36,551 bases of DNA from positions 1-36,551 of the forward strand of contig JAGBXB010000044.1 in the NCBI GenBank assembly GCA_017629515.1, read 5' to 3'. Within the stretch, counting starts at the first letter, position 1. Each line of letters opens with the position of its first letter. The position numbers were made by a program, and so were the translations under genes. Positions 1 through 36,551 of the stretch are shown here, piece after piece. The stretch is from Lentisphaeria bacterium (GTDB taxonomy: Bacteria; Verrucomicrobiota; Lentisphaeria; Victivallales; UBA1829). The notes beneath the pieces are model-generated. The model was not told the DNA's origin. It did not search any database and was given only the letters and a program-made list of their open reading frames with translations.

Positions 1-1
1 C

Positions 2-2050
2 GGAGCAGTTTTTTGTGATCTTTTTGTCTTTTATGCCACACTGGACGCAGAGATCATACAGGATTTCAAACTTTCCATTCCCGTCGTCCTGAAAGATTTT
101 GATGATGTGAAATGGTGCGTGCGTCTTCATCCGGAAAAAGTGGATGCCACGATCATTCAGGCAGTTCCCCCGGAAAGATTCCTGCCGCAGGATGCGGATC
201 GTTCCTTTGACGGAAAACTTTTTGCCCAGACCAATTTCAATGCCATGCGGAAAAAAGGTCCTTCCTTCTTTGCGGAATTTCTTATGGAAGGCAATAACTC
301 CCTTTTCAACTATACCCTCAATGATACAGCTTCTTCTGTCACCCGTACGGAAGATGGTTTTGTTGCCGAGTGGAATTTCCAGAAAACTCCGGCAGGCGGG
401 CGTTCTTTCCCGCCGCTTCACTGGCGGAACCGTCTTGCCTTTCTTTTGCGTCCTGCCGGAGTGAAACGCAATCTTCCCCCCATGGGGATCATTCATTTTA
501 TTGATAATGCCTCCCATTATCCCACAGTCTCCCAGATCAAAGCCTTTGCGCAGGCCGGGACAAAAATATTGATATTGCATGAATGGTGGCGTTTTGATGT
601 GCAGAACGGGGGAATACCTTTTGATGAAAAAAAATTCCGGAATACAGTGCGTCTTGCCCATAAATACGGTATTCGGGTGGCTCCCTACATCCGGGGCAAT
701 GAGATCTCTGCCAGGGAGGATGCTGCCAGCTGGTTTGATGCCCGTCTTATCAAAAATTTCGACGGACTTTATATGGATTACGGAGGACCTTTCGGGTATG
801 CTTATGCGCCGGATGAAAACTTCCCCGGAGGAAGGATCGCTTTCCGTGAGTATTATAAAAGTATGCGTGCATTGCGGGAAAGAGTGGGGAAAGACGGTGT
901 GTTTTTCAGTCACACCGGAACCGGTTATTCCGGGATAGCCTCATCCTTTTTTACCGGATTTGTTTCCGGGGAAGGGGAACGGGGCATCCTTGTAAGGGGA
1001 CGCAGAGAACATGAGTATTTTACCATGTCTGCGGTAAGTCCCGGTTCCATGTGGACGGCAGCTTTCCCGGAATACAGTTCATTGCGTATGACCCCTTTCC
1101 TTGCCGCCGCCGTGCAGATCCCCCATCAGCCCATAGGGATACAGGCGGATTCCTCCTCCCTGCGTCATCCCCCTGTTCCGGGCCTGCATGATGAGGCTTT
1201 CCGGGAACTTCTTTATATCTGGAGTCTGCTTGGGGGAGGGGACAGGACCTCTTTTGCGTATTATACAGACTTCAACAGCCGGAATGTTTTTGCCAAGAGT
1301 GATCCTTTTGAAACCGCCCATACCCTGATTCTTGTTCCCGGTGGAAAATACGGTATCATGACTCTTTCCAACTGTTCCGGAAAAGAGATGGAAGTAAAGG
1401 CTTCCTTTAAATTGAACGGCAATTTCAGTAAATATAAATTCTTTGCTGTTCCGGGGCAGAAAGATCCGGCAAAGGTAAAGAAACTTGCTCCTCACGAAGT
1501 CGTTGGCTGTATTGTTGCTTTTGATAAAGAAACCGCGGAAAAGGTGCTGAAAAAATATCCCCGCAGTGTGCTGTACTCCGGAAAGGAAGTAAAGGAACAT
1601 CTTGCCCTTGTGGATGAACAGCGTTCATACAGGCTTTCCGCAGTTCCTTCAAAGAAAAATCTTTTTACGGTGCATATTCCCATGCGGATATTAAGTCACG
1701 AAAAAAGTCTTCTGGAAGATCTTTACGATCTTGTTTTTGCATTGCAGGAAGTAAAGAAAGACGGAACGGTGAAGGAATATGGTTATCTCTCCAAAAAGGG
1801 ACTTGTGAAAGAGATCCCCCCGGCAGAAGAGAGTTTGAAACCCGGTGATTATGCCGCAAAAATGGATCTTTCCCGTATTCTGGGAAAAGGGGAACATGAT
1901 ATAAGGATCTATTCCACCAATAAAGGGATCCCTTTTTATTCCTATTTCATTGCCGATGTGGAATGGGATGAGGGCGTGAAGAAAGTAATGTTCATGAATG
2001 AAGTGGAATCTGTGAGATCGTTTCTTTCCTGGCATGTTTCTGTAAAATAA
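2..2050 (+). CDS. TIM-barrel glycoside hydrolase-like protein, 5' end outside the window
   Basis: The reading frame is open from the first bases, so the gene begins upstream; the first possible GTG inside (107) has no ribosome site and is not taken as the start. About 680 codons are visible. The central part, from PPMGIIHFIDNA onward, reads as a (beta/alpha)8 barrel: an ILHEWWRFD strand end, a helix with KYGIRVAPYIRGNE, then LYMDYGGPFGY, where the acidic residues sit at strand ends as in retaining glycosidases. The C-terminal ~250 residues look like beta-sandwich domains. The N-terminal part resembles the beta-sandwich that precedes such barrels in PVC polysaccharide-degrading proteins. I cannot assign a GH family or substrate. 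A hairpin terminator follows directly, so the gene is the end of its transcript. It could also be a non-enzymatic barrel. Confidence 0.75.
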   Translation, partial: GAVFCDLFVFYATLDAEIIQDFKLSIPVVLKDFDDVKWCVRLHPEKVDATIIQAVPPERFLPQDADRSFDGKLFAQTNFNAMRKKGPSFFAEFLMEGNNSLFNYTLNDTASSVTRTEDGFVAEWNFQKTPAGGRSFPPLHWRNRLAFLLRPAGVKRNLPPMGIIHFIDNASHYPTVSQIKAFAQAGTKILILHEWWRFDVQNGGIPFDEKKFRNTVRLAHKYGIRVAPYIRGNEISAREDAASWFDARLIKNFDGLYMDYGGPFGYAYAPDENFPGGRIAFREYYKSMRALRERVGKDGVFFSHTGTGYSGIASSFFTGFVSGEGERGILVRGRREHEYFTMSAVSPGSMWTAAFPEYSSLRMTPFLAAAVQIPHQPIGIQADSSSLRHPPVPGLHDEAFRELLYIWSLLGGGDRTSFAYYTDFNSRNVFAKSDPFETAHTLILVPGGKYGIMTLSNCSGKEMEVKASFKLNGNFSKYKFFAVPGQKDPAKVKKLAPHEVVGCIVAFDKETAEKVLKKYPRSVLYSGKEVKEHLALVDEQRSYRLSAVPSKKNLFTVHIPMRILSHEKSLLEDLYDLVFALQEVKKDGTVKEYGYLSKKGLVKEIPPAEESLKPGDYAAKMDLSRILGKGEHDIRIYSTNKGIPFYSYFIADVEWDEGVKKVMFMNEVESVRSFLSWHVSVK

Positions 2051-2066
2051 AAATTTTTCTGAAATA

Positions 2067-2113
2067 AAAAACTGCTTTTTGCCGGAGAATTTTCCGGAGG
2101 AAGCAGTTTTTTT
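2067..2113 (+). terminator. Rho-independent terminator after the glycosidase-like gene
   Basis: The arms AAAACTGCTT and AAGCAGTTTT enclose a second inner stem (CCGGA/TCCGG), and the outer arm runs into a T tract. It lies 17 bases after the stop codon and separates this gene from the esterase promoter. Confidence 0.85.
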
Positions 2114-2177
2114 ATACGCAAATAAGGTTGAAGTGAATGAAAAAACATAAAAAAGAGAGAATAATTTCTTGTCATTC

Positions 2178-2206
2178 TTGAAAAGACGCTATTAATAAGT
2201 TATAGT
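2178..2206 (+). promoter_or_regulatory. Sigma70-type promoter for the esterase gene
   Basis: TTGAAA at 2178-2183 and TATAGT at 2201-2206 are separated by 17 bases. The predicted start near 2213 gives a leader of about 55 bases before the esterase ATG at 2269. Confidence 0.6.
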
Positions 2207-2268
2207 AATTCCCTCTTTCTGTATAAAAAATTTTTACAACATACCAACAACAAAAAAAAGGAAGAAAA

Positions 2269-4074
2269 ATGAAGAAAGTAAAAATTTTCTCCGTAATGAT
2301 GGCAGTTCTTTTTATGGCTCCATTCATTGTGTGTGCAGCTCCCAAAGCAGCTGCAAAAGTTCCGGCAAAGATCATTGCCTTTGCTGAACGGGATAACGCC
2401 CTTTACAAAAAAGGCGAAACGATCCGGTTCAAAGTGTGGATGATCCAGCCGAAATCCAAAAAATATATGGATGAGGATGTTTCCAAAGAAACGATCATCG
2501 AAAATGCAAAGATCGATTATGTCCTTGAGGGCGATGGCGGATTCCGTAAAAAAGGTTCTGTCATTTCCGGAAAAGAGCCTGTGATCATTGAAGGCAAACT
2601 TGACCGGGCCGGCTTCATGCTTCTCACCCTTACTGCAAAGGATTATAAAGATGAAAAGGGAAAAGCGGTTGCCCGTTTTGCCGGAGCAGGAGTGGAACCC
2701 CTCCAGATCGTTTCCGGAACAAAAATGCCTGCGGATTTTATTGCCTACTGGCAGAATGAAATCAAAAAACTCCGCGCCCGCACTCCCAAAATCACCTGCC
2801 GGGAAGCCACTGAATTTTATAATGAGGAAAATAAAAACCTTGTAAAGATTTATGATGTAAGAATCGAAGACGGCGATGTAAATGCTGCCGGTATCCTTAC
2901 CATTCCCCGTTATTCTGAAAGAAAGAAACTTCCCGCCAAGATCACTTTCGGCGGAGCCAGCTGGATCGGATCAAGTCCCGCCGTTGTTGAAGCCGTGTAC
3001 CGGGATGTGATGGTTTTTGCCATGAATATCCATGATACCAAAAATAAAGTTGCCGCCAATGAAAAAGGCTCTTTGAGAAAACGCTCTGATATTGCCAACT
3101 ATCAGTACAACAATATCCATGACAAAGATAAATACATGCCCCGGAAAATCTTTTTGCGTATAGTCCGTTCTCTGGACTACCTGAAAAGCCGTCCGGAATG
3201 GAATGGGAAAGATCTTGTTGCCGCAGGACCCAGTTTCGGCGGATGCCAGACAATCGTTGCCGCCGCACTGGATAAAGATATCACTCTCGCCTGTCCCGGC
3301 GGGCCTGCCATGGCGGATCACCGCGGCGCAGATAACAACCAGAAAGAAGGCTGGCCCAAACTTCTGAAAAACAGATTGGCAAAAGTGGATCCTGTGAAAG
3401 CAAAGGAAAATTCCGCATACTTTGATGTGGCAAACTTTGCCAGACTGATCAAATGTCCTGTGGTCTTTTCTGTCGGTTTCATTGATACCGTCTGCCCCCC
3501 CACTTCTGTTTATGCCGCATATAATAATGTTCCCGGCAAAGATAAACAGATGCTCAATGGTACCCGTGCAGAACACGGTTCCAACCGCAAACCCGGGGAA
3601 GACGGTGCATTCTCCGCCGGTTCAAGTGTAAGAGTCCGTGAATTGTTTATGGGCAATGAAATGCTTTCCAACAGGGATATGGATTATACTGTCCCCGGAA
3701 AGAAAAATGCCAAAGGCGCAACGGTTCCTTATATATGGGATTTCCGTAACGGCGTGGCAAAAGCCATGAAAGAGGGTAATACCACATTTGTCCGGCTTAC
3801 TCCGAAGATGACATTCTTCCAGAATATTTACAATTTGCGCAAAATTGCCTGTACGGTAAAAGTTTCTTTTGTTGCCCGCGGCAAAGGCGGACTTGTTCTG
3901 GAAAATCTGGTGGGTAAAAAATCCCTGAAAAAGAAATTTGATCTTACGGAAAACTGGCAGACTTACACCGCTGAATTCCCCTTGGAAAAAGGCAGTTACG
4001 CCGGCCTTTTGCGTTTTATTTCCGGTGGAATTACCGATATCGACAAAGTATCTGCAAAATATTCTGTTAAATAA
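2269..4074 (+). CDS. Secreted acetyl xylan esterase-like protein (CE7 / AXE1 fold)
   Basis: The 601-residue protein starts with a clear signal peptide (KK, then a hydrophobic run to about residue 23) behind a GGAAG ribosome site. Residues ~25-140 look like an Ig-type beta domain. The central alpha/beta hydrolase carries a G-P-S-F-G-G nucleophile elbow with Ser322, Asp406 in GFIDTVCPP and His436 in AEHGS, the order and context of the CE7 acetyl xylan esterase/cephalosporin-C deacetylase family, which removes acetyl groups from xylan and oligosaccharides. The family usually has G-x-S-Q-G-G and is about 320 residues long; here Phe replaces Gln and the protein is almost double in length. The C-terminal ~110 residues resemble a carbohydrate-binding beta-sandwich. 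The signal peptide predicts export, in keeping with the polysaccharide-related gene upstream. Confidence 0.87.
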   Translation: MKKVKIFSVMMAVLFMAPFIVCAAPKAAAKVPAKIIAFAERDNALYKKGETIRFKVWMIQPKSKKYMDEDVSKETIIENAKIDYVLEGDGGFRKKGSVISGKEPVIIEGKLDRAGFMLLTLTAKDYKDEKGKAVARFAGAGVEPLQIVSGTKMPADFIAYWQNEIKKLRARTPKITCREATEFYNEENKNLVKIYDVRIEDGDVNAAGILTIPRYSERKKLPAKITFGGASWIGSSPAVVEAVYRDVMVFAMNIHDTKNKVAANEKGSLRKRSDIANYQYNNIHDKDKYMPRKIFLRIVRSLDYLKSRPEWNGKDLVAAGPSFGGCQTIVAAALDKDITLACPGGPAMADHRGADNNQKEGWPKLLKNRLAKVDPVKAKENSAYFDVANFARLIKCPVVFSVGFIDTVCPPTSVYAAYNNVPGKDKQMLNGTRAEHGSNRKPGEDGAFSAGSSVRVRELFMGNEMLSNRDMDYTVPGKKNAKGATVPYIWDFRNGVAKAMKEGNTTFVRLTPKMTFFQNIYNLRKIACTVKVSFVARGKGGLVLENLVGKKSLKKKFDLTENWQTYTAEFPLEKGSYAGLLRFISGGITDIDKVSAKYSVK

Positions 4075-4099
4075 AATGATTTGACAGAAGTCAAAAAAT

Positions 4100-4297
4100 A
4101 AGGGGCTGTTGCAAAACCTCAAAAAAGGTGAGCAACAGCCTTTTTTGTCCTGAAGGAGGACAAAAAAGTTGGAATTGTTTTTATCGTTGACGATAAAAGC
4201 AATTCCGTCAAAAGTTTTTGGAAGATGGGGGGGCGGGTAAGAGAACCTTTTTTCAAAAAGGTGTCTTCCCCGCAAAACATTTTTGCAACAGCCCCTT
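4100..4297. repeat. MITE-like element with 17-bp perfect terminal inverted repeats
   Basis: AAGGGGCTGTTGCAAAA at 4100-4116 is the exact reverse complement of 4281-4297. The ~198 bp between hold no coding sequence but several nested stems: 4104-4112 with 4132-4140, 4141-4150 with 4158-4167, and about 4171-4207. The GGGGCTGTTGCAAAA end resembles terminal repeats of IS5/IS1182-like insertion sequences (recalled from general knowledge, not searched). No clear target duplication is visible in the AT-rich flanks. It occupies most of the gap between the esterase and guaA and may serve as terminator for both. Alternatively it is only a compound bidirectional terminator. Confidence 0.5.
4104..4146 (+). 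terminator. Terminator hairpin after the esterase gene
   Basis: GGCTGTTGC (4104-4112) pairs with GCAACAGCC (4132-4140) and is followed by six T. It lies 30 bases after the esterase stop and is built from the left end of the MITE-like element. Confidence 0.7.
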
Positions 4298-4315
4298 TTT
4301 TTTGCATCGGGGGAT

Positions 4316-4351
4316 AAAAAAAGATTGCAGTAAATATTCTTTACTGCAATC
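4316..4351 (-). terminator. Terminator after guaA
   Basis: GATTGCAGTAAA (4323-4334) and TTTACTGCAATC (4340-4351) form a perfect 12-bp stem with a 5-base loop. Read on the minus strand it is followed by a run of T (the A tract at 4316-4322), 25 bases after the guaA stop. Confidence 0.85.
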
Positions 4352-4376
4352 CTGTAATTTCGTTATACGGGAAAAC

Positions 4377-5357
4377 TTATTCCCATTCAATGGTGGCAGG
4401 TGCTTTGGGACTCAAATCATAAAGCACTCTGCATACGCCGGGAACTTCCGCAAGAATACGGTCGGTGATCTTTTTCAGGATGTTCCAGTCGATTTCCGGT
4501 ACTTCCGCACTCATTGCGTCAACGGTATTCACCGCACGGATGATCACGGGCCAGTCAAAAACTCTTTTGCCTTCTCTGACACCTGTGGAACGGAAATCCG
4601 GAACAACAGTAAAGAACTGCCAGATCTTGTCTGCAAGACCCGCTTTCTCAAATTCTTCCCGCAAAATAGCGTCAGATTCCCGCAAGGCTTCCAGTCTGTC
4701 TCTGGTGATTGCTCCCGTACAGCGTACTCCCAGACCCGGGCCGGGGAAGGGCTGACGGTAAACCATTGCATAGGGGAGTCCCAAGGCACAGCCTACAACA
4801 CGAACTTCATCTTTATAAAGAAGTTTTACAGGTTCCACAAGTTCAAATTTCAGATCATCAGGCAGACCGCCCACGTTATGATGGGCTTTTACGCCTTTGC
4901 TTTCGATAATATCGGGATAGATCGTACCCTGGGCGAGAAAATCCACATCGGTAAGTTTTCTTGCTTCTTCTTCAAAGACTCGGATGAATTCGCCACCAAT
5001 GATCTTGCGTTTGGTTTCCGGTTCGGCAACATCCACAAGTTTATCAAGGAAACGGTCGGTGCCGTCAATATAGATAAGGTTTTCTTCCAGATAACCTTTG
5101 AATACTTCTATAACCTGTTCGCTTTCCCCTTTGCGCATAAGTCCGTGATTCACATGCACACAGATAAGCTGTTTGCCGATGGCTTTGATGAGAAGCGCGG
5201 CAACAACGGAACTGTCCACACCTCCGGAAAGGGCGAGAAGTACTTTTTTATCTCCCACCTGTTCACGGATAAGAGCGATCTGTTCTTCAATGAACTTATC
5301 TGCCAGTTCTTTTGTTGTGATTCGTGCCATGTTTTCCGGTCTTTTATTGCTGTCCAT
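4377..5357 (-). CDS. guaA: GMP synthetase, ATP-pyrophosphatase subunit only (no glutaminase domain)
   Basis: The 326-residue protein is the synthetase half of GMP synthetase, which adenylates XMP and aminates it to GMP. The PP-loop SGGVDSS lies at residues 44-50. Other conserved blocks are HVNHGLMRKGE, LAQGTIYPDIIES, the loop RQPFPGPGLGVR, and the dimerisation domain ending in PATIEWE. Most bacterial GuaA are ~520 residues with an N-terminal class I glutamine amidotransferase; that domain is absent, not broken, because a GGAGG site sits 8 bases before the ATG and the N-terminus reads straight into the ATPase. It therefore resembles the archaeal two-subunit form. No glutaminase partner is encoded in this window, so ammonia must come from a subunit elsewhere or from free ammonia. 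The gene has its own terminator and a structured leader. Confidence 0.93.
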   Translation of the reverse strand: MDSNKRPENMARITTKELADKFIEEQIALIREQVGDKKVLLALSGGVDSSVVAALLIKAIGKQLICVHVNHGLMRKGESEQVIEVFKGYLEENLIYIDGTDRFLDKLVDVAEPETKRKIIGGEFIRVFEEEARKLTDVDFLAQGTIYPDIIESKGVKAHHNVGGLPDDLKFELVEPVKLLYKDEVRVVGCALGLPYAMVYRQPFPGPGLGVRCTGAITRDRLEALRESDAILREEFEKAGLADKIWQFFTVVPDFRSTGVREGKRVFDWPVIIRAVNTVDAMSAEVPEIDWNILKKITDRILAEVPGVCRVLYDLSPKAPATIEWE

Positions 5358-5403
5358 ATTTATTTCCCTCCGGGGTTAAAAATTTTATTATCCATTAATT
5401 TAC

Positions 5404-5436
5404 TGCAAGAAACCTTTTCTTGCAAGTAAAAGGTTT
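5404..5436 (-). promoter_or_regulatory. Two overlapping, mutually exclusive hairpins in the guaA leader
   Basis: TGCAAGAAA (5404-5412) pairs with TTTCTTGCA (5416-5424) in a perfect 9-bp stem. AAACCTTTT (5410-5418) pairs with AAAAGGTTT (5428-5436) in another perfect 9-bp stem. They share bases 5410-5418, so only one can form at a time. They lie 47-79 bases upstream of the guaA start. The layout suits an attenuator or a protein-binding leader, but no known riboswitch consensus is recognised. Confidence 0.4.
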
Positions 5437-5494
5437 TTCTCAAAGAGTTTTTTTTTGTGTTTTTTTTAAATAAAGAACAAGAGTGCGATCTTTC

Positions 5495-7015
5495 TTACTC
5501 TTCCCTTTGCCTGTACTCTTTCTTTTTCTTTCTTTTTTCCAGACGCTTGAAAATGGAGTCCAGATGCTTTTTTACTTTCTTCTGTGCTTTTTTTATAACT
5601 TCATTTTCCGGCATATCGGAAAGACTTTTCCCGTCTATGGAGATATATCTGCCAAAGGTCTGCTGTAAATTTTTTATTCCGGAAGAAAAAATATCTTTAT
5701 TGCGTTTCCAGTTTTCTCTTAAAGACATACTTTCATCGGTTTGAGGAGCAAGGAGCGTTCCTCCATTGAAATAGACCGGCAGAACAAGATCCAGAATATA
5801 ATTTTCCATTTCCAGATGCCGGATCTTTGTATCCGGAAGCGTAAAAAGTCCACGGACAACGGTTTTTTCCGGTATATTGCCTTTTGTCTCACACTTTAAG
5901 ATACGGCATAAAGAGTCTTTACAGGAAATATGCAGTCGGGATTTTTGGAGTATGATCGGTTCTTCACCGGCAAGGACTTTCCGCATAAGAAGAGTTTTTT
6001 CCTGATATTGACGGATCTTGTCCCAGGTATTTCTGATAATATTTCTGTTTTCTTTTGTTTCCTCTGTATTTTGCAGTTTTTTCTTTTCCACAGAAAGAAG
6101 ATTCTGCAGCATGGCCTGTATGAATGTCAAAGCAGAAGATATATTATTGGAATTTTTTTTGCCGGAAAAAAGCGTTTTCGGAAGAGTGAACCTTTCGGTA
6201 TTTACTTTCAGGTCACCTGTAAGAGTTTTGAAAATCAAATCGCTTTTTTGCTTATGCAGTGCGGAAAGGGTGAGTGCGGCGCTTTCAAGATGGAAAGAAC
6301 TTTTTTTCCATTCCTCCAGTTGCAGAAAGGTGAAAAATTCTCCATGATAAAGGTTTTTTGCTGAAAGAGTTGCCTGCAACTTCCAAAGGTCTTTTTCCTT
6401 TTTTGCCGCAGAAAGGGCAAGAGAAAAGATTCCCTTACCCTCTTTGCCGCTGACGGTAAGGGCGGCTTTTTCCAACTGGAAAGAAGGATCGAAGAAAAAT
6501 TTCCCTTTTCCCGTCACCGGAAAGGTGGGGGAAAAAGAACCTTTTCCGGCAAAAGGAAGACGGGTGGTAAAGGTAAGGCGTGCTTCTTTACCTGCACAGA
6601 GATCGTTTATACAAATATCCCTGATTTCCCGTTTGTAAATTCTGCCGTCTTTTTCCAGTTGGAGTGTGAGAATACCGATATCGGCTTCCTGTATCGTAAA
6701 ATCTCCATTGAGGAAGAAAATACGATTGATGTCCAGAGTGATATTTTTGGCAGAGAATGTAAAAATTTCCTTTTTGCCGTTATCCCGCAGTTTTTTTCCG
6801 TCCACATTGCTTATGTATAGATTTTTCCTTTTTGATAAGGGGGAAAAGATGACTTTTTCTGCCTGAAAAGACCATTTTGTCTCCTCCGAAAGTTTCTTCA
6901 AAATATAATTTTTCCCCATGTGTTCCATGCAGAGGATGACTCCATAGCCGGAGAGGATAAGAAAAAGACATGCCCCGGGGACAATCCATAAAAGAGTTTT
7001 TATATATTTTTTCAT
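5495..7015 (-). CDS. AsmA-like envelope protein with one N-terminal membrane anchor
   Basis: The 506-residue protein has a single hydrophobic segment at residues ~5-28 and then a long region of alternating strands with weak repeats (ADIGILTLQLEKDG, LTFTTRLPFAGKGSF, AALTVSGKEGKG). That pattern is typical of AsmA/DUF748-type proteins, which form beta-groove structures in the periplasm and are linked to lipid or outer-membrane traffic. The C-terminal 50 residues are strongly basic and probably helical. It starts 18 bases after the kinase stop, with GGAAG about 11 bases before the ATG, so it belongs to the SIS-kinase transcript. Family membership rests on overall pattern only; hypothetical envelope protein is the safe reading. 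Confidence 0.5.
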   Translation of the reverse strand: MKKYIKTLLWIVPGACLFLILSGYGVILCMEHMGKNYILKKLSEETKWSFQAEKVIFSPLSKRKNLYISNVDGKKLRDNGKKEIFTFSAKNITLDINRIFFLNGDFTIQEADIGILTLQLEKDGRIYKREIRDICINDLCAGKEARLTFTTRLPFAGKGSFSPTFPVTGKGKFFFDPSFQLEKAALTVSGKEGKGIFSLALSAAKKEKDLWKLQATLSAKNLYHGEFFTFLQLEEWKKSSFHLESAALTLSALHKQKSDLIFKTLTGDLKVNTERFTLPKTLFSGKKNSNNISSALTFIQAMLQNLLSVEKKKLQNTEETKENRNIIRNTWDKIRQYQEKTLLMRKVLAGEEPIILQKSRLHISCKDSLCRILKCETKGNIPEKTVVRGLFTLPDTKIRHLEMENYILDLVLPVYFNGGTLLAPQTDESMSLRENWKRNKDIFSSGIKNLQQTFGRYISIDGKSLSDMPENEVIKKAQKKVKKHLDSIFKRLEKRKKKKEYRQREE

Positions 7016-7033
7016 ATTCGTTGCTTCTTCCGA

Positions 7034-8458
7034 TTAGATCATATCCCTGTAAAGACACCAGATTTTATACAAATGTTCCGCAGTTTCTTTTTCCCGGGGC
7101 AACGGGGGCGAGAGATATGTCTTTTTAATAAGTTTTGCCGCACTTTCCGGAATGCTTTTATATACGTTCATTGCCGCAAAGCCCAGGATCGCTGCTCCGA
7201 GAAGACTTGCCTCTGAATTTTCCGGCAGATATTTTTCCTGGGGGAAAAGAGCGTTTGCCGTATCTCTTACCACCTGTTCCCGGCAGGCAAGTGCTTGCAG
7301 AACAAGGGTATTGCCCTGTATTCCCAGATTGTGCAGCAGGACCGAATTCTGATGCAAACTTGCCAGAACGCCGAAAACCGCACTGCGGCAGATATGGGAT
7401 ATATTGTGTGCCGCAGAGAGTTTGAACCATGCTCCATTGCTTTCATAGTCCATATAAGGCGCACCTTTTCCCAGAATGTAGGGTAGAAAAATAGGTAAAT
7501 CTTCTGAAAGAAGTACTTCTGCCGCTTTACGGAAAAAGTCTTCAATGGGAATATTGTGTAAAGCGGAAAGGTATTCAAATGTAAAACCGCCGGAGGGGAT
7601 GGATCCGAGATACAACTCCCGGGCGGGATCGGCATGGGCAAAAACAAAAATCTTTCCTGCAAGGTCTTTACTGTGATTCCTTCCGGAAGCCAGAAGCTGA
7701 CCGGCTGTTCCCAGAGTAAGGGAAAATGTTTCTTCATTTACTCCGCTGCCCAGGGCGGCACTGGCAAGATCGCCGCAGCCGGTAATTACGGGAGTACCGG
7801 ATAACAAGCCTGTTTCTTTCGCTGCTTTTTCTGTCACATAACCGCAAACGGAAGCCGAGGGCAGAATTTGCGGAAGTTTTTCTTTGTCGATCGCCAATTC
7901 TTTACACAGATCCTCTGACCATGTGTTGGAATCGTACTGCATAAGAAGTGTGCCGGACGCGTCAGACGGGTCTGTAACGAGGTTGCCTGTAAGGCGGAAA
8001 AGAATGAAGTCTTTGCTTTGAAGAAATTTTTGCGTTTTGTTATAAACTTCCAATCTTTCTGCTTTCATTTTCAAAAGTTTGGGGAGAGTGAAAACAGGAA
8101 TGGAACTGTTGCCGAAATCGCGCAAAAGGATTTTTTCATAATTTTTATTAAGTATATCCGATTCTTTCTGCGAAGACTGATCGCTCCACAAAAGAGCCTT
8201 TTCCACGGCATTTCCCTTATTATCCACGCCCAGAAGTGCGTGCATATTCCCTGTAAGAACTACTGCATCCACCTTTGTTTTTTCTGTCAAACTCTGCAAC
8301 AGGGAAGCAACACTATCATACCATACATCCGCATCCTGGGTATCCGGGGATTGGGCACGGGGCAATCTTTTTCCGGAAAGAAAGGACATTTTGCCTTCTT
8401 CGGTAAAGACTGCCGTTTTTATCCGGCTTGTTCCTATGTCAATAGCACATATATTCAT
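7034..8458 (-). CDS. FGGY-family carbohydrate kinase (xylulokinase-like)
   Basis: The 474-residue protein has the two-domain FGGY layout. The N-terminal phosphate loop is AIDIGTSRIKTAVF, the hinge contains VTDPSDASGTLL, the catalytic base is Asp230 in GCGDLASAALGSG, and the second nucleotide loop is SLTLGTAGQL. FGGY kinases transfer the ATP gamma-phosphate to a sugar or polyol; the substrate cannot be read from sequence. Full length is normal for the family. The start follows an AGGTGA site and lies 14 bases after the stop of the SIS-domain gene, so the two are co-transcribed and probably act on the same sugar. Confidence 0.9.
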   Translation of the reverse strand: MNICAIDIGTSRIKTAVFTEEGKMSFLSGKRLPRAQSPDTQDADVWYDSVASLLQSLTEKTKVDAVVLTGNMHALLGVDNKGNAVEKALLWSDQSSQKESDILNKNYEKILLRDFGNSSIPVFTLPKLLKMKAERLEVYNKTQKFLQSKDFILFRLTGNLVTDPSDASGTLLMQYDSNTWSEDLCKELAIDKEKLPQILPSASVCGYVTEKAAKETGLLSGTPVITGCGDLASAALGSGVNEETFSLTLGTAGQLLASGRNHSKDLAGKIFVFAHADPARELYLGSIPSGGFTFEYLSALHNIPIEDFFRKAAEVLLSEDLPIFLPYILGKGAPYMDYESNGAWFKLSAAHNISHICRSAVFGVLASLHQNSVLLHNLGIQGNTLVLQALACREQVVRDTANALFPQEKYLPENSEASLLGAAILGFAAMNVYKSIPESAAKLIKKTYLSPPLPREKETAEHLYKIWCLYRDMI

Positions 8459-8472
8459 TTTTTTTCACCTGT

Positions 8473-9219
8473 TTACGGCAGGAAAAAGGCTTCTTTGACC
8501 TCTTTTCTTTCCAAAAGACGCTCATTGTGTTCCAATCCGCCGGGAGCATTGGAACTTTTGAAAACCGGGGGAGTACCGCCTTTTTCCGTGATCTTTTCCA
8601 CCGCAAGAGCCGAAAGAAGCTGCATAATGAAAGAGCCGGCTATGGTGGAAACCGGAGCCATGGGACAGGAGCCCACTTCCAGAACCGCATCCCCCAGCGG
8701 TACATGATTATCAATAAAAACTGCCTGATCTTTGAAAGAAGTAAGATTGGCATATTTTGAGTGATTGCCTTTCTGGTCTTTATAGGCTGAAGAGGTGAGA
8801 ATAATAAGGATTGCGCCTTTCTTTAACGCCGTTTCCACTACCGCTACCGGTGCGCCGTTTTTGCCGGAAGTGGAGGCAACAAGAAGGACATCACCTTTTT
8901 TCATCCTGGAACAGTTGATGATCTCTTGTCCGATCTCCTCATTGTGTTCCACGGCACTTGTAAGAAATCCGGGGGTGGTTGCTATACTCATCCCCGGCCC
9001 CCACAGCGGCCGCCAGAATGCCGGTGCGCCCGCCCGGTAAAAAACATCCTCGGCAAGAATGGCGGAATGGGTACAGCCGAAAATATATATGGTATTGCCG
9101 TTGAGATAGGCATCAGAGATTTTTTCAGCGGCAAGGAGAAGATTTGCTTCTTCTTTTTCTGCTATGAGCTGTAAAAGGCCGGTAGAAATGGAAAGAAAAT
9201 TTTTGGTTGTTTCTTTCAT
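8473..9219 (-). CDS. SIS-domain sugar isomerase/phosphosugar-binding protein (UPF0309-like)
   Basis: The ATG at 9219 (MKETTKNF) was chosen because AAAGGA lies 7 bases upstream; an in-frame TTG at 9246 has no such site. The resulting 248 residues form one SIS domain: IYIFGCTHSAILAEDVFYRAG carries the first phosphosugar loop, DVLLVASTSGKNGAPV the second with its STSG motif, and IILTSS the next strand. SIS proteins isomerise or bind phosphosugars in the cytoplasm. The WRPLWGPGMS and SSNAPGGLEHNE blocks recall the UPF0309 group, often found beside sugar kinases. It is the first gene of the SIS-FGGY-AsmA operon and is separated from the gene upstream by a terminator. Confidence 0.8.
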   Translation of the reverse strand: MKETTKNFLSISTGLLQLIAEKEEANLLLAAEKISDAYLNGNTIYIFGCTHSAILAEDVFYRAGAPAFWRPLWGPGMSIATTPGFLTSAVEHNEEIGQEIINCSRMKKGDVLLVASTSGKNGAPVAVVETALKKGAILIILTSSAYKDQKGNHSKYANLTSFKDQAVFIDNHVPLGDAVLEVGSCPMAPVSTIAGSFIMQLLSALAVEKITEKGGTPPVFKSSNAPGGLEHNERLLERKEVKEAFFLP

Positions 9220-9253
9220 GGAAATCCTTTCTTTTTCTGTAAGCAAACGGAAG

Positions 9254-9281
9254 AAAAAGACGGAATTACTGCCGTCTTTTT
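9254..9281 (-). terminator. Terminator after the propeller-like gene
   Basis: AAAAAGACGG (9254-9263) and CCGTCTTTTT (9272-9281) form a perfect 10-bp stem with an 8-base loop and end in a T tract on the minus strand, 9 bases after the stop. The hairpin is nearly symmetrical. Confidence 0.85.
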
Positions 9282-9289
9282 CAGAAATA

Positions 9290-10633
9290 TCATTGGATCT
9301 TTTTTGTCAGGATCTCTTTCAAAAATCTTTTGTCTGCCCGGTCAGGATAGACAAAAAAGAGGATCCCCCTTGAATCCAGTACCATTACAGATCTTGCATG
9401 GGGGATGGTAAAGGCAAAAAGCACGGTTCCCTGTGTGCGGGGGCGGGCATCGGTAACGGAAAAAAGCTGTAATCTGTCCAGAGATTGTTTATGGTAAACG
9501 GCAAACTGTCCGCCTTTGGAAAAGCCTGTCATAAAGGAATCATTGGTAAAACCCGGCAACGCCAGTCCGGAAGAGGAACTTCCCAGATTGATAAGGGTCT
9601 TGCCTTTGAAAAATCCTGCCGGAGCCCCGGAAGAATGTTCCGGAAGAAGAAGGAATGCCCCCTTATCCAGTGTATGAAGTTTATTCACTTGGAAAGAGAG
9701 ATTCTCCGGCAATTGGATCTTTTCATTGATCCTGCGATCGGAAAGGCGGCAAATATAGAGAAAATCCCTGTCGCAGAAATAGAATTTATCGCCGGAAGCA
9801 TTGGGGGTGACAGCCACTTCACTACTGAAATCTTCAAAGATCTTCACTTCCTTTACCGTTTTATCTTTTACCTGATAAAGATGGGCTTTGGAAGGGTGTT
9901 TTTCTGTTAAAATCAACCAGGAAGATGCGTTGGAAACAAAGTTTTTCCCCGCCTGAAAGGGGATGAAGGTTTTTGAGACAAGTTTTTTTGCAACAGGATC
10001 ATATAAGGCGATGGCGTCTTTGGTGTGTCTGGATTTCTGTCCCGTACAGAGAAGAGTGAGAAAATTTCCGTTCCATACGCACTTTCTTGCAAAGACCTCT
10101 TCCAGATCCCGTGCCTGTACGATCTCCCAGTTGTGTGTATCCAGCAGTACGATCCTTGTGGCAAAAGGTCCGGGAGTTTCCCCTGTTTTTTCCAGAAAGG
10201 CAATAATACTTTTATCCGGGGAAAGAGCCGCATCCTCCACATTTGTCCCGTTGATATAATTTCCGCCCCAACGGGGTGTCCAGAGTATTTTTTTTGTTGC
10301 AATATCAGGGCGTAATTTTGCCGCAAGGGAGTTGGCGGGTTCTTTCGTCCATCTTGCCAGACGGTGGGCGGTACTTTTGGTCATTTTTTTCTTTGTCTGC
10401 CCGGGAGTTGTGACCCGGTCGAGGATGGCAATATTACTCCGGTCGATAAGGACTTTTTCCGGTTTGAGTTCTTCCTTTGCCTGCCGGGAACCCGTAAGAT
10501 CGATATTCAATGAGGGCAAAACGGGAAGCGTATGTCTTTTCCCGCTTTGTGCACAAAGCGAAAGGGAAAAGAAAAGGGAAAAGGTCAGAAAAAGGGCGGG
10601 GAAAAGATGGGAAAGTAAAGTGGAAAACTTCAT
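9290..10633 (-). CDS. Secreted beta-propeller-like protein of unknown function
   Basis: The 447-residue protein starts at an ATG behind AGAGGAA. It has a strong signal peptide: K3, then a long hydrophobic stretch ending near LSLCAQS at residue ~29; the Cys could be a lipidation site but the box is not canonical. From residue ~110 on, repeated blade-like units appear (EDAALSPDKSIIAFLE, TRIVLLDTHNWEIVQARDLEEV, DAIALYDPVAKKLVSKT, KAHLYQVKDKTVKEV, DFLYICRLSDRRIN), the pattern of WD40/YVTN-type propellers. No catalytic motif is seen. It is monocistronic, with terminators on both sides. A binding or scaffold role in the envelope is plausible but not shown. Confidence 0.7.
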   Translation of the reverse strand: MKFSTLLSHLFPALFLTFSLFFSLSLCAQSGKRHTLPVLPSLNIDLTGSRQAKEELKPEKVLIDRSNIAILDRVTTPGQTKKKMTKSTAHRLARWTKEPANSLAAKLRPDIATKKILWTPRWGGNYINGTNVEDAALSPDKSIIAFLEKTGETPGPFATRIVLLDTHNWEIVQARDLEEVFARKCVWNGNFLTLLCTGQKSRHTKDAIALYDPVAKKLVSKTFIPFQAGKNFVSNASSWLILTEKHPSKAHLYQVKDKTVKEVKIFEDFSSEVAVTPNASGDKFYFCDRDFLYICRLSDRRINEKIQLPENLSFQVNKLHTLDKGAFLLLPEHSSGAPAGFFKGKTLINLGSSSSGLALPGFTNDSFMTGFSKGGQFAVYHKQSLDRLQLFSVTDARPRTQGTVLFAFTIPHARSVMVLDSRGILFFVYPDRADKRFLKEILTKKIQ

Positions 10634-10678
10634 AAATTCCTCTTATGCTGTATTGTTTGCCAATATTTCTGCCGGAAT

Positions 10679-10707
10679 GGAAAAAGCCGGATAAGATCAT
10701 CCGGCTT
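10679..10707 (-). terminator. Terminator after the Nif11-like peptide gene
   Basis: AAGCCGGAT (10684-10692) and ATCCGGCTT (10699-10707) form a 9-bp stem with a 6-base loop; on the minus strand it is followed by TTTTT. It lies 28 bases after the Nif11-like stop. Confidence 0.85.
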
Positions 10708-10734
10708 GCACATGCAGAAACGAATGGAATAAAA

Positions 10735-11025
10735 TCAGGGAAGATCTTTCATCCATGCGGCGACAACATTACAAACTTCCTTGTTGCCGGCGGCAAGTTG
10801 TTCTTCATAGAATCCGTAAACAAGTTTATCCAGTTCTGCGGGATCCAGAGTTCTGCCCATGAATTCACCGACGACTTTTGCCAGTTCCGCTTTTTTGAAA
10901 TCATACCCTTCTTCAGCAAGGATGGAAGTAATTTCAGCGGGAGTTTTCACATCGGCAAGTTTTGCCCGGAAATCTTCATCACTCATCATAACAACACAGA
11001 ATGCTCTTGCGCTTTCAGCAGACAT
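10735..11025 (-). CDS. Small Nif11-like leader-domain protein
   Basis: The start MSAESARAF at 11025 is preferred because AAAGGA lies about 8 bases upstream; an ATG six codons earlier has none. The 96 residues match the Nif11/nitrile-hydratase-type leader pattern: an N-terminal S-x-E-x-x-x-x-F helix, DEDFRAKLADVKTPAEITSI, then EEGYDFKKAEL. In many bacteria such domains are leaders of ribosomally made, modified peptides. Here the region after the domain continues as acidic helix (DPAELDKLVYGFYEEQ) and contains one Cys, with no Gly-Gly cleavage motif and no Cys/Ser/Thr-rich core. No modifying enzyme lies nearby, so this may be an orphan precursor or a domain used for another purpose. It has its own promoter and terminator. 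Confidence 0.65.
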   Translation of the reverse strand: MSAESARAFCVVMMSDEDFRAKLADVKTPAEITSILAEEGYDFKKAELAKVVGEFMGRTLDPAELDKLVYGFYEEQLAAGNKEVCNVVAAWMKDLP

Positions 11026-11103
11026 ATTTTTTCCTTTCTTCATTACTCTTTACGGAGTATGGTTTCTCTTTTCCGGAATTTGCCGGATACAATTCTTACA
11101 TAT

Positions 11104-11132
11104 AATCTAATTCCAAATCCTGATGAGTGCAA
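11104..11132 (-). promoter_or_regulatory. Candidate promoter of the Nif11-like gene
   Basis: On the minus strand TTGCAC (11132-11127) and TAGATT (11109-11104) are 17 bases apart, giving a leader of roughly 70 bases before the ATG at 11025. Confidence 0.45.
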
Positions 11133-11226
11133 GTTTTTCAATGGCAAATTTTATGTTTTTTCGGTAAAAAAAACTCCGGAGAGGTGTAAATCTTTGAAAA
11201 TTGTAAAAAACATTTTCACTATTCTC

Positions 11227-11255
11227 TTGTAAAAAAACTCTTTTGCATGTATATT
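11227..11255 (+). promoter_or_regulatory. Sigma70-type promoter of ftsQ
   Basis: TTGTAA (11227-11232) and TATATT (11250-11255) are 17 bases apart and lie 32 bases before the ATG at 11288. Confidence 0.6.
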
Positions 11256-11287
11256 GATGAAAAGATTCTTGTAAAAGGTTTGGAAAT

Positions 11288-12181
11288 ATGGGTATATTGA
11301 AAGATAAAAATAAAAGTCATGATAAAAAAGGATCGGAAAATATCGCCCTGCCGGGTAAGGAACTTCTGAAAAGCAGAAGAATAAAGATCCTTTCCGCTGT
11401 TGTTATCGTATTGCTTGTTTTTGCCTTTATTGCCTGTATCTGTATATGGTTCCCTATGCAGATGTTTTCCAAAAATCCCAGATTCACCCTTGCGAAAGTG
11501 AAGATCGTTGCCCACCCGAAAGGTTATTGGAAAGACAAGGAGGAGAATGTCTGCCGGATCATGAAGATCACCCCCGGAACAGATAATCTTTTTGCCTTCA
11601 ATCTGAAAAATCTTTCCTCCCGGCTTCTGAAAAGTCCCAGCATAGAAAGCGTTTCCATTTCCAGAGTGCTGCCGGATATTTTGCTTGTGAAAATCGCAGA
11701 ACGGGAACCCGGAGCTCTGATCAATTCCGCCCAATCTCCCTATGTGGTGGATGTGAACGGCAATCTGATGCTGCGTACTGAATGTATGGATATAACTTCC
11801 AGTCTGCCGGTGATTTCCGGTATCAGAAATCTTGCTCTTCTGAAAAAAGGGGAAAAAGTTACTGCCCTTGCTCCTGCAATGGAAATGCTGCACGTGATAA
11901 AAACGAAATGGCCGGATATCCGGGTGGATCAGATCCGGATCGTTGTGAAAAACAAGTCCGGGGTCTTATTGTGTGCCGTCCGGTATAAGAGTTTTCCGGA
12001 TTCCTTTATCGTGGAAATGCCGGAAAAAAATATCCCCCTGAAAGTTCAGGAACTTGCCACTGCGCTGGACAGGATCGTAAATACAGCAAGTACCAAACGC
12101 AAAATCAATCTCATGTATGAAAACCGCGCTGTCCTGACGGATCTTCCGGGGAGAAGTGTAAGGACAAAAAAATACCGTTAA
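11288..12181 (+). CDS. ftsQ: Cell-division protein FtsQ/DivIB
   Basis: The 297-residue protein has a short basic cytoplasmic N-terminus, one membrane segment at residues ~34-55 and then a POTRA domain (~66-140). The latter is recognisable from FTLAKVKIV, the insert ending ITPGTDNLFAFNL, and SPSIESVSISRVLPDILLVKIAEREP, all typical FtsQ landmarks. The second beta domain follows with VVDVNGNLM and SLPVISG. FtsQ links the early and late divisome and recruits FtsBL in the periplasm. It normally lies in the dcw cluster between mur/ddl genes and ftsA; here it stands alone behind its own promoter, with a weak hairpin and T tract after the stop. Identity is based on domain order and motifs. Confidence 0.85.
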   Translation: MGILKDKNKSHDKKGSENIALPGKELLKSRRIKILSAVVIVLLVFAFIACICIWFPMQMFSKNPRFTLAKVKIVAHPKGYWKDKEENVCRIMKITPGTDNLFAFNLKNLSSRLLKSPSIESVSISRVLPDILLVKIAEREPGALINSAQSPYVVDVNGNLMLRTECMDITSSLPVISGIRNLALLKKGEKVTALAPAMEMLHVIKTKWPDIRVDQIRIVVKNKSGVLLCAVRYKSFPDSFIVEMPEKNIPLKVQELATALDRIVNTASTKRKINLMYENRAVLTDLPGRSVRTKKYR

Positions 12182-12542
12182 GGAGAGGGGTTTCTGAAAA
12201 AAACTCTTTTTTTTTGTTGAATATGCAAAAATATAAATTTTTCAGTCTCTTTTATAAGAAAAAAAGTGCTGAAAAAGATGCAAATATCAAAAAGAAAAGT
12301 AGATTATTCCCGCCGGAAGAAAGCTGTGGATAGATCATTATGGCGTTCAGAACAAAAATACCGGTGAAAAAAGGGGTGATTTCAAAATTTGACAAAAGTC
12401 CGGAAAGGATAAACAGGACTCTGTGAAGAGGTGGTCCGGTACTGCCGGAATAACTTTTTGCATATTTTTGTTTCTGTTCTTTCATGGGGTTTGTATGATT
12501 TTTTTATTGCCTTGAAAAAATAAAGACTTGCAGGAGGATTTT
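12182..12542. other. Intergenic region between ftsQ and the aminotransferase operon
   Basis: The first 35 bases hold a G-U-rich hairpin (AGAGGGGTTT with AAACTCTTTT) and a T9 run, a plausible weak ftsQ terminator. The rest is AT-rich. A 77-codon minus-strand frame (12252-12485) would encode two hydrophobic segments but has no ribosome site and is not called. A convincing promoter for the downstream operon was not found, although TATGAT at about 12494 is a possible -10 box. Confidence 0.5.
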
Positions 12543-14090
12543 ATGAGTATGAATATCAGACGGTCTCTGACGGATATTGCCGGCAAAGAATATATTTATG
12601 CTGTTTGCGAGGCTTCCGCAGCCGCTGGGCTGGGTAAATTGGAGGAACTCAAAAGCATTGCAGAAGAGAAAGTGGATTTTTATCCGGATGATTTTGCTCT
12701 GCAAGCAGAAACTCTTGCTTTGCAAAGCGGAAAAAAAATTTGTAAGGGATTGGAAAACTCCTTTCCCGGAGCCGCAACGAATGCTTTCCGGAAAGCTTTT
12801 CACAGAGAGTCAGCTCCTTTAAGCGGATTCGGCTGTGTAAGGATCGGGGAAAATGGAAAAATAGCCTTTATCGGTAAAAGTGAACACTATCAGGCATCTC
12901 TGGGCCACAATTTTCCCGGATATAAATTGCTCATCAATGCCTGCCGTATCGGGATAAGTAATCTTACCCATAACAATACAAGGGGATTTCTTACAAGGCT
13001 GCTTGAACGGGAATTGATCCGTACTGCCAACGGGATAGATAAAAACGATGATGAAGCATTGGAAAAAGTGCTTGCCTCAACGGAAAAACATGTTCTTAAC
13101 AGAGTGATCAATCTGGAAACAGGGTCATTGGCTTGTGAAGCAGCCTATAAAATGGCTTTTGCCAGATTCTACAAGCTTCAGGGAGATTTCCCAACACCCC
13201 TTTATGCCGGGAAAATCCCTGTATTTGTTGTCATGGCGGATTCCGACGGCGGAAATACTGCCAATTATCACGGCACGACCATGCTGACCCAGATGATGCG
13301 GGGGTTGTGGCCGGAAGCCGCTGAAATTCTGATCAACGCCGGTTTGTTGAAAATCGTTGCCGCCCCCATCAATGACATCGAAGCATTCCGAAGGATCGTG
13401 GAAGAATATGATAACGGTAAATATAAGATCGCACTTTTCTCCCATGAACTTATTCTGATGAACTATGCCGGGATCCGTCTTACAGAGGAGTTTGTAAAAG
13501 AAACCCATGCCCTCTGCGATGCTCATGATATCCCCGTACTTGTGGATGAGATCCAGTCCTGTATGTGGTCAAAAGAGATGTTCCTTTTCCGTAAATATTC
13601 CTGCAGACCGGATTTTGTTTCTGTGGGCAAAGGTTTTCCCGGAGGGCAGTACCCTGCTTCCAAAATGCTCACAACGGCGCAGATGGATAATCTCAATCAG
13701 TTTGGCGCACTTGTTACCAATGGTCAGGAGGAACTTGCTTCCCTTGCCAATCTGATCACTATGGAATTTGCAAGAGCAAATGCTTCTTACATTGAAGAAG
13801 CCGGAATAAAATGGCGGGAAAAACTTCTGAAAAAAGTTGCCCCCTTCGGAAATATCGTTGACAAAGTGGAGGGGGATGAACTTCTCACTTCCATTATTTT
13901 CTTTGACCGGGATAAGGCAAATACATTCAGTCATGTTCTTTCAGAGGAATATTGTATTGATGTAAGTGTGCAGACCTATAAACCCAACTGCCCCAAAGCT
14001 GCCCTCCTGAAACTGCCCCTCATCACTACCGAAAAGATGATGGAACATATCGTTGAAAAAATCGTTGCAGCATTGGAAAAGGTGAAATAA
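12543..14090 (+). CDS. Class III pyridoxal-phosphate aminotransferase
   Basis: The start at 12543 (MSMNIRR) has GGAGG 5 bases upstream; the frame's earlier TTG does not. The 515-residue protein is a fold-type I, class III aminotransferase: Asp335 in VDEIQSCMW holds the pyridine nitrogen, and Lys363 in VSVGKGFPGGQYPASKM forms the Schiff base. TANYHGTTMLTQMM and GALVTNGQEELASLANL are other family landmarks. Members move amino groups from omega-amino acids, amines or amino-sugar-like compounds to a keto acid. The ~120-residue N-terminal extension makes it longer than acetylornithine or GABA transaminases (~430). It is the first gene of a five-gene operon and overlaps the kinase start by one base. 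The substrate is unknown. Confidence 0.85.
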   Translation: MSMNIRRSLTDIAGKEYIYAVCEASAAAGLGKLEELKSIAEEKVDFYPDDFALQAETLALQSGKKICKGLENSFPGAATNAFRKAFHRESAPLSGFGCVRIGENGKIAFIGKSEHYQASLGHNFPGYKLLINACRIGISNLTHNNTRGFLTRLLERELIRTANGIDKNDDEALEKVLASTEKHVLNRVINLETGSLACEAAYKMAFARFYKLQGDFPTPLYAGKIPVFVVMADSDGGNTANYHGTTMLTQMMRGLWPEAAEILINAGLLKIVAAPINDIEAFRRIVEEYDNGKYKIALFSHELILMNYAGIRLTEEFVKETHALCDAHDIPVLVDEIQSCMWSKEMFLFRKYSCRPDFVSVGKGFPGGQYPASKMLTTAQMDNLNQFGALVTNGQEELASLANLITMEFARANASYIEEAGIKWREKLLKKVAPFGNIVDKVEGDELLTSIIFFDRDKANTFSHVLSEEYCIDVSVQTYKPNCPKAALLKLPLITTEKMMEHIVEKIVAALEKVK

Positions 14091-15268
14091 TGGCGTACAG
14101 TATCGGTCTTGATCTGGGAACCGGGGCGACAAAAGCGGTTTTGTGGGATGGAAATAAAATCGTAAAAAGTTCCTCCCTGGAAATTGATTTTATCCGGGAG
14201 GGGGAATGTGTCACAATCGAAAGCAATTCCTGGCTGGAAAAAAATTTGCAGCAGATAAAAGAACTTGCTTCTTTTGCTGATGCCCCCATTGCGGCAATTT
14301 CCATGTGTGCAGCTTCCGGCAATACCCTTGTTGCCGATAAAAACGGAAAACCTTTATGCAATATCATAAGTTGGCTTGACGGCAGAAAAATTGAGGCTAG
14401 TCCCGCAGAAAATCTCCATGAGATCATTGGCTGGCCCTGGGTGAAAGGTTTCCCTTATACTCACATAAAAACGTTGCGTAAAGAGTATCCCCATATTTTT
14501 ACAAATGGATATCATGTTTGTATGAATAATGATCTTCTCCAATATCATCTCTGCGGAAAATGGGCACTGGATCACTCTTCGGCAACTCCTTTCTATTTGC
14601 AGGATCAGAGATCTTTTTCCTATTACAGACCTTTTCTCCATGATCTTGCTTTGAAAGAAGAAGATTTGTCCCCCCTTGTCCCTTCCTGTACCGTTGTCGG
14701 AAATTTGCGGGAAGAGATGATCGGCGGCTTCCTTACGGAAAATACAAAAGTCGTTGCCGGTTCATTCGATCACCCCTCTGCCGCAAGAGCGTGCAATATT
14801 GCCGGAGAGGGGGAAATGCTTATTTCCTGCGGAACAAGCTGGGTGGGGTTTTCTCCGGTGAAAGAAAGAACGATCCGCGATGGCTACCTTTCCGATCCTT
14901 TTATGATCCATGAGGGCGGGTTGTGGGGCTTGATCCGTTCCTGGTCAAAGGTGGGGTTGGAACTGGAAGAGTGGATCACTGAACATTTCGGGAAAGAAAA
15001 AGACCGGTATCAGAAATTTTCCGATGAGGCTCTCAGCGGAGGAAAAGCAAAAGAAAAAATGCTCTCCACTGCCGCCTCTTTCCGGGAAAGAGCCTTTCCG
15101 GAAACAAAATTTTCCCGTATCGTTCTTTGCGGCGGGCCGTCAGAATCCCCCGCATGGAGAAAATATATTGCTGAAGTATGGGAGGCGGAAATCGAAACTT
15201 CCCCCTATGATAAATATACGGGAGCAGCCGGGGCGGCAAAAATGGCTTTGAAAGGAGTGACAAAATGA
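14090..15268 (+). CDS. FGGY-family carbohydrate kinase, short form
   Basis: The 392-residue protein has the N-terminal loop GLDLGTGATKAVLWD, ISWLDGRKIEA in place of the usual sugar-binding W-x-D-x-R block, the catalytic Asp227 in AGSFDHPSAARA, the adenosine loop LISCGTSWVGF, and the C-terminal CGGPSESPAWRKYIAEVW. It is about 90-100 residues shorter than typical FGGY kinases, mainly in the second domain, but all catalytic motifs remain. It starts on the last base of the aminotransferase stop and its stop overlaps the next ATG (ATGA), so the genes are translationally coupled. It probably phosphorylates the ketose or polyol produced by the isomerase encoded two genes downstream; the substrate is not identifiable. 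Confidence 0.87.
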   Translation: MAYSIGLDLGTGATKAVLWDGNKIVKSSSLEIDFIREGECVTIESNSWLEKNLQQIKELASFADAPIAAISMCAASGNTLVADKNGKPLCNIISWLDGRKIEASPAENLHEIIGWPWVKGFPYTHIKTLRKEYPHIFTNGYHVCMNNDLLQYHLCGKWALDHSSATPFYLQDQRSFSYYRPFLHDLALKEEDLSPLVPSCTVVGNLREEMIGGFLTENTKVVAGSFDHPSAARACNIAGEGEMLISCGTSWVGFSPVKERTIRDGYLSDPFMIHEGGLWGLIRSWSKVGLELEEWITEHFGKEKDRYQKFSDEALSGGKAKEKMLSTAASFRERAFPETKFSRIVLCGGPSESPAWRKYIAEVWEAEIETSPYDKYTGAAGAAKMALKGVTK

Positions 15269-16269
15269 TACAAATGGTTACTGAACAGGATAAAAAAGTC
15301 TTTCAGGAGGAGTTTGCCGGACTCCTGCCTTCAAAAATATTTGATTCCCATGTGCATATTATTCTGAAGGAGAGTTATTCTCCGGAATGGGGGACAGAAA
15401 AAATATCCTATCTGGAAAAGACCCAATGGCAGTTTACTGTGGAGCAGTTTTTCTCCATTTATAAAGAGATGCTTCCCGGAATTGAAATGTCCCTTGCCGG
15501 ATTTGGCGGGCCGTCTATGAAGGTGGATCGTTCCCATGCGTCTTCTTTCGGTGTGAATAATAAAAATGTTTTCGGGCTGCGGCTTTTAAGTGCGTATGAT
15601 TCTGTGGAAGAGGCAGCTTCCGATATTGAAAAATATCATCTTGCCGGGGTGAAGCCTTATGCAAATATGGCTTTGAAAAGAGAAAATGGTGAAGGGGAAT
15701 TATTGGACTTTTTCACAAAAGAACAGTTGGAATATCTGAATAAAAATCAATTGATCGCCACAATCCATATTCCCCGGAAAATGCGTCTGGAAGATCCCTG
15801 CAACCGGACACAGATGAAATATTTATGTGAAACTTATCCGGATATAAAATTTATTTTTGCCCACATCGGCAGAGCCTATTATAAAAGATGTGCTGTAAAT
15901 TATGTGGATGAGTTCGTTCAGTACCCCAATGCCTACTGGGATACGGCAATGATCAACCATGAAGGGGTATTGCAATATACCTTCGATCATTTCCCCAATG
16001 ACAGGATCCTTTTCGGGACGGATGCACCGATATCTTTCCTGCATGGAAAATCTGTGGAGATCAATAACCAGTATGTATATATGTCTCCTGAAAACTTCAA
16101 TCTGGGGACTTCTTTATATGATGATACAGGAAAAATAACTTATGTGCCTTTCCTGTATGAACAGATAAGAAGTATTCTTTCTCTGGGACTTTCCCGGAAA
16201 ACTCTTGAAGATTTCTTCTATAATAACGCTTATACTCTTTACTCCCGAACAGTGGAAAGGATGAAATAA
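15265..16269 (+). CDS. Amidohydrolase-2 family metal-dependent hydrolase
   Basis: The 334-residue protein is a TIM-barrel amidohydrolase (amidohydrolase-2 clan). Metal ligands appear in the expected order: His29-x-His31 in FDSHVHI, Lys130 in GVKPYAN, His168 in TIHIPRK, His200 in FAHIGRAY and Asp253 in LFGTDAP. Family members hydrolyse lactones or amides, decarboxylate aromatic acids or isomerise uronates. In a sugar operon, a lactonase or C-C/C-N hydrolase is most plausible, but this is inference. A GGAG site inside the kinase end precedes the ATG, and the genes overlap by 4 bases. All key ligands are intact. Confidence 0.85.
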   Translation: MIQMVTEQDKKVFQEEFAGLLPSKIFDSHVHIILKESYSPEWGTEKISYLEKTQWQFTVEQFFSIYKEMLPGIEMSLAGFGGPSMKVDRSHASSFGVNNKNVFGLRLLSAYDSVEEAASDIEKYHLAGVKPYANMALKRENGEGELLDFFTKEQLEYLNKNQLIATIHIPRKMRLEDPCNRTQMKYLCETYPDIKFIFAHIGRAYYKRCAVNYVDEFVQYPNAYWDTAMINHEGVLQYTFDHFPNDRILFGTDAPISFLHGKSVEINNQYVYMSPENFNLGTSLYDDTGKITYVPFLYEQIRSILSLGLSRKTLEDFFYNNAYTLYSRTVERMK

Positions 16270-16270
16270 A

Positions 16271-17626
16271 ATGAAAATAGCTCTTCTTCCCCTTTATGTG
16301 AAATTGTATGATGATGTTGCCCCGGCCAACCATGAAAAGGCACAGAAATTTGCCGATGATGCCCTTAAAGCATTGGAAAAACTTTCTTTTGAAGTCGTTT
16401 CCGTTCCCCTCTGCCGTATTGCGGAGGAATTTAAGGATGCGGTAAAAAAGTTTGAAGAAGAAAAGTGTGAAGTCATCGTTACTCTGCATACAGCTTATTC
16501 CCCCTCTCTGGAATGTATTGATGCTCTTGCTTCCACAAAATTGCCCATTGTGGTTTTTGATACCACGCCGGATAAAGAATTTGAATTTTCGTTCGGGGGC
16601 AAACTTATGCTCAATCACGGTATCCACGGCGTGCAGGATATGTGTAATTTATTGTTGCAGAGGAAGAAAAAATTCCTGATCTGTGCCGGACATTATGAGA
16701 ACGCTTCCTATATGGAAAAAGTGAAAAATGCCATTACCGCTGCCTCCATGGCATATTCTTTTACTCATGGGAAAGTCGGGAATGTTGGCGGTGTATTTGC
16801 GGGAATGGGGGATTTCCGTATTCCGGACGGGGAATTCGGAATGGAAAATATTCCTTTTAAAGATGCGGAAGAATATCTGCCCACAGAAGAAGAGATCCAA
16901 AAGGAGATCTCCTGGGAAAAAGAAAACTTCCTTCTTGCGGAGGATCTTGCAGAAAAAGTGCAGTATGATACCGTGAAAAACTCTCTCAAACTGCGCAAAT
17001 GGGCAGAAAAAAATGCTCTTGACGCCTTTACCATCAACTTTCTGAAATGTGACCGCAGTATGGGATTTTCAGTCGTTCCTTTCTGCGAATGTTCCAAAGC
17101 TATGGCAAGAGGTATCGGCTATGCAGGGGAGGGGGATGTGCTTACCGCCCTTTTCTGCGGCACCGTGCTTAAAGTGAATAAAGAAACCACTTTTACAGAA
17201 ATGTTCTGCCCGGACTGGCAGGGAAACCGGATTTTTTTAAGCCACATGGGGGAAATGAATATTGCTCTTATGGATCAGAAACCTTTTCTTGCCGGAAGAG
17301 GGTGGAAGTTTTCCGATGCGGATGATATGGCAACCGCCACAGGTTGTCTGAAATCCGGAAAAGTCATCCTTGCCAATCTTGCACCCGGCGGGGAGGGGAA
17401 ATATACTCTTATTGCCTGTAAAGGGGTATTGACCGCACAGAATGACCCCCAGTTGAGAGATATGCGGGGATGGTTCGCTCCCGCTGATGGCAGAAATATC
17501 GGGGATTTTCTGGAAGAATACAGTAGAAAAGGTGGTACGCATCACAGTATCCTTTCTTATAATGGAAATATGGAAGTTTTTGCCTCCTTTGCATTCCTTA
17601 TGGGGTGGGATTTTGTGGAAATTTAA
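16271..17626 (+). CDS. L-fucose/L-arabinose isomerase family protein
   Basis: The 451-residue protein follows the amidohydrolase stop by one base. It has the FucI/AraA fold: an N-terminal alpha/beta region (IALLPLYVKLYDD, VIVTLHTAYSPSLECIDAL, LPIVVFDTTPD), a middle domain, and a C-terminal beta-rich domain. The likely Mn-binding and catalytic residues are in AraA-like contexts: Glu287 in GYAGEGD, Glu310 in FTEMF, His325 in SHMGEMN and His424/His425 in GGTHHS. Enzymes of this fold interconvert aldoses and ketoses in the cytoplasm. It is only a distant relative of true AraA or FucI, so the sugar cannot be named. With the kinase and amidohydrolase it suggests a pentose or deoxyhexose pathway. 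Confidence 0.85.
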   Translation: MKIALLPLYVKLYDDVAPANHEKAQKFADDALKALEKLSFEVVSVPLCRIAEEFKDAVKKFEEEKCEVIVTLHTAYSPSLECIDALASTKLPIVVFDTTPDKEFEFSFGGKLMLNHGIHGVQDMCNLLLQRKKKFLICAGHYENASYMEKVKNAITAASMAYSFTHGKVGNVGGVFAGMGDFRIPDGEFGMENIPFKDAEEYLPTEEEIQKEISWEKENFLLAEDLAEKVQYDTVKNSLKLRKWAEKNALDAFTINFLKCDRSMGFSVVPFCECSKAMARGIGYAGEGDVLTALFCGTVLKVNKETTFTEMFCPDWQGNRIFLSHMGEMNIALMDQKPFLAGRGWKFSDADDMATATGCLKSGKVILANLAPGGEGKYTLIACKGVLTAQNDPQLRDMRGWFAPADGRNIGDFLEEYSRKGGTHHSILSYNGNMEVFASFAFLMGWDFVEI

Positions 17627-17635
17627 GGAAAGAAT

Positions 17636-18805
17636 ATGCAGAAACTTTCAGAAAGAACAATGTCCTTTACCGATTCTGTTATCCGCAGGATGACAAGAGT
17701 TTCCAATTTGTATGATGCGGTGAATCTTTCCCAGGGGTTTCCGGATTTTGACCCGCCGCAGGAACTGGTCACCGCTCTTTCCCGTGTTGCCGTCAACGGC
17801 CCGCATCAGTATTCCATAACCTGGGGGGCAAAGAATTTCCGGGAGGCTCTTGCTGCAAAGCAGGAACATTTTACCGGAATGAAAGTTGATCCGGAAAGAG
17901 AGATCGTGGTAACTTGCGGCAGTACGGAAGCGATGATGGCAAGTATGATGAGCCTTGTAGATCCCGGAGACAAGGTGGCGGTCTTTTCCCCTTTCTATGA
18001 AAATTACGGGGCGGATGCCATTCTTTCCGGTGCGGAACCCATCTATATACCATTGCGGGTGCCGGAGTTTTATTTTGATGAAAGAGAATTGGAAGAAGCC
18101 TTCCGGAAAGGTGCAAAAGTTCTGATTTTGTGTAATCCTTCCAATCCCTGTGGAAAGGTTTTCTCTTTTGAGGAACTTTCCCTTATTGCCCGTCTGGTGG
18201 AAAAATATGATGCCTATGTGATCACCGATGAGGTCTATGAGCATATTATTTATGAACCCTGTAAACATATCCCTTTTGCCACTCTTCCCGGAATGAGGCA
18301 GAGAACAGTGATTTGTTCTTCTCTTTCCAAGACCTATTCCATTACCGGCTGGCGTCTGGGGTATGTGATCGCTCCTCCCGTTATTACGGAAACGATCCGG
18401 AAAGTGCATGACTTCCTTACTGTCGGGGCAGCTTCCCCCTTGCAGGAAGCTGCGGTCACCGCGTTGAAATTTGGCGATGAGTATTATAAAAGTTTACAGG
18501 AAAAATATACTTCTTTGCGGAAATTTTTCCTTGACGGCCTGGATAAGGCAGGTATCACCCATACCACTCCCTGCGGGGCATATTATGTTTTGGCAGATAT
18601 ATCTGAATTCGGGTATGACAGTGATTTGGAATTTTGTGAAGATCTTGCGGAAAAAGTCGGAGTCGGGGCAGTTCCCGGTTCCAGTTTCTTTAAAGAGGAT
18701 GTACGGCATCTGATCCGTTTCCACTTTGCCAAGAAAGAATCCACATTGCAGGAGGCTCTCTCCCGCCTGATGAAAATACGGGAACTTATGCCCCGTAAGA
18801 AATAA
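17636..18805 (+). CDS. Class I/II pyridoxal-phosphate aminotransferase
   Basis: The 389-residue protein starts 9 bases after the isomerase with AAGGA upstream. Landmarks are VNLSQGFPDFDPP, QYSITWGAKNFREAL, VVTCGSTEAMMA, LCNPSNPCGKVF, ITDEVYEHIIYE with the PLP-binding Asp, Lys232 in SSLSKTYSITGWRLGY (Schiff base), and the C-terminal RFHFAKKE with the substrate carboxylate Arg. The pattern is nearest to the kynurenine/methionine/aspartate aminotransferase branch. It closes the sugar-related operon; it could supply the amino donor balance for the class III enzyme or be an amino-acid gene that joined the transcript. No strong terminator follows. Confidence 0.9.
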   Translation: MQKLSERTMSFTDSVIRRMTRVSNLYDAVNLSQGFPDFDPPQELVTALSRVAVNGPHQYSITWGAKNFREALAAKQEHFTGMKVDPEREIVVTCGSTEAMMASMMSLVDPGDKVAVFSPFYENYGADAILSGAEPIYIPLRVPEFYFDERELEEAFRKGAKVLILCNPSNPCGKVFSFEELSLIARLVEKYDAYVITDEVYEHIIYEPCKHIPFATLPGMRQRTVICSSLSKTYSITGWRLGYVIAPPVITETIRKVHDFLTVGAASPLQEAAVTALKFGDEYYKSLQEKYTSLRKFFLDGLDKAGITHTTPCGAYYVLADISEFGYDSDLEFCEDLAEKVGVGAVPGSSFFKEDVRHLIRFHFAKKESTLQEALSRLMKIRELMPRKK

Positions 18806-19090
18806 GAGGTAATTTCAAAAGTCCCCGAAAGCAGATTCGTATTGACTTTGTTCTGCAAATGAAGCATTCCCGGCTGTTACCGCTGTGGGTGGCAGGCTCA
18901 AAATGAGATGCATATTTTGTGCGGTTGCCTGCGCACCAGCACAAAATTACCATTCACAGAACTGTGTCACTATTCTTTTCCTTTGTTTCGGATGACTTTT
19001 TCATTACCCCGTAAGTTTTTTCCAGAGTAAAAAAACGGCTGTAAAAAGAAAAAAATCTCGTTTTTTACTGGAAAAAATATTTTTTTATCG
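18806..19090. other. Intergenic region with a ~115-nt structured segment
   Basis: A closed structure is visible. GTTCTG near 18850 pairs with CAGAAC near 18957, flanked inside by TGAA/TTCA. Within it GGTGGCAGGC pairs with GCCTGC-G-CACC over about ten pairs with one bulge. A competing stem ATTTTGTGC/GCACAAAAT shares part of the loop. It is more GC-rich than the surrounding spacer and holds no ORF. I do not recognise 4.5S, 6S, tmRNA or a known riboswitch, and the strand is not certain. Confidence 0.4.
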
Positions 19091-19096
19091 TATATT
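19091..19096 (+). promoter_or_regulatory. -10 box of the rnpB promoter
   Basis: TATATT lies 8 bases before the first base of the predicted P1 helix (19105), the right distance for a transcription start. The -35 region is weak (TGGAAA at 19069-19074, 16 bases upstream). Confidence 0.5.
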
Positions 19097-19104
19097 AAAT
19101 ATCC

Positions 19105-19448
19105 GGAAACGGCGCCGGCGGCCGCCGGGATCAGCAATGAACCCGGAGGAAAGTCCGGACTCCATAGAGCAGGGAGTCCGCCTTATGGCGGATACTGCAA
19201 AGTAAATTTGCAGGAAGGAAAGCGCAACAGAAAGTATACCGCCCGGTTTTACCGGGTAAGGGTGAAATGGCAGGGTAAGAGCCTGCCGGGAACGGGAGTG
19301 ATCCCTTCCGTCATGGCAAGCCCCTCCCGGAGCAAGGTCAAATAGGGGATGAGCTGTTGCTCGCAGCGTTTGAATCCCGGGTTCTGACTGCATAGACAGA
19401 TGGTCGCCACCCGAAAGGGGACAGAATCCGGCTTATGACGCCGTTTCC
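19105..19448 (+). ncRNA. rnpB: RNase P RNA, bacterial class A
   Basis: This is the catalytic RNA that removes 5' leaders from tRNA precursors. The universal blocks are present in order: GAGGAAAGTCCGGACTCC from about 19147, CAACAGAAAGTATACCGCC near 19226, GGGTGAAATGGCAGGGTAAGAGCCTGCCG, GCAAGGTCAAATAGGG near 19333, and the closing ACAGAATCCGGCTTA near 19421. The ends GGAAACGGCG (19105-19114) and CGCCGTTTCC (19439-19448) form helix P1 and are followed directly by a T-rich run that serves as terminator. The length of about 344 nt fits class A. The region is clearly richer in GC than the neighbouring spacers. Confidence 0.96.
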
Positions 19449-19481
19449 TTTTTTTATTTTTACCTTTTGAGGAGAAAGATT

Positions 19482-20084
19482 TTGGGTTATAAAGAAGAAC
19501 TTGCCTCCCTTGTGGAACGGACTGAAAAAAAACGCACAGATTCTTCAGGTGAAAACAGGAAAAAAAAGAAAAGTTTTTCTGTAAATGGCAAAACTTTATT
19601 CTTGTTTCTTCTGCTTTTTTCTGCGGCGGTGTGGTGCTTTTTCACCTTTTGGAATGGGAAAAGTGAAGAAGATCTTATCCGGGAGCAGTTCGTTGCAGTT
19701 GCGGAACTTCTGAGTAAAGAAAAGAAAGAGGGCGTTATCGTTGCTGCCGCCAATATGCAGAAACTGGGAGGATATTTTGCTCCTGTGACTCATATCGGCA
19801 TTGAGGAACTTTCCTGGATGAATGGTGATCTTGACCGGGAAGCTGTGATCCGGAACGCATTCCGCGGGAAAAGTATGTTTGAGCGTTTGAAAATAGATTT
19901 TTCGATCCATGAGTGCGGAGTACGGGGAAATGATGCAACGGTTCTTTTTACTGTAACCATTTCCGGTACATTGCGTAACGGCGGGAAAACCAGAGAAGTA
20001 CGGGATCTGGAAGGCGGTTTGAATAAAGAAAATGGAAAATGGCTTTTCCGGTCATTGAGAATAAATGAATTGATCAAAAAATAA
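19482..20084 (+). CDS. Small single-pass membrane protein of unknown function
   Basis: A TTG at 19482 is chosen as start because AGGAG lies 7 bases before it (19470-19474); the earlier in-frame TTG at 19467 overlaps that site. The 200-residue product has a basic N-terminal region, one membrane segment (residues ~40-58, FLFLLLFSAAVWCFFTF) and an extracytoplasmic domain of ~140 residues. That domain alternates helix (EEDLIREQFVAVAELLSKEKKEG) with strands ending in GKWLFRSLRINEL, a layout reminiscent of NTF2-like/SnoaL folds. No catalytic residues are evident. It follows rnpB by 33 bases and precedes the antiporter by 31, so it is probably co-transcribed with the antiporter. Confidence 0.7.
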   Translation: MGYKEELASLVERTEKKRTDSSGENRKKKKSFSVNGKTLFLFLLLFSAAVWCFFTFWNGKSEEDLIREQFVAVAELLSKEKKEGVIVAAANMQKLGGYFAPVTHIGIEELSWMNGDLDREAVIRNAFRGKSMFERLKIDFSIHECGVRGNDATVLFTVTISGTLRNGGKTREVRDLEGGLNKENGKWLFRSLRINELIKK

Positions 20085-20115
20085 AATATAAAAATCCAAA
20101 AAAGGAAAGGAAAAA

Positions 20116-21069
20116 ATGGATACAATTTTACAACTTGTCTGGGCGGTTCTTTCGATAGCCCTTCTCTATTACGGAGCGGAATTTCTGGTGGATGGCGGGG
20201 TGGCTCTTGCCAAACGGATGAAAATAAGTGCCCTCGTCATCGGGCTTACTCTTGTGAGTTTCGCAACAAGTGCACCGGAACTTGTGGTAAGTACGGATGC
20301 GGCATTGAAAGGTTTCGGCGGGATCGCTCTGGGTAATGTGATCGGCTCAAATATCTGTAATATCGGCTTGATCCTGGGATTATCTGCACTGGTTGCACCC
20401 TTTGGCATCAATAAACAGTTGCTGAAAGTGGATGTGCCCATCATGCTTTTTGTTACGGTCATTCTTGCCGCGCTCTGTTATTTTGCCGGAGGCGTGGGCA
20501 GAATTGCAGGAGCGTGTTTCTTCGGTATCGGAATCGTTTATACGGTTGCAAGTATTTATGTTGCAAGGAAAAAAGAACTTGCCGGGGAAAAAGGTGAGGA
20601 GGAAGAGGAAGAAAAACCCATGGCGTTATGGAAAGCGATCGTGCTTGTCCTTGTGGGAATATCTATGTTATGCGGCGGCGGGAAACTGCTGGTGAATTCC
20701 GCTGTATATTTTGCATTTCTTTTCAAGATCCCGGAAGCAGTCATTGCCCTTACCGTTGTAGCGGTGGGGACAAGCCTGCCGGAACTTGCCACAAGTCTTA
20801 TTGCCGCTGTGAAAGGGGAAAATGATATTGCCATCGGCAATGTGGTCGGCTCCAACTTCCTCAATATCGTTATTATCATGGGGATATCGCCTTTGTGCAG
20901 ACCTGTGGAAGCTTTCGGGATCAAAACGTTTGATCTTATCTCTTTGCTTGTCATAAGTTTTGCTCTTGTGCCTATGTTATATACAGGGAAAAAAATTGGC
21001 AGGATTTCCGGCGCGATTCTTGTCCTGCTTTATATTGCCTATACAACTTATCTTGTCAAAACTCTGTAA
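20116..21069 (+). CDS. Calcium/sodium antiporter, CaCA family (YrbG-like)
   Basis: The 317-residue protein has ten or so membrane segments with the duplicated alpha repeats of CaCA exchangers. The first is GLTLVSFATSAPELVVS with GNVIGSNICNIGLILG; the second is ALTVVAVGTSLPELATS with GNVVGSNFLNIVIIMG. The acidic residues in the two PEL motifs bind the cation. A cytoplasmic acidic loop (GEKGEEEEEEK, residues ~157-167) separates the halves. Members exchange Na+ or H+ for Ca2+ across the inner membrane. The length matches YrbG (~325). An AGGAAA site precedes the ATG and a strong terminator follows. Confidence 0.92.
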   Translation: MDTILQLVWAVLSIALLYYGAEFLVDGGVALAKRMKISALVIGLTLVSFATSAPELVVSTDAALKGFGGIALGNVIGSNICNIGLILGLSALVAPFGINKQLLKVDVPIMLFVTVILAALCYFAGGVGRIAGACFFGIGIVYTVASIYVARKKELAGEKGEEEEEEKPMALWKAIVLVLVGISMLCGGGKLLVNSAVYFAFLFKIPEAVIALTVVAVGTSLPELATSLIAAVKGENDIAIGNVVGSNFLNIVIIMGISPLCRPVEAFGIKTFDLISLLVISFALVPMLYTGKKIGRISGAILVLLYIAYTTYLVKTL

Positions 21070-21089
21070 GTAAAGAAAAACCATAAAGA

Positions 21090-21131
21090 AAATCCGGCGG
21101 GAAGAACTTCTTTTCCGCCGGATTTTTTTTA
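21090..21131 (+). terminator. Terminator after the antiporter gene
   Basis: AATCCGGCGG and CCGCCGGATT form a 10-bp GC-rich stem followed by eight T. It isolates the next operon from upstream transcription. Confidence 0.93.
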
Positions 21132-21211
21132 GCAGAAGGTAAAGAGAAAATTACAAAAATTCTTTCATAACCTCCTGCTGCTGTTTCTTTCTTTTTTTCT
21201 GATTTTTCTAT

Positions 21212-21239
21212 TTGAAAAATCTTAATATTATGCTATATT
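21212..21239 (+). promoter_or_regulatory. Promoter of the nine-gene GTPase/channel operon
   Basis: TTGAAA (21212-21217) and TATATT (21234-21239) are 16 bases apart and the -10 box is preceded by TGC, an extended -10. Transcription would start near 21246, 38 bases before the first start codon. It is the only convincing promoter seen before the end of the operon at 34568. Confidence 0.7.
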
Positions 21240-21283
21240 CTGCATAACAGCAATGGATTCTGAATTTTTTACAGGAGGCAGAT

Positions 21284-22378
21284 TTGAAAAAGATAGTCTT
21301 TGTATTAGCTTTTATATTGACGGGTATGGCGGCATTTGGCGCAAAATATACGGATCTGACCGACCGGGATGAGGGGATTTTGCTTTTTCATCAGCGGCAG
21401 CATAAAGTCTATGTTTTCAAAAAGACCACCGGAAATAATTTCTGGCAGTGTTCTCTTTTCAGGGAAAACAAAGTGGAAGATCTGGATCCGAAATATTGCA
21501 TTGTGCTGGATGCGGATGAAGAAAGTATCACAGCGGAGGATGTGGCGATCAATTATGCCTATTACTCCAATAGAGCAACCTGGAACCGTTTCAAGGCATC
21601 GGCATACAGAAATATCGCCAAAAAAATGAATGCCCCCGCTATTATGCAGATCCTTGCTTTCGAGATGCAGTTGAAAAAACTTTCCGGCAGTATTGATGAT
21701 AAAGTGAATACTGCGGCAAGTATCATAAGAAGCGAAAAAATGAAAGAGTGGATGGATAAGGCGAATAATCCTGTATATAATGTGAAAACAAGTAGAAACA
21801 GTTTCAATAAACAGCCAGTGCTGAACAGAAAAAAACAGCCGGAAAATAACCGTGCCGAAGCCCAGTTGGAACTTATTGTGGAAGACCTGGAAGTAATGCT
21901 GGAAAAAAATGAATGCACAAAACTTATCCGCAGAACGGCGGATACCGATGGAAATTATTTTATTGCTTTTTCCATGTATATGAAATATTACGAATGTGTC
22001 AGAAGAGGTTTTGCCAATCTTAATGACGATTTGAGAAAGGAATTGTCTGCGGAAGTGCTTGCTCTCGGAAAAGAACTTTTGAGCAAATATCAGCAGCAGC
22101 GGGATAAAAATAAAAAACGGGAAAGTGATTTCAGAAATCTCTGTCAAGACATGCATGGCGCGTGGGAATATGCCAGTGCTTTGAGTATGAAGGAAATGCA
22201 GAGAAGCATGAAAAGTTTTTTTGTTTCCTATCAGAACCTGCGGATTTTTTCTTACCATACGGAATTTCCCAAGTGGGGGAATTGTGCATTGGAAGTATTG
22301 CAGATGATCGAATCTTCCGAACTGGAAAAGAAATTTGATGCGGCTCTTGCCTCCTATCAGAAGAGAGTTGCCCCCTGA
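21284..22378 (+). CDS. Secreted helical protein, first gene of the GTPase/channel operon
   Basis: The TTG start at 21284 has AGGAGG 5 bases upstream, one of the strongest ribosome sites in the window. The 364-residue product begins with a signal peptide cleaved after about residue 19 (GMAAFG/AKY). The remainder is hydrophilic. An N-terminal beta-rich part carries GNNFWQCSLFREN, and the rest is mostly helical, with a basic, Asn-rich linker near residues 165-190 and a long helix around 250-285. It matches no family I know. Its position, 36 bases ahead of the GTPase, makes it a likely periplasmic component or sensor of the same machine. Long frames on the opposite strand are antisense shadows. 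Confidence 0.75.
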   Translation: MKKIVFVLAFILTGMAAFGAKYTDLTDRDEGILLFHQRQHKVYVFKKTTGNNFWQCSLFRENKVEDLDPKYCIVLDADEESITAEDVAINYAYYSNRATWNRFKASAYRNIAKKMNAPAIMQILAFEMQLKKLSGSIDDKVNTAASIIRSEKMKEWMDKANNPVYNVKTSRNSFNKQPVLNRKKQPENNRAEAQLELIVEDLEVMLEKNECTKLIRRTADTDGNYFIAFSMYMKYYECVRRGFANLNDDLRKELSAEVLALGKELLSKYQQQRDKNKKRESDFRNLCQDMHGAWEYASALSMKEMQRSMKSFFVSYQNLRIFSYHTEFPKWGNCALEVLQMIESSELEKKFDAALASYQKRVAP

Positions 22379-22414
22379 ATAAAAAATGAATGTGTTTACG
22401 ATAAAGGTTGAACG

Positions 22415-24217
22415 ATGACGGAATATTTTATTATCAAAGACGGTGTGCAGGTCGGCCCCTATACATTGGAACAATTGGGGAAGATGCTGGATGGAAAAAT
22501 GATCTCCGGCAATACTCTTGTACGGATCAGCGGTGGAACGGAGGACGGGGAGCATCATGCGGTAAGCCGGCTCCTGGGAAACCGGACAGCAGTTCTGGGT
22601 GAACAGCAGAATATTGCCACTCTTTTAAGCGATGAAGGCAATGTGATGCGGATAGCGTGTCCCCTTTGCGGTCAGCATTATAAAATAACGGAAGATCTTT
22701 TTGAGACAAAAGCGTTCCGCTGTGTCAAATGTTCCTGCCAGTTCAAATTGCCGCCCCGTGCCGGAAAAACGCCCCATGCCGCAACGAATGCAGCATCGGA
22801 ATTTTTTGATACAGAGATACCGGAAGGGGATTTATTGTGTCCCCATTGCTGGAAAAGTTTTGACCGGGATTATGTATTGTATATTTCTGTGCATCCCTCT
22901 CTTTTCGGTGATCCCATTTTAGGGGAATATGTGCAGAAACGCTTTGTGCCTACTGTATTCAATCAGGCGGGGCAGCCTCTGGATCAATGCGGACTTCCGG
23001 CTACCGAGATGGCGTGTCCCAGATGTCACTTGCGGATCCCCTCCGGAATGGTGGATACTCCCGCATTGTACTTTTCCATTGCCGGGGCAACTTCCAGCGG
23101 AAAATCCTATTTCCTTACCTGCATGATCCATCAGTTGCGCAAATGCCTTTCCGATTACTTCGGAGCCGCATTTTTTGATGCCGATCCCCGGTTGAATGAG
23201 ACACTCAATATCTATGAAAAACAGTTGTTTATGGCTCTTGAACCCGGAAATATCACCGCACTGCCTGCCACCCAGATCTCCGGGGAGGGGATCTCCGACA
23301 GAGTGAAACTGGATGATATCGAAGTGGAGCTGCCCAAACCTTTTGTGTTTGAGTTCCGCAACAAGGACAGTCAGGATGATCTGAATATGGTCTTCTATGA
23401 CAACTCCGGGGAAATGTTCATTCCCGGAAGAGATGAGTGGGTGAACCAGGCAACATTCCATCTTTCCCATTCTGACGGGATCATGTTCCTTTTCGACCCA
23501 ACCAACGATGCCGCCATGCGGCTTGCTCTTTGTGATGCAAGAGATCCCCAGGTCTCCAAAAATCCCCGTGCGGTGGATCAGACGATCCTGCTTACGGAGA
23601 TGATCAGCCGGATCAGAAGACATGCCAATATGGTAAGTTCCGATACTTGCAAGATCCCCCTTGTTATTGCCGTAGGCAAATATGATACATGGAAAGAAAA
23701 ATTCCCTGTGGATCTTGCAAGCGTTCCCTATATAACAGAAGGGGAAACTCTGGATGACGATGTGAAACGCTCCCTGTATATGGAAAATATCCTTGCCGTT
23801 TCCTATAAATTGCGGGAAATGATGCTGCAATTCGTACCGGGACTTGTGAATGCGGCGGAAAGTTTCTTTGAAGAAGTGTATTTTGTGCCGGTAAGCAATT
23901 TCGGTACTCTGGCAGAACAGGATGCTGATGGCAGGATCGGCGTAGTGCCGGAAAAGATCGCCCCTGTCTGGGTGGAAGTACCCATATTGATCCTGCTTTC
24001 CAAAAATGAGCAGATCAGAGAAAAAGAGGTTTCTGTCCGCAATACGGGAACAGAATTGGGAAAAATCGTCAATAATCATATTGCATTCATCCATCCGGAA
24101 AACGGCAAACAGGTATTTCTCCCATCCAATTATGCCGGTATAGAATTGGAGATCGGCGGAAAACTTTACCGCCTGCCCGGAGGGAAAAGGGATAAAGTTT
24201 TGCAGAAAAAGATTTAA
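22415..24217 (+). CDS. GYF/zinc-ribbon P-loop GTPase (DO-GTPase2-like)
   Basis: The 600-residue cytoplasmic protein has three parts. Residues 1-45 are a GYF_2 (DUF4339) domain: EYFIIKDGVQVGPYTLEQLGKML. Two zinc-binding clusters follow: Cys82/Cys85 with Cys103/Cys106, and Cys142/Cys145 with Cys201/Cys204. Then comes a P-loop NTPase with Walker A GATSSGKS (224-231), a Walker B/switch II-like VFYDNSGE (Asp329) and AVGKYD (421-424) in the place of the NKxD guanine motif. The arrangement resembles the TRAFAC-like DO-GTPases that Aravind and co-workers linked to GAP1 proteins in predicted conflict systems; the next gene encodes such a GAP1-like protein. The G-K-x-D variant leaves guanine specificity to be tested. 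There are 36 bases to the gene upstream and 12 to the gene downstream. Confidence 0.82.
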   Translation: MTEYFIIKDGVQVGPYTLEQLGKMLDGKMISGNTLVRISGGTEDGEHHAVSRLLGNRTAVLGEQQNIATLLSDEGNVMRIACPLCGQHYKITEDLFETKAFRCVKCSCQFKLPPRAGKTPHAATNAASEFFDTEIPEGDLLCPHCWKSFDRDYVLYISVHPSLFGDPILGEYVQKRFVPTVFNQAGQPLDQCGLPATEMACPRCHLRIPSGMVDTPALYFSIAGATSSGKSYFLTCMIHQLRKCLSDYFGAAFFDADPRLNETLNIYEKQLFMALEPGNITALPATQISGEGISDRVKLDDIEVELPKPFVFEFRNKDSQDDLNMVFYDNSGEMFIPGRDEWVNQATFHLSHSDGIMFLFDPTNDAAMRLALCDARDPQVSKNPRAVDQTILLTEMISRIRRHANMVSSDTCKIPLVIAVGKYDTWKEKFPVDLASVPYITEGETLDDDVKRSLYMENILAVSYKLREMMLQFVPGLVNAAESFFEEVYFVPVSNFGTLAEQDADGRIGVVPEKIAPVWVEVPILILLSKNEQIREKEVSVRNTGTELGKIVNNHIAFIHPENGKQVFLPSNYAGIELEIGGKLYRLPGGKRDKVLQKKI

Positions 24218-24229
24218 GGGAATAAGAAA

Positions 24230-26968
24230 ATGTTTGAACTTGTCTATACATCTCTTCCACAGGGATTGCTGGCAGGCAGATCCGGGTTCTCCACTGCCGC
24301 ATTGACAGAAGGGTTCCCCGGAAATCTTATTTCCCCTATTGAAAATTTAAGCGGGTACAAGACTCTTTTCCCTCCCGGACATCCTGATGAAAAAAATAAT
24401 CCGGTAAACTATTCCTGTCAGCATTACCGTTTCGGGGCTTCTCTCTATATCGTATTGAGCCGGATCTCCTTTTACGGATTAAGTTATACCGGGCGATCCA
24501 ATATCCTTGCGCACCATCTGCTTTTTACTGCCGAAGAACTTTTGCAGATCCCCGGAGGACCGGTTGCGGTTTTGCGGGCAATGGAAAATTTCCCCCAATG
24601 GAGTGGAGCGCCCAGAATGCTGCCGCAGAAAAGTCTGAAAAATATCAAATGCAGGGCATTGCCTGTTGGCGGGAAAATGTGGAAACTATTGGCAGGAAAT
24701 GAACTTTGGGCAGATTATGCTGCTGAAATATTCCGGGGCAATCTGGATAAGAAAATGGTTCTTTCTTTTGATCCGGGAAGCGTTTCCGGAGAAGATATTC
24801 TGGAATTGTACGGGGAAATTGCCGCAAAACTTACTCCGGAAGAACAGTTATCTTTTACTTTCAATACCTACTCTTATTCTTCCGGCATCGCCAATCCTGT
24901 CTTTCTGCGGGCGTATCCGGTTGATTCCACACTTCTTTCCGGTGTGAAAAGATTGAATCCTGCTTCCATTGTGGAACTGGGGAAAGATAATCCCCTGCCG
25001 GATGGGTGGGTGCCGGTATCGCAAAATGTTGCGGGAATGGAAAAAAGTTTGCAGAATGAAGAAGAAAACGAAATTCTTCCGGCTGCTGATCCCATTCCGG
25101 AAGAAATCCCGGCAGAAAAAGTCACAGGAATAAGTTGCAGTGAAAATAAAAAAGTTTCTGTAAAAAATCCTGCTGTAACATTCAATACTGTCGAACCGGA
25201 GGCTCTGCCTTTCCCCTTTGATGTGGAGGAACAGAAAAAACGCACGGAACAGGTATTGGGGAACAGGAATAAACAGAAAGAGGAAAAATCTCCTTTATTT
25301 TGGGTGAGAACAGCTTCTGTTTGTCTCTTTGTCCTGCTTGTTGCCGCTTTTATCTGGGCGGCGGTATTCCGGACAGGAACAAAGCCTGAAAAAGTGGAAA
25401 AGGAAAATACGGATCTGGATGTGCTTCTTTCTGAAAATCTTGAAAAAGACTTTTCCAAAATGAAAAATGAGATATTGAAGAATGAAAAGGATTTTGTTAA
25501 AAAAGAAAAAGAAGTGAAGGATAAAGAAATAAAGGAAAGTGTTTCTTATAAAAAAGAGGATGTTCCCGTGAGGGTCATCGGCAGGGAGGCTGAAAAGAAA
25601 GAGGATAAGCCCGATACGGAAAGCGTGAAAAATATTCAAAACTCCACCCCGGAAGCAAAGGCTGCTGTTACTGTCAGAAAAACCGTCAAGGTAAAAAAAT
25701 ATAAGGCGGCATTCGGGATTCTGACAAAGAAAGAGTTGTTTGAATTATATAAACAATTCTGGAAAAGACCTTTCTCCGGTAAATTGATTTTGCCTCTTCC
25801 GTTGAAAAATTCATCCGGGATTCATGTGGATTTTTCCGGACTGAATGACCTGAAAGATGTGGATTGGAAGCAGTTTGTTGTGGGGAATGGGCAGAAGACT
25901 TTGTATATCTCTTCCGGAGAATGGAAGCGCGGTGCAATCGTAGAGGAATACAGTCCGTCAGAGAATGTTTCCGGACAAATGACCTTGAAATTGGAAAAAG
26001 GAACTCTTTTCATCCATATTCCTCCTGCGGGGAAAAACAGTCCCAACTTATCCCATATAAGAAAGGTGACATTCCTCCATGAAAACGGAAGCAGATTTAC
26101 ATTTGAGCCAAAGAATATGCCTGCCGGATTTGAAAAAGAACTTGAAAAAAATTATGGAAAGATCTATGTAAGAAAAGAAAACAGGCGTTTGGTGTATAGT
26201 TTGACCGTATCCGGACTTCTCTGGGATTTCCGGGACTTTTTCTTTTTGAAAGTAAATGGAAAAGTTCTGCGTAACCGTATCAGTGGGAAAGAGATCGTCA
26301 TACACCATATTGATACGGAAAGACTTTCCGGAATGATACGGAAACGCAATAAACTGCTTGCAGATTGGCGCAAAGCGGAAAAAGAACTTCTTGCTTTTCA
26401 GGAAAAGAATAAAAAACTTCTTTCCTATCCGGTACTGCCAGACGGGAAAAAAATCGTAAAACTGGCGCAGAAAAACAGCATCGCATTGCAGGACGGGATT
26501 ACAGAAAAGAAGCTGGATCTTACCCGTGAGATTGCGGATGTAAAAGAAGAGCTTCTTTCAATGGATGCGGAAGACTTTGCAGAAGAAAATGTCAGTACGG
26601 TAAATAATGGGAATACTGCTGTTGCTTCCCCGGAACCGGCAAAAGCCGATCCTCTTAAAGCGAAAGAAGTACTTCTGGAAAAACTTGGCGCATTTGAAAA
26701 GCAGTTGGATTCTTTTGCTCAAATAAAGGATAAAGAGGGCAATTTTGAAGAGAATTGCCGTATGGCAAAAGGAAAATTTGAAAAAAGCAATAGCAGGCTT
26801 ACCGCAGAAATGAAAAGTTTTTCTGTAAAATATTATACCGGAAACCAGAAAGAATTGCAGAGTTTTCTGCCCATAAAGGAAAATGTGCCCGAAGTTATAG
26901 AAAAACAGAATCTGCATGAACAGATCAGGATCGAAGTAATCAGGAGAAATGAAGATGGAATCTATTGA
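24230..26968 (+). CDS. GAP1-N2-like protein fused to a membrane stalk
   Basis: The 912-residue protein begins with a GTPase-associated protein 1 N-terminal-like domain (~1-270). Diagnostic are LVYTSLPQGLLAGRSGF at the start, LSGYKTLFPPG, and LSYTGRSNILAHHLLF with Thr87-Gly-Arg-Ser-Asn91 and His95/His96. Such domains occur almost only beside DO-type GTPases, and the GTPase gene is directly upstream. After a charged linker there is one membrane segment (~361-380), then an acidic/lysine-rich coiled region, a beta-rich domain (~490-690) and a long C-terminal coiled coil (~700-900). The GAP1-N part would be cytoplasmic and the stalk periplasmic. Known GAP1 proteins usually carry soluble middle and C-terminal domains, so this membrane-anchored form is unusual. 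The C-terminus overlaps the next gene. Confidence 0.78.
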   Translation: MFELVYTSLPQGLLAGRSGFSTAALTEGFPGNLISPIENLSGYKTLFPPGHPDEKNNPVNYSCQHYRFGASLYIVLSRISFYGLSYTGRSNILAHHLLFTAEELLQIPGGPVAVLRAMENFPQWSGAPRMLPQKSLKNIKCRALPVGGKMWKLLAGNELWADYAAEIFRGNLDKKMVLSFDPGSVSGEDILELYGEIAAKLTPEEQLSFTFNTYSYSSGIANPVFLRAYPVDSTLLSGVKRLNPASIVELGKDNPLPDGWVPVSQNVAGMEKSLQNEEENEILPAADPIPEEIPAEKVTGISCSENKKVSVKNPAVTFNTVEPEALPFPFDVEEQKKRTEQVLGNRNKQKEEKSPLFWVRTASVCLFVLLVAAFIWAAVFRTGTKPEKVEKENTDLDVLLSENLEKDFSKMKNEILKNEKDFVKKEKEVKDKEIKESVSYKKEDVPVRVIGREAEKKEDKPDTESVKNIQNSTPEAKAAVTVRKTVKVKKYKAAFGILTKKELFELYKQFWKRPFSGKLILPLPLKNSSGIHVDFSGLNDLKDVDWKQFVVGNGQKTLYISSGEWKRGAIVEEYSPSENVSGQMTLKLEKGTLFIHIPPAGKNSPNLSHIRKVTFLHENGSRFTFEPKNMPAGFEKELEKNYGKIYVRKENRRLVYSLTVSGLLWDFRDFFFLKVNGKVLRNRISGKEIVIHHIDTERLSGMIRKRNKLLADWRKAEKELLAFQEKNKKLLSYPVLPDGKKIVKLAQKNSIALQDGITEKKLDLTREIADVKEELLSMDAEDFAEENVSTVNNGNTAVASPEPAKADPLKAKEVLLEKLGAFEKQLDSFAQIKDKEGNFEENCRMAKGKFEKSNSRLTAEMKSFSVKYYTGNQKELQSFLPIKENVPEVIEKQNLHEQIRIEVIRRNEDGIY

Positions 26969-29900
26969 AAAAACGCTGGATGATATAAAAACTCTTGTGC
27001 AGAGTCAGGATCTTTCAGACGGTTTGCATTTACGGCAGCTGTATAAAAAAGGAATGAGTATTTTTGCAGAACTCAATGGAAATCTGGAAAAATGCCGGAC
27101 TATGATAAAAAACGGTCAGATACAGGATGCCCGCATTTTCAACTGCTCCTTTGCCGTTTCCCTTACGGCAACTGCGGAATATCTGGATGTGCCGGCAATA
27201 AGAGAATTTTTTGAGGTGTGCAGTGATTACGGTTTGGAAAAACCGAAATGGCCGGATCAGGAACTTCTGAATACTTTAAGTGTCCCCTCCTCCCATACGG
27301 AAAAGCGTCTCCATGAACTTTTGCAGGAGTACCGGAAGATCGCAAGGACAGCAACGAAAAAAGAGCGTATTGATATTTTGCGTCAGATCGTCAATAAACT
27401 TCCGGAATCTGTGCGTTGGCGCAATGATCTCATTGCCGCTGAAAGAGCAAGGATCATTGAGATCGAAAAAGCAATCGGGGAACTGCCGGATACTTTGGAA
27501 GCATTGCCGGAACTGGAAATGCTTTACAGGGAACTGCTTTCTCCGGATTGGCTGAATATGCCCAAAGGGGAACTGCTGGAAAAATGCCGTACAAAATTAT
27601 TGCCTTTACAGCAATCTTTTCTCTGTAAACAGGCGGATGAAAAATTGGAGGAACTGAATAACGCTTATGCAGAACGGGATCTGGAAGCATTGCGTAACGG
27701 TTTTGAAAATTGGAAAAAATTCTGTACCAATCCTCTTTTGAAACTCAACAGCGGTCAGAAACAAACTGTTGCTGATATTGAAAAATTCCTTGTGACAAAT
27801 GAGGAACAGGAACGGGGCAGAAAGGAACATGAAGTCCTGGTGGAAAAGTTGGAGGATCTTCTTGCTGCCAACTGTACTTTTGCTGATGTCGCCGGAGATT
27901 ACAATCAACTGCTTTTACAGTTGGATGAGTATCCTGTTGCTCCCAGTTTGCTGGAACGGTTGAAAAATCTTGAACAGGAACACCGCAGAGGGGAACATTT
28001 CCGCAATGTACGCAGATGTGTTTACGGTTTTGCTGTATCTGTTTTTACCATTACCATTATTGCAGTTCTCATTGTTCAGGTACAGAAATACCTTGCAATA
28101 AAACAGAATTGCAAAAATCTTGCTTCTCTCATTCAGCAGGAAAAATATCTGGAAGCGGCAAATCTGTATGTTTCTTTGCGTTCCTCCGCTCCTGTTATTG
28201 CCGCTGATGCGAGAGTTCTGGCTCTCTATAATTCTGCCATAAGAAAGCATGAAGAGAAAAAAGCTGAACAGAAAAAGAGGGAAGAAGAATTTGCCCGTCT
28301 GCTGAAACAGATCAGTCATCTTGCCAAAGGGGAGGATGTATTGGATAATGCAAAAGCCATTGATAAGAGCATTGAAGAAGCAAGAAAGATCGCCGGAGGC
28401 CAGAATGAGAAAGCACTGAATTCTTTCCGGGAACTGGAAACAACGATAGCGGAACGGCGTACGGAGATCAAGAAAAAACGGGAAAAGGAATTTTTGCAGT
28501 ATTGTGATAAAGTGATCCGGGATTCTGAAAGAAAACTCCTTTCCATTACAGAAACAGATCTGAAAATGCTTGCCTTGCATTTTGAAAAAACAGAAAAAGA
28601 TCTGAAACAGAAAATGGAACTTTTTCCCTATGTGCCGGAACATCTTAAAAAACGCATCCTTGTCTCCTGGCAGAGTTTTATGGAGCGTTTCAGGGATGCC
28701 GTTACAAGAGAAGAACGCCGGAGACTTGTGAAAATGCCTTATGATTTTGAAACATATTTGAAGGGGCTGGAAGAGATCCGGTATAAAGATGCCGCCCTTG
28801 CCGGAGAATACCGCAATGCCATTGGGTTGATGGGGCATTACCGGCAGATATATGAGACTTTTCTGGGGAATATCCCGGACAGTGTGGACGGGATCGGAGA
28901 TTTGAGTACTTATAAGGAGGGCGCACTGAAAAATGATCTTTCTTCCCTGTTGCCCGGAACGGCGGCAAGTAAAGGATTCCGGACATTTTTCGGGCAATTG
29001 CTGAAATTGAAGAGTTATTATGAATTGCACTTTACCACTGTGGATGGTCTGGATCATTTCTTCTACACAACAGAAAAACCGTTGTGTGAAAGACTCCGCC
29101 GCCCTGTAAGAACGCATATTTCCTTTTCCTCCCTGAAAAAGGATGGCTTTTTTACATTCCGGTATGAGCCCGGCGCAAGTGAAAGAGCCTATTCTCTGAT
29201 AGAATATCCGGCGGCGGAAAATTATACTTTACCGGCAGTATATGCTCTCCTTGACGGAAAGAAAAATTTTTCAAAAGAAAGTGTGGAAAAAAGATGTTCC
29301 GCCGGTCTTTTTGCAGAAAAATACAATATTTTGAGTTCAGACGGCCCCGGATTATTCCTGAATTTGCAGAATGCGTTACTGGATTTGAAGAATCCGGAAA
29401 ATATTGCCAATGTATATTTGAAAGAGGAAGTTTTTATTGCCCTTCTTGAAGAGTTCTGCCGTATTGCGCCCTCTTCTTTTTATCCGGAAGCAGAAAAGAT
29501 CCTGCAGAAATTCAAGAATATGCGTTCTTCCAGAACTCCCCGCTTCTGGCAGACTGTTTATGCCCACAGGGAATATAAGGAAGAAAAGGAAAGTCTTCTG
29601 GAAATGTGGGCAAATGCTGATCTGGAAAGTGCCTTTGAAGCCGGGAATTTAAGAAGAAACTTTATTTGTGCTTTCTATGCCCGTAAACTTGTTCCGGCGG
29701 GAGTGGTGCAGAGTGTAAAAAATAATAAGGTATCTTTCCAGCCCTTTGCCGTCAAAGGGGCGGAATATTATATCCTCAAAGATGAGAAATTAGTGGATGT
29801 GACTTCCTTTGTTCAGAGAAAAAGTGTTGACCGCAAACATGCCGGGATCTTTTTCCCCGGACAGGTGTTGTGGACATTCGGAGATGAGATCAAAAGCAGT

Positions 29901-29993
29901 TCCTTTATCAATGAATGGAAGAAAAAAGCATTGGAAAAGAATATCCATCTGGATGTGAAGATACAACTTCTTCCTGACGGGAAAGGATTGTGA
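26955..29993 (+). CDS. Very large single-pass coiled-coil membrane protein
   Basis: The ATG at 26955 has AGGAG 8 bases upstream; the ATG at 26949 would leave only 2 bases. The start overlaps the end of the preceding gene by 14 bases. The product has 1012 residues. The N-terminal ~350 residues are almost all helical and hydrophilic. One membrane segment lies at ~355-375 (YGFAVSVFTITIIAVLIVQV), followed by a highly charged coiled coil (~400-560) and a C-terminal mixed region of ~400 residues. No family is recognised and no catalytic motif is seen. The topology parallels that of the upstream GAP1-like protein (cytoplasmic head, one pass, long periplasmic stalk), so the two may form one scaffold. 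Confidence 0.75.
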   Translation: MESIEKTLDDIKTLVQSQDLSDGLHLRQLYKKGMSIFAELNGNLEKCRTMIKNGQIQDARIFNCSFAVSLTATAEYLDVPAIREFFEVCSDYGLEKPKWPDQELLNTLSVPSSHTEKRLHELLQEYRKIARTATKKERIDILRQIVNKLPESVRWRNDLIAAERARIIEIEKAIGELPDTLEALPELEMLYRELLSPDWLNMPKGELLEKCRTKLLPLQQSFLCKQADEKLEELNNAYAERDLEALRNGFENWKKFCTNPLLKLNSGQKQTVADIEKFLVTNEEQERGRKEHEVLVEKLEDLLAANCTFADVAGDYNQLLLQLDEYPVAPSLLERLKNLEQEHRRGEHFRNVRRCVYGFAVSVFTITIIAVLIVQVQKYLAIKQNCKNLASLIQQEKYLEAANLYVSLRSSAPVIAADARVLALYNSAIRKHEEKKAEQKKREEEFARLLKQISHLAKGEDVLDNAKAIDKSIEEARKIAGGQNEKALNSFRELETTIAERRTEIKKKREKEFLQYCDKVIRDSERKLLSITETDLKMLALHFEKTEKDLKQKMELFPYVPEHLKKRILVSWQSFMERFRDAVTREERRRLVKMPYDFETYLKGLEEIRYKDAALAGEYRNAIGLMGHYRQIYETFLGNIPDSVDGIGDLSTYKEGALKNDLSSLLPGTAASKGFRTFFGQLLKLKSYYELHFTTVDGLDHFFYTTEKPLCERLRRPVRTHISFSSLKKDGFFTFRYEPGASERAYSLIEYPAAENYTLPAVYALLDGKKNFSKESVEKRCSAGLFAEKYNILSSDGPGLFLNLQNALLDLKNPENIANVYLKEEVFIALLEEFCRIAPSSFYPEAEKILQKFKNMRSSRTPRFWQTVYAHREYKEEKESLLEMWANADLESAFEAGNLRRNFICAFYARKLVPAGVVQSVKNNKVSFQPFAVKGAEYYILKDEKLVDVTSFVQRKSVDRKHAGIFFPGQVLWTFGDEIKSSSFINEWKKKALEKNIHLDVKIQLLPDGKGL

Positions 29994-30000
29994 GGAACAA

Positions 30001-30888
30001 ATGAACCCGGTAAATGACTCTTTTCCCAGATACTACATAAAAAAGTCCGGCAGGATCACCGGACCATTTTCTTTATTGAAAGTAAAAGCCATGTTTCATT
30101 CCGGAGCGGTTTCCGGCTATGATATGTTTTCCATGGATAAAGTCTCCTGGCAGAGTATTTATCTTCTTTTTCCCCATTTGATCCCCGGAAAAGAAAAAGT
30201 TGATGCTGTGTCTGGTGCAACTTCCGGAAGTCCTTTCCCGGTAAATGGTGGAAATGTTTCTGACGCAGAAAAGGAAAATGGCAATGACAATGCAGCGCGG
30301 GCAGAAAGCAAAAACTTTTTTGTCCGTTTCCTTTGCGATACAGCGGAAACCATTTCCCTTGTATGGAAATATCCGGTACTTTCGGCAGAGGGAGGACGAA
30401 AATGGAAAAGATGGCTTTTTTCTGCCTGTATCCTCCATTTTGTCACTGCAACAGTTATGGTTCTGCTTTTCGGAAAATATTACAGCAAATCATTTCATTA
30501 TATTTTTTCTCTTCTCCGTGCCTGGGGGGGAGTTTCTGTATTGCTTTTGTTCTGTTTTCTGCCTGGGTATTTTCTTATCCGGTGCGGGAATAAGGAAGAG
30601 GTGAAAAGTAAAGAAAACTTTTTATCGTGTTCTGTGGCTCTTTTTGTGGATCACGGAATTGTGATGTGTGCATTAATGGCTTTATTTCATGCTGTTGTAA
30701 AAGTATCCATTCCGGGGATCATCGTATTGATGATTGTAAATGGGATCGTTTTGTGTGCTTCTTCCCGGCTTCTGGCGTTCTCATTGAAAGAAGCCAGGAG
30801 TGTGGCAGCGGAAAGCGTTTATCTTGCCGCAGTGCCGTTCAATGCTGTTTTCTGTTTACTTATATGGTATCTGGTCAAAATAATATAA
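30001..30888 (+). CDS. GYF_2-domain multi-pass membrane protein
   Basis: The 295-residue protein follows its neighbour by 7 bases with GAGGA before the ATG. Residues ~10-58 are a GYF_2 domain (YYIKKSGRITGPFSLLKVKAMF), the same domain type as at the N-terminus of the operon's GTPase. A linker of ~60 residues leads to a membrane part with five or so helices (from ~140: CILHFVTATVMVLLF, VSVLLLFCFLPGYFLI, IVMCALMALFHAVV, GIIVLMIVNGIVLC, FNAVFCLLIWYLV), an arrangement similar to Yip1/DUF1282-type proteins. The GYF domain should face the cytoplasm and could bind the same partner as the GTPase's GYF domain. Function is otherwise unknown. Confidence 0.75.
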   Translation: MNPVNDSFPRYYIKKSGRITGPFSLLKVKAMFHSGAVSGYDMFSMDKVSWQSIYLLFPHLIPGKEKVDAVSGATSGSPFPVNGGNVSDAEKENGNDNAARAESKNFFVRFLCDTAETISLVWKYPVLSAEGGRKWKRWLFSACILHFVTATVMVLLFGKYYSKSFHYIFSLLRAWGGVSVLLLFCFLPGYFLIRCGNKEEVKSKENFLSCSVALFVDHGIVMCALMALFHAVVKVSIPGIIVLMIVNGIVLCASSRLLAFSLKEARSVAAESVYLAAVPFNAVFCLLIWYLVKII

Positions 30889-30909
30889 AAGAACATAAAA
30901 GGAGAAAAA

Positions 30910-31773
30910 ATGGAAAAGAAACCCATTTCAAGAAGAGTGAGTGATATTGAGTGTATCTGCGGATTTGCAAGTAAAAAATTTACGGATGTAAATGTATTTT
31001 TTGCATTTTTTGCGGGAGTTGTGATTTTTGCCGTATTTTATGGGGCATTAAGTTTTTTCAGAGGCAGTCACTGGGCAGTGGATATGTTTTTTCACGGCGG
31101 AGCGGAAAACCGTTCTTCCATCCCCTATTACACGGTTTTTCTGGGGTGCTGGGCTTTGGCGATCCTGCTGGTGAAGTTGCAGAAATTAAGTGTGCAGAAA
31201 AAGGCTTTGCTTCTGGATATCCTGCCGGAAGATCCTGCTTTTGTACTTACCACAGCAACGGCAAAAAAGATTCTGGAAAATATTACCATACAGGTCATCA
31301 ATCCCAAAGATTTTGTTTTGCTTGACCGTATCGGAAGAGCTTTGACCAATTTGAAAAATCTGGGCAATGTCAGTGCGGTTGCCGAGTGCCTCAATACTCA
31401 GGCGCAGAATGATGAGGATTATCTTTCCAGTTCCTATACTGTATTGAAAGGCTTTATCTGGGCGATCCCCGTTCTTGGATTTATCGGAACTGTTCTGGGA
31501 TTGGCAGAGGCTATCGGCGGATTCGGCAGTGTGGTGAAAAAGGGTGTGAACGATCCCCAGGAACTTATTTCTGCTCTGGGAAATGTTACCGGAGGACTTT
31601 CCACCGCCTTTGAAACAACTCTTATAGCCCTTGTAATGGCACTCATTATCCAGTTGTTGATGACTGCCGTACTCAATAAAGAAGAATTGTTCCTGGACAA
31701 ATGTTCGGATTACTGCCATAAATATATCATAAGCAAGATCAAAAGCATAGATCTTGCCGATGACGGGGAATAA
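30910..31773 (+). CDS. MotA/TolQ/ExbB-family proton-channel protein
   Basis: The 287-residue protein has AAGGAG before its ATG. Two N-terminal membrane segments (~28-50 and ~75-95) are followed by a cytoplasmic domain and then the conserved pair of the MotA/TolQ/ExbB family: FIWAIPVLGFIGTVLGLAEAI (from ~181) and VTGGLSTAFETTLIALVMALIIQL (from ~226). In TolQ, ExbB, MotA and ZorA these helices form a pentameric pore around a MotB/ExbD-type dimer and convert the proton or sodium gradient into rotation or pulling. Two candidate dimer partners follow immediately. It is not true TolQ or ExbB: there is no TolR/ExbD, TolB, Pal or TonB gene nearby. Confidence 0.9.
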   Translation: MEKKPISRRVSDIECICGFASKKFTDVNVFFAFFAGVVIFAVFYGALSFFRGSHWAVDMFFHGGAENRSSIPYYTVFLGCWALAILLVKLQKLSVQKKALLLDILPEDPAFVLTTATAKKILENITIQVINPKDFVLLDRIGRALTNLKNLGNVSAVAECLNTQAQNDEDYLSSSYTVLKGFIWAIPVLGFIGTVLGLAEAIGGFGSVVKKGVNDPQELISALGNVTGGLSTAFETTLIALVMALIIQLLMTAVLNKEELFLDKCSDYCHKYIISKIKSIDLADDGE

Positions 31774-31780
31774 GAAAGAA

Positions 31781-32608
31781 ATGGCAAAAAAAGACAATTC
31801 CCCCGCCATATCCTTTTTCAGTTTTCAGGATATCATCACCTCCATAACAGGGATCATGTTTCTGGTGGTGATGATGCTTGTACTTATGATCTTGCAGCAG
31901 CCGGATTCTGCCGCAAAACAGATGGATAAAAAAGTAAAGGAAAATGTAAAGAAACTGGAACAGGAAGTAAAAGTACTCAAACAGAGTCTTCTTATCCTTG
32001 CCAAACAGGCGGAAATGCGCAAAAAACGGCTGGAAGAATTGAAAAAACTCAATATGGAAAAACTGCCTGCCATAAAAAATGAACTTGTTTCCAAACTGGA
32101 AGCGGCGGATGCTTTGCTTTTGCAGATGGATGCGGAGGAAAAAGATTTTCTGAAAAAACAGAAAGAGGAAGTGGATAAGAGTGCAAAATTGCTCCTTGAT
32201 CTGGATGAAAATGAAAAGTTGAAGAAAGAGAATGAACAGAAGATCGTTGAATTGAAAGATTTGGTATTGCGGCAGAAAAAACTTGCTGCAAAATATAAAA
32301 ATATCGTAAAATTCGTCTGGGATAAAAGTAATCCCAAACGCCCGGTGCTTCTGGATTGCAGTGAAAAGAAGATCGTGATGAATTCTCTTGACGGAAAAAT
32401 CCGGAACAAGAGTTTTTCCACAATAGCCGACTGTCTTGATTATTGTAAAACTCTTCCTGCCCATGATACTTATTTTATTCTTCTTATCAAGCCCTCCGCC
32501 TTTCATTATGCGGAAAATCTTTCCGCACAGTTGCGTGAGGCAGGTTTCGAGCGGGGCAGGGAGATCATTGCAAAAGAGGAACAGGTACTTATCGGAGGGG
32601 AGATGTGA
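31781..32608 (+). CDS. MotB/ExbD-like stator partner 1
   Basis: The ATG at 31781 (MAKKDNSP) is preferred over in-frame starts inside the preceding gene; it gives a 7-base gap and 275 residues. A basic N-terminus leads to Asp17 in FSFQDIITSI and one membrane helix (18-38), the layout of MotB, ExbD and ZorB, whose Asp carries the proton. A long coiled coil (~45-170) and a small alpha/beta domain follow. The latter contains RPVLLDCSEKKIVMNSLDG and HDTYFILLIKPSAFHY, a pattern I recall from ExbD-associated proteins of Planctomycetes and relatives. No OmpA peptidoglycan-binding domain is present. It is likely one of two pore-core partners of the preceding channel protein. Confidence 0.75.
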   Translation: MAKKDNSPAISFFSFQDIITSITGIMFLVVMMLVLMILQQPDSAAKQMDKKVKENVKKLEQEVKVLKQSLLILAKQAEMRKKRLEELKKLNMEKLPAIKNELVSKLEAADALLLQMDAEEKDFLKKQKEEVDKSAKLLLDLDENEKLKKENEQKIVELKDLVLRQKKLAAKYKNIVKFVWDKSNPKRPVLLDCSEKKIVMNSLDGKIRNKSFSTIADCLDYCKTLPAHDTYFILLIKPSAFHYAENLSAQLREAGFERGREIIAKEEQVLIGGEM

Positions 32609-32611
32609 AGT

Positions 32612-33550
32612 ATGAGTAGAAAAAGATCCGAAGAAGATTCCAGTCTGGAACTTTTGCTTGATACCATGTGCAATACTTTCGGCGGGGTGATGTTTATTGC
32701 CATTTCCCTTGCGGTAATGATTTCCATGAGAAGTGCAGTTTCCTCCGTTCAGGAAGATTATTCAGCGGAAAAACTGGCTTCTCTACAAAAAGAACTTGCC
32801 ACATTGCAACAGGTTTTTACTGTAAAAAAGCAGGAGACTGAACGTCTTGCCCTTGCGGTCAAAAATATGAGCAATGACCCCAGACTTATTCTGGTCAACG
32901 AAATAGCTTTCCTGGAACAGAAGTTGAAGGAAAGATTGCTGGAAGTGAAACTCAAAGAACAGAAAAGACTTCTTATCCAGACCCAGTTGACCGATATTTT
33001 ATCCAAAAATCTTAAAATCGCCAATGCCCTCAAAGAGAGTAAAGAAAAAAATATCGTATTGGAAAAAGAGATAAAAATATTTGAAGAAGAGTTGGATAAA
33101 CAGAAAAAAATCCTTTCCGTGCTTGTTCCGAAAAATCTGGTATTCAATACGATGGTGGAAAAAAATCTTGCGCCTTACTATATTATTGTCAATGAGGGGA
33201 AAGTCTGGAAAGTGGGACCGGAAATATCCGGGGATTCCTATAAACCGGATTCTGCGGTCAAATTGGAGATCAGAGGCGGGATCTATTATTGTCACCCCAT
33301 TGCCGGCAGAGGTACAGAGATTTTTGATAATGACGATTTCAGCGGAGAATTTCTGATGCTGATACAGAATCTTCCCAAAGACCGTGTGCCGGAATTTGTT
33401 ATCAGTAAAAATGATGCAGAAGTATTTGCAAAAATGCGGGAAAAGTTGAAAAAACAGAAAATTTTTCATGGCTTCAGCGTGCAGAAGAAAGAAAACGATG
33501 TCTTCGGTTATCATTTTATGAACAATGACAGGGGGAAATATGAATATTAA
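32612..33550 (+). CDS. MotB/ExbD-like stator partner 2
   Basis: The 312-residue protein starts 3 bases after its neighbour's stop, with a GGAGGGG stretch inside that gene's end. As in the neighbour, Asp17 lies just before the single membrane helix (LELLLDTMCNTFGG, then 25-37), with a basic N-terminus. A coiled coil (~45-175) and a beta-rich C-terminal domain (YYIIVNEGKVWKVGPE, LKDRV-like segments, GYHFMNN) follow. Overall sequence is otherwise different from partner 1, so they are not a recent duplication, and a heterodimeric pore core is possible. No OmpA-like domain is seen. The end overlaps the next gene by 11 bases. Confidence 0.72.
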   Translation: MSRKRSEEDSSLELLLDTMCNTFGGVMFIAISLAVMISMRSAVSSVQEDYSAEKLASLQKELATLQQVFTVKKQETERLALAVKNMSNDPRLILVNEIAFLEQKLKERLLEVKLKEQKRLLIQTQLTDILSKNLKIANALKESKEKNIVLEKEIKIFEEELDKQKKILSVLVPKNLVFNTMVEKNLAPYYIIVNEGKVWKVGPEISGDSYKPDSAVKLEIRGGIYYCHPIAGRGTEIFDNDDFSGEFLMLIQNLPKDRVPEFVISKNDAEVFAKMREKLKKQKIFHGFSVQKKENDVFGYHFMNNDRGKYEY

Positions 33551-34568
33551 AACGAAAAAAGTTGCAGGCTCTTTTCTGATTTTCTTTCTTTTCTGGACTT
33601 TGATCATCCTTGCAGGATTCCTGTTGCTTGACCATACCGGCGGAAGCGGCGGGGGCAAAGGCTCCGGATATGGCGGTTCCGGCAATGGGGCTGGAAGTGG
33701 TTACAGTTCCGGCGGCAGTGGAAGCGGGCAGGGGGGAACGGCTTCTTCCGGAAGCGGCGCTGGAAGTCAGAAAAATATGGAAAACGGGAAAGTAAATACA
33801 CAGGTAAAAACTTCTTCCAAAGCGGATACAAAAGGAAAAACTCCTGTTAAAAATCCTCCTCCGCAACAAAAAAATACCCCGCCTCCTGCGGAATCTTCTC
33901 CGGATCATGAGGGCGCGATCCGGGTCATGGACAACAACAGCAAAAATACAGATACCGCGACCTTTTACCTGCCTCAAAAAGTGCCTGTGGGGAAAAGCGG
34001 AAATGCCGGGACATCAAAAGGATTTTTCGGCGTGGAAGTGGGAGGGGAAGATAAGGTAATATTCCTGCTGGATGTTTCCGGCTCTATGGCAACGACCACT
34101 CCTGACGGCAATTCCACGCGTTTGCAGCTTGTGAAAAATGAGATGGCAAATTCTTTGAAATCCGGTTACCGGGATGCGGAAAACGGCGGGAAACGGGGGT
34201 ATTTCCGTATTGCGACATTCAGTAATGATTGCAGTTTTTTCCCGGAAAAAAAGACAAAATATTATTTCAGAAAGCGTAAAGAGATCCTTGACGCCATTGC
34301 ATTTGTCAATTCACTGAAAAGCGGAGGCGCAACAAATATGAGGCACGCCTGGGGAATGTTACTGCCCATCATCCGGGAACAGCAGATCAGGACGGTTTAT
34401 TTCCTTTCCGATGGAGAACCTACGGATTGTTCACCGCAATCTCTGCTTCAGTTCCTCAATAAAGAGTTTCCCACATTAAAAATCCATACTTTTTCTCTGG
34501 GCATGGCTTCCACACTTCTCAAAGATATTGCCAAAAGTCATAACGGGGTATACCGGGAGATCTTTTAA
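33540..34568 (+). CDS. Membrane-anchored von Willebrand factor A protein
   Basis: The ATG at 33540 follows GGGGGA; an upstream ATG at 33525 lacks a site. The 342-residue product has a basic N-terminus, one membrane segment (~9-30), a Gly/Ser-rich low-complexity stretch (~33-77) and a Pro-rich segment (NPPPQQKNTPPPAES). A vWA domain follows with a complete metal-ion-dependent adhesion site: Asp178-x-Ser180-x-Ser182, Thr265 in GGATNM and Asp291 in FLSDGE. Such domains bind protein partners through a divalent metal. The charge pattern predicts an extracytoplasmic vWA domain on a flexible tether. It is the last gene of the operon; a hairpin lies 40 bases on. Confidence 0.85.
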   Translation: MNIKTKKVAGSFLIFFLFWTLIILAGFLLLDHTGGSGGGKGSGYGGSGNGAGSGYSSGGSGSGQGGTASSGSGAGSQKNMENGKVNTQVKTSSKADTKGKTPVKNPPPQQKNTPPPAESSPDHEGAIRVMDNNSKNTDTATFYLPQKVPVGKSGNAGTSKGFFGVEVGGEDKVIFLLDVSGSMATTTPDGNSTRLQLVKNEMANSLKSGYRDAENGGKRGYFRIATFSNDCSFFPEKKTKYYFRKRKEILDAIAFVNSLKSGGATNMRHAWGMLLPIIREQQIRTVYFLSDGEPTDCSPQSLLQFLNKEFPTLKIHTFSLGMASTLLKDIAKSHNGVYREIF

Positions 34569-34603
34569 GAGTATTGCGGGTCTTTCCTGACTATGGTGGA
34601 TGC

Positions 34604-34635
34604 CCAAAAAAAGACCACCGATCCCGGTGGTCTTT
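34604..34635 (-). terminator. Terminator between converging transcripts
   Basis: AAAGACCACCG and CGGTGGTCTTT form an 11-bp stem. On the minus strand it is followed by a run of seven T, ending the right-edge gene. On the plus strand the T run is short, but the hairpin may still stop the vWA operon. Confidence 0.85.
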
Positions 34636-34652
34636 GAAAAGATTTGCTTTCT

Positions 34653-36551
34653 TTATTTTTCCTCTTGTTTCCGGAATACATATTCCAGAAGATCCAATAT
34701 GAGGCGCGAATCCTGTGTTCCGCAGAAGATCACATAACCTGTGCCGACTTTATTGATGGTTGCCATGTAAAGATCTTTTTCCTTCCCGTGTCCCACAAGG
34801 GGGACCGCTCCGGCAAGTCCGGACGCCATGGGGGAATATACTCTTCTTGTTTTCCAGGTGCGGTTTTTACCGAAAGAAGGAAGATAGATATACTCATGTT
34901 CCAGACTCTTTTTCTGGGTATAGGGTATAGCATGGAGGGCTTTGGATGCGGTCACGCCGAAAAGCTCTTTTGCCAGAACTTTGTCTCTGGAAAAAATCTG
35001 CCCCATCGCAGTATAGCCGAAAATAACTGTTCCGCCGTTTTCCACATAGGTTTTTATTCTCGGAAGAGTATTTTTTGTTACGGCACCTGCCGGTACATAA
35101 ACAGCATCAAACTTATCATTGAAGATGTGTTCAAAGGAGGGGAAAACAATTCCGTTGTCATACCACTTTTTCTGTTTACTTACTGTTTCAAGAGAAAAGT
35201 CCATGCCCCAGTCTTTCTGTGAAGCGATACTCTTGTGTTGACTGTATGCAGCGGGGGTGGCGAGAACAAGGATCTTTCTATTGTATTCCCCTTTTACTGC
35301 GGGGCGTTTCTTCTGTGTTCTTGCAGAAACATTTTTTACAAGAATGGTCTGATCCACATACTGGGGAGTATTGTGGTAGAGGGGCTTGACAGGAGCGCAG
35401 AAATAGATCCCGGTAAGTTTGCAGGGCATGACCGGATTTCCCCAGGGGCCTGACCAGGTATTCCTCACGGAACCTGTGGAAAGATCCCGCAGTTTGGAGT
35501 TTTCTGTGACCGGGAAAGGCAGGAACGCCCATGCCCCGTCATAATCAATGGAGCATCTTCCTGTAAAGTCGGAAAGATCGGAAGAACCGTGGGCGGCAGT
35601 ACCGCAGGATACACGGCGTACCCCTTTGGCATCTTCCAGTTCAAAATAGATCTGTCCCCAACCGGAATTGCCTTTTACCCACAATCCCATCGTATCCACT
35701 TCATCTCTGATGGGAATGGGTTTATCCGGACGGATGATCATATATTCACTGAAAAATTCATTGAGTTTGCGGTCACTTTTGATGGTCAGAGCAAGGCATT
35801 TCCCCATTTCCTTATCCATGACCTCTCTGACGGAGGCTGTTCCGGCAAGCACCCGGTTGTTCCGGGGTTGGGCAGTTTTACCTTCCACAAGAAGAGATTT
35901 TTTCTGTTCCACTTTCCATTTTGCCGCAGAATCCACTTTATCCACTACATAAAATTCCCGGGGATCTGCTTCAGGATCGTGAGGGATGCTTCTTCCTGTG
36001 ATCCTGATGGAGGCAAGGGCCTTGTTTGTAATAAGATACTGTGCGGCTGTACCGGCAGTAAGTTTCAATTTTCTGAACCATACAGAAGGTTTGGAAGAGT
36101 GTCCGTGGAACTCGATATGCTCAATATCGGAAGAATTTGTTTTGATTTCCAGATCAGCACTTCCGCGGCTTGTCCACAGGGCATAGATGATCTTTCCATC
36201 GTATGTTCTTTCAAATTCTGCACAGTAAACCGTATTGGATGTTGTGGGCAGCATCCTTTTGAATTTCACCTGATCCATAACTTTTGTAAAGGTTCCTGTG
36301 GCAGAAGCAGAAGGATTGGGGTAATAGTAGGGGGCACGCCCGGGGCCGCCTGCCCAGAAAGAGGAATCGTAGGAGTTGCCTACACCGCCTCCGTCATTTG
36401 CTCCGCCAATGTGTTCAAAGCCGAAGATATACTGAACAAGCATGTCTCTTACAAACCATTCCGCATGACGGTGCAAGCCCAGAAGTTCCGCTTTTCTTGC
36501 AATGTTTTCCGGACCTGTGGAAGTTTTGATGTGACCATAGCCGAAAATTTC
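34653..36551 (-). CDS. Large glycan-related protein with GATase1-like C-terminal domain, 5' end outside the window
   Basis: The frame stays open to the window edge (the ORF's TTG at 36476 is internal), so about 632 C-terminal codons of a longer gene are visible. The middle consists of beta-sandwich modules (LALTIKSDRKLNE, WGQIYFELEDAKGV, GRCSIDYDGAWAFLPFP) that resemble carbohydrate-binding or family-16-like jelly rolls. The last ~170 residues (RKILVLATPAAYSQH, DAVYVPAGAVTKNTLPRIKTYVENGGTVIFGY, GYVIFCGTQDSRL) form a flavodoxin-like GATase1/beta-galactosidase trimerisation-type fold, common at the C-terminus of large secreted glycosidase-like proteins in PVC bacteria. No catalytic pair can be named because the N-terminal half is missing. 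Confidence 0.65.
   Translation of the reverse strand, partial: EIFGYGHIKTSTGPENIARKAELLGLHRHAEWFVRDMLVQYIFGFEHIGGANDGGGVGNSYDSSFWAGGPGRAPYYYPNPSASATGTFTKVMDQVKFKRMLPTTSNTVYCAEFERTYDGKIIYALWTSRGSADLEIKTNSSDIEHIEFHGHSSKPSVWFRKLKLTAGTAAQYLITNKALASIRITGRSIPHDPEADPREFYVVDKVDSAAKWKVEQKKSLLVEGKTAQPRNNRVLAGTASVREVMDKEMGKCLALTIKSDRKLNEFFSEYMIIRPDKPIPIRDEVDTMGLWVKGNSGWGQIYFELEDAKGVRRVSCGTAAHGSSDLSDFTGRCSIDYDGAWAFLPFPVTENSKLRDLSTGSVRNTWSGPWGNPVMPCKLTGIYFCAPVKPLYHNTPQYVDQTILVKNVSARTQKKRPAVKGEYNRKILVLATPAAYSQHKSIASQKDWGMDFSLETVSKQKKWYDNGIVFPSFEHIFNDKFDAVYVPAGAVTKNTLPRIKTYVENGGTVIFGYTAMGQIFSRDKVLAKELFGVTASKALHAIPYTQKKSLEHEYIYLPSFGKNRTWKTRRVYSPMASGLAGAVPLVGHGKEKDLYMATINKVGTGYVIFCGTQDSRLILDLLEYVFRKQEEK

What the first reader, a model, noticed from the sequence alone, without database searches (positions are those of the whole stretch)
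21212..34635. A nine-gene GTPase-GAP1-ion channel-vWA operon: candidate new envelope-spanning system
One promoter and one terminator bracket nine co-directional genes with gaps of at most 36 bases or overlaps. Seen in sequence: a secreted protein, a GYF/Zn-ribbon/P-loop GTPase, a GAP1-N2-like domain on a membrane stalk, a 1012-aa single-pass coiled-coil protein, a GYF multi-pass protein, a MotA/TolQ/ExbB channel, two MotB/ExbD-like proteins and a tethered vWA with an intact MIDAS. Known: DO-GTPase/GAP1 pairs are predicted conflict systems (Aravind group), and ZorA/ZorB show that stator-type channels can serve defence. Inference: cytoplasmic GTP switching is coupled to ion-driven motion of large periplasmic stalks. 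I do not recall this exact part list being described experimentally, but could not search. Housekeeping or cell-surface roles are also possible.
Basis: partly seen in the sequence, partly recalled or inferred. Interest (0 to 1): 0.93.

Follow-up and report, generated by a model that had tools for sequence, protein, structure and literature searches.

The report
GTPase-linked proton-motor operon in Lentisphaeria
Nine neighbouring genes in a gut-type bacterium, and the same set in many relatives, look like an internal GTP-driven switch joined to an ion-powered motor in the inner membrane and long rods reaching outward; the pairing of these two known parts does not seem to have been described, and its job is not yet known.

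Summary
The nine-gene operon is real. It has GAP1-N2 (E=2.8e-19), a GYF/zinc-ribbon TRAFAC-type GTPase, a MotA/ExbB channel (4.8e-11), two ExbD/TolR-like partners with the proton-carrying Asp, and a vWA with intact MIDAS. The core GTPase-GAP1-D-(GYF)-ExbB-ExbD-ExbD' recurs in Lentisphaeria, other Verrucomicrobiota and Planctomycetota. The ExbB is a dedicated subfamily: all 36 strong copies in 388 genomes lie in this operon or at a contig break through it. Distribution is patchy (GTPase in 73 of 388 genomes). Each half is known separately: DO-GTPase/GAP1-N2 systems (Kaur 2020) and PVC TolQ-TolR-TolR'-vWA motors (MBE 2025). No paper held joins them. A further find: in other clades the same core sits beside PilM or a T2SSE ATPase, so it looks like a switch for envelope-spanning machines. 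Flanking genes hold no more defence genes than control regions, and Zorya's other parts are absent. Best reading: a GTP-gated, ion-driven trans-envelope machine for surface or envelope work, closest in layout to Myxococcus Agl-Glt. Defence is possible but not favoured. New variant of a known kind; function untested.

The parts
21212..21239 (+). sigma-70-like promoter, extended -10
   Evidence: 10/12 match, weak alone; sequence
21284..22378 (+). gene A, 364 aa, signal peptide then soluble secreted protein, no known domain
   Evidence: homologues in the same place in L028, L032, L041-L045, L047, L049, L052 and others, absent in more distant copies
22415..24217 (+). gene B, 600 aa, GYF_2 + zinc ribbons + TRAFAC-type GTPase of the DO-GTPase kind
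   Evidence: P-loop, Walker B with Glu, KxD invariant in 13 homologues
24230..26968 (+). gene C, 912 aa, GAP1-N2 domain (cytoplasm), one TM (362-380), fast-evolving periplasmic part
26949..29993 (+). gene D, 1014 aa, cytoplasmic helical domain (1-350), one TM (358-376), long helices and beta domains in periplasm; no known family
30001..30888 (+). gene E, 295 aa, GYF domain + 4 TM; replaced by GYF-trypsin in some relatives
30910..31773 (+). gene F, 287 aa, MotA/TolQ/ExbB channel, dedicated subfamily
31781..32608 (+). gene G, ExbD/TolR-like partner 1 (ORF opens at TTG 31754; conserved start ATG 31781): TM with Asp, ~130-residue coiled coil, TolR-like end domain
32612..33550 (+). gene H, 312 aa, ExbD/TolR-like partner 2: TM motif LLLDTMCNTFGGVMFIA, coil, end domain
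33525..34568 (+). gene I, 347 aa, N-terminal TM, Gly/Pro-rich linker, periplasmic vWA with MIDAS DVSGS
34609..34635 (.). terminator-like hairpin, probably two-way

Best explanation
The operon encodes one trans-envelope machine. F forms a five-fold ion channel with G and H as the unlike inner pair (an ExbB5:ExbD-ExbD' motor). G and H carry coiled-coil rods of about 130 residues (~190 A if straight) that take motion far into the periplasm. B is a GTPase switch in the cytoplasm, recruited through its GYF and zinc-ribbon domains and paired with the GAP1 domain of C. C and the large protein D pass the nucleotide state through the inner membrane to the motor and to fast-evolving periplasmic domains; E (GYF, multi-pass) is a membrane dock; vWA protein I and secreted A are the periplasmic or surface ends. 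GTP state thus switches or assembles an ion-driven machine doing surface or envelope work (adhesion, motility-like force, or export). Shown: gene content, intact catalytic motifs, conserved synteny, obligate link of F to the operon. Inferred: assembly, coupling, direction of control, physiological role.
For: Domains and intact motifs: invariant P-loop and Walker B; invariant Thr and channel motifs in F; Asp in the TM of all 32 G and 30 H copies read (the two rows missed by the pattern still show FAFQD and FLDT). Synteny B-C-D-(E)-F-G-H(-I) in Lentisphaeria, in distant families of the phylum (L130-L134, L139) and in Planctomycetota (L114). All 36 strong F copies are in this operon: 29 within 13 kb of B on the same strand, 7 at contig ends that cut it. 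The same B-C-D core stands beside PilM (PF11104, 6e-16) in a 33-row clade and beside T2SSE (PF00437, 5e-97) in another, i.e. other envelope machines. Window versus L028: F 77%, GTPase domain 77%, G/H TM 93/84% identical, but coils 25-30% and C periplasm 27%: engine fixed, exterior drifting. G is modelled as TM + 130-residue helix + end domain, with E. coli TolR among the best solved matches.
Against: No experiment. No complex was modelled (single chains only). G's TolR match is weak (E=4.9e-3) and D has no significant fold match. vWA and A are missing from many copies, so the surface end is variable. Some copies (L121, L123-L125, L128) have B-C-D with no motor nearby. Victivallis vadensis, which has the operon, is as I recall a non-motile coccus, which speaks against gliding as such.
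Confidence: 0.58

Rival explanations
1. A defence (conflict) system: phage or toxin contact at the envelope is sensed by the rods or vWA, the channel opens or turns, and the GTPase/GAP1 pair triggers the response, as Zorya uses ZorA/ZorB with cytoplasmic effectors.
For: Kaur et al. (PMC7159879) predict GAP1-N2 systems to be conflict systems; distribution is patchy; some copies swap in GYF-trypsin, one of their effector kinds; fast-evolving exterior; weak ZorA/ZorB profile hits.
Against: No nuclease or toxin in the operon; flanks not enriched in defence genes over control regions; the core alternates with pilus/secretion genes rather than with toxins; no ZorC/D/E.
Confidence: 0.22
2. An outer-membrane energiser of the Tol/Ton kind: the motor pulls or pushes on the outer membrane or peptidoglycan through the vWA protein (the proposed PVC vWA force transducers), and the GTPase part only controls timing, for instance in division or envelope upkeep.
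For: A tolQ + two unlike tolR + vWA arrangement is described for PVC bacteria (PMC12204202); stand-alone F-G-H trios exist in other Verrucomicrobiota.
Against: The vWA TM helices lack the SHLS motor-binding motif in all 14 copies, as do C and D; the motor copy here is never without the GTPase; not universal, so not basic upkeep.
Confidence: 0.13
3. Two unrelated gene sets that merely share an operon: a GAP1-N2 system next to an ExbB/ExbD transporter motor.
For: Core found without the motor in several clades; motor relatives found without the core.
Against: The motor's closest subfamily is found only with the core, across families and two phyla, also where gene order is changed (L134, L135, L136).
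Confidence: 0.07

Closest known systems
GAP1-N2-type DO-GTPase systems (Kaur et al. 2020, PMC7159879)
   Same: GTPase with zinc ribbons and Glu in Walker B, GAP1-N2 protein next to it with TM, GYF fused to TM-rich or trypsin part, vWA proteins in some, PVC bacteria among hosts
   Different: no MotA/ExbB/TolQ is mentioned there; no FNIII protein found here; here D and an ExbB-ExbD-ExbD' motor are added, PilM or T2SSE in other clades
PVC TolQ-TolR-TolR'-vWA motors with TPR gene (PMC12204202)
   Same: one TolQ-like, two unlike TolR-like proteins, TM-tethered vWA, PVC bacteria
   Different: SHLS motif absent from the vWA here; GTPase/GAP1 not mentioned there; whether their loci include this subfamily could not be checked
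Myxococcus Agl-Glt gliding machine (PMC3169522, PMC13104615)
   Same: one TolQ-like (AglR) and two TolR-like (AglQ, AglS) proteins, a GTPase (MglA), a GYF protein (AgmX; its solved GYF 7z3c matches a homologue of gene E at 9.5e-4), vWA adhesin CglB
   Different: GTPase of another family; GAP1 not related to MglB as far as known; no Glt outer-membrane set; not in one operon there
Zorya (ZorA/ZorB)
   Same: ExbB/MotA-type channel with long-armed partner
   Different: one partner kind rather than two; ZorC/D/E missing; weak profile scores only

Membership tests
GAP1-N2-type DO-GTPase system | GAP1-N2 domain over cut-off | tested here: met
   PF20013 69.9 bits vs 24
GAP1-N2-type DO-GTPase system | DO-GTPase next to GAP1, with zinc ribbons and Glu in Walker B | tested here: inconclusive
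   motifs and neighbourhood met; PF19993 19.4 bits, below cut-off 27; a PilM-type homologue 26.5
GAP1-N2-type DO-GTPase system | GAP1-M middle domain | tested here: inconclusive
   13.1 bits, E=0.11 in the window; clear in homologue L078, 1.5e-9
GAP1-N2-type DO-GTPase system | FNIII-repeat protein | tested here: not met
   no FNIII hit in any of the nine proteins
MotA/TolQ/ExbB channel | Pfam MotA_ExbB over cut-off, channel-lining Thr, TM helices | tested here: met
   42.9 bits vs 22.9; invariant T194, T236, T237
ExbD/TolR-type partner | single TM with proton-carrying Asp and periplasmic end domain | tested here: met
   (Asp in all copies read); fold, TolR 5by4 E=4.9e-3, prob 0.99; no Pfam ExbD hit; fold tested for G only
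Zorya | ZorA and ZorB over family cut-off | tested here: not met
   ZorA2 2.9e-5 (21 bits); ZorB1 18.3 bits vs cut-off 400
Zorya | ZorC+ZorD or ZorE | tested here: not met
   none among the nine proteins
PVC vWA force transducer | TM with SHLS motif then linker then vWA | tested here: not met
   0 of 14 vWA homologues have SHLS; TM-linker-vWA layout itself is present
Agl-Glt gliding machine | one TolQ-like plus two TolR-like motor proteins | tested here: met
   F, G, H
Agl-Glt gliding machine | Ras-like MglA/MglB pair and Glt proteins | tested here: not met
   GTPase is DO-GTPase-like; no Glt proteins in operon
Agl-Glt gliding machine | drives movement on surfaces | not testable with these tools
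   needs cells

The most novel reading that the evidence does not exclude
The GTPase-GAP1-D trio is a general GTP-operated control module for energised envelope-spanning machines: in this clade it governs a private ion-driven ExbB-ExbD-ExbD' motor, in sister clades a PilM-type pilus/secretion platform or a GspE/PilB-type ATPase. The window then holds a new class of GTP-switched proton motor.
Probability: 0.4. Interest if true: 0.85.

Novelty: new variant of a known kind. Interest (0 to 1): 0.68.

Why it matters
GAP1/DO-GTPase systems are widespread and have, to my knowledge, no tested function. Finding that one large branch is tied without exception to an ion-driven motor, and sister branches to pilus/secretion parts, gives a concrete testable idea (GTP control of envelope machines) that competes with the conflict-system reading. 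The type strain Victivallis vadensis DSM 14823 holds the operon (L049), and Oligosphaera ethanolica DSM 24202 the PilM variant (L078), so it can be studied in culture.

Tried and rejected
Plain protein search with GAP1 in genome contigs found nothing; an alignment of the GTPase did. Pfam DO-GTPase2 search of the own genome missed gene B. NCBIfam gave no useful hit. Solved-structure search with the ExbB and D profiles gave nothing; with G only coiled-coil noise. Foldseek of D gave only weak TPR-like hits. Defence-island idea tested and not supported; the control is small and the control regions were not drawn at random. Weaker ExbB relatives were checked as possible refuting cases: they are separate F-G-H trios without the core. 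No RNA family in the region. The Sci Adv 2024 GltJ paper is not held, so GYF/MglA details are from memory. Spread outside Verrucomicrobiota and Planctomycetota was not tested: only the best 80 of 433 relatives were read.

Full report
Observation. Nine same-strand genes run from 21284 to 34568, with gaps of at most 36 bases. A promoter-like site lies in front and a strong hairpin behind. Pfam confirms GYF_2 in genes B and E (E below cut-off), GAP1-N2 in C (2.8e-19), MotA_ExbB in F (4.8e-11) and VWA_2 in I (3.8e-8); DO-GTPase2 in B is below its cut-off. The GTPase motifs are invariant in 13 homologues. C, D, G, H and I each have one predicted TM helix, E and F about four; the membrane order is therefore a cytoplasmic switch, a membrane channel and several periplasmic stalks.

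Genome. The window is a whole contig (36551 bases) of a 2.9-Mb, 82%-complete genome. The nearest named relatives are Lentisphaeria MAGs; Victivallis vadensis DSM 14823 also carries the operon.

Distribution and synteny. GAP1-N2 is found in 11 of 61 genomes of the set of relatives. Every such locus that is not cut by a contig end before the motor has the order B-C-D-(E)-F-G-H, and some add A and I. A wide search gave 433 relatives of the GTPase, of which the best 80 were read: Lentisphaeria, Kiritimatiellota, Planctomycetota. In 388 genomes of the phylum, strong matches to GTPase B are in 73 genomes. The system is therefore patchy, not universal.

The channel is private. Of 36 strong F matches in those 388 genomes, 29 lie within 13 kb of B on the same strand. 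The other 7 were followed: each sits on a contig whose end cuts the operon, with other operon genes visible beside it (for G038 the break follows from the positions). Weaker ExbB relatives were examined in nine genomes; they form separate F-G-H trios with other neighbours and no GTPase.

Modularity. The GTPase-GAP1-D core is not always with the motor. In a clade of 33 GTPases (support 100) the GTPase (L078) has an FHA domain, GAP1 is short with clear N2 and M domains, and the next gene is PilM-like (PF11104, 6e-16), followed by two proteins that I read as PilO- and PilP-like from their sequence (no Pfam hit; inference). In three Planctomycetota copies D is followed by a GYF protein, in L120 fused to T2SSE (5e-97). 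Other copies have B-C-D alone. On the GTPase tree only two changes are needed among the labelled rows, with motor copies spread over the deep branches; the many unlabelled rows (mostly cut contigs) limit this.

What is conserved. Between the window and L028: F 77%, GTPase domain 77%, TM helices of G and H 93 and 84%; coils 25-30%, periplasmic part of C 27%, of D 34%. The engine is held and the exterior drifts. Asp in the TM of G and H is kept in every copy read.

Structure. D: pLDDT 86, cytoplasmic helical domain, one long TM helix, then long helices and beta domains; no significant solved match. G: TM, a 130-residue helix, then an alpha/beta end domain whose third best solved match is E. coli TolR.

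Defence? The nine proteins against PADLOC give only weak ZorA/ZorB scores. Ninety flanking genes of 16 motor-type loci match about five kinds of defence protein, ninety control genes about seven. This does not favour a defence island. It does not exclude defence.

Known work. Kaur et al. 2020 (PMC7159879) define DO-GTPase/GAP1-N2 systems, predict conflict roles, and note GYF fused to trypsin or TM-rich parts in planctomycetes; ExbB, MotA and TolQ do not occur in the text. A 2025 paper (PMC12204202) describes TM-tethered vWA proteins beside a tolQ and two unlike tolR genes in PVC bacteria, of unknown function, many with an SHLS motif; GTPase is not mentioned. SHLS is absent here. Among papers held, none joins the two. 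In layout the operon resembles the Myxococcus Agl-Glt machine: AglR + AglQ + AglS, MglA, AgmX, CglB; the solved AgmX GYF domain is among the few solved matches to the GYF parts. That is likeness of working parts, not membership.

Verdict. A real, conserved and, as far as the held literature shows, undescribed combination of two known kinds of module; most likely a GTP-controlled ion-driven trans-envelope machine. Mechanism is inferred from anatomy; the role is open.

Noticed in passing
L078:9509-19025 (Oligosphaera ethanolica) and about 15 similar loci: The GTPase-GAP1-D core beside PilM and two PilO/PilP-like genes, GTPase with FHA domain: an apparent type IV pilus or secretion variant of the same switch.
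   Followed up: partly
L120:13773-15692, also L113, L118 (Planctomycetota): GYF domain fused to a T2SSE (PilB/GspE-type) ATPase directly after the core (Pfam run on L120 only).
   Followed up: partly
L029:15263-16627: Gene E replaced by a GYF-trypsin fusion in a relative of the same genus; in L114 a trypsin-SHD1 gene lies upstream of the operon.
   Followed up: no
L158-L166: Stand-alone ExbB (270-530 aa, one with zinc ribbon)-ExbD-ExbD' trios in other Verrucomicrobiota, next to an autotransporter or beta-propeller gene in some.
   Followed up: partly
L022:10196-12286: Ankyrin-repeat protein with zinc ribbon directly after the motor genes in a copy that lacks the vWA gene.
   Followed up: no
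window 12528-18805: Sugar-use gene cluster: aminotransferase, FGGY kinase, amidohydrolase, L-arabinose-isomerase-like protein, aminotransferase; ordinary metabolism upstream of the operon.
   Followed up: no
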